Positions 1 to 64,000 of a DNA stretch of 64,000 nucleotides are shown piece after piece (positions within the stretch are counted from its first letter, which is position 1; each line of letters begins with the position of its first letter). The notes under the pieces were generated by a model, which worked only from the letters and a program-made list of their open reading frames with translations, was not told the origin of the DNA and did not search any database. Made by a program: the position numbers and the translations under genes. This DNA comes from Hyaloperonospora brassicae (lineage: Eukaryota; Oomycota; Peronosporomycetes; Peronosporales; Peronosporaceae): contig CANTFL010001315.1 of assembly GCA_947650285.1 (NCBI GenBank), forward strand, positions 124,001 through 188,000. The letters run 5' to 3'.

Positions 1-506
1 TCTCCGGTTCGATCGCAAACTCGGGCAACCGCGACGTGCTGTCCGAGTACTGCGTCTTGTAGTACATGTACTGCGACACTTTCTCCAGGATAGGGGCACT
101 AATGTCCGGGAACGTGATCTCGCCCTTGCTCTCCGTGAACTGACCTGCACACAGCAAAGCAAACAGCATCAGGCTCGATGCGTGCACTCTACGCAGCCTC
201 TTAACACCAGCGCCCGTTCTGTCGCGTGGGACGGTATACGCACCACTCAGCATCGCGCGAATGGTGCCGGAGACCATTGCGCACGTCCTACTGATGTAAA
301 TCTCGTGGCCTTCGGCGCTGCAATACAAAAAACACAGCAGACAAGCGGCTCAATATGATCCATAGGTGGGTGGCCTCGTCGACGAGCTGCAGTGGCGCGA
401 GCGCCTCTGCGGTCGAGCGGCGTCGCTCGAGCGAGAGAAAGTACCTGATCAGCTTGACCATGTCGAGCACTGGTGCCGCGGCGGCAGTGGGGGCCTCGTC
501 TGCCAT
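1..506 (-). CDS. ELOC: Elongin-C (SKP1/BTB-fold adaptor), cut at the left window edge
   Basis: Elongin-C bridges Elongin-B to BC-box proteins in cullin-RING ubiquitin ligases and in the Elongin elongation factor. Three exons can be joined on the minus strand: 506-445 (starts MADEAPTAAAAP, ends at MVKLI), 317-244 and 144-1, with GT-AG introns of 127 and 99 bp. Phases agree across both joins. The joined protein reads VKLISAEGHEIYISRTCAMV, then SGTIRAMLSGQFTE, then EITFPDISAPILEKVSQYMY and LPEFAIEPE, which follows the animal and fungal Elongin-C core in order (VKLIS..GHEF, SGTIKAMLSG, IPEFPIAPE). The C-terminal stretch, normally ending in a leucine-rich helix and FLDC-like tail, lies off the window. 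The short Ala-rich N-terminus is ordinary. Identity is confident from the ordered motifs. Confidence 0.9.
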
Positions 507-1010
507 CGTCCGCGTCGCTGCGCGTGCGACTCGAGGAGCGCTACGAGCCGCGGGGACGTCTGGGACGGTGGGTCGGAACGGTGTCGATGGCGTTAAGTGC
601 GGTTTTGGCTTTGAACCACCATTGTAAAGACAAGGTACGTGTACTGGAATGACGCCACCACATGCACCCGACTTTTCGCCAATGAGCAACGACGAAGGCG
701 GTCGGGGTCGTTTGGCCGTATGGAAATGGCTACAGTGTCGCTGAGTGCTCGCACATGCACATTGACAAGCGGTAACAACTGCTACATGCGGTATAGTGAA
801 AGAGCTCTTCAAGTGCTGCGACGTGTCGTGCAATGGTCAGTCCTGTACACAGCACCTGAGCTTACCCGTTCGACACTACAGAATCAACCAGTTCCGCCCT
901 TCCCCTCCAATGCGTTCACAGCACCCTCAGACACGCCCCTCCCTCCCTTTTCAATGTGTGCAACGTCATATTACCAGCAACGCCGCTCCCTCTCTTCCCT
1001 CGGCCTGCGC
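507..1010. other. Intergenic, Elongin-C upstream region and ERH 3' side
   Basis: About 500 bp between the Elongin-C start and the ERH stop, both genes on the minus strand. It should hold the Elongin-C promoter. Long plus-strand frames here are shadows that run on antisense through ERH. I see no repeat or RNA gene. Confidence 0.5.
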
Positions 1011-1328
1011 TCATCCAGCCTGGTTCTTGAGCACCTGGAAGACCTTTTTCTTGATCCACTCCTTGCCACACGGCAGGTACGTCTTGGTCTCGAGGTCCAA
1101 CACGAGCGCGCTAAGGTCCGTGAGCGAATCAATGTACGTGTAGAGATCCTGAATGTCGTACGTGATGTTCTTCAGATCGGGATTGAGCTGCTTGAGCTTG
1201 GCCTCGTACATCTTGACCACGCCGTCCATGCCACCGTTCACCGACTCAAAGTCCAAGTACGTGCGCGAGTTCGGGTCGCGCGTGTACTGCACGAGGATGA
1301 TCGTGTGCTTGGCCTGTCGGAACTCCGC
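1011..1328 (-). CDS. ERH: Enhancer of rudimentary homologue (ERH), main exon
   Basis: ERH is a small conserved nuclear protein that partners RNA-processing and transcription factors. The minus-strand exon encodes AKHTIILVQYTRDPNSRTYL, DFESVNGGMDGVVKMYEAKL, ITYDIQDLYTYIDSLTDLSA and GKEWIKKKVFQVL before a stop at 1013-1011. These match the animal ERH order SHTILLVQ..RTYADYESV..MEGVCKMYEEHLK..ITYDI..LFDFIDDLADLSCLV..DWIKEKIY. The exon begins in phase 0 after a CAG acceptor at 1331-1329 and is 106 codons, almost the whole family length of about 104. The initiator must lie in a short upstream exon that I could not place with confidence. A CAACAG-type microsatellite follows the acceptor region (about 1336-1365). 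Confidence 0.9.
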   Translation of the reverse strand, partial: AEFRQAKHTIILVQYTRDPNSRTYLDFESVNGGMDGVVKMYEAKLKQLNPDLKNITYDIQDLYTYIDSLTDLSALVLDLETKTYLPCGKEWIKKKVFQVLKNQAG

Positions 1329-2203
1329 CTGCACAACAACGACAGCAACAGCAACAGCAACAGAAGCATAGAGCAGCAGAAGCACAGAACAGCAGAGGCA
1401 TCGTCAGTATGCGATGACTCCGCTCGAGCCAGCCAGTCAGCCCTCTCGCTCAAGCTCTACCATGATCGGCCTCCTTCCGTTGGCGCGTCGTCGACTGGCT
1501 GGAAATGTGCTCGTAACTGCGAAATGGTGTGGTCGACACGATCGGTCACCTACGTCCAGAGCTTGTGGGGCAGAATGTTGCTCGAATGTCGCCACAATGG
1601 CCGCGCGCCCTCGACGAAACCAAGTAAGCACGTCCCTCTCTCTCTCTCTCTGCACGCGTTGACGACAATGGGTACAACTCATTCAGAGCTGTGTCAAATA
1701 CAAGAGGGCAGTGTTCGTCGCTGGCTCATCACTTTCTCTATGTGTGCTGCACGCACACTCGGCAATCCTTCGGCCGTCGTATGGTATAACTAGCGACGAT
1801 ACTGTCACGACCGATAGCTTCTTCCTTTCACGTCCTTCGCTCAGCAGTCTGAGGGACAGCAACAGCGAGTGCTGCTGCTAGCAGCGCCTCTCATTACACA
1901 CTGGCAGGTAGACGTACCAACCTGTTCACTGTCAGGGAGTAGTGCGTGCGAACAGGAGATTGGCACACCCAAACAGCTGCGATCTTAGCTATGGACAGAG
2001 CAATTAGATGTGCGTCAAGAGGAGGGAATCTATTCACTGGTTATCCCAAGTCCAACACGTCGCTCTTGTCCGTCCACGCGGACATCCGAAAAGCTTCAAG
2101 CCGCTTCGCGTCGAATCGGTCGCTCTCAGCGCAAAGAAAGAGCAATCTCGTCTCCCTCCACCCCAAGCAAGCAAGCACACTTGCTTGGCGTCGGGCTCGG
2201 CGC
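1329..2203. other. Intergenic plus unplaced ERH 5' exon and promoter
   Basis: This stretch lies between the ERH main exon and the NTF2 stop codon. It must contain the ERH start exon and promoter. It has a CAACAG repeat near 1336-1365 and a CT microsatellite near 1637-1652. ORFs on either strand lack homology I can recognise. Confidence 0.4.
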
Positions 2204-2660
2204 TTAGCCATACTGCAGACGGAAGACGTCATTGTGGATGTAATACTGGCCAGCCTGGTGGGCCACGAGCTGGAACACCTGCGTGAACTGAATCGGGTTG
2301 TTCTCTTCGATCTGGAGCTTGCCCTGCACAAAGATGATCATGGCGTTGCCCGACGTGGACGGCTGGATGTCCAATGTCGAGTACTCGTGACGCATAGTGG
2401 GCAGACCCTGTAGCTTGGCGACAATGGTCTGCTGCCCCGTGGACAGTTGGCCCTCCCAGCTCATGCTGGACACATCTTGCTACAAAACACGAACCGCGGC
2501 AGTTAGTATCGAACGGACCGTGACGAGGTCGAGGCAACCCCAACAGGCGAGACAGTGGGTGGGCGACACGTACGTAGAGAACGGCCAGACCCGCTCGGTT
2601 CGTGTCGAACGTCGTGTAGTAGTGCTGCACAAAGGCTTTGGCGACGTCTTCAGCAGACAT
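2204..2660 (-). CDS. NTF2: Nuclear transport factor 2
   Basis: NTF2 carries Ran-GDP into the nucleus through FG nucleoporins. Two exons: 2660-2574 (MSAEDVAKAFVQHYYTTFD, ending in LAVLY) and 2479-2204 (QDVSSMSWEGQLSTGQQ to HNDVFRLQYG, then TAA). They are joined by a 94-bp GT-AG intron in phase 0, giving 120 aa, close to the usual 120-127. Family signatures seen are the FVQHYYTTFD helix, the SMSWEGQ turn, the TGQQTIVAKLQGLP helix, a QPS...IIFVQGKL strand and the terminal NDVFRLQ strand. The start is the only ATG giving this N-terminus and is a close match to family starts. It sits between ERH and the serine hydrolase, all on the minus strand. Confidence 0.93.
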
Positions 2661-2803
2661 AACGGCCAACAACGCGATCTCTCTCTCTCTACTCGGCTCT
2701 GGTTCCGTCGCTTTGGCTCTCGGATGGGAAGTTCGGGATGGCCCACTTCGTGGCGTGGACGGCGAGCGCCTTTCATTGGTGGAAATCGATCGATCGAATC
2801 GGT

Positions 2804-3918
2804 TTATGCAGGTGAAGGAAAACACACATGGCTACACCTTGGCGACCACCGTAGCGCTGGCGAAGAAGAGCTGCAGTGCTGTTCCGACTCGATCGCTTCC
2901 AACGAGTTCGCGTCGTTGCCGTCAGCGATTACCGATGAGACACTGGAGCTGCCAAGCAATGAAAGCTGCTGACGTGTCAGGAACGACTCGAATAGCTGCT
3001 TGGACACGTCGCACTTGGGGATCACATGGCCTTGAGCGTGCATCGACGTCCGCACGCGGTTCCCGAGCGTCTGCACGCAACGAGTAGGACATACAATCAG
3101 TCGGTCAGGCGACCTGCACGTCAATGTACAATGACAGCTGTGCGCACCGTGTGCTGCTTGAATATGTCAACCACTTGCTGGCTCTTGGCAGGTGGAACGA
3201 CGCCGTCGTTTGAGCCAAAGATGTGCAGCGACGAGATGTCCGAGATAACGCCCGAGTCCAACGAGAGCGGTGGAGAGCCCACGTAGCTTCCAATGAGCAC
3301 CGCTACTTTCGGAGACCACTGCAACTCAGCACGTGCCTGCACCACAGGGAGGGATCACACGCGTATCAGTTGCCGTCTCAAAAAGACAAACCCATTCACC
3401 ACATCTTGCTCGCGCGCTTTACGCACTCGTTCCGAACACATCCACGCTGCTAGACTCGCTCCTTGCGAGAACCCAAGAACGCCATCAACGTCTCCAATCT
3501 CGTCAATCTGCTCGCGCAAGAAGCCCACAAGCACGTCCCAGTCTCTCGCCAAGCGGCTCGGGTCGACTTCCTCATTCGAGCCCAGCGGCCGCCGCCACGC
3601 TCGATACTCGGTCTCCATCTTCTTCGTCTCTGTGGTCTTCGTCTGCTCCTTCCGCCTCACGTGTGCTCGTTGACTGGACGCTGCGAACAACTCGCTCGGC
3701 CGCTTGCTCAATCGCCTCCCTGGACGCGTGAGAATAGGCGGCACAACCGCAAAGGGTCCGTCGAGGAAGACAAAGTCCACGTTGGCGGTCGCACGGACGC
3801 CGCGCAATGGGTTCATCTTGACCGCAAACGTGCTCGCGTCCTGGTACATGCCATGGAGACACAGCAGACGCAGCTTACGGCCCGTGTCTCTGTCCAGCGC
3901 GCGCCCGGCCGTCTTCAT
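2804..3918 (-). CDS. FSH1/OVCA2-type serine hydrolase
   Basis: This is an alpha/beta hydrolase of the FSH1 family (yeast FSH1-3, human OVCA2). Proposed exons are 3918-3388, 3336-3130 and 3070-2804, phase 0 at both joins, 334 aa. Seen: KLRLLCLHGMYQDASTF (oxyanion region), DFVFLDGPF, the nucleophile elbow GFSQGAS, the acid loop HIFGSNDGVVP and QGHVIP, which together supply the Ser-Asp-His triad. A basic linker between DGPF and the elbow replaces the usual short loop, and the C-terminus carries a Ser-rich extension of about 60 residues beyond the catalytic His. The first intron uses a GTCTTT donor, so that boundary is the weakest. The N-terminus may extend upstream: the frame stays open to an acceptor near 4020, adding HNPKATLRSQRLAETYSTS. 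I chose the Met just before the LCLHG strand. Substrate unknown. Confidence 0.8.
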
Positions 3919-4549
3919 GCCAGCAGCTCCGCTGGAACGAAAGGAGACGTTAAGGGACGTACTATACGTCTCGGCCAATCGTTGCGAGCGGAGTGTCGCC
4001 TTCGGATTGTGCTGAGGATGACAACAGCAGTGCGATTAGTATCAGTTTACAGTCAGTAGGTGTCGAGTCGATTCCGAGCGCAAAGGGTCTGTACTGACAT
4101 AGTGTGGTGGCGTCGGCTGGGCGTGCGGTGGTAGCGAAAGTGGGGCTGGCAGTCCGTTTGCACTTGACGCACTTGCACAAGTGGCGAGATGTATCCACGT
4201 GAAACTCCGAGGTAGCATTTGACCGCAGAGGGCATCGATCCTACTTCGTTTTGGGGGTCGGTACAGAAAAGTCCGAGATGGACATCGTGCGTGTGTCGAG
4301 CAGAGATGCAGACAGCTTCTTCAGCCACGAGTCGTGACTGCAGCTGCTGACATGGCGCTTTGCCTGTTTCCCGGCGACGACAGCGTCCAAAGCAGATCGG
4401 ACCATGGCCACCACCGCGCAGTTGAGCTGCCTGCGCCATGGTCCCAACCCGAGCAGGTTGCCACCAAAACACCCGTACCAAGGCCTCGATATGTGCACGC
4501 CAACACAGCACCATGTTCTCTTCCTCAACACACAGCTGTCGCATCGCTT
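3919..4549. other. Region between hydrolase and acidic protein, possible unplaced exons
   Basis: Minus-strand frames here are open (about 4241-4531 and 4053-4544) and could hold a 5' exon of the hydrolase or a 3' exon of the acidic protein at 4550. One frame contains AVVAMVRSALDAVVAGKQAK and ends in MSISDFSVPTPKTK. I cannot assign it. No repeat or RNA gene is evident. Confidence 0.3.
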
Positions 4550-5302
4550 CTACACTGACAGTGCGTCCGTGATGTTGCAGTAGCGACCGCTCGTCTTCTC
4601 CGCCGTAAAGTCCAGATCATTGACAACACGCTGCCGGAGCCTCTCTTTGAATTCAGTCTCAAAGACGTCCAGCATTCCCGTCTTCGACAAGTGCGCGACC
4701 ACGTCCTTCGCCATTGCTTGCCACGTCGAGTTGGGCTCGAGCTGCGCCGAGCGTACCGCCTCGGTGAGCATAGCAGCCAGCATCGCACTCACTTCCATGT
4801 GATCAGTTGGCAACGGCGACGCTTTGGTGCGGTACGACCGACTCAGTGGCTTCGTCAGCAATCCAGAGGCACTGGCAACGCGAAGTGCGGTCGCGTCCTT
4901 GTCAATGGTCGTAAGCCAGTCCGCCTGCTCGTTCGAGGGCACGTGGCGCGTCACGAGCTCCTGCCACGCGACGGCCGCGTGTGGGTGCAGCGAGTGGCCA
5001 CTACCTCCTCCGAACATCGGACTCGCACCGCTACGTCCGTTGAGCATTTGGGCCATCATGGGCATCATCTGAGACATCAGGTGGCCCATGTCCGGCATCG
5101 CGGCTGGACGCGCGACGGCGTTCGCTGTTGGTGTCGCGGGGCGGAGCGACGGCAGAGGACGCGTTGTGGAGGTACAGACGGCTGCTGGAGCTCGAGACTG
5201 CGTGTCTTCTCGCTCGTCCATCTCCAGCAGCAGATCGTCTGCTAAGCTGTCCAGCAGATCGTCGTCCGAGAGGGACATGTCGTCGAGGATCTCGTCGCTC
5301 AT
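4550..5302 (-). CDS. Unrecognised acidic, Met-rich protein
   Basis: A 250-aa single-exon ORF starts MSDEILDDMSLSDDDLLDSL. I did not recognise the family. It has an acidic N-terminus (residues 1-35), a Pro/Ala-rich linker, a Met-rich stretch (about 75-95, DMGHLMSQMMPMMAQML), then a helical region with AWQELVTRHVPSNEQADW and KPLSRSYR, and a C-terminal helical part ending ITDALSV. The start is the first true ATG; the frame upstream runs only through a GTG. Additional 3' exons in 4053-4549 are possible. Immediately upstream of the start lies the degenerate 20-bp repeat array, which therefore occupies its promoter region. Not a transposon protein. Confidence 0.6.
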   Translation of the reverse strand: MSDEILDDMSLSDDDLLDSLADDLLLEMDEREDTQSRAPAAVCTSTTRPLPSLRPATPTANAVARPAAMPDMGHLMSQMMPMMAQMLNGRSGASPMFGGGSGHSLHPHAAVAWQELVTRHVPSNEQADWLTTIDKDATALRVASASGLLTKPLSRSYRTKASPLPTDHMEVSAMLAAMLTEAVRSAQLEPNSTWQAMAKDVVAHLSKTGMLDVFETEFKERLRQRVVNDLDFTAEKTSGRYCNITDALSV

Positions 5303-5367
5303 TCTGCTTTGCTCGCTCGTCGAAACTTCCGGCGACGAAGGGCACACAACGCTTCCTGCGTAAGACC

Positions 5368-5745
5368 AATGTGCAGTTTACAAGAACAGGAGACGCTTGA
5401 CAAGCCTAATATGCAGTTTACACGCCTGACATACACTTTACAGGCACGACATACGCAAATTACAAGCAGTTCATTCACTTTACAAGCACAGTATACAAGT
5501 TGCAAGCATTGCCTGCAGTTTACGAGACGAACGAGCAGCCAACAAGCACACGATTCACTTTGCAAACTTCGTATACACTTTGTCAGCACCATTATACACT
5601 TCGCAATGACATTGTACACTTTACAATCACATTGTTCACCTACCTGACAAATCTGGCATTCGTGTTGCAAGCCTGACACACGCTTTACAAGCATAGGCCA
5701 TTCCACACTTTACAGGCGATTGCTCGACCTTACGAGCAGTTGGTC
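5368..5745. repeat. Degenerate minisatellite, about 17 units of 20-21 bp
   Basis: Successive units read as variants of TACACTTTACAAGCACnnnnA, for example near 5432, 5474, 5574, 5615, 5680 and 5706. Single units differ by 2-7 bases, so the array is old. It fills most of the 505-bp gap between the DENR stop (5808) and the start of the acidic-protein gene (5302). On the minus strand a frame stays open through most of it and gives a heptad-like, Cys/Val-rich repeat, which I take as a by-product of the near-21-bp period. Confidence 0.8.
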
Positions 5746-5807
5746 GTGTATTGCTTGGGGCTTGCAGCAGCAGCAGCATTACAGTGCTACGCGGGGCACC
5801 ACTACAG

Positions 5808-6872
5808 CTACTTCTTTGTCTTCTTTGCTGCCTTGACGGGCTCGTCAATCACGATGATCTGGTCTTCGTGCACGCCAAAAACCTCTGGCAGCACCTCCAA
5901 TAGCTCAGTGACACAATCGCCCTGCAGCTGAATCTGTTGCTGACCCTGGTCTGTCTTGGACAATGACGAGCTGCAGGCAAACTTCTTGCCCATACTCTTG
6001 CAGGCCTCCTTGATATTGACGCCCTCAATATCCTCGAGCCCCGTGACGAACGTGAGACGCTTGCGCCCCTTGCGCGAGCTCTTGGAGATCGTCACAATGC
6101 AGTTTTCTTTCCGCTTTGCCGCCTCCTCAATCTTGCTCTTCTTCTTCTTCTTGACCGTCTTGCCCTCCACTTCGAGTGAAATGCCTTCGACGCCATCGGC
6201 AATCTGTTGCTCCACCTCCAATAGCTCTGCTACCGTGCGATTGTACTTGGTGAGCACAAGATCCGGACAGTGCTCGGCCAGCCACGGCTTGCACTCGTTG
6301 AACATGGGGCCGTACTCACAGTACTCGGGCGGAAACGTGTCAATAGGACAGTACATCACGTCGCACATCTTGGGCGAGCTGCCCCCCTCCTCCTTCTCGT
6401 CCTCGTCTCCATCATTCTCCACCTCGCCCTCTTCTCCCTCGTCCTCCTCATTGTCCTGATCATCTTCTTCCTCGTCCGAGTCGCCTGGCTCCGGCCCGTA
6501 CTTCTTCACCAGCGCATCAAATAGCTTTGACTCGTTGTCCTTGTACTTGGCCAGCACCTGAGCCACGTTGCCGATCTTCTCGGGGTTATGCTTCTTATAG
6601 AAAGCCAACAGTCGCTCGTGAGTGTACTCCTGTGCCACCTGCGACTCGCCTGGTTCGCCACTTGAAGCCGCACCGGTCTCCGTCGTGTCCGACGTAGCAG
6701 CAGATTCAAAGACCTCGTCCTCGGCCGGTTCAGGGCCGTACTTCTTCACGAGCGCCGAGAACAGCTGCGCCTCGCGTCCTTTGAATCGCTCCATGACGCT
6801 GTTGATCTCATGCAGCTTGTCGGCGTTGTATTTCTCGTAGAAGCGCGTCAGACGCGCGTGGTGCGACGACAT
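5808..6872 (-). CDS. DENR: Density-regulated protein DENR-like, with duplicated N-terminal module
   Basis: DENR with MCT-1 acts in ribosome recycling and reinitiation. The single exon of 354 aa starts MSSHHARLTRFYEKYNADKL. The C-terminal half carries the DENR signatures: a cysteine-containing segment (CDVMYCPIDTFPPEYCEYGP, FNECKPWL) about residues 167-195, a Lys-rich linker, then a SUI1/eIF1 domain (CIVTISKSSRKGRKRLTFVT, GLEDIEGVNIKEACKSMGKK, QLQGDCVTELLEV). The N-terminal half is unusual for animal DENR: two copies of a roughly 40-residue module ending ALVKKYGPEP (about 8-48 and 90-130) separated by acidic linkers, the second followed by a nearly pure Asp/Glu tract. Animal DENR is about 200 aa, so the added length is these modules. 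Start is the ATG in a good context at the 5' end of the open frame. Confidence 0.88.
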   Translation of the reverse strand: MSSHHARLTRFYEKYNADKLHEINSVMERFKGREAQLFSALVKKYGPEPAEDEVFESAATSDTTETGAASSGEPGESQVAQEYTHERLLAFYKKHNPEKIGNVAQVLAKYKDNESKLFDALVKKYGPEPGDSDEEEDDQDNEEDEGEEGEVENDGDEDEKEEGGSSPKMCDVMYCPIDTFPPEYCEYGPMFNECKPWLAEHCPDLVLTKYNRTVAELLEVEQQIADGVEGISLEVEGKTVKKKKKSKIEEAAKRKENCIVTISKSSRKGRKRLTFVTGLEDIEGVNIKEACKSMGKKFACSSSLSKTDQGQQQIQLQGDCVTELLEVLPEVFGVHEDQIIVIDEPVKAAKKTKK

Positions 6873-7469
6873 GGCGCAGGAGTTTTTTTTGCCGGTACTT
6901 GTTGGTCACTGGCGATGATGAGATGAGAAGACAAGAGGGGGTTTGCTTAGCTCCTCGTACCTTGTATTTCGATGTACCTCAATGCATCATTCACCGTATA
7001 AAGAGCGAGACAGGTCGTTTACTGCATAACTTGTCAACTTGCGAGAGCAGATATCTTGTTTCTAGCCGCCGCTTAACCGCAATTTGACAAACCGGTGGTT
7101 ACAGCATAGCACACTGCTGTTTGTCACCTGATATCGAGACGTGCGTATTGATTCTCACAGGACACCTCTTTTGGGTCTCTTGGGCCGCAGTCGAGATGAG
7201 TCCTCTCGGACGCGCGGCTCCGATTGGTCAATCGATCGCTCTCCGTCGTCGTCTTCTAGCGCGTGCGACATTGCGCGGGTAATAATCCATCAGTGCGGCC
7301 GCTCGGACCTCTGGATGCGACTGTCGTGGACCCATCAGTCGCCTCCCATCCTGTTCCCATCAGGCGCGAAGCCACTTCCAGCATCGACGTCCACGCCACA
7401 TCGTCTGCGACTCTTCTCCGCCACTCTCTCCGTCTTTGTCGTCGGCTTTGCTTTCATAATTCATTTCGT
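6873..7469. promoter_or_regulatory. Divergent intergenic region between DENR and CLC
   Basis: About 600 bp separate two divergently transcribed genes (DENR on minus, CLC on plus), so both promoters must lie here. I saw no TATA element I could defend, no repeat and no convincing ORF. Confidence 0.45.
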
Positions 7470-10400
7470 ATGACTCTCATGTGGAAGAGCAGCGACATTG
7501 AGAGTTTAGACTATGGTACGGCAGGCACACGGCGACTCTCTCTCTCTCTTGATTCGATACCTCTATGTGTTTGTATGCTCGCTCGGCTCTGCGGGTAGTG
7601 TCTCGAATGTATCGTGACGGACGTGTTTTTTGTGCTCGGTCTGTTTTGTACGTGGGTCGGTGGGTACTCGATGTACAGACCTCTTCGAGAGCGTCGTGAA
7701 CAAGTCGGGCATGGGCTACAAGTACCGCAATGGACAGGAGAAGAATCGACTGATCTACGCACGCTGGTTCCTCACGCTGGCCACGGGCGTCATCACGGCC
7801 CTAGTTGCGGTCTTTCTGCTCTACTTTACGACGCTACTCACGTCGATTAAACACCACGTGATTGAGTCCACGATCCGTCATGAGCTGACCAAGCACGTGC
7901 TCTTTGGCACTACGTTCTGGAGTTTTGTCGCGTTCAATCTCGTGCTTGTCGCGATTGCCGCAACGGTCACGTCGTTTGGCGAGCCGGTAGCTGCTGGATC
8001 AGGTAACAAACGACAAGTTGTGCTGGTTGAGGGAAAAATAAAGCGACTGGTAGACGCGATTGACGTTGTTGATGAATGTGCTGGCATGACGAACTCGTGT
8101 GTAGGCATTTCGGAAGTCAAGACGACGCTGAATGGAATGAAGATTCCGTCCATGTTGCGTCTACGCACGTTCTTTTGCAAGATCATTGGCACGGTATGCT
8201 CCGTTGCTGGCGGTTTGCCGGTAGGCAAAGAAGGCCCGATGATTCACAGGTGAGTCTCGCGCTTTGCTTGGTTTGTGTATGCTCCGAGGAGACGACTGAA
8301 CGTTGGGTTGTGTAGCGGTGCGATCGTTGCAGCAGGGCTTTCGCAAGGCAAGTCATCGACGCTAGGCTACGATACAAGGTGAGCTGCAATGAGAACACTT
8401 GCGTGAAGATGGGACGCAGACTGACGGCAAACGCTTTGTAGCTTTTCCTATTTTGGAGGATTCCGGAACGACCGTGAGAAACGAGACTTTGTGGCTTGCG
8501 GTGCTGCTGCTGGTGTTGCGTCGGCGTTTGGAGCGCCCATCGGTGGCGTTCTGTTCGTCTTGGAGGAAGGTGCATCGTTCTGGAATCAGACCCTCACGTG
8601 GAGAACGCTGTTTTGCGCAATGTCTGCAACGTTCACGCTGGCCTTCTTCCTCTCTGGCATGAACGACAACCTGTCATGGGGCACGCTTGGCAGTCATACG
8701 GGAAGCTTTAGCTTCGGGCCGTTCACGTCGAGCACGTACCAGATATGGGAGGTCCCTCTGTTTGTGATGATGGGTATTGGCGGTGGACTACAAGGAGCGT
8801 TGTTCAACGGTCTCAATACGCGTCTCGCGAGAATACGGTCTCGCTGGGTACGCACGAGTTGCGTTGCTTGGATGGAGGCACTGCTCTTCTCGGTTCTGAT
8901 CTCATCGCTTCTGTTTTCCACTCCGTTCCTGCTTGGCAAATGCCACGTACTCCCACGAGCGCGTGAAGATGTCGTGCATCTTGCCGACACAGCAAGTGCT
9001 GCGGTAGCGCCCAGCAAAGCGTTTGTCTTTGGAATGGAGATGCTGAAGAAGAATGGCTCAGCTTGCATTTGTGAGAGCTGTGCTAGCGTGTCGATGGAAG
9101 GCGCCGAGTGTTTCCAAGCGGACGAGACGGTGCAGTATCCGTACAAGAAAGAGTTGCTGCGCTTCTACTGTCCCGAGGGCCAGTACAATGACTTGGCGTC
9201 GCTCATGCTCACGGGAGGCGAAACAGCGATAAAGCACTTGTTTCATGCACCGCCAGACTCGTTCGACGTGCGCAACCTCGTCGTGTTTTGGCTCATGATG
9301 CTGTTGCTGGCCTGTTTGACCTACGGTCTCAAGATACCAAGCGGTCTGTTCGTGCCGGCACTGCTCATCGGTGCCGCTTATGGACGACTGTGGACGCGCG
9401 TAATCAACTACTTCACGGGGCTCCAGCACATGAAAACGGTCGACCCGCGGACGTATGGACTCGTGGGCGGCCTGGCAATGCTCGGCGGCGTGACCCGCAT
9501 GACGATCTCGCTCACGGTCATCATTCTCGAGTGCACGGGCAACATTGAGTTTGGCTTGCCACTCATTCTCACCTCCTTCTTTGCTCGGTGGGTGGGCAAC
9601 TACTTCAACGAAGGCATCTACGACATCTACATCCATCTGCGTCACGTGCCGTTCTTGGATTGGAATCCGCCATCGCGCGGCGCTTATCTGCGCGTGAAAC
9701 ACACGATGACTCCGAATCCCAAGACCCTGCGCACAGTCGAGCGCGCTGGCGTTGTTTTCGATCTGCTGACAAGCACAAAGCACAACGCGTTCCCCGTCAT
9801 CGTGGAAGACCCGACTTTTGGTAGCCGCTTCTTTGCCGGTGTGATCCTGCGGAAGCAGCTGAATGTGTTGCTGAGCTATCGGGACTTTAGCGTCAACAAG
9901 CCAAAGCCTTTCCACCGTCAGCCCCATCCTGCGTCGTACCGACCTGACGTGACGTCAACCGGAAACGTTCATCGCGGTCGTCCGAGGAATCTGGAAGCGA
10001 ATGGCACGCCCCGAGTTGACGATAAGCTGCTGGAATCGCCTCTTGCCAGCAACTACTGCTTGTCGTACCACGACATGGAGGCGCATTATCCTCGGTACCC
10101 GATCCCAGCCCCCACGCATTGGAGTTGTCAAGGAACAGCAGCTCATGCAGGTCGTATAGCTGGTGACGAGCTGTACACTCTGTCCGAGGAAGACCGAGCC
10201 TCGTGGGTGGACCTGACACCGTACATGAACCAGACGCCATACTTGATCCAAGAAGAAGCGCCTTTTGTGCGCGCCTACCGTCTCTTTCGAAGTGCCGGTC
10301 TTCGGCATCTCGTTGTAGTCGACCGTCACAACAACGTGCGCGGGATCATGACAAGGCGCGAGCTCGAGGAAGAGCATTGCACCCGTTGCTTCCGTCTGGC

Positions 10401-10536
10401 GAAAACCATTGACCCAGACGATGTGTATCCGCTCTCGGAAGCGCCTCGGGTTGGGTTCCTGCGAAAGTTGCGCCACAAAGTCTCCCGGGCAGACCAAGTG
10501 AAGCGAGCGCTGAGCAACTCGGTCTCACATGTTTGA
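7470..10536 (+). CDS. CLC-type chloride/proton antiporter (ClC-6/7 group)
   Basis: Five exons: 7470-7515, 7679-8002, 8105-8249, 8316-8378 and 8442-10536, all GT-AG and in phase, 890 aa. The N-terminus reads SSDIESLDYDLFESVVNKSG, like the ClC-7 group. Channel motifs are GSGIS (about 121-125), GGLPVGKEGPMIH with the gating glutamate (about 165), GAPIGGVLFVLEEGASFWNQ with the second glutamate used for proton coupling (about 234), and a late helix GLVGGLAMLGGVTRMTISLT. Both glutamates argue for a 2Cl-/H+ exchanger rather than a channel, acting on an endomembrane. Two CBS domains follow, starting near VKHTMTPNPKTL (about 610) and MNQTPYLIQEEAPFV (about 788). Odd: the family's GSGIP selectivity loop is GSGIS here, with Ser where Pro is usual. 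Introns are 163, 102, 66 and 63 bp. Confidence 0.93.
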
Positions 10537-10786
10537 CACCTGCGACTTCGGAGGTGACGACCTCGAAAGTGATTCAGCTTTGGACCAGTGAGCTGTATCG
10601 GAGACGACGGGGTCTGCCGTATAGTTACTGTATCAACAACAAGAACGACTGCTACACCAGTGCGGCAGCAGTGACTTGACGGCTGACGTGCTGTCTGAAT
10701 AGACGTTCGCTCGACACGTTTTCTACCTCCGTTGCGTCACGGGGGACACGACGATACCGGTGAAGCCAAAGGAGAAGAAGCAGACC

Positions 10787-11451
10787 ATGAAGGACACGAC
10801 GCTGGTAGACGACGGCCAAAGGCTCAGGTTGAGCCCCTCGCCAGCTGTTGATGCTGCAGCGGGATCCGAGGACCCGACGACGGTCGCTCTACCACCACCG
10901 ACATGTACCCAAGTGTCGTTCCGAGAGATGCAGCGGTTGCATGCGATGCGCATGGAGCTCTTCGGGTTCGGAGGATGGCTGACATCTGCGCTTTGCTACG
11001 GTACGTACGTTGACTGGTCACCATCCGTTCACTGCTGTCAAAGCGACGCTAGAGCTATTGGTAATGACGACAATCTGTTGCTATTGCTACTGCTGCTGCT
11101 GCTGCAGTGCTGTTCCTGGTATGGGCGTACGTCCCTGACGCGACGTTGGAGGCCTATGGGTTCACCTACTTCCCGTCCAAACATTGGGCGGTGGCTGTGC
11201 CAGCCATGCTTGTCATGACGTACCTCTTCTCGCTCGTGCTCTACAAAGCTGTCAACCTGCTGTCGACGCCACGGCTTGGGTCGTACGCCACGGTCGTGGA
11301 CACGCACACTGTGGCGCTACCTGAAGGCACGACGTGCTTTGAAGACGACACGGAAGCTACGCCTGGAATCGGGGACATCTCCATCTTTGAAGTCAATCGC
11401 CACTTGTTTGCCGCGACGCGGCAGCAAGCGAAGTACCTCAAGCAGGAGTAG
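10787..11451 (+). CDS. PIGP: PIG-P, subunit of the GPI-GlcNAc transferase
   Basis: PIG-P belongs to the ER complex that adds GlcNAc to phosphatidylinositol, the first step of GPI-anchor synthesis. Exons 10787-11000 and 11108-11451 join in phase 1 to give 185 aa. The PIG-P domain shows a first membrane helix (FGFGGWLTSALCYVLFLVWA), then YVPDATLEAYGFTYFPSKHW and a second helix (AVAVPAMLVMTYLFSLVLYK), then NLLSTPRLGSYATV and the late conserved GIGDISIFEVNRHLF. This parallels the human order FGLYLVWAF..GLTYWPQKYWAVALP..MMSTSPLDS..DISISEVN. The N-terminal 40 residues are polar and unconserved. The intron acceptor is a run of CTG triplets ending in CAG (about 11089-11107), so repeat length may affect splicing. 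A GTG upstream keeps the frame open but ATG 10787 is the likely start. Confidence 0.92.
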
Positions 11452-11498
11452 TCGATAAGGAGCAGTGCAAGACGAGATGGACGTCGACGGAGCCTAAG

Positions 11499-11526
11499 TG
11501 TTCTCTCTCTCTCTTCTCTCTCTCTC
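11499..11526. repeat. CT microsatellite between convergent genes
   Basis: A TCTCTC run interrupted by single bases lies in the 190-bp gap between the PIG-P and COQ6 stop codons. A similar CT tract occurs near 1637. Confidence 0.7.
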
Positions 11527-11641
11527 GCGTTTGGTTAACTTGCTCTCTGTCGTGGACGACAGGAGGGGACGCAGGACACCGACAACGCAGAGCTGTCCGG
11601 TCCACCCATCATTGAACGACTGCCTGCCACGATGCGTCTGT

Positions 11642-13093
11642 CTACAGCCCCATGGCGTACTTCATGATCTGGTTCTTCAGCGGCTCAACAGCATTGAGCG
11701 TGCCCATGCCAACGTTGCGTGCCACAGCTACTGCGTCTGGCGTAGGGCCAAACATCCGCTTGAAGCCGTCCATGGCCAGCTGCATCGTAATGTTCGCCTT
11801 CATCCGCTCGTCCTCGTACTGCTGCAAAAAGTACTCGCTCGAGAGGTTCTCCCCGCTCTTGACACCCTCGACAAGCAGGTCGCTCAGGGCCTGTACGTCA
11901 CTCAGACCAAGGTTCAGCCCTTGGCCCGCCAGCGGATGGATCGTGTGCGCAGAGTCCCCCACGAGCGCAAGGCCAGGCTTGATGTACTTGGTCGCGTGCT
12001 TCAACTTGAGCGGGAACGAGTACCGCTGGCCTACCGCTGCCACCGCTCGGGGCGGCGCAACAAACGGCTCCATCAGCGCCGCGGCCGACATGATGGTACT
12101 TGCCGCATGGTGCACGCCCTTGACCAAGTCCGAGAGCACTGGAAGGCCTGGGAACTCGGGCGGCGGTGGCGTGATGGACGGCGCCGAGAACGCCTCGTTC
12201 AGCCGCGCGACAAACTCGTCCGGCGCGAGCGCCGTGAGCTCTTTGGCCATGTCGGCCGAGCACGACCACACCACCGACGAGTAGCCATCGCGCATGGGCA
12301 GCAGCGCGACTGGCCCCGTGGGGTAAAAGCGCTGCCAGGCCGTTGCGTGCCCGCCGTCCGTCTTGACCGTCGCGACCACTGCCTGTTGGTCATAGTCCCA
12401 GCCCCACGTGCCCAGCGCCGCGAGCGTGCGGACGATCGAGCGCCCGCCATCGGCCGCCACGACAACGTCGGCCTTCAGGCGCTGTCCGTCTTCCAACCCA
12501 ATCTCCGAAAGGCCCGACACGACCGTCGGGCGCTGAAAGTGTTTGACCGTTGCAGGACAATAGAGCGTCAGCGGCACGGCAGCGGCCGTGGCGTCCGTCA
12601 GCTGCTGCATGCGCTCGTGCAGCGCGCGCACCAGTACGCGGTGCTCGACGACGTGCCCGAGGTCGGCGCGATGGACCGCTTGCGCGTCAAAGCGAATGAA
12701 GCCGTCGCCCAGAGCGTCCCACACTTGCATGTCCTTGAACGCCGCGTAGTCGCTGGACGGGATCAGCGCCCACGCGCCCGCAGCCTGCAGCAGCCGCTGA
12801 CTGGCGGGCGTGAGCGTAAACACCCGCGCGTCCGGCGCGTCGGCGAACGGGGACGGCGCAACGGGCTCAATCACAGCCACGCGCTTGGCTCGGAACACGG
12901 GATGGCTCTTGAGCTGACACGCGAGCGCCGAGCCCACGACGCCGCCGCCAACGACCACGACGTCGTAGTGCGGCACGGCTGGATCGAAGCGTGGCGTAGG
13001 GGCAGCCGGAGCTGCCGTGGAGAAGGCGCGGGCGGCGACGGCGCGCGCGCTGTGCGTCGAGAGGCGGCGCGACGCGACGGAGCAGAGCGCCAT
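11642..13093 (-). CDS. COQ6: COQ6, ubiquinone biosynthesis FAD monooxygenase
   Basis: COQ6 hydroxylates the benzoquinone ring (C5) of the ubiquinone precursor inside mitochondria. The gene is a single exon of 483 aa. The N-terminus (MALCSVASRRLSTHSARAVA) is Arg/Ala/Ser-rich without acidic residues, a typical mitochondrial presequence. The FAD-binding dinucleotide fold follows (YDVVVVGGGVVGSALACQL, about 43-61, then VAVIEP). Further family motifs are DARVFTLTPASQRLL, the DG motif VVVAADGGRSIVR, and the second FAD motif GLALVGDSAHTIHPLAGQG followed by NLGLSDVQAL. Length agrees with the family (about 470-480). The high GC content leaves a long open frame of 558 codons antisense to it, which is a shadow. 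It converges with PIG-P. Confidence 0.95.
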   Translation of the reverse strand: MALCSVASRRLSTHSARAVAARAFSTAAPAAPTPRFDPAVPHYDVVVVGGGVVGSALACQLKSHPVFRAKRVAVIEPVAPSPFADAPDARVFTLTPASQRLLQAAGAWALIPSSDYAAFKDMQVWDALGDGFIRFDAQAVHRADLGHVVEHRVLVRALHERMQQLTDATAAAVPLTLYCPATVKHFQRPTVVSGLSEIGLEDGQRLKADVVVAADGGRSIVRTLAALGTWGWDYDQQAVVATVKTDGGHATAWQRFYPTGPVALLPMRDGYSSVVWSCSADMAKELTALAPDEFVARLNEAFSAPSITPPPPEFPGLPVLSDLVKGVHHAASTIMSAAALMEPFVAPPRAVAAVGQRYSFPLKLKHATKYIKPGLALVGDSAHTIHPLAGQGLNLGLSDVQALSDLLVEGVKSGENLSSEYFLQQYEDERMKANITMQLAMDGFKRMFGPTPDAVAVARNVGMGTLNAVEPLKNQIMKYAMGL

Positions 13094-13802
13094 CGAGTTG
13101 AGAACCGATGGCGCGGACGCGCGGCGGTGGGTGGAGCGGTCCGACTAAGTGCGAAGCTGTCGCACGTGCGGTGAAGCGGCTGTTCGACAGCGCGTCGACG
13201 CCCGCAGCGGTCTGTTTTGGGTTTGTGTTTTTATTGTGTTTTTGCTTTTTGTGTTTTGGTGTGTGGATGGGATTCGGTGGGGCGCGAGACGGCGCGTTCG
13301 ACTAATTGACGGGGTTGGGGTTGGGTGGGGGTCGGTCGGTCGGTCGACGCTTGAGTACGGAGTTTTGGGGGGCTGCGCGACGGTCGTATTGCTCACGTGG
13401 ACTACACACATACGTACGTACGTCTGTACTTACGTCCAAAACGGACGGCCTGTGCTTTCATTACATGAGTTCAGAGGGGCCACACCCGCGCAACACACAT
13501 ACACACACACACGCGGCGACGCCTCATTTGATGTGCCCTCTCTTTGCTGCCGACAACAGTGGCAGGGGGCGATGCCCCCCACATGGGCACATGTCGGCCT
13601 CCCTGTCCTGTTCTGCCCCCTCCCCCCTCCCTCTGCTTACTAAATACCGATGAAATCGTAGACCACACACTTCCTCCACTCGCAGGTCGGCTTGAAACGG
13701 ACTGACGCTGCGCTGCGAACGACGTCCCCGCAACTACTCTGCATCGCTCGTAGCAGCCACACGCGTCGGGTCGTGGCGACGTTACAAAGACGGCCAATGG
13801 AT
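13094..13802. other. Intergenic region with CA microsatellite
   Basis: Upstream of COQ6 and downstream of the minus-strand gene at 13803. It has a T/G-rich stretch (about 13205-13265), a short CA repeat (about 13494-13514) and a C-rich tract near 13611-13632. Plus-strand frames here are low-complexity and not convincing. Confidence 0.5.
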
Positions 13803-15038
13803 CTACACCGCGACGACGGGAGCTGCTTCGGCTGCAATGACTGAACTGCTCGACTCGGTCAGTCGACCAGCACTGGGCGTGGAACTAGCAAACAACTGGG
13901 CACAACTGGGAGGCTTTACGCCGGCCAGCATGCAGTCCGACGAATTCGAGACATCAGACGGCGATGTGCCCATCTCCAGCAAGTCACAGTCGTGTGGCGA
14001 CTCGAACGAGTCAATGGCGTAGGGCAGCTCGTTGTTCTCGTCCGAGCTATCGTCGTCGCCCAAGATGCAGTCCGAAGCGTAGTCAATGCTGAAGTCGTCA
14101 TACGCTCGCATGTTGACAGCGTCGTACGCGTCCATGTTCTCCATTGCAAAGCGTACTTCCGAGTCCACAGCCATATTCCGAGCGCTGCTGCTGCCAAAGA
14201 AAAAGTCGTCGTCGCTGCTGTCGTCCACCAGCATAATGTCGTCCCCATCCTCTGGCTGCAACATACTCGGCTCGTCTTCCTCCATCATCAGCAGTGGTAC
14301 GTCGCCCAAGCCGTACTGGTACATGAGGTCGTACTCATTCGACTCCCATCGCTCGCGATTGATACGGAACGTGTCGTGCTCTACGCGACTCAATACCGAG
14401 ATCGAGTGGCCAGCGTTCTCGAGAATGTCCAGCCGCTCGCCAGGTTCCAAGTACCCCAACTCCATGTACTCCTGCCGGCCGACCCGCTGCTCGACACGCT
14501 CACTCTCGTACGTATCAACAAGCCGCTTCGTCCGCCGTCGGACGTCCACCGACATGCCAAGCTGCAGTAGCAATACAGCACAACAAATACACACGCACAC
14601 AACCAGTCAGCGAGTCCGTCCGTCCTCCTCCGTCCGTTCGTAGCTGCTCGTTCATATAATTCGCAGTCTACACCCTCTTCCTCATCACACACGTACCGGT
14701 ACACCTTCCGACGAGACCGCTGCGGTCCACATCGTGGGCTCAAACTCCACGACTTCGGCCACGTTGAACCGCACGCGTTTCCTCACTGGCTCTTGAACAT
14801 CCACAGCCCCCGCAATGTCCATCTGCTGCTGTTGCTGCTGCTGCTCTTCCACTGCACCTGTTCTCGTCTCGCCGTCTTCCAGCAGACGGCAACACTCGAC
14901 GTCCCTCTTCCCATCTGCTTCTGCTTCTTCACGCTGCGGCTCACGCTGCGGCTCTCCACTGCACTTGTGCTTCAACGTCACGACAGCTTCGAGCGCGTAC
15001 GTACATACCGCCGACACTTCGGCAGGACGACGTGTCAT
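13803..15038 (-). CDS. Unrecognised acidic protein with RVRF (PP1-docking-like) motif
   Basis: Two exons, 15038-14697 and 14561-13803, joined in phase 0 (donor GTACGT, acceptor CAG), give 366 aa. The family is not recognised. Exon 1 ends with a strongly coding segment, VRKRVRFNVAEVVEFEPTMW, followed by TAAVSSEGVP, which continues across the splice into LGMSVDVRRRTKRLVDTYES and GRQEYMELGYLEPGERLDIL. KRVRF fits the RVxF consensus by which many proteins dock on phosphatase PP1; that role is inference. A polyglutamine run of 7 sits near residue 70. The C-terminal half is rich in Asp, Glu and Ser (DDSSDDDFFFGSSS). It is probably a regulatory, largely disordered protein. Confidence 0.75.
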
Positions 15039-15674
15039 ACTGTACACAGTATCGTCGTCGTCGTCGTCTTCACTGTAAATCGCCTGTTTGCGGTCCGCGC
15101 AGCTGCTGCCGCTGCTGCAATGCAGTGTGACAAGACGAGAGCGGACGTGACGTGACGTCGGCCGCGCGAATTGAATTCTGTGTCCTCCTCGAGAACGCCC
15201 AACGCGCGCGACCGCGCGACGGCCAGACAGACCTTACGAAATCCAAGTCGACACCCGTAAGTGCGCCCTAAGTGCGATATCGGCCGGTCGAGCGAGCACA
15301 TCAGGGCATTTCGACCACTCGCAGCGCAGCTTGCGCGAGCACGGACGTCGCGGATTGGCTGGAATTGCCGCGCGAGACAGCCGGGCTCCGCGATACAAAC
15401 AGGAGGTTGGTGCAGCAGTCGTGCGGCACGGGGCGGTCAAGTCGGCTGCCGTTAGAGCGAAGGTCGACCCCTCGTCACAGTGACAATCGCCGGAGCGAAT
15501 CAAGTCGGCCGTAAACAACGGCTTATACGACGGACAATACGGCCCATGTTCGGGTCCTACTACGTCTCCGCCGCCTCGGTGACGTCCGTGAGCCAAAAGT
15601 CGTTGACCCGACGCACACACAATACAGTCATTCGCCAGCGCCGACTCAACCACAGTGCGTCTCGATGGACACGT
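15039..15674. other. Intergenic region
   Basis: About 640 bp between the start of the RVRF protein gene and the METTL9 stop. It contains a GTC/CGT triplet run (about 15051-15070) and a GCTGCTGCC run. ORFs on both strands look like GC-rich shadows. Confidence 0.45.
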
Positions 15675-17005
15675 TCAGGTGCTTCCAGTACCAGTAGCGC
15701 CGCTCGGGCCCACTTCCAGGACAAACACCGCGTCCGAGAGCACGTAATACGGCTGCTGGAGGTCGCCACGGCACAAGTAGGGCACGCGCGAGAACTGGCG
15801 GAGCTTGAAACCTGCCGGCAGCAACACGTTGTGCAAGAGCACGTTGGCTGCTGCCTCGAAGGACGCGTGCTCGGCGCAGCGTCCGCCCTGCATGGGCAGC
15901 TCTTCCGTGGGCGCGAGACGGCGGGTACCTGCTTCGACGAACGCCGAGAACGGCAGGACGACCGCGAGCAAGAAGAGACCCGTCCGTGGATCCAGTAGGT
16001 CGCGAACGGCGCGAAGCATCGTGAGAGGCCGATCAGCGCGGTCCAAGACGTTGAGCATGCTGGATACACACAGACACACACAGAGAGAGCAGCACGTGCA
16101 CAGGGATTCATGATCCAGTTGTTACTCGCAACAACGACTTTGGTGCATCACCCTCAAGTGGAACGAAAGATACGGCGTGTAGACGCACCTGATGATGGTG
16201 TACGGCTTTCGCGACTGCACGATTTCGTGCTGCAAGTCGCATGTTTGGACGCTGTTGTACCCTCGTGCATCCAGGTGGGCGACCATGGGAGCAGAAGCCT
16301 CCGTCGTGGTCACCTCGTCGACAAGCGAAGCTAGCGACGCGGTCACATGGCCGTCTCCGGCTCCAATGTCGAGCAGAGATGTCTTGCAGCCTGCCACAAC
16401 CTGTTGCCTGCGAAACAGTTGCTGGACTTGAGCGCGCGAGAGCACAAACATCTGACCGCCTGGATGGACCGCATACGGAGACAGCAAAGAGCGAGAGAGG
16501 AGGATCATGAGATGGGTATTCACCAAGGTTGTTGTTGTTGTTGCTGTTGTTGCAACCCTGCAACAGGAGGAGCACATTGGTTCGTGCCAGCTCTTGGGCT
16601 CACGTACGCCCGAGCATTCCGTTCGTGTCGGTCAGCGAGTAAAAGAGTCCGAGCAAGCTGGAGCCCAGCGATTCCCATAGACTTCCTGCAGTACATGTCT
16701 GCTGGAGGCATAGCTCTCAGCATGTGCGCTGCTCCGTGTCCCAAGCAGTTAACGTATGGACGTCCACGCACCTCCAAGAACGATTGGGTCTCCTCGTCGC
16801 AGTTTAGCTGCACGAACACCGACTGCAAGACTGGATCGCTGGAACGCAAGTACAGTCGGAACCCGTCACAATGGCAGCAGTGCGTGTGTGTATGGCACAA
16901 GGTGCACCTGTCTTACAGCAGGGACTGGTCCACGTTGTACTCGAGTGTCGGTCCGAAGTTCGGCTGGCGCACACGCTTCGTTGCGTCCCTCACCCACGTC
17001 TTCAT
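15675..17005 (-). CDS. METTL9: METTL9-like protein-histidine methyltransferase
   Basis: METTL9 methylates N-pros of histidine in HxH motifs. Five exons: 17005-16917, 16838-16772, 16698-16608, 16459-16189 and 16059-15675. All are GT-AG with matching phases, 300 aa against about 318 in man. Joined motifs in order are FGPTLEYNVDQSLLDPVLQS, VFVQLNCDEETQSFLE, SLWESLGSSLLGLFYSLTDT followed by NGMLGRGQMFVLS, the SAM-binding motif SLLDIGAGDGHVTASLA, SMLNVLDRADRPLTMLRAVR, LAVVLPFSAFVEAG, and the closing RVPYLCRGDLQQPYYVLSDA followed by VFVLE. These run parallel to human METTL9 (NGFLGRGSMFVFS, LLDLGAGDGEVT, LNLLDRCDQPL, VLPFHPYVE, RLPYLCEGDM..YYVLDDAVFVL). Only 125 bp separate its start from the DBR1 stop. 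Confidence 0.93.
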
Positions 17006-17130
17006 CGCAGCGTTTGCCTATCTCTTCGGCTGATCTTAGAAAAATGCCACGCGAGCTAAACGCAGCGGATATCGACTGTCATGATTGGCATTTCAGAGGT
17101 CTTCGACCGGTACGAGAACGCTGGCAACAT

Positions 17131-18702
17131 TTATTCCACGTCAAGGTCGATCTCGCACGGGTCCGCTCGTGCTGCTATCCCAACAATGTCTGCCACTACT
17201 ACTGCTTGGTCGACGAGTGCTTCGTCCTGCCTGGTACTATCTCCAACGTCCACTGGCGTCGCGTCCAAGTTACCGCCGTCATCGTCGTCATCCAGGCTGA
17301 TCTCATTCGGATCCTCGACAGCCGCTAGAGCTGCGCCGCCGCCCGAAAACGGCGACGTAATAACATGCGGAAGCTTCAGCAGCTCCAACAAAAGGTCCGT
17401 CTGAGGATTGCCCGTCACGGGTACAGATTCCTCTTGCAGCTCGCCGTGGCCAGGTGCGGTCTTTACGAAGTCGGTGATCCATTCGCCTTGTACTTTGTCC
17501 AGCTTCTTTTCAGCCACAAAGTCATCGAGGCGCTGCTTCACCCAAGCAATATCCTTGTCCTCGATCTTCATCTCCTCTTGTGGCACGCGCGGCGCAAACT
17601 TGTTGGCCGAAGCAAGATGGTGTGTCGCGCGCAGGATAGCAAGCCATTCCAAGTCGAACATGACTTTTGGCGGCGACGAGCGCGTAGCAGTCCGACTGGC
17701 CCCAGTTCCTTCGTCGGCGTTACTGGCATCCTGCTTCATGTCTGCGTCTTCGGTATCATTCTTCAGCTCGCGCGTATGTGCAGATCGTAGTGCTGACGGC
17801 ATCAGGTCCAAGATCTGCATGAATTCTCGACGCGGGAGGCACTTGTCAAGCGCCAGAAACTTGGTCGTGGCTGGCTCGGATGGCGGCAATGCAGGCGCCG
17901 TGGCTGGCTCTATCTTCGTCGTCTCATCAGCTTTGCTGCCATCTGCGTCGACCTCACCTCTTGCTTGGCGCGGGTGGACGACAATGGCGGCAAACTTGAC
18001 GTGCAAATGTGCCGCAAACCAGTACTGCGGACGCAGTTGGTACATCAGGTACTCGCCAGCCGGACTGCCCAGCGTATTCGTCATGATCTCTTGCTTGAAA
18101 AACGGTTTGCGACGCAGCAACTGCGACACGTTGCCGTGCTGCTCGATCCCGCGAGGCCAGTCATGCGACAGGAACACGTTCACGGGCGTCTTGTCCACCT
18201 GCTGCAAGTGCGAAAGCTGGAAGACCTCGAGCTCACGGACGTGGTAGACACTGCGCATCGTGTTGTGGTCGAACGGAGGCGCTTCGAAGCGTCCGGCAGT
18301 GTAGTGCTGCTGCTTGTAGATGCCCGAGAGCCCCGCGATCCGCAGTCCAGCGACGTTGATGACGCCGGAGGCCCCGAGATAAAACATGTTTGGAGCTACC
18401 CACCCGCCGTAGAGCAGCTCCTGTAGATACCCAGACGCTTCGTGGTTGCCACCGACAAAGACAGTGAGCACCGGCGCCGTTTTCGCTTGTGTGTAGTATC
18501 GGTGGAAGGCGTGCAGCGCGCGGTACTTGGGCGGACAGGCCAACGTCTCGAGGTCGCGCAGGTTGCGCATGCACTCAAAGTCCCCACAGCACAGCAGCAG
18601 CTCGACGGGACGCGCCGGATCCATCTCATTGACAAAGTTGATCGTCGCGTAGATGTCGTCCAGCAGGCCATGGGCGCAGCCGACAACCGCCACGCGCACC
18701 AT
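17131..18702 (-). CDS. DBR1: RNA lariat debranching enzyme
   Basis: DBR1 cuts the 2'-5' bond of excised intron lariats in the nucleus. It is a single exon of 523 aa from the ATG at 18702; the frame extends slightly further to a GTG. The metallophosphoesterase motifs are complete: VAVVGCAHG (the family has Cys here), LLCCGDFECMRNLRDLE, FVGGNHEASGYLQEL, FLSHDWP and WFAAHLHVKFAA. These supply the metal ligands Cys, His, Asp, Asn and His. A lariat-recognition region is seen around YYTQAKTAPVL and NMFYLGASGV. The DBR1 C-terminal domain includes TKFLALDKCLPRREFMQILD and LEWLAILRATHHLASANKF. The tail ends in an acidic segment (EISLDDDDDGGN). Length fits the family (about 400-550). Confidence 0.95.
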   Translation of the reverse strand: MVRVAVVGCAHGLLDDIYATINFVNEMDPARPVELLLCCGDFECMRNLRDLETLACPPKYRALHAFHRYYTQAKTAPVLTVFVGGNHEASGYLQELLYGGWVAPNMFYLGASGVINVAGLRIAGLSGIYKQQHYTAGRFEAPPFDHNTMRSVYHVRELEVFQLSHLQQVDKTPVNVFLSHDWPRGIEQHGNVSQLLRRKPFFKQEIMTNTLGSPAGEYLMYQLRPQYWFAAHLHVKFAAIVVHPRQARGEVDADGSKADETTKIEPATAPALPPSEPATTKFLALDKCLPRREFMQILDLMPSALRSAHTRELKNDTEDADMKQDASNADEGTGASRTATRSSPPKVMFDLEWLAILRATHHLASANKFAPRVPQEEMKIEDKDIAWVKQRLDDFVAEKKLDKVQGEWITDFVKTAPGHGELQEESVPVTGNPQTDLLLELLKLPHVITSPFSGGGAALAAVEDPNEISLDDDDDGGNLDATPVDVGDSTRQDEALVDQAVVVADIVGIAARADPCEIDLDVE

Positions 18703-19522
18703 TGGAGCTCTTGGCACCGAGCTGAGTTACGACTTGCTCGGCGGTGGAAGTAAGGCGATGAAGTATCGTTGCAAAAGTAGGGCGTAAGTAAGTGCAAGGG
18801 CACGTCCGTTCCGGTGCGTGGCTTAGGGCTGGAATCGAAATACTACTGACTTTGGAACTTTGTACGCGGGAGAAGGCGACAGATGATGGACTTGCTCGGT
18901 TTCGAGCTTGCGACGATGATGATGCTCTATCCACGTGGTGTCCGCATTACCAACGTCCAGGTGGCAAGCGTTTTGAGGCTGAAAATTTGCTCGGATACTT
19001 AAGTGAGTCGGTTTCGCGTCGCCCTCGTTTTTCGCGCCGTCTGCATGCTCTACCATAAACCAGTACGTTGTGGTCCCCCCCCGTCTGTAGGACGGGGAGC
19101 AACCTCGAGGGCTCACTCCTCTTTGTTCATTGGCGTTCGAGACGCCTTTTTCCATCGAATCACAGTCGGTAGAGGCTGCTTTTCTTGAAGTTCAGCGGTC
19201 GCGGGGGTAGGTGCAGGCCCCTGTTGCTGCCAATGAGCATCGAGTCGTTCGCAGCATCTTTTCCCCACAATTAGACAATGGCAATGAACGAAGAAAGGGA
19301 GGGCTCACGAAATCGCTACGAAATACGTCGCTCGTGCTACGAAATCGACGAAATCGCTCCGAAAAGACGTCATTTGACCTCCGAATTAGACTACAAATAA
19401 CGCCCCACCCCGCGGCGTCGTCTCCTTGAAGCTCATAGTGCAATTTGCCAACTCTCACCCACGAGCGCCACCCACAGAGTCACTAACAACTTCTGTCGCG
19501 TCACCAAATCCCATTGCGTCCC
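18703..19522. other. Divergent intergenic region with short GAAATCG-type repeats
   Basis: About 820 bp between DBR1 (minus) and the PAM2 protein (plus). It holds a small cluster of GAAATCG/CGAAAT repeats (about 19307-19366) and a C-run near 19075-19081. It presumably contains both promoters. No ORF convinces me. Confidence 0.45.
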
Positions 19523-20020
19523 ATGGTGTCGTCCCCCCTCTTCCTGTCGTCGCTCGACGCGCTGGCGCCCCCTTTCTACCCGTCCACGTCGTGGGCCCCA
19601 GCGAGCACCGACAACGCCACCGACAACAACGACAACACCGACGACGACTACAACTGGGGCCGTCCGCAGTCGCCGGGCAAAAGCGACGCCGTGTCTGTCC
19701 TCGAGGTGCCGGACGAAGAGCTGTTTGATCCGTCGTTCTACCCGCTCTCGGAGACGGAGATGCAGGAGCTCGCGCAGGTGGACGAAGTGAACGCGATCCT
19801 GGCCGAGCTCGGGCTGCTGGAGAGCCACCAGGAGCTGCAGTGTCAACGGAGCGACAAGACGCCTTCCGGTCGCTGCGCAGACGCGGACGTGGACGCAGAG
19901 ATGTACCGCTGGATGGCCGCAACGGCGGACGGCGAGCGCTACGCAGTGCCGGAGCAGACTGCGTGCCACGTGGAGCGCACCGGGCAGTCGACGCGGCACC
20001 AGCCGCGATCGGTCAAATAG
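19523..20020 (+). CDS. Small acidic protein with a PAM2 motif, possible poly(A)-binding-protein partner
   Basis: A 165-aa ORF starts MVSSPLFLSSLDALAPPFYP. Residues 10-20 (LDALAPPFYP) fit the PAM2 consensus L-N/D-x-x-A-x-x-F-x-P, the peptide that binds the MLLE domain of poly(A)-binding protein. A second block, VPDEELFDPSFYPLSETEMQ followed by ELAQVDEVNAILAELGLLE, is acidic and helical. A PAM2 motif followed by an acidic aromatic block resembles the layout of plant CID/ERD15 proteins and animal PAIP2, but the sequence is not otherwise alike. The rest is Asn/Asp-rich and polar. The start is the first ATG; upstream only a TTG keeps the frame. The PABP link is inference from one motif. Confidence 0.6.
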   Translation: MVSSPLFLSSLDALAPPFYPSTSWAPASTDNATDNNDNTDDDYNWGRPQSPGKSDAVSVLEVPDEELFDPSFYPLSETEMQELAQVDEVNAILAELGLLESHQELQCQRSDKTPSGRCADADVDAEMYRWMAATADGERYAVPEQTACHVERTGQSTRHQPRSVK

Positions 20021-20661
20021 AGCGCCTGCACGTCGATCGACTCGATGTGTGGCCGCATCTGTTGGACGCACTGGTGTGTGCGTGTGTGGGTGTGGATGTG
20101 TGTGTGCTGACGCGACGCGCGCGCCATTCGACTCGACCGAAAGAGAGCGAGGGAGCGAGAGCGAGAGAGAGAAAAGAGACGAAACAACAAGGACGAGCCA
20201 GGGAGTGAGCGCTGGAGCTGCTGGCGACCCTTGAGACAAACAACAACCGCAGACAACTCGGGGCGACGGACAGGTAGGAAGGAAAAACAATCGGTACAGT
20301 CGCACTAGGGAGGACGGCGCACAGTGTGGTGTCGACGAGAGAAGAGAGAGAACGAACGGAAGACGCGAAGACGATCAATGAGCGCGAGGGACACGACGAA
20401 GGAATAAAGGGGGAGCGTCTGGACCCCTACGGATGACAGTTGATGGAAGACTGGTCACGTGGGAGCGAGAAGCTCCGGAGGATATATCGGTCGGTCTCGC
20501 GGCGTCTCCGGGACTGCAGGTAGCGCTCACTGTACATCATCGATCGGGCCGTACTCGTGTACACTTATCGAGAGAGAGAAAAAACGTAACACAATGTACG
20601 ATGGAGCAACAGTTGGCCACCTTTGCAAAAGCGCAGTATCTGTTTGTGTATTTGTTTGTTG
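20021..20661. other. Intergenic region, GA- and GT-rich
   Basis: It contains a GT-rich tract (about 20070-20107) and a GAGAGA-rich tract (about 20141-20176) downstream of the PAM2 gene. The long minus-strand frame covering it is low-complexity and antisense to the PAM2 gene, so I do not call it. Confidence 0.45.
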
Positions 20662-21021
20662 TTAATGACTTTGCCGCGCGTCGCCCCGTCGTCGACGGTG
20701 TGGGGAAAGACGCGGTATCGTGTGTCGCTCTTGATCGCTGCCTCCGACTGTACTGGAGCGTGCACGAGCAAGCGCTCGCCGGTCTTCGGGGCTCAAGTTA
20801 CGGACGCGATTGAGGTCGACCTCTTTGGCATAGCTCCTCATCGCCGCTTCGTTGTCGAGGAGGCTGTCCCGCAGTGCGCGGTTGGCGGTAGTGCGCCGAG
20901 CGGATGCTGCTTGGGAGGGAGAGCCAAAGCCGCCTCGTCGACATTTGCGCAGCAGGTCGACTCGAGCCGCGACACGAACTCGGAGCAACAGCACGAATCG
21001 GGCGAGCGCGGCCGGTGCCAT
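20662..21021 (-). CDS. Small basic ORF, unrecognised
   Basis: A 119-aa ORF from a true ATG: MAPAALARFVLLLRVRVAAR. The N-terminus is hydrophobic and arginine-rich without acidic residues, as in a mitochondrial presequence or signal anchor. The centre, ALRDSLLDNEAAMRSYAKEV followed by DLNRVRNLSPEDRRALARAR, looks like genuine helical protein. The C-terminus is Arg/His-rich low complexity, so the true gene may end in another exon. No family recognised. The coding call rests on composition only. Confidence 0.35.
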   Translation of the reverse strand: MAPAALARFVLLLRVRVAARVDLLRKCRRGGFGSPSQAASARRTTANRALRDSLLDNEAAMRSYAKEVDLNRVRNLSPEDRRALARARSSTVGGSDQERHTIPRLSPHRRRRGDARQSH

Positions 21022-22565
21022 GCCGTGCGAGCGACTGAATAAAGTCTGAGCTCTTCAGTCCATGGGCTGGAAACGACGGCCTGATGGGACAATGGCTGTC
21101 CTCGCTGGCTGGCTGGATGGCTGGCTGGCTGGATGGTAAACAACCCGTGACTGACAGCAGCTTTTTCTTCTGCTGTCTCGTGAGATTGAAGGGAAGGTCG
21201 ACTACCGGTGCGTGCAAAGCGCTTCCTACGGGCGTTGGCAGCGACGGGCTCATCTTTCCACTACGACCCGGTCGAGGATTCGACTGTCGGATTCGACTGC
21301 GACTACCGCGCGGATACACGTTCGCGAGACATGACTCTTCCTGCAAGAGAGTGACCTGATGCCATCCAAGGAAACAGTAAGTTTTAGTCAATATACGACG
21401 CTTTTATCTTGCAGATTAATATTTTCAGAGCATGTGCGCTGAAATTGAAAAACAACCACGCTGGGCTTACCCTTTGTAGTACAAAGCACTCGTGAAAACT
21501 ACTTCGAGCTTCGGACCATTCCGCCGTACCCACGTCCAGCAATTGAGATGGGCGGCTGGCGGACAATCCGAGCAGAGCAAGATGTAATGGCGACACAGTG
21601 TTGCCATGACCACCTCGTACGTGCAGCACACTTGTCGGTGCAGTAAAAGTGTTACATGACAGGGATAAGGGGGGCGGGGGCGGGGAATGAAAGTTGAGCT
21701 CGCATGTGCGACAACAACAACAACGAATGCAGCAACGACATGATGCTGATGGATAAGGAGGGAAAAGTTCAGGAGCTTTATCAGCCGCCGAACAGGGAGT
21801 GTAGAACTTAATGTTCTCGTTTTTTTCTTTCGGTAGTACAATTAATAGATAGTTTGTAAATGCATGTCAACATTTTCAAAACTAATCCTTTCTGCCTGAT
21901 GCGTGATGTGACATCGTAGTTGATTTAAATGTGTACAATACAACATCAACACATCAAACACAAGAAAAAATTGCCGAGTTATGTTGGTGTCATAGGCTGT
22001 TGAGTCTGGATAAACGGTATTCCTTCGCCGGTTGCCCCTTCAAATCAATCGTAGACGACACCGCATCTCTTTGGTACTGTAAAGTTACGGCTCACGCCTG
22101 AAGTACTTGGCCCGTCCTTTTTTCACCCCTTTTCGTCTCTCTTCTTGAATCGGGCTCAATTCTTCTTTGTGATGTGGTGCCAACCATATATGCGAAGAAG
22201 GCTTACAGTTATAGTCTTTTTCACATTTTCTATATTGTTCGGTCGGTCAACTTTCGATGTCCTAGATCATCATAACGGCCTTCGCTGTACGGACGCTGTG
22301 GCAAACATACTCGGTGTTCCAGCCAATTTCACGCTGTCGTCAATCTGCATACTCAGAGTACTTTTATAGATTTGGTAGACCGCAGTTTCAGCCAATCTGG
22401 CTTGATGCTGAGGCAACTTTACACTCAAGTATCGGCTATTCGATTCCGGTAATTTTGGCCTTCTGATTATTGTAGTGTAGCTGCCGAGCCTGGATGATCT
22501 AGGAACCACGCCCCAGTTTGGCGCTGCTTCTGTTAGATCTGGTCTTCTAGTGACAATGTATGGAC
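21022..22565. other. Transition from gene block to transposon island
   Basis: Base composition shifts from GC-rich to AT-rich at about 21.4 kb. A CTGG/ATGG tetranucleotide repeat lies at about 21105-21136. No gene is supported; a 74-codon frame at 22145 starts at TTG and has no homology I know. Confidence 0.5.
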
Positions 22566-22955
22566 TGTAACGGGGCACACCCTTGCGTAACTTAACGCAA
22601 GGGATTTGGGTGCCCCGACGGACGTACACGCGGCGAGCGAGGAAGCGTAGATAGGGTAAAAGTAGAACTGTTATATTAATAAAATTAAGTCTTTAAACTA
22701 CTGTCTCTTCGTTTGACTTAATTCAATTATACTAATATAACTGCATGTATGGTGACGTCTCGTCACCACTCATTGCGCGCGTCTTGCGGCGATTGGTGGG
22801 TTGATATCATCACGATATCAACCAATGAACAGACCCTTTGGTCGACCCTTCAATATCACCACTTTGGTGATATTGTTTAAAGAATATCCATCTTATATTC
22901 TTTATTGTCACTTTCCTTAAAGTGACAATTTCATGTAACGGGCTGCCCCGTTACA
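22566..22955 (-). repeat. Element 1, 3' LTR (390 bp)
   Basis: Starts TGTAACGGGG and ends CCCCGTTACA. Nearly identical to the two element 2 LTRs. Five hairpins fill its last 160 bp. Confidence 0.95.
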
Positions 22956-22970
22956 TCACCCCCCCTTAAC
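22956..22970 (-). promoter_or_regulatory. Element 1 polypurine tract
   Basis: On the minus strand GTTAAGGGGGGGTGA abuts the 3' LTR, the expected place for plus-strand priming. The same tract flanks the element 2 LTR at 31857-31872. Confidence 0.85.
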
Positions 22971-23086
22971 TGATAGTCACCGAGTGACTATCGAAAATAT
23001 GGAGGCCACCCGTTGGCCACCTTTGGGACAGGGAGCACTTGTTTGGTCCGTTCCACTCACTTTCCGCTTGACCTCGCATAGTTAAC

Positions 23087-24694
23087 ATGTCTATGCGAGG
23101 TGACTCGAGACCCACACAGCCCGGTGCTGTGCAAGCCTCTGCGGCAGACGATTCGTCGTCTGCCGCCCCTTCTTCGCCTGCAGCAACATGTGCTGCAGGT
23201 GCACGCGGTATCACGCCGCGTGCGCACGATGACCCTGATGTAGAGGTCATCTACTCTGGCGAGTCAGACGTGTCTGACTCGGGCAATGCTCCAGAGGCGT
23301 CTCGCTCACCGGCGACGCCTCAGTATTCGTCAAGACCACTGCCGAACGAACGGACTCGTGATTTGCATCACAGTCTGTTAGGCAGTGATGATGATGATCA
23401 GGGTGGTGAGGAATTCTATTCCTCACCACCGCCGACTCATGCGTCTTCGCACGAGCGTGATGACGATGGCGCGAGCCGTCGTCAATCTGGGAGCCGTGGT
23501 ACCGACAAGGGTACCACTGTGAAGCGTGATGAGTTGAAGCCGTGGCGTTTGCCCGAACAGCTCATCAATAGCCTGTCTCACGAGACAGGCCAACACCATC
23601 GAATACCCTTATTCGATGCAACCGAGCTTCACGGCTTGAGTTCCAGCGCGAAGAACTTTCGCGCTGAAGAAGATTTTTATCTCGATGTCTTTCTTAGACA
23701 TCGATGGTACAACAGCAACCAAAAGCGTGACAAAACATCGCTTTTGGCTGCGTGGAACGCGTTCGTCCAAAACGTAAAGAATTTTGGACGAGAAGGGTGG
23801 CTAAAGAAACTTGAGGCGACACGCCTCAGGTTCGAACGGCGAACGCCAACCGGTGCTAGGTACCTGTTGCATTGTTTATCGAGTGAGGCAGGCATTCCTT
23901 GCCTCACATGGGGAGACCCTTGTGCGAGTTGTGTTGACAACTCGCAGCGTGCACATAGGGATGTGTACTCCCTAAATTCGCCCTGGAAAAGGGCACACAT
24001 CTCGGCTGAGATGCGTGACGCGATTGCAAACTTGCAATCCGTCTACAAGCGCCTAGGGCGCGTGTTTACCGATGGGCCACAGGACTCATCGGATGGGTCT
24101 CGTCATACTGGCGGACGAGACCTTCAACATCCATCAACAGCTGAGAGCGGGGCTCCCAGCTGTTCCAAGAGGGTGGATGCCCCCGCCACTGGACGAGGTA
24201 GCTCGTCCTTGATCCTGAATCGTTACGGTGATTCAAGATACGCTCCACTAGAAAGCGTTGATCACCGTGAGCATCCACCAAAGGATGTGGTGGAGGAGGA
24301 AAGACCTCCTCCAGATGATTCGGTTCACCATCTCGACCCTTACGAGATGGATCGCGCAATCGATGAATTGCGCGATGACTTGAAGCACGAGCGCGACCGG
24401 CGCTACGCTTTGACTGATACCGTGCAAAAGAACCGCAAGGGTCACGAGGCTGATCGGGCGAGGGATCGCGCCGATTATGCCACGGCGCAGCTTCAGGTCG
24501 ATCGGGATGTCCGCTCCCTATTCGGCGAGCTGGCGACAGCTCGCGGGGAGACATCTCGGTTGAATACCGAGGTATCATATCTGCGCGACCAGACGGATCG
24601 TCTGGAGCGCGAACGCAAGAACTTGATGGATGTTCTTGAACGTGGGGGCTATCTTCATCGGAAGAAGAAGGCTCGTACTGACAGTACGACATAA
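23087..24694 (+). CDS. Antisense ORF of gypsy element 1 (intact, 535 aa), unknown function
   Basis: This ORF lies opposite in strand to gag-pol, starting 131 bp inside the 3' LTR. It overlaps the pol chromodomain end antisense for 629 bp (24066-24694). The protein has an Ala/Ser/acidic N-terminus (1-150), a Trp/Cys-containing central domain (about 165-320) with [36 protein letters not shown] and [20 protein letters not shown], and a C-terminal coiled coil (about 420-525) with [19 protein letters not shown] and [20 protein letters not shown] followed by a basic tail ([10 protein letters not shown]). Element 2 has the same ORF with an in-frame 3-bp difference, upstream of the pol overlap where no pol frame would select for it. 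The start codon sits in the 11-nt loop of a perfect 10-bp hairpin (arms 23071-23080 and 23092-23101). No family recognised. Antisense ORFs are known in some plant gypsy lineages, not, to my knowledge, this protein. Confidence 0.75.
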
Positions 24695-27600
24695 GCCTCC
24701 CCACGTAAAACGTAGGATGCGTGCGCATCTTACGTGGCAATTCGAGTGTGTATGCATTGCCCTTGCGATGCAACACTCGAAATGGCCCAATGTATTTCGG
24801 CAGTAGTTTACTACTGCCGACACTAGTGACTGCATGTCCAGGTAAGTTTACCGTATATAGTTTTACTAGGTCGTTGACCTTAAATGAAAGAACATTTGCT
24901 CTTCCATTATTGTCTGCGTTCCGTTTCTGACGGTCCACCGCATTTGCGATGGAGTCCTGAACGAATCGGACTACCGCTTCTCGAGTCAGCAGGAAGTTCT
25001 CTGCTGACTCTTTGTTTTGTCTGGCAGTGCGCTTCGTGCGAACTGCTAAGAGATTGCTCTCTTCTTCAGCGAGGTTGTCTTCTTCCTCGCTGACATAATC
25101 GTTGGCGATGCTGAATATACCAGCATCGCCATCATCATCCGAATCAATAATAGCGTCGTCGCTATTATTGAGATGATCTTCTTCATCGATGTCGACTTGA
25201 TCGACATCGGCATCATACGTGACGACGTTAACGTCGACACGTGATGAGCAAGAGCCAAAACGGTTTTTGCTCGAGCGAGTCCCTCCCCACCTTATCCAAG
25301 AGTCACACTCTAGAAGGGCGGGCACACGTGGATGGCGTTAACCATTCACGTAAAACGGTGTGTGCTGTGTTGAAGCATGCACCGAATTATTGATGGCGAA
25401 TTTCACCATGGGTAGGAATTCGCTCCAACTCGGAAACGAGTGGACATATCCTCGAAGGATCTCATCGAGGACACGGTTCGCACGTTCCGTCTGACCATCT
25501 GTTTCTGGATGGTCAGAAGTGGACATCTTCAATCGTGTTCCGAGAGTACGGAACACGGTTTGCCAAAATGCCGCCGTGAACCGAGGGTCACGGTCGGATA
25601 CGAGTTCACGGGGTAACCCGTGGAGTCTAAAGACCGTGTCTAGAAAGACACGAGCACAACCTTGAGCCTTGATCGACTAAGTTACAGCAGCAAGATGGAC
25701 CATCTTGCTGAATCGGTCAACAAACACAAGAATACCATTATTCTTGTGAGCGTCTTCGGGAAACCCGAAGACAAAGTCCATTGAAACGGACTGCCAGCAC
25801 TCTGTCGGAACAGGCAGAGGCTGAAATGGCGCACGGGATGAAGGACTAGGCTTCACCCGTTGACAAACCTCGCAAGCACGTATGTACTTGCGAACAAACT
25901 GATACTGGCGGGGCCAGTAAAAGTCACGACTGACCGTGAGGTAAGTCTTTTCCCTTCCACGATGGCCGCTTGTTGGGGCATCGTGACACTCGTACATGGT
26001 GCGCAAACGCAAATCATGAAGAGCGGGTACGACGACACGAGGCGTGCGTAATGACGCATGGTCCGTGTAGACAACAAACGGTCTATCTCCCAAGAGATAG
26101 ACGCGAAACTTAGCCAGTGCATAATTCATGGCAAGGAGTTCCTTGTCATGCACTGGGTAATTACGCTCAGCTGCTTGCAGCTGACGCGACTGATAACAGA
26201 TGACGCGCTCCGCGCCATCTGCATCGAACTGCATTAACGCACAGCCGATTGCGAAATCGCTGGCGTCACAGACCACATGAAATGGTCTGTCCTGATCTGC
26301 AATCGCCAAGATCGGCGATTGCATCAAGCTTTGCTTGATACCTTCAAAGGAACGCTGGCACTCAGCGTTCCATGACCACTTGACATTTTTCTTGAGCAAG
26401 CAAGAAAGATGAACAGTCATCTCAGCGTAGTTGCGCGAGTACTTGTGCAAGTACGCCGCTAGACCAAGGAACTTCCTTAGTCCCTTGACATCGACTGGCA
26501 CTGGCCAGTCGGGTATCGCCTTGATCTTTTCGGGATCAGGGCGTACGCCGTGTTTACCCACGATGCACCCAAGAAGTGGTATTTCTCTAGCCGCGAATAT
26601 ACACTTCTTGAGGTTGGAGTACAACTTATACTTGCGCATAAGTTGAAGAACCTGACGAACGTGAGTTCTGTGAACTTCAACGTCCGTCTTTCCGTCCATA
26701 GCCCGGCTATGGACGAACACATCGTCGAATTAACTCGGTGCGAAGTCTCGCACCGGTCTCAACAGATTTGTGACACATCTGTTAAATGTTGCAGGGGCAT
26801 TACTCAGCCCCTGTGGCATCACTAGCCACTCCCACAGCATCCCGCTGGGGGTACTCACTGCCGTGAACGGGACGTCCCGTTCACGCATCAGGATCTGATA
26901 GAATCCATCCATCAGATCCATGGACGAAAAGATGGTACTCTTTGACATACCATCTATGATTACGTCCTTCCTCGGTATCGGCGTCTGAGCCGGTACCGTT
27001 GCAGCATTCAACTTGTTGAATGCGTGCACTATCCGCCACCCTCCTGTGGCCTTTCGGACACAGAAGGTCGGAGAGCTGTGAGGAGATGTTGGTTCCTTCA
27101 CATGGCCCGCTGCTAAGCGATCGGCAAAGAACTCTTCGATCGCTATCACTTGTTCACGAGGCAGTGGCCACTGCTTCATGACACAGTATTTCGAGCCCGG
27201 TTTGAGCTCGATCTCGTGTCGAGTGCCTTTGTCCTTAGGCAACTCGCAAGGTACGGATTCAGGGAAAACATCCCTGAATTCGATCAAATCCTTATACAAA
27301 GGATTTGCCCGAAGTGACTCCCAGGATTGGGACGCGTATCGCTCAATCCGAGTCTTCTCATCGAGGACACTTTCGTCCATCTATGAGCTGCTGAGAACCC
27401 GTTCGTTCTCAGCAAATACTGTTGCCGACCGAATGTCGGTCACATACTCGTCCTCTGTGACGAGTATGCAGATCTGCTTGACTTTGCCACTACGCAGATC
27501 ACGCAAGAACCGTTTCGGTTCTAGCGTTGGCAACTGAGTTATCTCCGAAGTCAACTTCGGAGGCACAATCAGATCAAGCGTATAAGCGCCTACGCTTGAT

Positions 27601-28706
27601 CCGTCATTAACCAAGACGTTCAACGTCTCGGTTTCTTCCTGGGAACTTGCTTCCACAGGTTGCTGAGGGCCTGATCCCTCAGCAAGCAACTCTTGAGGAA
27701 CTCCTTCCTCAAGTACGTGGGGACTCATTCCCTCGACGTCTTCCCACTGTGGCTGTGCAACCACAGTCAGGAACCGATCCTCTACGGTCGACTCTCCAGT
27801 CGACCTAGGATTTTCATGTTGCCCCTTGGGGGTAACAGATTTCTTTCTTCTAAGATACTGCCCGCTAGGCATGCATCCATGTCCCGGTCCACTCGACTTA
27901 TTCGAGTGGTGGACCTTCGGCGCAGCCTGTACTTCTGTACAGCCGCCGGGAGCTTGCTCCACAGTGTAGTGATCAACTACACTGTGATCTTGTGCAGTCG
28001 TGCTAACGACCGTACCGCAAGTGAGGCCATCGCACTCACTCGCAGAACATCCACACGCTTGTGGACGCTCCAAGATGTTCATCAGATGGCCATCTGACGA
28101 ACAAGCGGCAGGCATATTCACGGGTCGATGCTGCCAGCTCACCCTTGGCTCGTACTTTCTGAGCCAAGGTAATCCCAGGATGACATCAAATTTGTCATCC
28201 AGATCTAGTACGATGAAATCATCATCGTACTGTTCGCCCTCTAACGTGTAGTGGATTCCTACTACACGTTTCTCAACGGTTATCGATGCGCCTGTTGCAA
28301 GGCGCACCGTCATCCTTGTGAGGGGAATGTCGCGCTCAACGAACTTGAGCCTACGACCCTCTAGTGACTGGCGACGAACAAAGTTGTCCGACGCCCCACA
28401 GTCTACTAGGGCACGAAGCGACAAGTCATTTGTCGCTTCCAACTTCAAGGTGATGAGCGAAACGTCATCACCAGGTGCAGAGACACACAATGATTGTGTA
28501 TCTGGAGCAACTTTCGTCAAGAGATTTGCAAATTCTCTTGAGGTTGCTGGATGGTAGGGCCCTCCGCCCCTACTGACCCCGACCATTTTTTGATGGTCCT
28601 TCTCGCTGTTGCGGCTTCGCAACAGCGCTGGACCCACGCCCATTGCCCTTTCTGGCGAATGGTCGTCCATTTCGCTCAGTACTGTTTGGTACTGGGCGCG
28701 GAGCAC
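24066..28706 (-). pseudogene. Element 1 pol, inactivated
   Basis: Domains in order on the minus strand: aspartyl protease (LRALVDCGASDNFV, ILGLPWL) near 28.4-28.1 kb; reverse transcriptase (TGGWRIVHAFNKLNAATVPA, MPQGLSNAPATFNRC) near 27.1-26.6 kb; start of RNase H (FHVVCDASDFAIGCALMQFD); integrase zinc finger (HDLRLRTMYECHDAPTSGHR, CEVCQRVK) and catalytic core (HPETDGQTERANRVL); and a C-terminal chromodomain ([28 protein letters not shown]). Breaks: stops at 27381-27383, 26730-26732 (at the tyrosine of the reverse-transcriptase YxDD box), 25677-25679 and 25338-25340; plus a 390-bp in-frame deletion at about 26043 removing the end of RNase H and the region before the integrase finger. Frame +1 relative to gag with 137 nt overlap. 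Confidence 0.93.
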
Positions 28707-29724
28707 TACACTCGTATGCGTAGTGCCCTAACTTCTGACAGCGATTGCACCTCTGCAATCGCTTGTTGATTGTAGAGCGAGGTCTCTCGCTCTCAACATA
28801 ACAGAGGTCCATTGGTTCTGGACCTCCGATCTCTTGTCGTCTCGGTGGACGGTAAGAGTTTGAGCTAGCATGAGCCTGTCTCATGCTAAAGTCTTCCTGT
28901 TCCGCGGCTGATATCGCTTCTTCAAGCGTATTCAGCTCAAGGCGGAACAGGTGGCTCCTGACGGGCCCTTCTGCGAGCCCTTGCATGAACACCGTAATCA
29001 ACGTGTGTTCACGTACTGGGTTAGCAGTTATACTACTCGCAAGGAGTCGTATATGTTGTGCGTAAGCGTGCACATCACGCTTACCCTGCTTGAGTTTCAG
29101 GAGCTCTGAACGAGCCCTGAACTCAGCACGTGGCGGCTCAAACGTTTGTCTGAGCCGGGACTTGAAGTCAGCTAGCAACCTAAACACATGTGGGTCGCTA
29201 CTCTCGAGCCCCAGGGACCAAATTTTGGCACGCCCTGCCAAGTGGGTCTGAGCAAATGTGAGTTTCATTTGCTCATCTTCGACGCGACGAGCCCTTAGGG
29301 CTCTGTCGAGTTCGACAAACCATAGTAACAGGGAGTCCTCCGGGACTCCACTGTACTTGGAGATGTCAACTTTCATGACTTCGGGACGACGCGCATGCGC
29401 CGTCCCGCCCACATCAGCATGGAATTGCGGCTGTCTCAACAGCTCCGTCTGTTGAGCACCGAGTTCTCTCAACTGCTCGGCCTGTTGAGAGCCTTGCTGG
29501 TGAAGCAAGGCTACTTTCTCCCTCTCGAGAGCAAGTTCATTGTGAATGAACTTGGCAATAGCGGCATGTTGTTGGTCTCTGTCTAGAGACTCCAACATGG
29601 CGCTAATGGCGAACTCGCCTACGGTAGAACTCATTCGTTCTACCGCACTCCATTCGATGTCACTCAAATGGGTAAACCCTTCACGCGTGGCGTGAAAGGT
29701 CTCTTCTTCATCCAACATGTTCAT
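28570..29724 (-). CDS. gag: Element 1 gag
   Basis: Intact 384-aa ORF starting MNMLDEEETFHATREGF. It has a capsid-type region (LLLWFVELDRALRARRVEDE, KSRLRQTFEPPRAEFRARSE, YAQHIRLLASS) and a C-terminal zinc knuckle RCNRCQKLGHYAYEC (CCHC), followed by a basic Gly/Arg tail. The start codon lies in a perfect 11-bp hairpin. Nearly identical to the element 2 gag. It forms the virus-like particle and packages the RNA. Confidence 0.93.
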   Translation of the reverse strand: MNMLDEEETFHATREGFTHLSDIEWSAVERMSSTVGEFAISAMLESLDRDQQHAAIAKFIHNELALEREKVALLHQQGSQQAEQLRELGAQQTELLRQPQFHADVGGTAHARRPEVMKVDISKYSGVPEDSLLLWFVELDRALRARRVEDEQMKLTFAQTHLAGRAKIWSLGLESSDPHVFRLLADFKSRLRQTFEPPRAEFRARSELLKLKQGKRDVHAYAQHIRLLASSITANPVREHTLITVFMQGLAEGPVRSHLFRLELNTLEEAISAAEQEDFSMRQAHASSNSYRPPRRQEIGGPEPMDLCYVESERPRSTINKRLQRCNRCQKLGHYAYECSAPRPVPNSTERNGRPFARKGNGRGSSAVAKPQQREGPSKNGRGQ

Positions 29725-29753
29725 GTTGGATGATGTGGTCCTTGGAAGGACTA

Positions 29754-29766
29754 CAAAGTGCTACCA
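29754..29766 (-). promoter_or_regulatory. Element 1 primer binding site
   Basis: On the minus strand, TGGTAGCACTTTG lies two bases after the 5' LTR. It is the complement of a tRNA 3' end reading AAGTGCTACCA. An A1-U72 acceptor pair would fit initiator tRNA-Met; this is inference. Elements 2 (39043-39055) and 3 (51016-51027) share the first 11 bases. Confidence 0.8.
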
Positions 29767-29768
29767 GG

Positions 29769-30156
29769 TGTAACGGGGCACACCCTTGCGTAACTTATCG
29801 CAAGGGTTTCGGTGCCCCGACAGACGTACACGAGGCAAACGAGGAAGCGTAGATATGGGAAAAGTAAAATTGTTATATTAATAAAATTAAGTCTTTTAAC
29901 CACTGTCTCTCTGTTTGACTTAATTCAATTATACTAATGTAATTATATGTATGATGACGTCTCGTCACCACTCATTGCGCGCGTCTTGCGGCGATTGGTG
30001 GGTTGATATCATCACGATATCAACCAATGAACAGACCCTTTGGTCGACCATTCAATATCACCACTTTGGTGATATTGTACAAAGAATATTCAAGTTAATA
30101 TTCTTTATTGTCAAATTGTTTAATGACAATTTCATGTAACGGGCTACCCCGTTACA
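29769..30156 (-). repeat. Element 1, 5' LTR (388 bp)
   Basis: Same family as the LTR at 22566 but with more differences (for example TTATCGCAAGGGTTTCGG near 29797), so it is the most diverged of the four. Confidence 0.95.
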
Positions 30157-31468
30157 CAATGTCGACATCGAACGAAGCCTTTTGTCACATTAGCCGAGGA
30201 GAAATGGGACCGTATCTTACGCGACGACATCGACGACGGTCGCCAACAGCAGCGGTTGACAAATGGACGACCAGCAATCACCAATCATATTTCGCTGCAT
30301 CCAGCAGACGAGTCGCCTCGCGCTAGCCAAGATTAGCAACAGCAGCTGAGCTGACTTGATAGCAGAGTCCTTTCTCTAGGCATCTTAGCTTATCTAAAGT
30401 CTACAACTCAAGATTGACAACGAGTAGAAGCCACGAAGTGCTGCTCGGCATTGCTGCGTTTAAGCTACGAGGCAATATAGCAGGTCGCTTGTCGGGCTTT
30501 GTTGTCATTCCCACCGCCTCACACCACTCGCAAAGCAAAGAGCCGTCGTCAGCATCTGCACTACTTGACTGCATTACGGACGTCATCGTCGGCGCAGGCA
30601 CTGGTATGCCTTCCTTGGCAGCTTTGTCTGTCAATAGAGCTCGCACAAAAGTGCGAACAAGCCGTTTCGCGCGATGGCATTCCGCTTGCCACAAGCATAC
30701 CTCCTCTATATACCCTTGCAGTTGTCGCAACTATAGCGAGCTGTCTCGGTCATCTTTGCCGACACCTCCTCGGCGTCTAGAGTGTTTGCGTATCAAAGTT
30801 ACGACGGAGGCAATTCTCCAGAAAGTGGAGATCTGCTGCGATCATGGGCCGCTTCCGTCGTGGCTGATCACTGCTACTGGACATTGTTATCATCTACTGA
30901 TCGCGCACCTTCGCAACGTTGAAAGCGCATAGAACACGTGGTCTTACTAACGTTCTTCGCTATGAATGAAATCAACGGACGGGTGCGCTTAGCCGTGTGA
31001 GATGAGATAAGTGCCATGTCGGATGAGGTGATGCGTTGCAGGAGTCGTAGCGATTATCGACGCGACTACAACTTTGTCGTGGTGGACAGACGTGTATGCA
31101 GGGCGCCCCACTGTGGCTGGAGGAAGCAACACTTGTACACATGCGCGAGCACGAGGTCCACGTAGAGCATTTACTGCTGTTCGGTGTTCGAAAAATGCGA
31201 CAGCCTTCAGCCGACCTATGCCAGTTCCTGTATCCATAGACGCGCGATATTGGAGAAGTAGGTTTGCCTCAGGACATTGCCGCGTTTCGGTCGACACTTA
31301 GTGCACTTTTGGCAGATAGAGCTTGAAAGGAACCAGATGCGCTGACAATCGGTCCTTGTTGCAGTGCAATCTTCGTGAAACGGTATTATAGGCGCTGACG
31401 GAGTCGGCGGGGTGTCATGGGAGATCGGCGGGGTATCGTTGGGGCTCGACGATCGGCGCAGTGGCTCA
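30157..31468. other. 1.3-kb spacer between gypsy elements 1 and 2
   Basis: Non-LTR sequence between the two insertions. Open frames exist (plus 30414-30932; minus 30401-30730 with LLCEWCEAVGMTTK) but none is recognised. The minus one has a composition compatible with old coding sequence, perhaps a transposon or gene fragment. Confidence 0.35.
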
Positions 31469-31856
31469 TGTAACGGGGCACACCCTTGCGTAACTTAACG
31501 CAAGGGATTTGGGTGCCCCGACAGACGTACACGTGGCGAGCGAGGAAGCGTAGGTAGGGTAAAAGTAGAACTGTTATATTAATAAATTAAGTCTTTAAAC
31601 TACTGTCTCTTCGTTTGACTTAATTCAATTATACTAATATAACTGCATGTATGGTGACGTCTCGTCACCACTCATTGCGCGCGTCTTGCGGCGATTGGTG
31701 GGTTGATATCATCACGATATCAACCAATGAACAGACCCTTTGGTCGACCATTCAATATCACCACTTTGGTGATATTGTTTAAAGAATATCCATCTTATAT
31801 TCTTTATTGTCACTTTCCTTAAGTGACAATTTCATGTAACGGGCTGCCCCGTTACA
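31469..31856 (-). repeat. Element 2, 3' LTR (388 bp)
   Basis: TGTAACGGGG to CCCCGTTACA. Perfect hairpins, left arm start to right arm end: 31483-31506 (9 bp), 31653-31669 (7), 31701-31725 (10), 31753-31777 (10), 31781-31805 (9), 31806-31830 (10), 31836-31855 (8). Confidence 0.96.
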
Positions 31857-31987
31857 TCACCCCCCCCTTAACTGATAGTCACCGTGTGACTATCGAAATA
31901 TGGAGGCCACCCGTTGGCCACCATTGGGACAGGGAGCACTTGTTTGGTCCGTTCCACTCACTTTCCGCTTGACCTCGCATAGTTAAC

Positions 31988-33593
31988 ATGTCTATGCGAG
32001 GTGACTCAAGACCCACACAGCCTGGTGCTGTGCAAGCCTCTGCGGCAGACGCTTCGTCGTCTGCCGCCCCTTCTTCGCCTGCAGCAACAGGTGCTGCAGG
32101 TGCACGCGGTATCACGCCGCGTGCGCATGATGACCCCGATGTGGAGGTCATCTACTCTGGCGAGTCAGACGTGTCTGACTCGGGCAATGCTCCAGAGGCG
32201 TCTCGCTCACCGGCGACGCCTCAGTATTCGCCAAGGCCACTGCCGAACGAACGGACTCGTGATTCGCATCACAGTCTGTTAGGCAGTGATGACGATGATC
32301 AGGGTGGTGAGTTCTATTCTTCACCACCGCCGGCTCGTGCGTCTTTGCACGAGCGTGATGACGATGGCGCGAGCCGTCGTCAATCTGGGAGCCGTGGTAC
32401 CGACAAGGGTACCACTGTGAAGCGTGATGAGTTGAAGCCGTGGCGTTTGCCCGAACAACTCATCAATAGCCTGTCTCACGAGACAGGCCAACACCATCGA
32501 ATACCCTTATTCGATGCAACCGAGCTTCACGGCTTGAGTTCCAGCGCGAAGAACTTTCGCGCTGAAGAAGACTTTTATCTCGATGTCTTTCTTAGACATC
32601 GATGGTACAATAGCAACCAAAAGCGTGACAAAACATCGCTTTTGGCTGCGTGGAACGCGTTCGTCCAAAACGTCAAGAATTTTGGACGAGAGGGGTGGCT
32701 CAAGAAACTTGAGGCAACACGCCTCAGGTTCGAACGGCGAACGCCAACCGGTGCTAGGTACTGGTTGCATTGTTTATCTAGTGAGGCAGGCATTCCTTGC
32801 CTCACATGGGGAGACCCTTGTGCGAGTTGTGTTGACAACTCGCAGCGTGCACATAGGGATGTGTACTCCCTAAATTCGCCCTGGAAAAGGGCACACATCT
32901 CGGCTGAGATGCGTGACGCGATTGCAAACTTGCAATCCGTCTACAAGCGCCTAGGGCGCGTGTTTACCGATGGGCCACAGGACTCATCGGATGGGTCTCG
33001 TCATACTGGCGGACGAGACCTTCAACATCCATCAACAGCTGAGAGCGGGGCTCCCAGATGTTCCAAGAGGGTGGATACCCCCTCCACTGGACGAGGTAGC
33101 TCGTCCTTGATCCTGAATCGTCACGGTGATTCAAGATACGCTCCACTAGAAAGCGTTGATCACCGTGAGCATCCACCAAAGGATGTGGTGGAGGAGGAAA
33201 GACCTCCTCCAGATGATTCCGGTTCACCATCTCGACCCTTACGAGATGGATCGCGCAATCGATGAATTGCGCGATGACTTGAAGCACGAGCGCGACCGGC
33301 GCTACGCTTTGACCGACACCGTGCGGAAGAACCGCAAGGGTCACGAGGCTGATCGGGCGAGGGATCGCGCCGATTATGCCACGGCGCAGCTTCAGGTCGA
33401 GCGGGATGTCCGCTCCCTTTTCGGCGAGCTGGCGACAGCTCGCGGAGAGATATCTCGGTTGAGTTCCGAGGTATCATATCTGCGCGACCAGACGGATCGT
33501 CTGGAGCCCGAACGCAAGAACTTGATGGATGTTCTTGAACGTGGGGGCTATCTTCATCGGAAGAAGAAGGCTCGTACTGACAGTACGACATAA
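31988..33593 (+). pseudogene. Antisense ORF of gypsy element 2, frameshifted
   Basis: Homologue of the 535-aa antisense ORF of element 1. The frame is intact from 31988 to about 33220, where one extra C shifts it into a stop at 33265. The coiled-coil end continues in another frame to 33593. The same inserted base lies antisense in pol and shifts its chromodomain frame. Amino acid differences from element 1 are scattered and mostly in the N-terminal and linker parts; the Trp/Cys-rich central domain is almost unchanged. Start codon in a hairpin loop as in element 1. Confidence 0.8.
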
Positions 33594-36500
33594 GCCTCCC
33601 CACGTAAAACGTAGGATGCGTGCGCATCTTACGTGGCAATTCGAGTGTGTATGCATTGCCCTTGCGATGCAACACTAGAAATGGCCCAATGTATTTCGGC
33701 AGTAGTTTACTACTGCCGACACTAGTGACTGCATGTCCAGGTAGGTTTACCGTTGACAGTAGTACTAGGTCATTAACCTTAAATGAAAGAACATTTGCTC
33801 TTCCATTATTGTCTGCGTTCCGTTTCTGACGGTCCACCGCATTTGCGATGGAGTCCTGAACGAAACGGACTACCGCTTCTCGAGTCAGCAGGAAGTTCTC
33901 TGCTGACTCTTTGTTTTGTCTAGCAGTGCGCTTCGTGCGCACTGCTAAGAGATTGCTCTCTTCTTCAGCGAGGTTGTCTTCTTCCTCGCTGGCATAATCG
34001 TTGGCGATGCTGAATATACCAGCATCGCCATCATCATCCGAATCAATAATAGCGTCGTCGCTATTATTGAGATGATCTTCTTCATCGATGTCGACTTGAT
34101 CGACATCGGCATCATACGTGACGACGTTTGCGTCGACACGTGATGAGCAAGAGCCAAAACGGTTTTTGCTCGAGCGAGTCCCTCCCCCCTTATCCAAGAG
34201 TCACACTCTAGAAGGGTGGGCACACGTGGATGGCGTAGGCCATTCACGTAAAACGGTGTGTGCTGTGTTGAAGCATGCACCGAATTATTGATGGCGAATT
34301 CCACCATGGGTAGGAATTCGCTCCAACTCGGAAACGAGTGGACATATCCTCGAAGAATCTCTTCGAGGACACGGTTCGCACGTTCCGTCTGACCATCTGT
34401 TTCTGGATGGTCAGAAGTGGACATCTTCAATCGTGTTCCGAGAGTACGGAACACGGTTTGCCAAAATGCCGCCGTGAACCGAGGGTCACGGTCGGATACG
34501 AGTTCACGGGGTAACCCGTGGAGTCTAAAGACCGTGTCTAGAAAGACACGAGCACAACCTTGAGCCTTGATTGACTCAGGGACAGCAGCAAGATGGACCA
34601 TCTTGCTGAATCGGTCAACAAACACAAGAATACCATTATTCTTGTGAGCGTCTTCGGGAAACCCGAAGACAAAGTCCATTGAAACGGACTGCCAGCACTC
34701 TGTCGGAACAGGCAGAGGCTGCAATGGCGCACGGGATGAAGGACTAGGCTTCACCCGTTGACAAACTTCGCAAGCACGGATGTACTTGCGAACAAACTGA
34801 TACTGGCGGGGCCAGTAAAAGTCGCGACTTACCGTGAGGTAAGTCTTTTCCCTTCCACGATGGCCGCTTGTTGGGGCATCGTGACACTCATACATGATGC
34901 GCAATCGCAAATCATGATGAGCGGGTACGACGACACGAGGCGTGTCGTCGGCAACAGCTGTATAGTACAGCAATCCGTTGCGTGTACTATACCGATCCGA
35001 TGAGGATCGATACAAAGCCGGTAAATCCCTCATGGATTTACTGGATGAATTCACCAGATGATCCATCAATCGCAGAAGATCCTTATCTTCTGCGTATGCC
35101 TTTCGTACGTCGTCAAGTAAGCTTGACGACGGGACACTGACTGACAGTGTCGCTACAGTGTGCTTATCCGCACTGGTAAATTGTTCGACCGGCTCAAAAT
35201 CGGGCGGGCGCGAAAGCGCATCAGCGACGACATTGAGTCGTCCCGGTTTATATTCCACGGAGAAGTTATACTCCGCGAAGAAAGACAGCCACCTCGCCAT
35301 TCTTTGCGAGAGGTGCGGGCTGTTTACGGCCGTGCGTAATGACGCATGGTCCGTGTAGACAACAAACGGTCTATCTCCCAAGAGATAGACGCGAAACTTA
35401 GCCAGTGCGTATTTCATGGCAAGGAGTTCCTTGTCATGCACTGGGTAATTACGCTCAGCTGCTTGCAGCTGACGCGACTGATAACAGATGACGCGCTCCG
35501 CGCCATCTGCATCGAACTGCATTAACGCACAGCCGATTGCGAAATCGCTGGCGTCACAGACCACATGAAATGGTCTGTCCTGATCTGCAATCGCCAAGAT
35601 CGGCGATTGCATCAAGCTTTGCTTGATACCTTCAAAGGAACGCTGGCACTCAGCGTTCCATGACCACTTGACATTTTTCTTGAGCAAGCAAGAAAGATGA
35701 ACAGTCATCTCAGCGTAGTTGCGCGAGTACTTGTGCAAGTACGCCGCTAGACCAAGGAACTTCCTTAGTCCCTTGACATCGACTGGCACTGGCCAGTCGG
35801 GTGATCGCCTTGATCTTTTCGGGATCAGGGCGTACGCCGTGTTTACCCACGATGCACCCAAGAAGTGGTATTTCTCTAGCCGCGAATATACACTTCTTGA
35901 GGTTGGCGTACAACTTATGCTTGCGCATAAGTTGAAGAACCTGACGAACGTGAGTTCTGTGAACTTCAACGTCCGTCTTCCCGTCCATAGCCCGGCTATG
36001 GACGAACACATCGTCGAAGTAACTCGGTGCGAAGTCTCGCACCGGTCTCAACAGATTTGTTACACATCTGTTGAATGTTGCAGGGGCATTACTCAGCCCC
36101 TGTGGCATCACTAGCCACTCCCACAGCATCCCGCTGGGGGTACTCACTGCCGTGAACGGGACGTCCCGTTCACGCATCAGGATCTGATAGAATCCATCCA
36201 TCAGATCCATGGACGAAAAGATGGTACTCTTTGACATACCATCTATGATTACGTCCTTCCTCGGTATCGGCGTCTGAGCCGGTACCGTTGCAGCATTCAA
36301 CTTGTTGAATGCGTGCACTATCCGCCACCCTCCTGTGGCCTTTCGCACACAGAAGGTCGGAGAGCTGTGAGGGGATGTTGATTCCCTCACATGGCCCGCT
36401 GCTAAGCGATCGGCAAAGAACTTGTCGATCGCTATCACTTGTTCACGAGGCAGTGGCCACTGCTTCATGACACAGTATTTCGAGCCCGGTTTGAGCTCGA

Positions 36501-37995
36501 TCTCGTGTCGAGTGCCTTTGTCCTTAGGCAACTCGCAAGGTACGGATTCAGGGAAAACATCCCTGAATTCGATCAAATCCTTATACAAAGGATTTGCCTG
36601 AAGTGACTCCCAGGATTGGGACGCGTATCGCTCAATCCGAGTCTTCTCATCGAGGACACTTTCGTCCATCGATGAGCTGCTGAGAACCCGTTCGTTCTCA
36701 GCAAATACTGTTGCCGACCGAATGTCGGTCACATACTCGTCCTCTGTGACGAGTACGCAGATCTGCTTGACTTTGCCACTACGCAGATCACGCAAGAACC
36801 GTTTCGGTTCTAGCGTTGGCAACTGAGTTATCTCCGAAGTCAACTTCGGAGGCACAATCAGATCAAGCGTATAAGCGCCTACGCTTGATCCGTCATTAAC
36901 CAAGACGTTCAACGTCTCGGTTTCTTCCTGGGAACTTGCTTCCACAGGTTGCTGAGGGCCTGATCCCTCAGCAAGCAACTCTTGAGGAACTCCTTCCTCA
37001 AGTACGTGGGGACTTATTCCCTCGACGTCTTCCCACTGTGGCTGTGCAACCACAGTCAGGAACCGATCCTCTACGGTCGACTCTCCAGTCGACCTAGGAT
37101 TTTCATGTTGCCCCTTGGGGGTAACAGATTTCTTTCTTCTAAGATACTGCCCGCTAGGCATGCATCCATGTCCCGGTCCACTCGACTTATTCGAGTGGTG
37201 GACCTTCGGCGCAGCCTGTACTTCTGTACAGCCGCCGGGAGCTTGCTCCACAGTGTAGTGATCAACTACACTGTGATCTTGTGCAGTCGTGCTAACGACC
37301 GTACCGCAAGTGAGGCCATCGCACTCACTCGCAGAACATCCACACGCTTGTGGACGCTCCAAGATGTTCATCAGATGGCCATCTGATGAACAAGCAGCAG
37401 GCATCTTCACGGATCGATGCTGCCAGCTCACCCTTGGCTCGTATTTTCTGAGCCAAGGTAATCCCAGGATGACATCAAATTTGTCATCCAGATCTAGTAC
37501 GATGAAATCATCATCGTACTGCTCGCCCTCTAACGTGTAGTGGATTCCTACTACACGTTTCTCAACGGTTATCGATGCGCCTGTTGCAAGGCGCACCGTC
37601 ATCCTTGTGAGGGGAATGTCGCGCTCAACGAACTTGAGCCTACGACCCTCTAGTGACTGGCGACGAACAAAGTTGTTCGACGCCCCACAGTCTACTAGGG
37701 CACGAAGCGACAAGTCATTTGTCGCTTCCAACTTCAAGGTGATGAGCGAAACGTCATCACCAGGTGCAGAGACACACAATGATTGTGTATCTGGAGCAAC
37801 TTTCGTCAAGAGATTTGCAAATTCTCTTGAGGTTGCTGGATGGTAGGGCCCTCCGCCCCTACTGACCCCGACCATTTTTTGATGGTCCTTCTCGCTGTTG
37901 CGGCTTCGCAACAGCGCTGGACCCACGCCCATTGCCCTTTCTGGCGAATGGTCGTCCATTTCGCTCAGTACTGTTTGGTACTGGGCGCGGAGCAC
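32964..37995 (-). pseudogene. Element 2 pol, three single-base frameshifts
   Basis: Protease (VDCGASNNFVRR), reverse transcriptase with its YFDD box intact, RNase H (VVCDASDFAIGCALM, with the YTDH motif), integrase zinc finger (HDLRLRIMYECHDAPTSGHR, CEVCQRVK), catalytic core (SMDFVFGFPED, SDRDPRFTAAFW, HPETDGQTERANRVLEE) and chromodomain ([24 protein letters not shown]). Breaks, judged against element 1: an extra G at about 35803 just before RNase H; a missing base in a C-run at about 34185 after the integrase; an extra C at about 33220 ahead of the chromodomain. No stop interrupts the 761 codons from the pol start to the first shift. Frame +1 to gag, 137 nt overlap. Confidence 0.94.
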
Positions 37996-39013
37996 TACAC
38001 TCGTATGCGTAGTGCCCTAACTTCTGACAGCGATTGCACCTCTGCAATCGCTTGTTGCTTGTAGAGCGAGGTCTCTCGCTCTCAACATAACAGAGGTCCA
38101 TTGGTTCTGGACCTCCGATCTCTTGTCGTCTCGGTGGACGGTAAGAGTTTGAGCTAGCATGAGCCTGTCTCATGCTAAAGTCTTCCTGTTCCGCGGCTGA
38201 TATCGCTTCTTCAAGCGTATTCAGCTCAAGGCGGAACAGGTGGCTCCTGACGGGCCCTTCTGCGAGCCCTTGCATGAACACCGTAATCAACGTGTGTTCA
38301 TGAACTGGGTTTGCAGTTATACTACTCGCAAGGAGTCGTATATGTTGTGCGTAAGCGTGCACATCACGCTTACCCTGCTTGAGTTTCAGGAGCTCTGAAC
38401 GAGCCCTGAACTCAGCACGTGGCGGCTCAAACGTTTGTCTGAGCCGGGACTTGAAGTCAGTTAGCGACCTAAACACGTTTGGGTCGCTACTCTCGAGTCC
38501 CAGGGACCAAGTTTTGGCACGCCCTGCCAAGTGGGTCTGAGCAAATGTGAGTTTCATTTGCTCATCTTCGACGCGACGAGCCCTTAGGGCTCTGTCGAGT
38601 TCGACAAACCATAGTAACAGGGAGTCCTCCGGGACTCCACTGTACTTGGAGATGTCGACTTTCATCACTTCGGGACGACGCGCATGCGCCGTCCCGCCCA
38701 CAGCAGCACGGAATTGCTGCTGTCTCAACAGCTCCGTCTGTTGAGCACCGAGTTCTCTCAACTGCTCGGCCTGTTGAGAGCCTTGCTGGTGAAGCAAGGC
38801 TACTTTCTCCCTCTCGAGAGCAAGTTCATTGTGAATGAACTTGGCGATAGCAGCATGTTGTTGGTCTCTGTCTAGAGACTCCAACATGGTGCTAATGGCG
38901 AACTCGCCTACGGTAGAACTCATTCGTTCTACCGCACTCCATTCGATGTCACTCAAATGGGTAAACCCTTCACGCGTGGCGTGAAAGGTCTCTTCTTCAT
39001 CCAACATGTTCAT
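37859..39013 (-). CDS. gag: Element 2 gag
   Basis: Intact 384-aa gag with the CCHC knuckle RCNRCQKLGHYAYEC. The start codon is inside the 11-bp hairpin with arms 38998-39008 and 39011-39021. It differs from the element 1 gag at about a dozen positions. Confidence 0.94.
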   Translation of the reverse strand: MNMLDEEETFHATREGFTHLSDIEWSAVERMSSTVGEFAISTMLESLDRDQQHAAIAKFIHNELALEREKVALLHQQGSQQAEQLRELGAQQTELLRQQQFRAAVGGTAHARRPEVMKVDISKYSGVPEDSLLLWFVELDRALRARRVEDEQMKLTFAQTHLAGRAKTWSLGLESSDPNVFRSLTDFKSRLRQTFEPPRAEFRARSELLKLKQGKRDVHAYAQHIRLLASSITANPVHEHTLITVFMQGLAEGPVRSHLFRLELNTLEEAISAAEQEDFSMRQAHASSNSYRPPRRQEIGGPEPMDLCYVESERPRSTSNKRLQRCNRCQKLGHYAYECSAPRPVPNSTERNGRPFARKGNGRGSSAVAKPQQREGPSKNGRGQ

Positions 39014-39057
39014 GTTGGATGATGTGGTCCTTGGAAGGACTACAAAGTGCTACCAGG

Positions 39058-39445
39058 TGTAACGGGGCACACCCTTGCGTAACTTAACGCAAGGGATTTG
39101 GGTGCCCCGACAGACGTACACGCGGCGAGCGAGGAAGCGTAGATAGGGTAAAAGTAGAACTGTTATATTAATAAATTAAATCTTTAAACTACTGTCTCTT
39201 CGTTTGACTTAATTCAATTATACTAATATAACTGCATGTATGGTGACGTCTCGTCACCACTCATTGCGCGCGTCTTGCGGCGATTGGTGGGTTGATATCA
39301 TCACGATATCAACCAATGAACAGACCCTTTGGTCGACCCTTCAATATCACCACTTTGGTGATATTGTTTAAAGAATATCCATCTTATATTCTTTATTGTC
39401 ACTTTCCTTAAGTGACAATATCATGTAACGGGCTGCCCCGTTACA
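39058..39445 (-). repeat. Element 2, 5' LTR (388 bp)
   Basis: Followed on the minus strand by the primer binding site (39055-39043) and bounded on the outside by the GCTCA duplication. Confidence 0.96.
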
Positions 39446-40175
39446 GCTCAAGTGTGTGACACTTTGAAGCACTTCGCGGTTTCGCCAGTTTAGTGTCGAG
39501 TGAGGTGACGCCAGCACGCACGTGTGTTTGGACGATCCCAGAATATGTGAGCTGCGATCTCATTGCACCTCTTGCATATCAGCAGTCTCCTCCAGCCGTT
39601 CTCTGCTGGGCGGTCAGCGTGTCAAAGCTTAAGGTGCTTGATTGCGATGCAATAACATGTTCAGGCGAGGTACTGAGTTTACGTGCCTGCCTGCCGACAC
39701 GCAAAGGGCTGACCGTATTTTTGATCCTCTGCATTGTTTGCTCGGAGCCGGTCCCGTCGTTACACGCAACATATGCCGACTGCGATGCGCCCCTCCTGCA
39801 ATAAAATTATTTATTCCACTAGTGCCCCTCCTGCAGAGCCGGCGACGACGACGGTCGCTCCACTTGTTGAGACCTGCGATGCCGGCTGTATGCGATGTCG
39901 CGCGGGTCGCTGTGGAATGACGAGAAACACTTTAGCACCACTCCTGTACGCTCTACCGTCGGTAAAGATGTCGTTAACAGACGAGGTGGCTGGTCAGAGC
40001 GTCGTCTCTCGCTACATTCACGCCGTTGCTTGAGGGGAGCATGTAGCAAAATTTTGGGCATGGCCACATTCCGTGTCCGAATGTTACAAATCCTGAGTAG
40101 GATGAGACAGTCGAGAGCGGCGCTCTGCCTCTCATCCAGGTTTGTAAATCCATTAGACTCTCCTTCTTCGAGGTG

Positions 40176-40457
40176 TGGATGGTCCCATCAGGCGACCAGC
40201 TACTGCGAGGCAAATCTCCCTTCGATAAGGGATGCAGGATCACTACCGCAGCTTGCGATGTACTCGAGCGTCCTGTGCTCTGTCGATGAGAGGAGAGAGG
40301 CGGCGTCCATCACGATGCCCGACTGCGCCGTCTTCTCGACTGTTTACATGCGAAGCTGCTATGCAAGAATCAAGTCAAAAAGCCGGTCTCCACTACGCTA
40401 ACTTTTCGTCTAGGATTGTACGCGCTGAGCTGCTGCATACGATGGCAAGGACAAAAG
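40176..40457. repeat. Direct repeat, copy A (282 bp)
   Basis: Matches 41223-41504 with few substitutions (for example CGAGCG/CGAGTG, GACTGCGCC/GACTACGCC). The two copies are about 1.05 kb apart in direct orientation. This is either a small tandem segmental duplication or the terminal repeats of a non-autonomous element; no clear primer site or purine tract supports the latter. Confidence 0.85.
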
Positions 40458-41222
40458 CAGTGGCGCAACAGCTCCAATCTCAGGTCTGGAACCATGACAA
40501 CAATCTATTTGGACTATTCAATGTGGACGGCGGGCAGAGTCGCCAAGAAGCAGCCCAATATGTTGTATGGTGAGCGTCCTACTGCCAAAGTTGCCGTGCA
40601 GTCTGAGGTGTCACCGGTTGACAGAAACTTTGCGGCACGTCTTTTTAGGACTTTCCGAAGGCGCACGAGTATTAGGGCAAGTCGCTTAGCCACTGGACGG
40701 ACGGGAGCCACTGATTCCCGACCAGCGGGGTCCAGTCGCTTCTATGACTGTGGGATCCGTAGAGCTCCAGCGAGACCGGCTCTCGTGCGGAATCGGCTGC
40801 TCATGAGGCTCCAAGTCGATGTCGAGGCGGGGGAACGAGCTTAAGAAAGGATTTGGTTCCTAATGAGCTCAACCTGCATCACACAACTGTGGTGCGAGCG
40901 CAAAGACTGTGTTTCGAGGCATTCAGTTTACTACGTCTGAATGTGTCTGTTGATTCTTTGCGACATGCTTACGTCAATTCAATGAGTTAGCTAGTGTAAA
41001 CATGATAGCGTCGCTACCGTGGCTCAAGCAGCTCTTCTACACGCCTGTCTCGAACTGTTTACCTTAGATCCTAGCGACGACTCGCTACCCCCGGCGGACT
41101 GTTACGAATCTCAGCCAGACCCGGCGCTCTATTTCTGATTGAGGAGCTCCTATAGAGATCTTGCACATCATTATAATGGATGATTGACAGACATGTTTTT
41201 TTCTCTCCGCTCCTTCAACATA

Positions 41223-41504
41223 TGGATAGTCCCATCAGGCGACCAGCTACTGCGAGGCAAATCTCCCTTCGATAAGGGATGCAGGATCACTACCGCAGCT
41301 TGCGATGTACTCGAGTGTCCTGTGCTCTGTCGATGAGAGGAGAGAGGCGGCGTCCATCACGATGCCCGACTACGCCGTCTTCTCGACTGTTTACATGCGA
41401 AGCTGCTATGCAAGAATCAAGTCAAAAAGCTGGTCTCCACTACGCTAACTTTTCGTCCAGGATTGTACGCGCTGAGCTGCTGCATGCTATAGCAAAGACA
41501 ATAG
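41223..41504. repeat. Direct repeat, copy B (282 bp)
   Basis: Second copy of the segment at 40176. It ends about 210 bp upstream of the secreted-protein ATG, so part of it may act in that promoter. Confidence 0.85.
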
Positions 41505-41711
41505 TATGAATTAGGTAAGAGGATAAGCGGGTCAAGGGTTTTGCCCTTTCCTTTTGTCTGGTCCTTCATTGTCAGACAACGGGACACGTCTCGAAGATAC
41601 GGTTCAAACCACACGCTGGATGACGGGCGCTCTGCGTTCTTCGAGGTCCTCACTCCACGTCATTCCCACATTCTCTTTCCAGCGACCACTTCTCCACACA
41701 CCCATTAAGCA

Positions 41712-42338
41712 ATGCGTCTTGTTCACGCTGTGCTCCTGCCTGGCATCATTGTCTTCGTGTCCAAGGTGAATGTGCTACAAGCCCATCCACTCGTGTCCGA
41801 CACGGCAGACGTTCCGGCGAGTGGCGAGTTCGACCCTAATGCTGAAGCGACCGTCAGTGGCGAAAGCCGACGGTTTATCGACGGTTTTTTGACGCTGGCC
41901 TCCCAAAAGTTTCTTCCGCGGCTATGCTCGACCGAGCGACTAAGGACAGCTCTACAAAAGCACGTCGAAGATCTTTTAAAGGCGGCCAGGACAGGTGGGG
42001 AATACGCCTCGGTGGCCAAGCGAGCAGAGGCTTGGATAGCTAAGCACATGAAGAGTCTGTTCAGGCAATGGCATCGGGATGCAGAAGAGCATCTCTGGCT
42101 GAAGTCAGAATACTTGGAATTCTTCGACAGCTATTACTATAAGCAAATGTATGGTCTGGTTGGTAACACAAATCAATTCATTCTTACACCGTACCGGATA
42201 TCATTCCGCAAGGTGTTCATGGAAACCTTTCAAAACAACAAAAAGATGCAGCAAGTCGTATTGGGTGACCCTTCTTTAAAAGGAGTAAATCAGGTCCTGA
42301 CGGATCGACTTGAAAGTGATTACAGTAGATGGTATTAA
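41712..42338 (+). CDS. Candidate secreted effector, 208 aa
   Basis: Single-exon ORF starting MRLVHAVLLPGIIVFVSKVN. The first 24 residues form a signal peptide: basic n-region, hydrophobic core, likely cleavage after LQA before HPLVSD. The mature protein starts with a polar, acidic stretch (residues 25-52) containing SGESRRF where many oomycete effectors have an RxLR...EER region; there is no RxLR. The rest is predicted mostly helical and rich in Trp, Tyr and Lys (AEAWIAKHMKSLFRQWHRDA, EYLEFFDSYYYKQMYG), compatible with but not proof of a WY-type fold. No transmembrane segment follows the signal peptide. It is the only intact host-like gene inside the transposon island, typical of effector placement in gene-sparse regions. 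Function in the host plant is not known. Confidence 0.7.
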   Translation: MRLVHAVLLPGIIVFVSKVNVLQAHPLVSDTADVPASGEFDPNAEATVSGESRRFIDGFLTLASQKFLPRLCSTERLRTALQKHVEDLLKAARTGGEYASVAKRAEAWIAKHMKSLFRQWHRDAEEHLWLKSEYLEFFDSYYYKQMYGLVGNTNQFILTPYRISFRKVFMETFQNNKKMQQVVLGDPSLKGVNQVLTDRLESDYSRWY

Positions 42339-42666
42339 GGGAAGTAACAGGTCGAAAGTTTAAGCAACGCGCTGCATTTCACAGGCGATCCATATTGTAG
42401 ACAGGTGCAGTTGTCTCAGTTCATATTGTTGCGGTATTCTGCTATCTTTGCTGTAGCTTTGTTTTCTGACCGCTTTAATACAATACGTTCTAATACTTGC
42501 GGTGTGTCTCTTATCAATCGAATACAATACACGCTACTCGTGAGCACTTACTTGCTGGCTCAGCTAACTGAGTTGTTTCAATTCTGTACGTAGTCTCCTT
42601 CTAGCGTTTTTTGCCATCTCTTCTTGTCTGGTACACCTAGATTGGTACCGCAACCCATGCTGTAAA
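42339..42666. other. 3' region of the effector candidate
   Basis: AT-rich and without ORFs of note. It presumably holds the 3' UTR before element 3 begins. Confidence 0.5.
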
Positions 42667-43149
42667 TGTAGCGGATCTATGTAGCTTCTTAATTGTGAGG
42701 AATCCTTTAACGCTCTACGAACAACTTCGGTTTCAAGAACCCGACTCAGAGAGTCAACAAGCTTGAGAAGTTTACGGGCCCTGTTCCAGGTAATTATTGA
42801 TTCAAAGAATCACAGTATAGAGTGCCCAAGAGAAGCTACCTTTACAGGCGTTGCTAAACTCTTAACGATCTAAGACGCCTCGTGAGGCACGTGTCTGAAC
42901 AGATCAAAAGGGGAGCTGAGCTTTATTTCGGTTTATCTAACAGGCATCCTCAGACGAACGTACTTAGCCTATACTCTAATGTTATAAATAATTACCTCCT
43001 AAAAGATCTCGTAATTCAATGGCTGACATACGTCAGCCCTCGACGACTGATATGGTAATCTAGTATCATTATAAATTATACTCCGTCGCTCGTGTACCAC
43101 ACGTTTATGTACCCTGTTACACCCACATCTGTTGTGTAACCCCGATACA
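42667..43149 (-). repeat. Element 3, 3' LTR (483 bp)
   Basis: Starts TGTAGCGGAT, ends CCCCGATACA, followed by a pyrimidine-rich tract that reads CTAGTAGGGAGGG on the minus strand (polypurine tract). It contains shorter hairpins, for example GGCTGAC/GTCAGCC at 43020-43037 and GTTACAC/GTGTAAC at 43115-43139. Confidence 0.9.
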
Positions 43150-43257
43150 CCCTCCCTACTAGATTGACTTTACCGAAAAACGTCAATCGAATTCTTTCCT
43201 CGAAAGGGTCGGTGTGTGTACGCTCTAACCTCATATTTTGCCAAAACACAAAACAAT

Positions 43258-43530
43258 ATGGCATCGCCATATAACGAGTCTCGAACTCTTTCCTCCTACA
43301 TCGACTTCGATGAAGATGTGGACTATGGTAGCGATATCAATCTCCATGGAGATGAAGAAACATTCTATAACCCATACGTGCCTAACGTAAGACCTCTTTC
43401 AGCACTCAATCCGCTCGTCGATCGTGGTAAAACCAACGCGCCAACGGAGCAGAATCATGCAACATTTGCAGGTGAAAAAATCATATATAACCCGTTCGAA
43501 GAGCAACAAGAGCTGATTTCTCGGCGATAG
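43258..43530 (+). pseudogene. Start of an antisense ORF in element 3
   Basis: Begins MASPYNESRTLSSYIDFDED 109 bp from the 3' LTR, on the strand opposite pol. It has an acidic, tyrosine-rich N-terminus, then stops after 90 residues. No sequence match to the antisense ORF of elements 1 and 2 that I can see by eye, but the same place, strand and acidic start. It probably continued further before decay. Confidence 0.5.
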
Positions 43531-45428
43531 GAGAGTGCTCTTCGTCCTGCTCATACCAAGAGGGTCATCCAAAATCGTAGTGGTTATGTGATCTTTTTTA
43601 GAAGCGCCGAGAAAGAATGATAGATAATCTGGATCGTGCGAACTGCCTTAAGTGCAAAACCAATGTGATTGGTGGGGCGCACTTGGAGATGGGCCTGTTG
43701 GCACGAGGGATGGGATCAACACAGACTAAGTGAAGTAAAACGATTGGTAAATTTATGCGCATTGATCTCTCTAACGACAAAAAGTAGTATAGTCGCAGAT
43801 CGGCGATTGACCGATCACGATCCGCGATCAAGGACTTTAATCACCAATATGCAAGGACAGGCTTACTCGAGAGGTGACCAGCATCTGGATTACGTAATCG
43901 ATAACGAATAATGGATGATGGGTGAATATGAAAGCAAGCTGGAGGAGTGGATCATCAAGATCATCAAGCATGCATAGTTTCGGAAGCGACAGAGATCCGA
44001 CCGTGTATGGCCGATCAACGGCGTAAAAGATTGACCGCGACCTATCTTGGGTGTGTATTGCTTGATCGTGTGAACATATAATCGGTGCGTACCACATACC
44101 GCGTTCCACTACCCGAGCGATCCGCTACCCGTGCGATTCGCTACTCGTGGGATCCACCACCCAAGCGAACCGCTTTCTGAGTATTTGCTGTAGACCACAT
44201 GGTGCAAGAAGTAAATTTAATTAGACAGGCGATACGCAACTGTTGACCTAGCAAACAAACAGGCATATTCATTGGTTTTTGAATTGGTTGGTTTACATTA
44301 AGCGGAATAATTTATAAAACAAAAGACACGCGTCGAATTCTCCCGGGGAGGATCTTTGACCTCTCGTTGAATAGAGAGTCACCCGCGTCTCTGCAAACTT
44401 TGCCCTTTGATTTTGTGGTCAGGCGGAACGTCAATTCTTCCCCTAACTGCGATCGGACGCAGGGAACCTAACGGTTCAGATCCAAGATCGCGAGACGGAT
44501 CAAGTGGTCAGAAGGCTTGCACATCAAGCAAAATCATAGAACAAAGGCGGATCTGGAAGAGCTTCCATGTATACACGCTATAGAGTGAAAAGTTCCACTC
44601 AATCTGTCCCTGCGTTTGACCGGGTGAAGAATTTTCACCCGATCAACACCTATCCCCAAAAAGCTCAAGTTCAGCCTCATTTCAAGTCTACCAAGAAGAG
44701 CGCAACCCGCTCCACCGACGGGTACACAAGGTGGGAAAGAAAACAGAGCACGAATCGGGCCCCCTTCGTTAGTTGGTCGTTCAGGCGCCAGTGGAGAGTC
44801 AGGATCATTTCGTAAAACGAGCGATCACCACTCCACCACACTCTCAACACCTGACGTGGATGAACATCTCCCACAAACAAGGAGCAGTAGCCTTGCAACA
44901 TGGGCCATCGCCTTAGTGGCTTCGTCGTCCGAAGACATCGCCTTCTGCTAGGTACTGCACGAGCGGTATCTCGAATTTTTCGTACCCACACAAGGTCAAT
45001 ACAAGACACACCTTGAGATCCTAGCTCGTGGAATTTCGGCTCGCTGTTTAACGGCGTGCCCATTTTGTTGTTCGTCGGTAGGTCTCCTGTTGAAGAGAAC
45101 CACCATTTCATTCGATGGGCGTATCGCAAGCGTCGCCTCAGCAGTATGACAGCTCTGAGAGCAAGTGCCGATGTTGCCGGTGTTCGTTTGGAACGAAATT
45201 TCGGTACGAACAAGCCAAGCGCGGGGACAGGGGCCAATTGCGTAATCGAACACACTCTGCTTCCACTAAGCCGGTAGTAGCGGGTTTCCGAACCTATGGT
45301 ACGGAGCGAATCTCAACCTTCCACCATTTTGGTGAAAATTGTTTTTGGCCGCTGATTGATCCCTGCCACGAAGTTCAAGAAGCATCTACGGCGTATGGGC
45401 AATTCTGCCAAAGGGGTACATCATCCCC

Positions 45429-48400
45429 CTATGAGGTATCAGACTTAGGGCACCCTCGCCACTTCATAAGATACTGGTTTTGGGCATGACGACGACTTCG
45501 CTTCAGGATTTTCTCCACATGGAAGGTTGTTTCCTTGCTCATTAAGCATCGTCGGTGGTGGTCGGTGTTCCGCAGGAGGAGCATGAGAAAGTTCTTCTTG
45601 ATATGAGTGGTCTCCGTGAGACATTGGGTAAGACCCAGAGTGCGCTCGACTCGATGCAAGCCTGTGTTCAGGCGTTGGAATTGGGTCAAGCCCGTGTCCG
45701 GGTATTGGAGCTGGGTCAAGCCCGAATGGAAGCTCAAATTGACCTCCTGTTTTGAAGTTAGCAGGCTCGGGAAATGCCAAGTTACGCGGTGGAAGCGCTT
45801 CCAAGTTCACGTGGGATGGATCCCGATATGGCTTAAGTAGGCCAACGTCGAACACCGGATGTTTGCGCAGTTTGCGCGGAAGGTTGAGTGTGTAAGGAAG
45901 TCACTTATAAGCGACGATCGTGAATGGTCCCATGAGGTGCGGACGCAACTTTGTTCAGAATACAAGAGACACTACATATGTAGGTACGTTTTAAGCATCG
46001 AGTAGAAATTTGGTGTTCGACCTCATAGCGGTCAATACAAACTCTGACTTAAGCAACAGCTTGTGTCTTTTGTTTGTCTTAGATATCCGCCATTACCTCA
46101 CGCACATGTATTTAAACATTCAACCGCGTTGCAAGCAACTCTATTAGGTGTTTGTAAATCGTAGCAGGGATGACATCAGCAAGCAGATAGACCATCTCTA
46201 TCCCATTAAGACCTAAATTACCAGGTGGTAGCGTTATAGGAACATGATGATGTGTGAAGCTGTTCACATATAAGGGCTAAAACCTGTAGAGGCATGGACC
46301 GCGTTGATAAACGAAAACTTAACGATAGGGATAATCGAGCTCCTACGTTTTAGTGAATTAACGCAAACACTGCGATATATGTCACCGATAATTCGGTACA
46401 TTCGATCGGTTTGACCATCAGTCTGCGGCAGAGTTGCTGCGGACATGTCCAATCGTAGGCCGAGTACCTAAAGAAAGGACTTCTTAAACTTCACAGTGAA
46501 GCGAGGATCTCGATTAATGAAGATTACCCAGGAAAACCGTGATATCGAAATATCGGTCGATAAACAGCCTAGTTGACCTTTCACCATCAATGATATCTGA
46601 CATAGCCGCTTAATGAGACAACTTGCAAAAACGGTCAACAAAGGTCACGATTCTCGTATTGTCATGCGCATCTATCGGCAAAACGATCATAAAGTCCATG
46701 ATATTGGACTCCTAACACCCATTGGGTATATTTATCCTAGCTAGAGGCTCAGCCGCATGAGCGGATGGTTTCACCCGTTGACACGTTTCACACTTACGCA
46801 CATATGTGCTCACACATTTGTAAATTTTGAGCCACCAATAACTTTGGCTCACAGATCTATTGGTCTTTTCACGACTGAGATAACAGCTCATTGCAGTATC
46901 ATGCGCCTCATAAAGGATCCTACATTTTAACCCTTAACCATGAGCGACAACGATACGAGGAGTATCCTCAACATCCGTGCTATAGCACAACAGGCCTTGA
47001 TCGATGGAACATAGATGGAGCCTCACATGTAATCGTGCCGACAAGTCTATGTCTAAGTCCTTAACTCTTCCTCCCTAGAGCACGTAGCAGAGCTACACAG
47101 TGTTCACCCTTGTCATATGTCGAACGGATGAGGTCAGTGACCGACGACGACAGAGTCATAATATGAGAAAGCTCAAAGTCAGTCCTGCGTGACAACGCAT
47201 CAGCCAAAACATTCTACTTCCCCGGCTGTACTTCACCTCGATTTATATTCGTCAAAAAATAAAAATTAACGAGCCGTTCTCTGAGAGAGATGATGCAACT
47301 AGGTCGCAGTGTTGGGTGACGAATGATCAGTATAGATCACTAAAGGCTTGGAGAAAAGCAGATGAAATCTGGATTTGACTAAAGCGTACTTCATTGCAAG
47401 TAGCTCCTTGTCATCAACTGGGTAATCTTTTCAGCACCTTTATGATTTACAGACTTCAATGCAATGACGCGTTCCCGTCCATCAAAATATGTATGCAACA
47501 GAGCGATGCCTATGTCAAAGTCAGATGCGTCACAGACGACACTGAAAGATAAATCAGGATCAGGCAAAGCCAAGATTGGTGCATGAAGGAGACCATCCTT
47601 TACTTCTTAAAAATCATCATGCTCGGTGCTAGTTCAACACCATTCCACATACTTTTTAAAAGGATTGGACAATGGACAAGCCATGTCTGCGTAATTCGAA
47701 CTGTACTTGTGTAAGTGATTGGCAATGCCAAGCCACTTACGTAAGTCCTTTTGGTTCTTATGAATAGGCCAATTAACTATGGCCTATGCCTTAGCGGGAT
47801 CCGCTCTAATGTCTCGCATACCAATAAAGCACCCTAAAAGGGAATCTCTTCTGCACCAAAGATGCACTTAGATGCGTTAACATACACCTAATTTTTGCGC
47901 ATGCATTCGAGCACCGCTCGTAAATGGTCGATGTGATTGTCCACATCCGACCGACCGTTTATAGCACGAAAATGGACAAAGATGTCATCAGAGTACGTCT
48001 ATGCATATCCTCTTTGAGGTCTAAAGAGCTGCGTTCACAAAAGTTAAATGTAGCGGGGCATCAGAAAGTCCTTGCAGCATAACAATCCACTCCCAGAGCA
48101 TAACGCTCGGAGTGCTGACCGCTGTCAGCGGAATATCGCTCTCTCGCATGAGCAGCTGGTAATAACCATCGACTGAGTCGAGCGCACTGTATATCTTACA
48201 TCCCACCATATTTTTCTGAAATATACCCTTCCTCGGAACAGGTGTCTGATCCGGGATGGTGGACGCATTAAGCATATTGTAAGCATGAACAATGCGCTAC
48301 TTTCTATTGCGCTTTCTGACACAAAATATTGGTTTGGAATGGGTAAAATCGCTCTCACGTACCATTCCTGCTGCGGGTTTCACACGAAAGAAGTTATCAA

Positions 48401-48730
48401 TGACATCATAATAATTCTTTGGTAAAGGCCACTGCCGTGTGACGCAGTATTTAGTTGCAGGAATCTTATGACATACACTTCTATCGGGAGGTAAGACAGA
48501 CGGTGAATAGTGACACACCAAGTCTTAAAATCCTTTGATACAGATTGAAACGGATTAAGAGGATCCGAAACGATCGCGGATTCGCTACGCGCATTATGTG
48601 TCACTTTTTTGTCCTCAAGAATGGATTCATCTAACAACGAAAATGATTTTATCTCACCATCACGTAGGATGACCGCTAATTTGGATAAATCTCTTGCCTG
48701 CATGGCTTGGCTGAATTCACCATCAGACAT
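45429..48730 (-). pseudogene. Element 3 pol remnants
   Basis: Fragments in order from right to left: reverse transcriptase (IPDQTPVPRKGIFQKNM, SALDSVDGYYQLLMRESDIP, MLWEWIVMLQGLSDAP) at about 48.5-48.0 kb; RNase H (FSVVCDASDFDIGIALL) at about 47.5 kb; integrase finger and core traces at about 46.9-46.3 kb (TDGQTDRMYRI, NAVHASTGFSPYM); integrase end (VFDVGLLKPYRDPSHVN) at about 45.85 kb; and a chromodomain (VEKILKRSRRHAQNQYLMKW followed by RGCP) at about 45.5 kb. Frameshifts and stops throughout. Confidence 0.85.
45555..45755 (+). pseudogene. Coiled-coil fragment antisense to the element 3 chromodomain
   Basis: A plus-strand frame reads LLDMSGLRETLGKTQSALDS, then MQACVQALELGQARVRVLE, then a stop. 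It shows heptad-like leucines and an imperfect ELGQAR duplication. It lies antisense to the integrase-chromodomain end of pol, exactly where the antisense ORF of elements 1 and 2 ends in a coiled coil. This supports a common layout, though the intervening region is too decayed to link it to 43258. Confidence 0.45.
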
Positions 48731-48999
48731 TTTGTCTAGTTTAAAGAGCTTATTTAAGGACGGAACAGTCTCTAGACTAATGTTGTTCTAAACATGGCCA
48801 GTCAACCTATTGACAAGTGTATATAGTGTATAATCACTATTACCACTTCGTAACGTCCCGGAAGTTTGGCGCTTAACAGTTGCCACCCGACGCCGGGATT
48901 GTTTCCTCAAAGAAAAATTTTGCCTCCGAAAATCCGGGAAGAAGGGTCCATAAGTTTGCTATTTATCTTAGCACGCTCTATGCGACAACTCATTCCTTG

Positions 49000-50856
49000 A
49001 ACGAAATCTGGTGGAGAGTTACAAAACTCGAACACTTCAACCAGTGGGTTTACTCGTACCACTTCACGGGCATGATGTTTGCCTAGCCCTGCATGCTTCG
49101 GCTTTTCGCCAACAATTTTTACTAACGACCTTAATTAAATTGCATTTGCGGCCGCCCTCATTTGGGGAAATTCCAGGTGCCACCCCACTCGAATCAGAAG
49201 AGTTACATTCTTGATGACGCGGTCCTAGTCCAACCATGCCTGCAGCATGCAGTGACTCATTATCAGAACGAGCATCAATCAACGGAGTACGACTTTCTTC
49301 ATATGAGGTGAAAGAACTCCGCTCAATTTACATGTCATTGACATTAGAGTTAATTAACTCGGACATACCAAAGCACATTGACATTATCCGTCAACGGCTC
49401 GCGCTATTAGTGCTTTTATTGTCAAGCGATGGTGGGTTCATGAATCTCCAAAACTTCATAGAAGAGTGCGCGTTGCGCCTAAGGTCATAGACCTTCAATC
49501 AATCGATGACTCTTGGCGTTCAATTCAGGTCATACCTAGGATGAGATCGTATATCGAGTTCAAATCAAGGACGCGACAGCGTTTGTGCTGTCCTAGTCCA
49601 AAAACTGCACGCCTAAGTTTAACGCAACTTTAAACGCATTGACGCGACTACCAGTCGCTAAAAGATCGGTAATTGGGTCAACCTCATGCGCTTTGAGAGC
49701 TTCAGCGTATCACTGACTTCTCTCAAGGGAACGACGTCGAGCATGATTACATGATGCTCCGGAATCGATTTATATCGACAAATGATTCTCTAAGCCTTTT
49801 AGGGTTACCTAGGCGGATAAGAAGCCAATATGATATCCACGCTCTGTTTGACGGGCACAGAGCTTTTTGAAGATAAGCCCAGCTCCACTGTACCTCGTAG
49901 AGGAGTAACATGACCTAGTTCTACCCCAGTAGGGCGTTACGCGTCTACCGGATATCGACGTTTCCCCGTGCCATACCAGATTTCTGGTTGTGGCCGGGCT
50001 TATGACACATAGAAGTCTATCTCAGCTTGCGCAAAGGACAAGCAGGACGCAAATATGTATTGCTTCTTCCTTGTAACACCGATTCAATTGATGTTGTTGC
50101 TCTACAACCTGCAGCTCATCTTCACCTTCATTCTCTCCGTTGCTAAGATCTATCTGTTCAGGCTTATAATTAGCCGAGCTGTTTTTCGAGGTTGACCTCC
50201 CCAAGCATTTCTTGAACCCGTTTCATCCAAGTCTGGTTGACTTTAATTTGTGCTTTGCATTCTGAGCAATGATCACGGCCTCTCCAAATTTAGAGGAATA
50301 AACCCGAAAGACTTCATTTCTGACTACGCCAGCTCGGAGACCTTCCATAAACACAATGACGTGAAATATCTCGGGGAGATGCTCGGACTGTATATCATCC
50401 ATCAGAGTTCTCAGCTCTTGTACATAGTCCGTTAGCTAGTTCTTACCGTTACAGGCAGACAAGAAGGGTGGCGCACACGATAAGCCTGGTTGGGCGGCGA
50501 GAAAACACGCAAAAGGTCTAGCTTGAGCAATTCCCATGTGATAAACCCCAATTCAACAGACGTTTTGCACGTCAAATCCCCCTCTCTAGCTCTCCCATCG
50601 AACGTAAAGCTATCCAGCGAGAAACGCTGGTGTTCAAGTGATATTAGGCCAGATCTCATGGCCATCTCGATCCTACGGTTCCAGAGGGTGAGATTTCCAT
50701 CTCGTTCCCGGAGTAGAATTTAATATCTACGCTGAGGTAATAAGGCTCAGCCTCTTCATCTGGCAATGGTACAAAGCGTGTTGGACAGCCGACTCTAGTT
50801 GGTTCTGAACCTGCCCTAAAATGGCCGATACTACCTGAAGGCGTCGACATGTGCAT
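49000..50856 (-). pseudogene. Element 3 gag remnants
   Basis: Minus-strand frames between the pol debris and the primer binding site carry gag-like pieces (PDEEAEPYYLSVDIKFYSGN near 50.75 kb; a NRCYK fragment perhaps from the zinc knuckle near 50.1 kb). Stops are frequent. Placement by position more than by sequence. Confidence 0.5.
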
Positions 50857-51029
50857 TTACCAAATCGGGACCTTGCGCAACAAGAATATTCTTCTTTTTT
50901 TAACTTACGGACGCGGTCAGCTTATTAAGAGCGGCTTTCTGGGCCTCAATGGAGGGGGTGGATTGTTCTATCCTTAGTTAGGATCAATTTTAAAGACTAA
51001 GGCGTAGATTGAATACAAGTGCTACCAAG

Positions 51030-51510
51030 TGTAGCGGATCGATATAGCTTCTTAATTGTGAGGAATCCTTTAACGCTCTACGAACAACTTCGGTTTCAAG
51101 AACCCGACTCAGAGAGTCAACAAGCTTGAGAAGTTTACGGGCCCTGTTCCAGGTAATTATTGATTCAAAGAATCACAGTATAGAGTGCCCAAGAGAAGCT
51201 ACCTTTACAGGCGTTGCTAAACTCTTAACGATCTAAGACGCCTCGTGAGGCACGTGTCTGAACAGATCAAAAGGGGAGCTGAGCTTTATTTCGGTTTATC
51301 TAACAGACATCCTCAGACGAACGTACTTAGCCTATACTCTAATGTTATAAATAATTACCTCCTAAAAGATCTCGTAATTCAATGGCTGACATACGTCAGC
51401 CCTCGACGACTGATATGGTAATCTAGTATCATTATAAATTATACTCCGTCGCTTGTGTACCACACATTTATGTACCCTGTTACACCCACACCTACACCCA
51501 CACCTGTTGT
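51030..51510 (-). repeat. Element 3, 5' LTR (about 480 bp)
   Basis: Near-identical to 42667-43149 up to a CA-rich expansion at about 51481-51505, after which the match is lost. Confidence 0.88.
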
Positions 51511-53461
51511 AATTCAAACATGTTGCTTGAGCTAAATATGTTGCAAAACCCGCTACATAAAAAACGATTCAGTTCCATCGATTACATCGTCAGCCTTTTT
51601 CTGTCTACGCCTTTGTACAACAAGGCCGATCTCAGCAGTCCGCAATTGTGTTGCGTTACTAGAAAGGGTCACCGTGATCCCAAAAGGTGAAGCTGCTACA
51701 GGATGTGTGCGCACGGTGTATGCCGCACGTTGCGGCAGTTTCCTATGTGTATAGCGGATCTATGCTTGTCCATTTGTCGATGAGACGTGCGTTAGGCCAT
51801 GTGAATCCTTAATTATTGTCAAACGAGCAATAATGAGGATGGTAATTACCAAATTTTAGTGGTATCATAATTGTTATATAAAGCGATAGCGTATGCATGT
51901 ACGCAAAAGGTTGCTTCCTACGCAAAACGGTTGACACGCACGAATATGAATGATGCGCCTTGTAATGCACTAATTTATCATCTAGGGCTTGTTCCCACGC
52001 AGCACCACTATCTCAGGTTTATCAAGAATGTGGCAGCAGCGAATACATCCAGGTTTCTCTCAAGCCAAAGCTTAACTAGAATTTGTATTGATTATTCATC
52101 CTTTTATCCAGCCAGGTGCTAGAAGTACGCCAGTGAATTCTGGTATGTGGTGCAGTAGTAGGCCGTATATGTTATCTCTAAAAAATTGGTGTATAGACAT
52201 ATGTGTGGCACTGGTAAAGGCTGCAGCACCCTTGGATCTCACCATACGATCGGTAAGTCACTGAGGGGGCCCGTAGTGACGACCTGATACGGTCACGCGT
52301 TTATTCGTAGTGTCCATTTGCCATGCGTTTGTATACACTTTGGCCGCGATGGAACTGCCTCATTCCAACAGGGTTGTGTGTACCGTCTCGAGTCTAACTT
52401 TCCTTGTGCGCGGCCAAAACCTAAGTTAATGTCAGCGCGCACAAAATGTAGACGTAAATCTTTGCCTTATTTTCGAGTAAACAAGGCTGTACGAAATTTG
52501 AATCGAGCACGTAATACGTGGAATGCAATTAAAGATTTATGTTCAGCTTGAAACGGCATATCGTTTGACGCTAATATCGGCGATATAGAGCGATAGGGCA
52601 CATATGCAAGGCGACAATCAGCAGCTCATTTGGTATTGAGCGTCCAAAAAGCATTAAATGTGGATTTAAATCGCTTGGGAAAGACCTGTCGATGTAAAGG
52701 CAGCCAAATTCGCGTGGAAGGTAATACCGATGATGAAACGGACTAAGGTTATGGCGGGTGGGTAAATGATAGGGTATCTAATCGAACAAATCTCACAGAG
52801 GCATCCTTGATCGTTCAATATATATATATAGCTTTTTCACCACCTACAGCATCCTTTGACCTCACCCGTACATCCATAAACAGACTGAGCTTGATACGGT
52901 ATAACTGTCGTATTACAGAGCCCTGATAACGATATCGCAAACTCTCCAGAAGTAGTAGCGAGCGCATGGTCGATCGGCCGCGTAGTCGACATGCAGAACA
53001 GATGCATACCAAACAAGAATCGCATCTTCACCCTTCTTGTTCAATTGTCCGAATGATAATAGGCTGAAAAAATCGCTGAAGTAGCAGCTACGTTTTTGAG
53101 AAATTAAGGTATAGTTAGGTACGCGATCGACCTGCGATATCCCTTCACCCGACAACAAGGCTACCGAGGCGACCGCTACTTTATATATAAGGTAGCGCTA
53201 GATCGCAGACAGCAGAACGCCTACGCGCAGTCTCCAGTATCGAGATGATCAGGTCCATCGGTGTCAGTACGAGGCCTTGTACGACGTAGTGGTCGGCCCG
53301 AGAGATACCCAACCAATGATTGACATCAGAATTTGGGAAGCCCGTAACCTCCTAGAGTAGACCTGTTTTAGAAGTGCATGCGCTTGAACGGAAGCTCCTG
53401 TGTCCATAGCAATAACCGCCAGTCGATCCGTTATTTCGTTGTAGGTTCGATAATGGTGTCT
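51511..53461. other. AT-rich degenerate sequence
   Basis: No supported gene. It includes a short TA run (about 52818-52830) and decayed frames, for instance 52318-52551 on plus and 52913-53158 on minus (YFWRVCDIVIRAL). These may be old transposon debris, but no family is recognisable. Confidence 0.4.
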
Positions 53462-56025
53462 TCAGCTCAAAACAGTGATATCGTTTGCGATTGCGCTTGT
53501 ATCTAAGAATAACCGCACCCAGTGCAGCTTGCGTGGAGTTTGTCGTGTTCGGAGTTGCGAAAGCACAAGTGCACTGTCCTTAGTGGTATGCAGGGGTAAG
53601 TACTCAACTGTCTTCGCAAGGCAAAGACCGTTGATGAGCCCCACGTATTCAACGAAATTGTCAGTGGAATCGGCAGAGCCATAGGTTATGCTCGATACCC
53701 ACAAAACGAATCCGGCGTGCGTCGGAGCGCGAAATCGGACAATATTAAATCCAGCTCCGCTATGACCTAGATTTCCGACGGATCCGCCATCGGGAAAGAG
53801 GAGGTATTGCACTCCTGGGCACCGTTGAATAAATCGTACTTGCAACATAGGATGTTGTCGACGCTGATGAGGTTGTCAGACAATGCCGACCGTACCTGCA
53901 CAAGCATTTGCCCGTCCTAACTCATGTCGGGCTGGTAGGTTGATTCACGAAAGCTTCGAACCAATCGGCGAAAGATAGTCGTGGCACTAGCTGTGTGTAC
54001 CTCCTGTAATAAACACGAGTCTTCCATGCGGCACAGGCGCTTATCCCAGATGGCGTGAAGTTTCGTTGATGCGACAAAACGCCACAGCTTTCGAGCTGCC
54101 GGGAAGATCGCAGTCTGAGCTTTTGATAAATCGGCGCCTGTGTCCAAAAATGGTTTGATAGCATCTCAGGCGTTAGGTGGAATCCCTCGTATGTTTACTC
54201 TAAACACCCAGACATGCAAGTCAGCCTTCTTGCAAGAATCAAGCCATCTCCACCGTGCAAGTTGAGACTCCCCGTATCAATGCGATCGAGGGGGTATTCA
54301 AAATATATGATATGCCAGAAGTGGACCAGTATCCGCAAACTCAGGGACAAGGCAAGACAGATCTTGTTTCACCCAATTTCATAGCGGGAAACTATCACTT
54401 TTTCAGACGATACGGAGTCTGAGCGTTGGTCGGAAATGACGAAAAAAATTCGTCGAATATCTCTCCACGTGATCAATGGTGAACCTTCTGCTATCACGTA
54501 AAATTCCGTCTGTGCAAATCTTTCATCTAGAAGTCGAGTTTCTGCAATACAGCGCCAACGGGATATAATCTATTTAAGTTTCCTTCGTCGTGGCTGCTAC
54601 CGTCGACGTCCGTCCCACAGGTGGACAACGCGCGTGGGCAACAGATGCGCGCCAAAGTAGACAGAAGTCTTACTGGCTGAAGACGCGTCTATATCGCACG
54701 TCACCATCGTCGAGACTGGTTGCATCCCACATTCCATGCCTGCATCGAACTGCAGGAGAGATGCACCTTCGGTATTGATAATACATCCATGGAATTGGTG
54801 GACCTTCGATGAGTACGCAATTAAGGAGCCAGTTTCCAGTGCCCGATATACCAAGAACAGGAAATTGTAGAGAAGGGCGAATCAGAAGGGTCCGAAATAC
54901 CGTCGCTTCGCCATAGACTGGGTCGCCATATCATGCGTGGGAGAGAACAAGACAATGCCAGTCTGCAAAGTCGTCCAATTCATTGTTTGGCCAAGGTAAT
55001 AAACCCATTGCAAATTCGGCTCCGTGCAAGGTATATGCCGTGCCCCGTCGATCTCGCGGCCATGACATATCCTTACGCGTGGCGTGGACAAGCCATCGCT
55101 GATCAAATCGCCCTGATACCACTACTCCAGCTCGCATCCCGGCGCGCTGTAGGTCATAAAGTACCCGCGGAGCATCAAGTGTGACGCTACCGTTGTCATT
55201 ATGGGTGACTGCGGCTTTCGATGTAAATGATAAGGCGCGTCGACAGACGTCTCTGGCCGCACATTGGCGAGCGTGTCGAGCCGCAGAAAATTCCAACAAT
55301 TTCGGACCCGTCCAGCCAGAGAGTCGCTCGATATCGAGGATACTTGTCTTCCGTTCAACAAGGCGTGAATAAAGCCAGATCCAACCCGCTAGATCCCCAT
55401 CATGAATCACCGATTAGGGAAGTCTCTCGAAAATATACTAGCTTCCTATTGTCCAACTGTTGTAGCCGCCATCGTAATTAATTCCGTCCGAATACAAGGC
55501 AACGCTAGTCCCCCCTGATGGAATGGTAAAGTAGCTATCTCGGATTGGGCCCAGAGAGGGGGTTGCTTTCCATCACGGATGCACCATACAAAGTCAATGA
55601 TTCAGACGTGCAGCTGCGTAACTGCTACGGGAAGGAGTCCATCAGTGCTGTGCTTAAAACGTTATTTTGGGAACACCGATGGCATTGACGAGCTGAGCAC
55701 GTTGTTCCATCGTGTGAGTCTTCTCTCGTGCTAAGACAAGTCGGCTCCAGACAGGCCGTATGCACTTATTTTAGTTATCGACCACCGCATTCTGTTGTCC
55801 CACCCGAGCACCAAGATACCTGCAAGCGTCGCCGGGGGCCTGTATAGTGAGGCCACAGGTGCTTACAGGTTGCGGTGATCCACAAGGGTCCAGCTCGGTA
55901 ACCGTTGATTTCGCCTGATTCTTCCGGAGACCGGACACGTGAGCGATCTCATCAAGAATAGTGATAATTGGCATAATTGCATATTGATCGCGAAGGTAGA
56001 CAACAGTACCATCGGCATATCTCAA
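53462..56025 (-). pseudogene. Decayed LINE (non-LTR retrotransposon) fragment
   Basis: Right to left on the minus strand: reverse-transcriptase block (MRYADGTVVYLRDQYAI, HVSGLRKNQAKSTV, GDACRYLGARVGQ) at 56.0-55.8 kb, in which the usual YADD reads YADG; linker pieces (LWRFVASTKLHAIWDKRLCR) near 54.1 kb; and an RNase H domain (LFPDGGSVGNLGHSGAGFNI, DNFVEYVGLINGL) at 53.85-53.5 kb. RT followed by RNase H in this order is the pattern of LINEs with a C-terminal RNase H. Many stops; inactive. The intact DGGS and VEY motifs of the RNase H are striking given the state of the rest. Confidence 0.75.
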
Positions 56026-57364
56026 AACTTTGAACTCAGTTTTCCGCCCGTCAAGACATCAGCTATTTTGGTGTTGTGGCTATCCGGCGGATATCGCCAA
56101 TGTCAAATCATCGGTATCGGTAGATTTCCAGTCATTCTGCAGAGTCTTAGTAGTCTCAGCAGCATGTTACACGAAGGCTTTATCTTCAATCTCCTCCCAT
56201 AATTTACACTACAAATGTTTATAGCGAATGGAGGAGATCTCGCTTTAGAAGAAAGTCACAAGACCTAGTGACACAAGCTTTGTTGTTCAAAGACCTTTGA
56301 TTCGACTGTAAGCATCTTTTATAATGAAAGCCAACACGGCGATACAGATATTGATTGAGTATCATGTGGAAACGCACAAAGCTGTACTTCATAGATTATA
56401 TAAGGAATGATGCTAATCCAAATAACACTATGCGTCCTCAATATTCGTAGATTGCTTACTTTCTGTATACAAGGCAGATCTTGACGAAACACGCGCGATC
56501 GACTCGAGCAAGCTTCGTGTTCAGAAACTAACATCCTTTACTTCGGCATGTTGTATAGCTGATTAAGTTTAAATGAAAGACCTGTTACACGAAAGTTACG
56601 ACCCCATCTGATTAGCTAACAAGTGACAATTTGTCGGACGGGACTAGGGGGTACGGTCGTCATAAAGGGTTATCAAGATATCGTGACATGGGGGACGAGG
56701 AGATACGGACGCTACTGGAACCAGCATATGATGACGAGTGAACGCGATGTACTCTATATGCAACTTGACCTGGCTACGTTGTAGTGCGGGCGAAATGCAT
56801 ATTCGTGCTGACAGACGAATTTATACTGCATAAATGTCACTTTTCATTCTACATCCTTTTGCAGGAACCCAAAAAAATATATCTTTTTTACGAGCTAAAC
56901 TTGCCGACTTATGCGCTTATTGACATTACGGGTCGATGATAGGTGATAATTGCATGGATGCCAGAGTTAGTTGTGACATATCCATTCATAGAAGTACATC
57001 AATGAGAGATTTCATCTTTTTAGCAACGTGTATGAATAGATACCTGCCATTGCACAGACATAAGAAAAGCGGTGTTTACGAGCTCGTATAGCATCAATCA
57101 TTTCGAGGGGCTGTGTCATGCGAACAATGAGGTGTCTTGATCTTTTCCCCTCTTGAAGTAGAAAATCATTTTTCCAGACGGAAACAACTGGACAATGCGC
57201 TCGGACTGCGCCCGTGCATATATACAAGCCTTCAGTGCCGTTGTGATGCAAGCGTTGGCGTTCTATAGGTTCGACAAACCCCAGTTTTGTCAAGATACCT
57301 CTTCATAGTTGCGCTAACACGCACACTGGAAGAAAATAATTGAGTTCATCTATATTAGAGAATG
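56026..57364. other. Degenerate sequence upstream of the solo LTR
   Basis: Possibly the 5' end of the LINE. Nothing recognisable in either strand. Confidence 0.4.
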
Positions 57365-57834
57365 CAAGTAACGGGGCACGTTCTTGCTCAGATAACTGAG
57401 CAAGGCCTTGTATTGATAACAATACAAGGATGAGTACACCCGACGTCACGTACACGTGGCGTGAAAAAGCGCGACCAAGACAATACAGAACCCGAAATCT
57501 CTGTCTTGAGGGAACAGTAGAACTGTTATTTAATCCAGTTATTTTCTTACTAAATCATCGTTCGTCTTAATCCAACTATATTAAACTACTGTCTCTTACG
57601 TGGGTCTTCTGTCCACCACCCATTGCGCGCGTCCGGCAGCGATTGGTGGTTAAATTGGTTGATGTACACGGTACATCAATCAAGAAGTGGACCCCTCCAC
57701 GGATATTACCGTGAGAGGTAATATTCCGACAAAATCGCTTTTCTCGAGTGATGTTGATTGAATATTATCAAAGTATATAATATTCAAAATTGGTACTTTT
57801 GTACCAATTTTTACGTAACAGGCTCACCCCGTTA
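57365..57834. repeat. Solo LTR of a gypsy family related to elements 1 and 2
   Basis: A 470-bp unit with the family ends (GTAACGGGGCAC ... CACCCCGTTA), no internal region, flanked by GAATG on both sides (57360-57364 and 57835-57839), a likely 5-bp target duplication. It carries hairpins at 57383-57404, 57406-57429, 57659-57679, 57703-57724, 57758-57787 and 57786-57811 in the same order as the LTRs of elements 1 and 2 but with different stem sequences. It arose by LTR-LTR recombination. Confidence 0.85.
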
Positions 57835-58519
57835 GAATGTACGTCATATAAGTGCCGAGGTAGCTACAATAAATATAATGTGAGGTGAGCTCGCGCTTTC
57901 CGATTGAGATCTTACCTGAGCGGCATTGCTTCCACGGGAAGAGCAAAGACAAGTTGGTCGTTGAGGTGGCAAAGAGTAGTGCTGATCGTTGGTTTCCCGC
58001 TACCTTTGCCTTGCATCGTGAGATTGTTTCTGGTGGCTCTTGACGCTATCGGTCTATCCACCCATATAATGCTTGATACATTCCGTGCTTGGGACACGTG
58101 CAGCTCGTGATGTATCAAAAAATGGGTCTGACGCATTGCTCATGACCGTGCGAGCTGAAGCCAGCTGTAGAAAGAAAGTTTGGATATCAATGCATTCTAT
58201 CCATGCTGCGAATGGCGAGCCACACGTCAGGTCTTTTACCATCACAAGTTGCAACTAGCCGGTCAATGCACGTTGGTTGGCATACGTGTGGTACTACCCA
58301 TTTAGCGTTACGTCGCTCCAGAACCTGTATTTTACATTCGCACGATATCCAGTTGCTCTATTTTCGGCGCAAAAGCCAGGCCGATCCCTAACGGGACTGG
58401 ACAGAAGAGCTTCAATACTTTCTTAGCAACGGCGTATCGCACGTCGCCGGTGGTCGCTCGTAGGTCTCCGTCCGAGCAACGGACATACGCACATATCTAC
58501 ATATACAACAACGAGCTGC
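57835..58519. other. Intergenic region upstream of POLR1G
   Basis: Return to gene-block composition. Presumed promoter of the downstream gene. Short frames only. Confidence 0.45.
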
Positions 58520-59331
58520 ATGGCACCTGCGAAGCGACTGGATTTGAGCAGCCCCTACCGTGGCAACGAGAGCTCATCGGCTTCTTCATCGAGTGACGAA
58601 CACGGGCAGCAGTCAACGACGCAGGTGCCCGAGGAGGAGGAGGAAGCTTCGAGCTCTGACGATGATTCAGAAAAGTGAGTGAGAGGGACTAAAAACGGAG
58701 CGTTACTGCGGAAGTGCAAAGGCCGTGCTGACGGTGCTGCCAAACTTTGTTTGCAGGGACTTCGAGATTCCACCGGGTTTCGAGAGTGTCAAGGGCAGCG
58801 GAGCTATGACACGTGAGGCGGTGATCAATACAGACCAAGAGCTCTGGTTTTTCAAGCTACCCAAGAGCGTACGTAGTGGGTTTTTTGCTAACATGCAGAC
58901 TGAAACACTTGAGGTAACGATAATTGCTTTCTGCTCTGCTGGTGAAGTTGGATGCGTCGGCACTCGCCAATGTAACAATCAAAGTCGAGGAGGAACATGC
59001 GATCGTGACACCTGGAAAGCTGCTGGCTGAAGTCACGGCCAGTCAAGACAACAAGAAGTACTTGCTACAGAGCGAGGACCGCATGCTTACGGACCAGCTC
59101 GTGAATGCACTGCCACTCGCCTCGGATCGTGCTCGCTTTGTGCTGGGCAAACCATTCTCGCGTTGTTTTTCGCTGGTGGAAGACCGGTTTGATGCGCCGT
59201 CAACGGGATCAGAGAAGAGGACGATGGCGGTAGTTGACCCCATATCGCCTGTCGTAGAGAAGCGCCACAAAAAACACTTGTCAGACAAGAGCGAGAAGCA
59301 TAGGTCGAAGAAAGCGAAGCACAAGAAGTAA
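58520..59331 (+). CDS. POLR1G: RNA polymerase I subunit RPA34/POLR1G-like
   Basis: This subunit, with RPA49, forms the TFIIF-like dimer of Pol I in the nucleolus. Exons 58520-58674, 58757-58868 and 58948-59331 are in phase and give 216 aa. The N-terminus is Ser/Glu-rich, followed by the dimerisation core: DFEIPPGFESVKG, INTDQELWFFKLPKSLDASA, NVTIKVEEEHAIV and ARFVLGKPFSRCFSLVED. The FE(I/V)PPGF...ELW sequence and the GKP-like turn match the human CD3EAP/POLR1G core. The tail is Lys/His-rich (HLSDKSEKHRSKKAKHKK), as in yeast Rpa34.5. The second intron could be split differently, since a short alternative exon (TETLE) is possible, but the join given keeps the strand continuous. It converges with AP-3 delta 120 bp away. 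Confidence 0.82.
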
Positions 59332-59451
59332 TTCCTACCGAAAATGACAGTAATGCAGAACGCAACCCCAGACCTCTTCGGCGGGCACAGTTCTTAGCAG
59401 CTCAATTGCGATCTCCCAACGATAATATCTACAACCAAAAAAGGTTGTCGT

Positions 59452-62400
59452 CTAAAACAGCAGAAGCATTTCTTCTACTACCGGTGCTTCCTGGCGCTCA
59501 GAACTGTCGTGCCGGTCCCTTCTCTTCTTGCTCTTCTCGCGGTCGCCACTTTTCTGTCCAGAGCCACTTTTCTTGCGGCTGCTGCTCTTCTTACTACGGT
59601 GGTGGTGGCGGCACTCCTCCACTACGCCTGACTCCTGCTTCTCCTCGCTGAAGTCTCGTACCAGCGTCTCGTCCTCTTTCCGTGGCGACTTCTTGGATTT
59701 CGAGCGCTTGGATAGTGACTCCTTTTTCGTCGTACTCTTGTCTTCCCCACGTACAGACACTTTGTGCTTCGTACTTTTCTTTCCAGATTTCTTTTTGGTG
59801 TCCACATGTTTAGACGACGGTGTCTGACGATGATACCACTGCTTGGTAGGAATCTTCTCGTCATCACCAAGTGGGGTGCTCAAATCAATCGCAGCTAGAT
59901 CCGTCTCCTGCAGAGCGTAAAAAATTGGTGAAGATTAGGGATATGTACAGCCAAAATTGAGAACGCTTCGCATCGGTACGCGACACGCACTTCATCCTTC
60001 AAAGCATCACGCTTCTTTCGTGCACGCCAGCGGTCTTCATCGCTAGAACGAGCGCCGTCGGGCATCAGATCGTCCTCAAAGATATCGCGGGACTTTGACT
60101 TCTAAAATAGCACAAAACGACGTCAACGTGTAAGCGACTCATCGCGAGACTCGTGATGAAAAGTCAATGTCAAACCCTGGATGCCTTCTTCTTTCTTCCG
60201 CTCGTGCCGGAGCTCAAAGCACACATCATATCTGCAAGACCCTAAATTCGATCAAAACAGCATGGTGTGTGAGCGAGAGATGATTTAGATACAGCAACGT
60301 TTTACTCATCGTTCTTACCACGTCCACTTCACCATTCAAAGAAGCCTGCGAGCCGGCGGAGAGGTAGAAAGGATCCTTGCGTTGTCGCTCTTGCTCGCGC
60401 GCGCCTTTACGTTCCTTCTTTTCTTTCTCATCAGGGGAAACGTCCGACTCTGATTCCGATGCTGACTCGGAAGAAGACGAAGAATTATGATGACGACGAT
60501 GACGGTTGTGTTTGTGTTTGCGTCGAGACTTTGGCTTGGACGATGCGTCGTCAATGCCACTGTAGCCCCCGCCTACACCAGCGTGACCCTGGCTAACGAA
60601 TGAGACCTCGAGGTCATCTTCATTCAGAAATACCGACACATCACCACCCGTTTCAAGAAATTTGGCCTCCGAAGTACTCAAAGGCACGTCGAGGTCCAAG
60701 TCATCTGGTATCGGCACTTTTCGCTGCGCCTTGATGCCAACAGGAGCCAACTGCTCAGCGAAATATGACTTCAGCACATCCAGGCTCTTGCATGAATCGA
60801 CCGATGCACTGCCATCAAACGCGCGTTCGGTACGTTCTTGTGCAGTTAGTGCACCTAGTCCCATACCTAGTGCAAGCAGAAGCTGCTGCAAACACACCGC
60901 GCGCTCTTGCACCTCAATATGCTCGCTTCTTACGAAAGCTGGCAAGTGCCCCGCAATAACTGTTGCAACACGCTCCACTGTGGCATCATTCGCACGTTCG
61001 GCCATGGCACTTAGGATTTTCAATAGTGCCTGGAGAAAGACAGTCTGAACGTAGGCAGGTAGCATTGCCATTCGAGGTTGCAGCATCTCATCTACAAGGT
61101 CTTCCAATCGCTGAAGTTTCTCTTCCTCACTCTCTTCGTCCTCATCTTCTTCTTCATCGTCATCGTCGCCCACGTCTTCCAAAAACTCCACAATGTACTC
61201 ACCCGTAATCCAGGCCGCTGCATAATACACTTCTTGAATCGTGCCCACTCCTGGGCCACTGAGCGCCTCTTTTTCCATTAGCAGCTGAACCATATTGTCC
61301 ACCATGATGCTGCGCACACTCTTCACACGAACCGCAATGTCTACAAGCTGGCGCGCTACCTCTACACCGTGCGAGCACTTTTTCCTTTCGTCATGTGTCC
61401 CATTCACCTTCGTACAACTACTAATAGAGCCAAGCATGCTACCAGACGACGGAGCCAACGACGATGACAGCGACGCATCAACAATAGCAGCGTTGTTCCC
61501 TGGTACGCGGGCAAGCTGCACTAGCACGTGAATATACCAGTCGAAGTCATGGATGTTGGCATACTTGCCAACGGAGCAAACGTGCAAGATGTGAGTAATG
61601 AGCTCGTGGCGATAAGCACCGTCTGCGCTCAATGTCTGGCGCATAAGCTCACGGATAATCGGTGCTGCATTGTCCGGATTCACCATGGCAGACAACAACT
61701 CCAGCGCGCGCATACGGATCGTCATATCGTCCACAGCAAGGCATTCAACAATGAGTTCCTGGTGTTCCGTGACGACATATGGATGGGACTTCATCAAGTT
61801 TCCCAGGCCAACGAGACCCAAGTAGCGCAGGTTTTGATCCGAGTCTTCAATGTAACGGCGCAAGTGGTCATTGCAGAGCCGAACAACTGCTGCCACGTTG
61901 CGCGGCTGCGATCCGTCACTTCTTTTCGTGTACATGAGCGCCGTCGTAACTGTACTGATGCACTCGTAGAGCAACGACTTTGCCGGCGTGTTCTGAATGA
62001 CTGTTGCAAGTGGATCCAGGAGTTTGCGCGCGAGCCGCGGCTCTTCGGGCACCAAACTAGCCAGCAACTTGACGACTTTAATCAGCATCCAGTTGTTCGA
62101 CGACGTCGTGAGCAGTCGAAAAAACTGGGGCGCGAGTCCCAAGTAGTTCTTGGGCTTCTTGTTCGCGAGCTCGCAAATGACATTGACGGCACACGAAACA
62201 ACGGTAACATCCGGTTCTTCCATCCGCTCCTTGAGTCGATCAAACGAAAGCCGCAGCCCTTGTGGGTAGCGCAAGAACATCTTGTACAGCACGAGGGTCG
62301 CTTTCTTCCGCACGTACGGCTTCGAAGAGCCCATCATGGCCAAGACATCCCCCAACAAGTCCCTCGCCAAGTCCGTGGTGACAATATTCGCCAGCACGTT

Positions 62401-62760
62401 GATCGCCAGGCCCACGTCGTACTCGTTCAGACTGCCAAACTCCTTCTTCAGTAAGTTTGTGCACAACAGCACTACGTCCGTCGACTGCGTGAAGCTCTGG
62501 CACGCGGCATTGTAGCCAATGCGTTTGTGGGCGAACCTCTCATAACTCATAACCTCCACAACGTGAAACGCCGCCCAGCACATGTCGTAGCCCAACATGT
62601 GGAGGTACGTGAGCTTGCGCACGGCCTGCGCCTTGACGAACGGGTCCGTGCTGCGCAGCTCCGCCTTGATCTCCTGCATCGCCTGCGAGACGTAGTTGGT
62701 CACATCGCCTTTGGTCGAGCGAATGCCCTTGACCAGGTCCTGCAAGTTCTTCTCAAACAT
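59452..62760 (-). CDS. AP3D1: AP-3 complex subunit delta
   Basis: Large adaptin of AP-3, which sorts cargo from endosome/Golgi to lysosome-like organelles. Exons 62760-60319, 60241-60176, 60101-59991 and 59907-59452, all phase 0, give 1024 aa. It starts MFEKNLQDLVKGIRSTKGD; the frame is open upstream but contains the triplet repeat, so I take this Met. The adaptin N-terminal HEAT region (about 1-600) includes DPFVKAQAVRKLTYLHMLGY, YDVGLAINVLANIVTTDLAR and PYVRKKATLVLYKMFLRYP. An acidic loop is near 680. The hinge is Ser/Lys-rich (DDASSKPKSRRKHKHNRHRR), then KSKSRDIFEDDLMPDGARSS, and the tail is an unusually long Lys/Ser run ending VEEMLLLF. The animal C-terminal ear domain is not recognisable. 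Both this gene and its convergent neighbour end in basic tails. Confidence 0.92.
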
Positions 62761-62999
62761 AGCCGCCAAGTCGTTCGACGCCAGACGCGAATGGAAAGTC
62801 CGACCCACGCAATGGCAGCCGCCCCCAAAACACCCACCGACCCACGAGCTGAGGGGGACATTCGAAATCGGACACGAAAGCTCGAACCCGGGTGGGTCGA
62901 CGCAAGGGACTTGTTGTTTGTATGCGAAGTGGGCTGCGAGCTGAAATCTTTCAGCGGATCGATCGATGGTCACACGCAAGACCCATACTAGTGGTGATC

Positions 63000-63086
63000 G
63001 TGGTGGCAGTGGTAGTAGTAGTAGTAGTAGTAGTAGTAGCAGTAGTAGTAGTGGTAGTGGTAGTGGTGGTGGTGGTGGTGGTGGTA
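63000..63086. repeat. GTA/GTG triplet microsatellite
   Basis: About 25 triplets, mostly GTA then GTG, in the gap between AP-3 delta and the IER3IP1 homologue, inside the likely AP-3 delta promoter or 5' UTR. Confidence 0.9.
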
Positions 63087-63294
63087 AATGTACTGCAATC
63101 ACTCTTTCGATAGCCATGTCGACGAGCGTGAGTGCTACGTGATATACGGACATGGAAGGGATAGGAAGTGCACAATGGTGAAGCACAACTCGATCGACAG
63201 TCGATTCTTGAATCAATAAACACGACGAGACTGCAGCTAGTGGAACGGAGGCATTTACTATTTGGATTCCATGCGTAGTGGTAATTGCGCTCAC

Positions 63295-63739
63295 TCAGCC
63301 CATGATCAACTCGAGTAGAATCATGACCGTGTTGATGGCCATCAGTGGAACTGCGTCAAGCAAGAGCACGAAGACAGGGGCAGGTCAGTAAACAACACGT
63401 CGCATGCACCGCACACTGCCCGACACTTGAAGATACTACAAAGGGACAGAGCGTTTTTCATACTGCCCATTGAGTCCACAGCAGACCGACCACGTACATC
63501 GCAAATACTGCACAGCGACAAGGAAGCCCACGATTTGGTTCTTGATCGTCATGCCTTGCGACGAGTCGACCTTGTGCCACCCATCTGCAAGCAGACAATG
63601 CGTTACCTCACACTACACCCGTCCGATGCGACGACCAATCCATGAACGTACGAGGACGCAGAAACCGCTTTTCATGCAGAATGCACACGGCATTTGTGAG
63701 CAAAAGACTCGTGAGCACAAAGTTCCAGAGCACGCCCAT
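63295..63739 (-). CDS. IER3IP1/Yos1-like small ER-Golgi membrane protein
   Basis: Three short exons, 63739-63652, 63584-63498 and 63350-63295, GT-AG, phases matched, give 76 aa (human IER3IP1 has 82). The protein reads MGVLWNFVLTSLLLTNAVCI, then LHEKRFLRPHGWHKVDSSQG, then MTIKNQIVGFLVAVQYLRFP, ending LMAINTVMILLELIMG. This follows the family layout: an N-terminal helix with NAI.VLHEERFL, a GW turn, a central helix, and VPLI.VN in the C-terminal membrane helix. Yos1 acts with Yip1/Yif1 in ER-to-Golgi transport. The ATG has a strong context (CAGCCATGG). No exon exceeds 30 codons. Confidence 0.88.
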
Positions 63740-63910
63740 GGCTGACGTAGGTACGCTGGTCCGAAAGACGAATAATAATAATAATGGATTGACCGTTGAC
63801 TGAAAAGACACGACCGACGTTAGTGAAAACTACCGGATTGGTCAAAATACTGCTCGCTCAACATTTTTCAGAGAGCGACATCTGCGCTGACTGCAAGTCA
63901 CGCGGTGGTG

Positions 63911-64000
63911 ATGGCTCGTCCCCATGTGTCGAAACGTCCAAGTCGACAAGAGAAGACAGCTGCATCTGAGCAGGAGCAAACATGTGAGAGTAACGAGGCA
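63911..64000 (+). CDS. Possible gene start, runs off the right edge
   Basis: An ATG at 63911 opens a frame to the window end: MARPHVSKRPSRQEKTAASE and on, polar and charged. It is divergent from the IER3IP1 homologue. Only 30 codons are visible, so this is a weak call. Confidence 0.3.
   Translation, partial: MARPHVSKRPSRQEKTAASEQEQTCESNEA

What the first reader, a model, noticed from the sequence alone, without database searches (positions are those of the whole stretch)
57365..57834. LTR hairpins keep their order but covary in sequence between two LTR families
Compare the element 2 LTR (31469-31856) with the solo LTR. Right after the shared GTAACGGGGCAC start: CCCTTGCGT/ACGCAAGGG (31483-31506) versus CTTGCTCAG/CTGAGCAAG (57383-57404). 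Next: GGTTGATATC/GATATCAACC (31701-31725) versus TTGATGTAC/GTACATCAA (57659-57679). Then CAATATCACC/GGTGATATTG (31753-31777) versus ATATTACC/GGTAATAT (57703-57724). Then AAAGAATAT/ATATTCTTT (31781-31805) versus an 11-bp AT stem (57758-57787). Then ATTGTCACTT/AAGTGACAAT (31806-31830) versus AAAATTGGTAC/GTACCAATTTT (57786-57811). Both arms changed together while pairing and order stayed. Compensatory change at homologous positions is the classic sign that the fold, not the sequence, is under selection. The solo LTR has one extra hairpin (57406-57429).
Basis: seen in the sequence. Interest (0 to 1): 0.9.

Follow-up and report, generated by a model that had tools for sequence, protein, structure and literature searches.

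The report
Retrotransposon built of perfect hairpins throughout
A family of jumping genes in what looks like a downy-mildew genome is packed from end to end, protein-coding parts included, with short perfect hairpins whose pairing appears to be kept by selection while the letters change; the two repeats first noticed are just its outer edge.

Summary
The hairpins are real: all 11 named pairs of arms match perfectly. In an alignment of 28 LTRs, three variable hairpins keep one register across four LTR groups, with 90 two-sided changes against 36 in shuffles.

The LTRs are only the edge. Elements 1 and 2 hold about 192 perfect hairpins in 18 kb against about 4 expected. Coding frames of element 2 hold 11-31 each against under 1 after synonymous shuffling. 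Folding-energy excess is 46.6%; the highest viral value quoted in PMC7642675 is 23.4%. In the pieces sampled, the trait marks one Ty3/gypsy clade.

Across 24 young copies, variants shared by two or more copies nearly avoid stems (2 in 1,180 sites; 88 in 3,694 elsewhere), while single-copy variants hit stems at 0.6 of the rate elsewhere. I read this as selection on pairing during replication. No two-sided change was seen in these copies. In coding stems G·U is not favoured over A·C.

Best reading: an extreme, probably strand-symmetric form of genome-scale ordered structure. Its function is inferred.

The parts
57367..57836 (-). Solo LTR of group B (sense on minus strand), flanks ATGCA/ATGTA
   Evidence: relatives at about 90%
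57383..57404 (.). Hairpin, 9 bp, loop 4; extra hairpin of group B near the LTR 3' end
57406..57429 (.). Hairpin, 10 bp, loop 4; aligns with 31483-31506
57659..57679 (.). Hairpin S4, 9 bp; same register as 31701-31725
57703..57724 (.). Hairpin, 8 bp; extra, no counterpart in element 2 LTR
57730..57756 (.). Decayed counterpart of S3 (31753-31777); 9-bp stem in copy L003
57758..57787 (.). Hairpin S2, 11 bp; same register as 31781-31805
57786..57811 (.). Hairpin S1, 11 bp; same slot as 31806-31830, register differs
31469..39445 (-). Element 2, Ty3/gypsy, 7,977 bp, flanks GCTCA on both sides, 105 perfect hairpins of stem >=8
31469..31856 (-). 3' LTR of element 2
39058..39445 (-). 5' LTR of element 2
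31701..31725 (.). Hairpin S4, 10 bp
31753..31777 (.). Hairpin S3, 11 bp
31780..31806 (.). Hairpin S2, 10 bp
31806..31830 (.). Hairpin S1, 10 bp
31834..31857 (.). Hairpin of the LTR tip, TGTAACGGG/CCCGTTACA plus one flanking pair; 1,804 exact pattern matches in the genome
31483..31506 (.). Hairpin near LTR 3' end, 9 bp
37859..39013 (-). gag frame
   Evidence: with hairpin excess
35710..37995 (-). protease-RT frame
33945..36011 (-). RNase H-integrase frame
33160..34197 (-). frame with Tf2-like SH3 domain
31988..33265 (+). Antisense frame, 425 aa, hairpin-dense, no Pfam match
22566..30156 (-). Element 1, same clade, hairpin-dense, two unlike LTRs

Best explanation
The LTR hairpins are the edge of a whole-element architecture. 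A clade of Ty3/gypsy LTR retrotransposons in an oomycete (probably a downy mildew) has evolved so that, in element 2, about 37% of the sequence, LTRs and coding frames alike, lies in short local stem-loops: stems mostly of 8-10 bp, loops mostly of 3-7 nt, commonest total length 23 nt. Shown here: great excess over chance; restriction to one clade among the pieces sampled; compensatory change at homologous LTR hairpins; depletion of shared variants in stems of young copies. Inferred: the hairpins keep the element's nucleic acid compactly folded in each replication cycle, and selection acts on the amount and perfection of local folding more than on particular hairpins, because positions turn over between distant families; constraint ends after insertion. 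Since Watson-Crick pairs are kept in coding stems and G·U is not favoured over A·C there, the fold probably matters on both polarities (genomic RNA plus antisense transcript, or cDNA). [quoted passage not shown] compact packaging is the closest alternative.
For: Excess: 192 hairpins in the nine bins of 22-40 kb against 4.0 in shuffles (5 shuffles per bin). Coding: 15, 31, 26, 11 and 20 hairpins in five partly overlapping frames against means of 0.4-0.8 after synonymous-codon shuffling (30 shuffles each, maximum 3). Mostly local: excess at spacers of about 2-13 nt, peak 4-5. RNA folding z-scores -5.4 to -8.3 in five pieces and +0.29 in one hairpin-poor control. Clade: 5 of 19 fetched integrase pieces are hairpin-rich and with element 2 lie on one side of a branch at 100/100. 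Covariation; in 10 hairpins shared by C14 and C769 coding frames, 67 pairs are the same, 8 changed on both sides, 4 on one. Selection: shared variants 2 in 1,180 stem sites against 88 in 3,694 others; a shifted stem mask gives mean 21.8, minimum 7, 0 of 4,795 shifts as low. 15 of 23 young copies have 0 differences from L025 in 1,180 stem bases and 3-25 in about 3,690 others. Loops vary as spacers do (9 shared variants in 402 sites, 79 in 3,293). Stems are not mutational cold spots: in 7 copies of the C14 family, whose variants are nearly all single, there are 11 in 562 stem sites and 52 in 3,723 others. Folding-energy excess 46.6% sense, 47.7% antisense.
Against: No function was tested. Stems defined as those of any copy give 8 shared variants in 1,214 stem sites against 82 in 3,660 (p = 0.0002 against sites), and the shared/single contrast is then not significant (p = 0.105). 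Single-copy variants are also fewer in stems (20 in 1,180 against 101 in 3,694), and 5 of the 20 lie close together in one stem; 5 of the 11 stem variants in C14 likewise. The test rests on one family of related copies; C14 had only one shared variant. G·U is not preferred: one-mismatch stems of element 2 are 2 G·U, 6 A·C, 6 other and of element 1 4, 6, 4; shared stem variants 14 G·U, 16 A·C. Simple sense-RNA selection would predict G·U tolerance. Conversely, G·U cells exceed A·C cells in LTR groups A, TAG and E (9:1, 26:9, 20:13) though not in B (15:25), which speaks for RNA and against strand symmetry if it holds (rows are related; many lie at loop-closing pairs). Hairpin positions are barely shared between family A and C14 (3 of 55 against 1.0 expected, maximum 5). 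Stem codons of family A are less conserved in protein (44.6% against 57.2% to C14, 45.6% against 53.7% to C769). C14 and C769 have a folding-energy excess (13.4%, 10.1%) little above that of the hairpin-poor third element (8.1%). Small extra excesses of inverted repeats occur at spacers 20-24 (11 against 2.0) and 50-54 (6 against 1.8).
Confidence: 0.6

Rival explanations
1. Mutational origin: template switching during reverse transcription or DNA replication copies one arm onto the other, making and repairing perfect hairpins without any benefit.
For: Coding stems are Watson-Crick perfect with no G·U preference; whole stems differ between families; stem codons of family A are less conserved; the mechanism is published (PMC8794818, abstract and opening text seen).
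Against: If one-arm mutations were corrected, about half should become two-arm changes; the 23 young copies compared with L025 show 0. Over 647 pairs in 33 copies there is 1 shared two-arm state among 40 shared stem variants and 5 among 214 single ones. The excess was found in one clade only, while the hairpin-poor gypsy copies also use reverse transcription.
Confidence: 0.2
2. Dispersed packaging signals: many hairpins along the genomic RNA are bound by Gag/nucleocapsid and drive compaction into particles.
For: Regular size, presence along the whole element, depletion of shared variants in stems.
Against: No repeated loop motif among the tetraloops of three elements; a sense-RNA role should tolerate G·U, which is not preferred in coding stems.
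Confidence: 0.12
3. Palindromic sites for a DNA-binding protein, or cruciforms in double-stranded DNA.
For: No strand preference in coding stems or folding energy.
Against: Arms differ from hairpin to hairpin, spacers range over about 2-13 nt, and loops vary as freely as spacers.
Confidence: 0.04
4. LTR-only RNA signals: the LTR fold serves transcription, polyadenylation or strand transfer.
For: Covariation in LTR hairpins; the nearly invariant terminal hairpin TGTAACGGG/CCCGTTACA.
Against: gag, pol and the antisense frame are hairpin-dense as well.
Confidence: 0.04

Closest known systems
[quoted passage not shown]
   Same: Several hundred consecutive stem-loops across the genome; paired sites less diverse; pairings poorly conserved in position between relatives; predicted duplexes reported as mostly >8 bp and never exceeding 11, close to the size here (mostly 8-10, a few 11-12)
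   Different: The carrier is an LTR retrotransposon; folding-energy excess is 46.6% in element 2 against 15% for SARS-CoV-2 and 23.4% as the highest quoted (their shuffling scheme differs); it is equal on both strands; G·U is not favoured in coding stems
Ty3/gypsy LTR retrotransposons of oomycetes
   Same: gag, protease, RT, RNase H, integrase and Tf2-like SH3 domains; relatives among the 120 listed of 1,346 protein matches in Peronospora, Phytophthora and Globisporangium
   Different: 14 of 19 integrase pieces sampled from this genome lack the hairpins
Template-switch hairpins (Monttinen and Loytynoja, PMC8794818; abstract and opening text seen)
   Same: Perfect reverse-complement arms
   Different: Two-arm steps were absent in young copies and rare in the wider set
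Plant LTR elements with antisense frames (recalled, no call)
   Same: Extra frame antisense to pol near the 3' LTR
   Different: This protein has no Pfam match and no confident fold

Membership tests
Ty3/gypsy LTR retrotransposon | LTR pair, target-site duplication, gag-PR-RT-RH-IN order | tested here: met
   LTRs; GCTCA on both flanks read
GORS | folding energy well beyond shuffles across the genome, coding included | tested here: met
   22 windows of element 2: mean 46.6%, minimum 29.5%
GORS | reduced diversity at paired sites | tested here: met
   one family; the shared/single contrast depends on how stems are defined
GORS | pairings turn over between relatives | tested here: met
   A vs C14 3 of 55 against 1.0 (maximum 5); C14 vs C769 9 of 38 against 0.5
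GORS | positive-strand RNA virus as carrier | tested here: not met
   the carrier is a retrotransposon, so I say it works like GORS, not that it is a member
GORS | the structure forms in the RNA and shields it | not testable with these tools
   no probing or small-RNA data
Template-switch hairpins | both arms replaced in one step | tested here: not met
   0 in 23 young copies against L025; 1 shared state of 40 in 33 copies
Conserved sense-RNA secondary structure | G·U accepted where A·C is not | tested here: inconclusive
   coding: 14 G·U vs 16 A·C shared variants, 17 vs 15 at outer stem flanks of element 2; LTR cells favour G·U in three of four groups
Conserved LTR secondary structure | covariation beyond shuffled and slid controls | tested here: met

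The most novel reading that the evidence does not exclude
A retrotransposon lineage evolves under a second, strand-symmetric code: its sequence, coding parts included, must be locally self-complementary in Watson-Crick terms about every 75 nt, so that its transcripts of both polarities and any small RNA cut from a hairpin (about 23 nt) fold on themselves and escape RNA silencing.
Probability: 0.25. Interest if true: 0.93.

Novelty: new variant of a known kind. Interest (0 to 1): 0.82.

Why it matters
Whole-genome ordered structure is discussed for RNA viruses, where its purpose is unsettled. An LTR retrotransposon with about twice the highest folding-energy excess quoted in PMC7642675, in a genome that also holds hairpin-poor gypsy elements as matched controls, offers a natural comparison: same host, same kind of replication, with and without the structure. 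The high copy number (1,804 exact LTR tips) would let selection on pairing be measured from copies alone.

Tried and rejected
Sense-strand RNA structure by G·U tolerance: looked for in one-mismatch stems, stem flanks and shared variants, not found. In the LTR table G·U cells exceed A·C cells in groups A, TAG and E but not B; rows are related, so I count it neither way, and it is listed under evidence against.

Editing of single-stranded DNA: the variant spectrum of young copies is not one-sided (G>A 42, C>T 34, T>C 33, A>G 24). Codon-phase preference (wobble paired with wobble): no consistent pattern. Loop motif: none seen. Relatives in viral contigs: 2 stretches matched a pattern, none confirmed. 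Fold of the antisense protein: mean pLDDT 45.6, not searched further.

Replaced or dropped: a first copy alignment mixed orientations and was replaced. LTRs: 31 were aligned first; L077 (nested LTR), L082 and L086 were dropped, 28 kept. L001 (the window itself), L006 (at a contig end) and the near-identical L009-L016 were not put in. Integrase pieces: 19 fetched, chosen by me for variety, of 150 listed matches. Young copies: L023-L046, 24 of the 30 loci that cut out of its 65 listed matches; L017-L022 were treated as older.

Print searches: (open-licence PubMed Central only). No title or abstract start in the listings spoke of a hairpin-dense LTR retrotransposon. Only four papers were opened: PMC5348765, PMC7642675 and PMC3950689 (passages), PMC8794818 (abstract and opening text).

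Full report
Observation. Element 2, whose LTR was compared, is a Ty3/gypsy element on the minus strand. The solo LTR belongs to a group whose 39 other full-length listed copies are 88-91% identical to it (a capped list); those listed for the element 2 LTR are 99% identical apart from one partial match at 89% (capped).

LTR covariation. The terminal hairpin has 1,804 exact places in the genome. I fetched 20 LTRs by it, added those of the window and of group B, and kept 28 of 31. The terminal hairpin and three variable ones (S2, S3, S4) share one register in groups A, TAG, E and B, though not every copy keeps every stem. On these 39 pairs, 90 cells show a change on both sides against 36.4 +/- 6.4 after shuffling, 13 pairs have such a change against 8.5 (3 of 500 shuffles reach it), and 90.6% of cells pair against 28-46% when slid. 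Column pair 196-202 is mostly C-G in A and TAG and A-T in B; 104-127 is mostly T-A in A and TAG and C-G in E and B. The terminal hairpin scarcely varies and says nothing about covariation.

The larger pattern. Perfect hairpins (stem >=8, loop 3-14) in 2-kb bins: 192 in the nine bins that hold elements 1 and 2 (shuffles 4.0), 5 in the bin of the solo LTR, and 0 or 1 in each of the 22 other bins, including those of the third LTR element at 42.6-51.3 kb. Element 2 has 105; hairpins of stem >=7 cover 37% of it. Its sense frames hold 15, 31, 26 and 11 and the antisense frame 20 (frames overlap, so some are counted twice), against 0.4-0.8 after shuffling synonymous codons. Inverted repeats are in strong excess at spacers of about 2-13 nt only, with small excesses at 20-24 and 50-54. 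Stems are mostly 8-10 bp; 11 of 154 hairpins of stem >=6 reach 11 or 12. Five pieces fold with z-scores of -5.4 to -8.3, a hairpin-poor control with +0.29.

Distribution. Of 19 integrase pieces from this genome, five hold 7-14 hairpins per 1.1 kb and 14 hold 0-1. The five plus element 2 lie on one side of a branch at 100/100 (midpoint root, three long rows among the others). They are 55-97% identical to element 2 in the compared protein. With stems >=7, hairpin centres coincide between C14 and C769 in 9 of 38 cases (0.5 expected, maximum 4) but hardly between A and C14 or C769 (3 of 55 each, 1.0 and 0.65 expected). In the 10 hairpins shared by C14 and C769, 67 pairs are the same, 8 changed on both sides and 4 on one; one keeps the peptide HPTFYVG while two paired wobble bases change together.

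Selection or mutation. Among 24 young copies of family A, variants shared by two or more copies (mostly older than the insertions) fall in stems 2 times and elsewhere 88 times; single-copy variants (mostly later) fall 20 and 101 times over 1,180 and 3,694 sites (Fisher p = 0.0005). A shifted stem mask never gives 2 or fewer in 4,795 shifts. Loops behave as spacers. With stems taken from any copy the shared count is 8 in 1,214 against 82 in 3,660: still depleted against sites (p = 0.0002), but the shared/single contrast is not significant (p = 0.105). In the burst family C14 (7 copies, stems >=7) single variants are 11 in 562 stem sites and 52 in 3,723 others, 5 of the 11 in one stem, so stems are not cold spots. 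Across 33 copies shared stem variants are depleted more weakly (40 in 1,294 columns against 214 in 3,637, p = 5e-5) and single ones are not (p = 0.20). An old degraded copy keeps 45 hairpins in 8.3 kb, against 105 in 8.0 kb in element 2. Template-switch correction should leave two-arm changes; none were seen in young copies and few in the wider set.

Which molecule. If sense RNA were the only target, G·U should be accepted. In coding stems it is not preferred: one-mismatch stems, stem flanks, shared variants (14 against 16); and folding-energy excess is equal on both strands (46.6% and 47.7%). In the LTRs G·U cells exceed A·C cells in three of four groups. I infer that both polarities matter, or that the constraint acts on DNA, but this is the least settled step.

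Protein cost. Stem codons of family A are less conserved than others against C14 (44.6% and 57.2%) and C769 (45.6% and 53.7%); the four other comparisons are not significant at 0.05. Either hairpins arise where the protein is free, or they change it.

Comparison. The closest known thing is GORS of RNA viruses: consecutive stem-loops, reduced diversity at paired sites, poor positional conservation (PMC7642675, passages seen), predicted duplexes of limited length and weaker innate sensing (PMC3950689, passages seen). Quoted folding-energy excess: about 15% for SARS-CoV-2, 7.5-10.7% for HCV, 23.4% as the highest. Element 2 reaches 46.6% with dinucleotide shuffles, 12 per non-overlapping 350-base window, which is not their exact scheme. 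C14 and C769 reach 13.4% and 10.1%, the hairpin-poor third element 8.1%, two other stretches of the window 0.7% and -2.9%, the old group B copy 30.0%. So the extreme value belongs to family A and B, not to the whole clade.

Limits. One genome; DNA of relatives in other species was out of reach; the organism is inferred from protein matches (Hyaloperonospora brassicae 80% over 59% of the antisense frame; Peronospora effusa 83% over 71% of the integrase frame). What the hairpins do is inference.

Noticed in passing
window 31988-33265 (+): 425-aa frame antisense to pol near the 3' LTR; 22 relatives at 30-85% identity, among them Hyaloperonospora brassicae and Peronospora matthiolae; no Pfam family. 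Frames of 457-505 aa lie at the same place in the C14, C769 and C284 copies, but BLASTP finds no match between A and those.
   Followed up: partly
window 22566-30156: Element 1 has two unlike LTRs: the 3' one is nearly that of element 2, the 5' one has another tip (GTAG) and many differences, suggesting a mosaic or recombined element.
   Followed up: no
window 31469-39445: pol of element 2 lies in several frames, while many listed copies elsewhere have a single open frame of 1,339 codons there.
   Followed up: no
LTR ends, e.g. window 31834-31857: The LTR tip is a perfect hairpin (TGTAACGGG/CCCGTTACA), and it is also an inverted repeat of the other LTR end; 1,804 exact matches in the genome.
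   Followed up: partly
window 42664-51326: A third repeat pair, taken as an LTR element, without the hairpins yet with a folding-energy excess of 8.1%.
   Followed up: no
L047 236-487: Old group-B LTR with a partial duplication of an S1 arm beside the hairpin.
   Followed up: no
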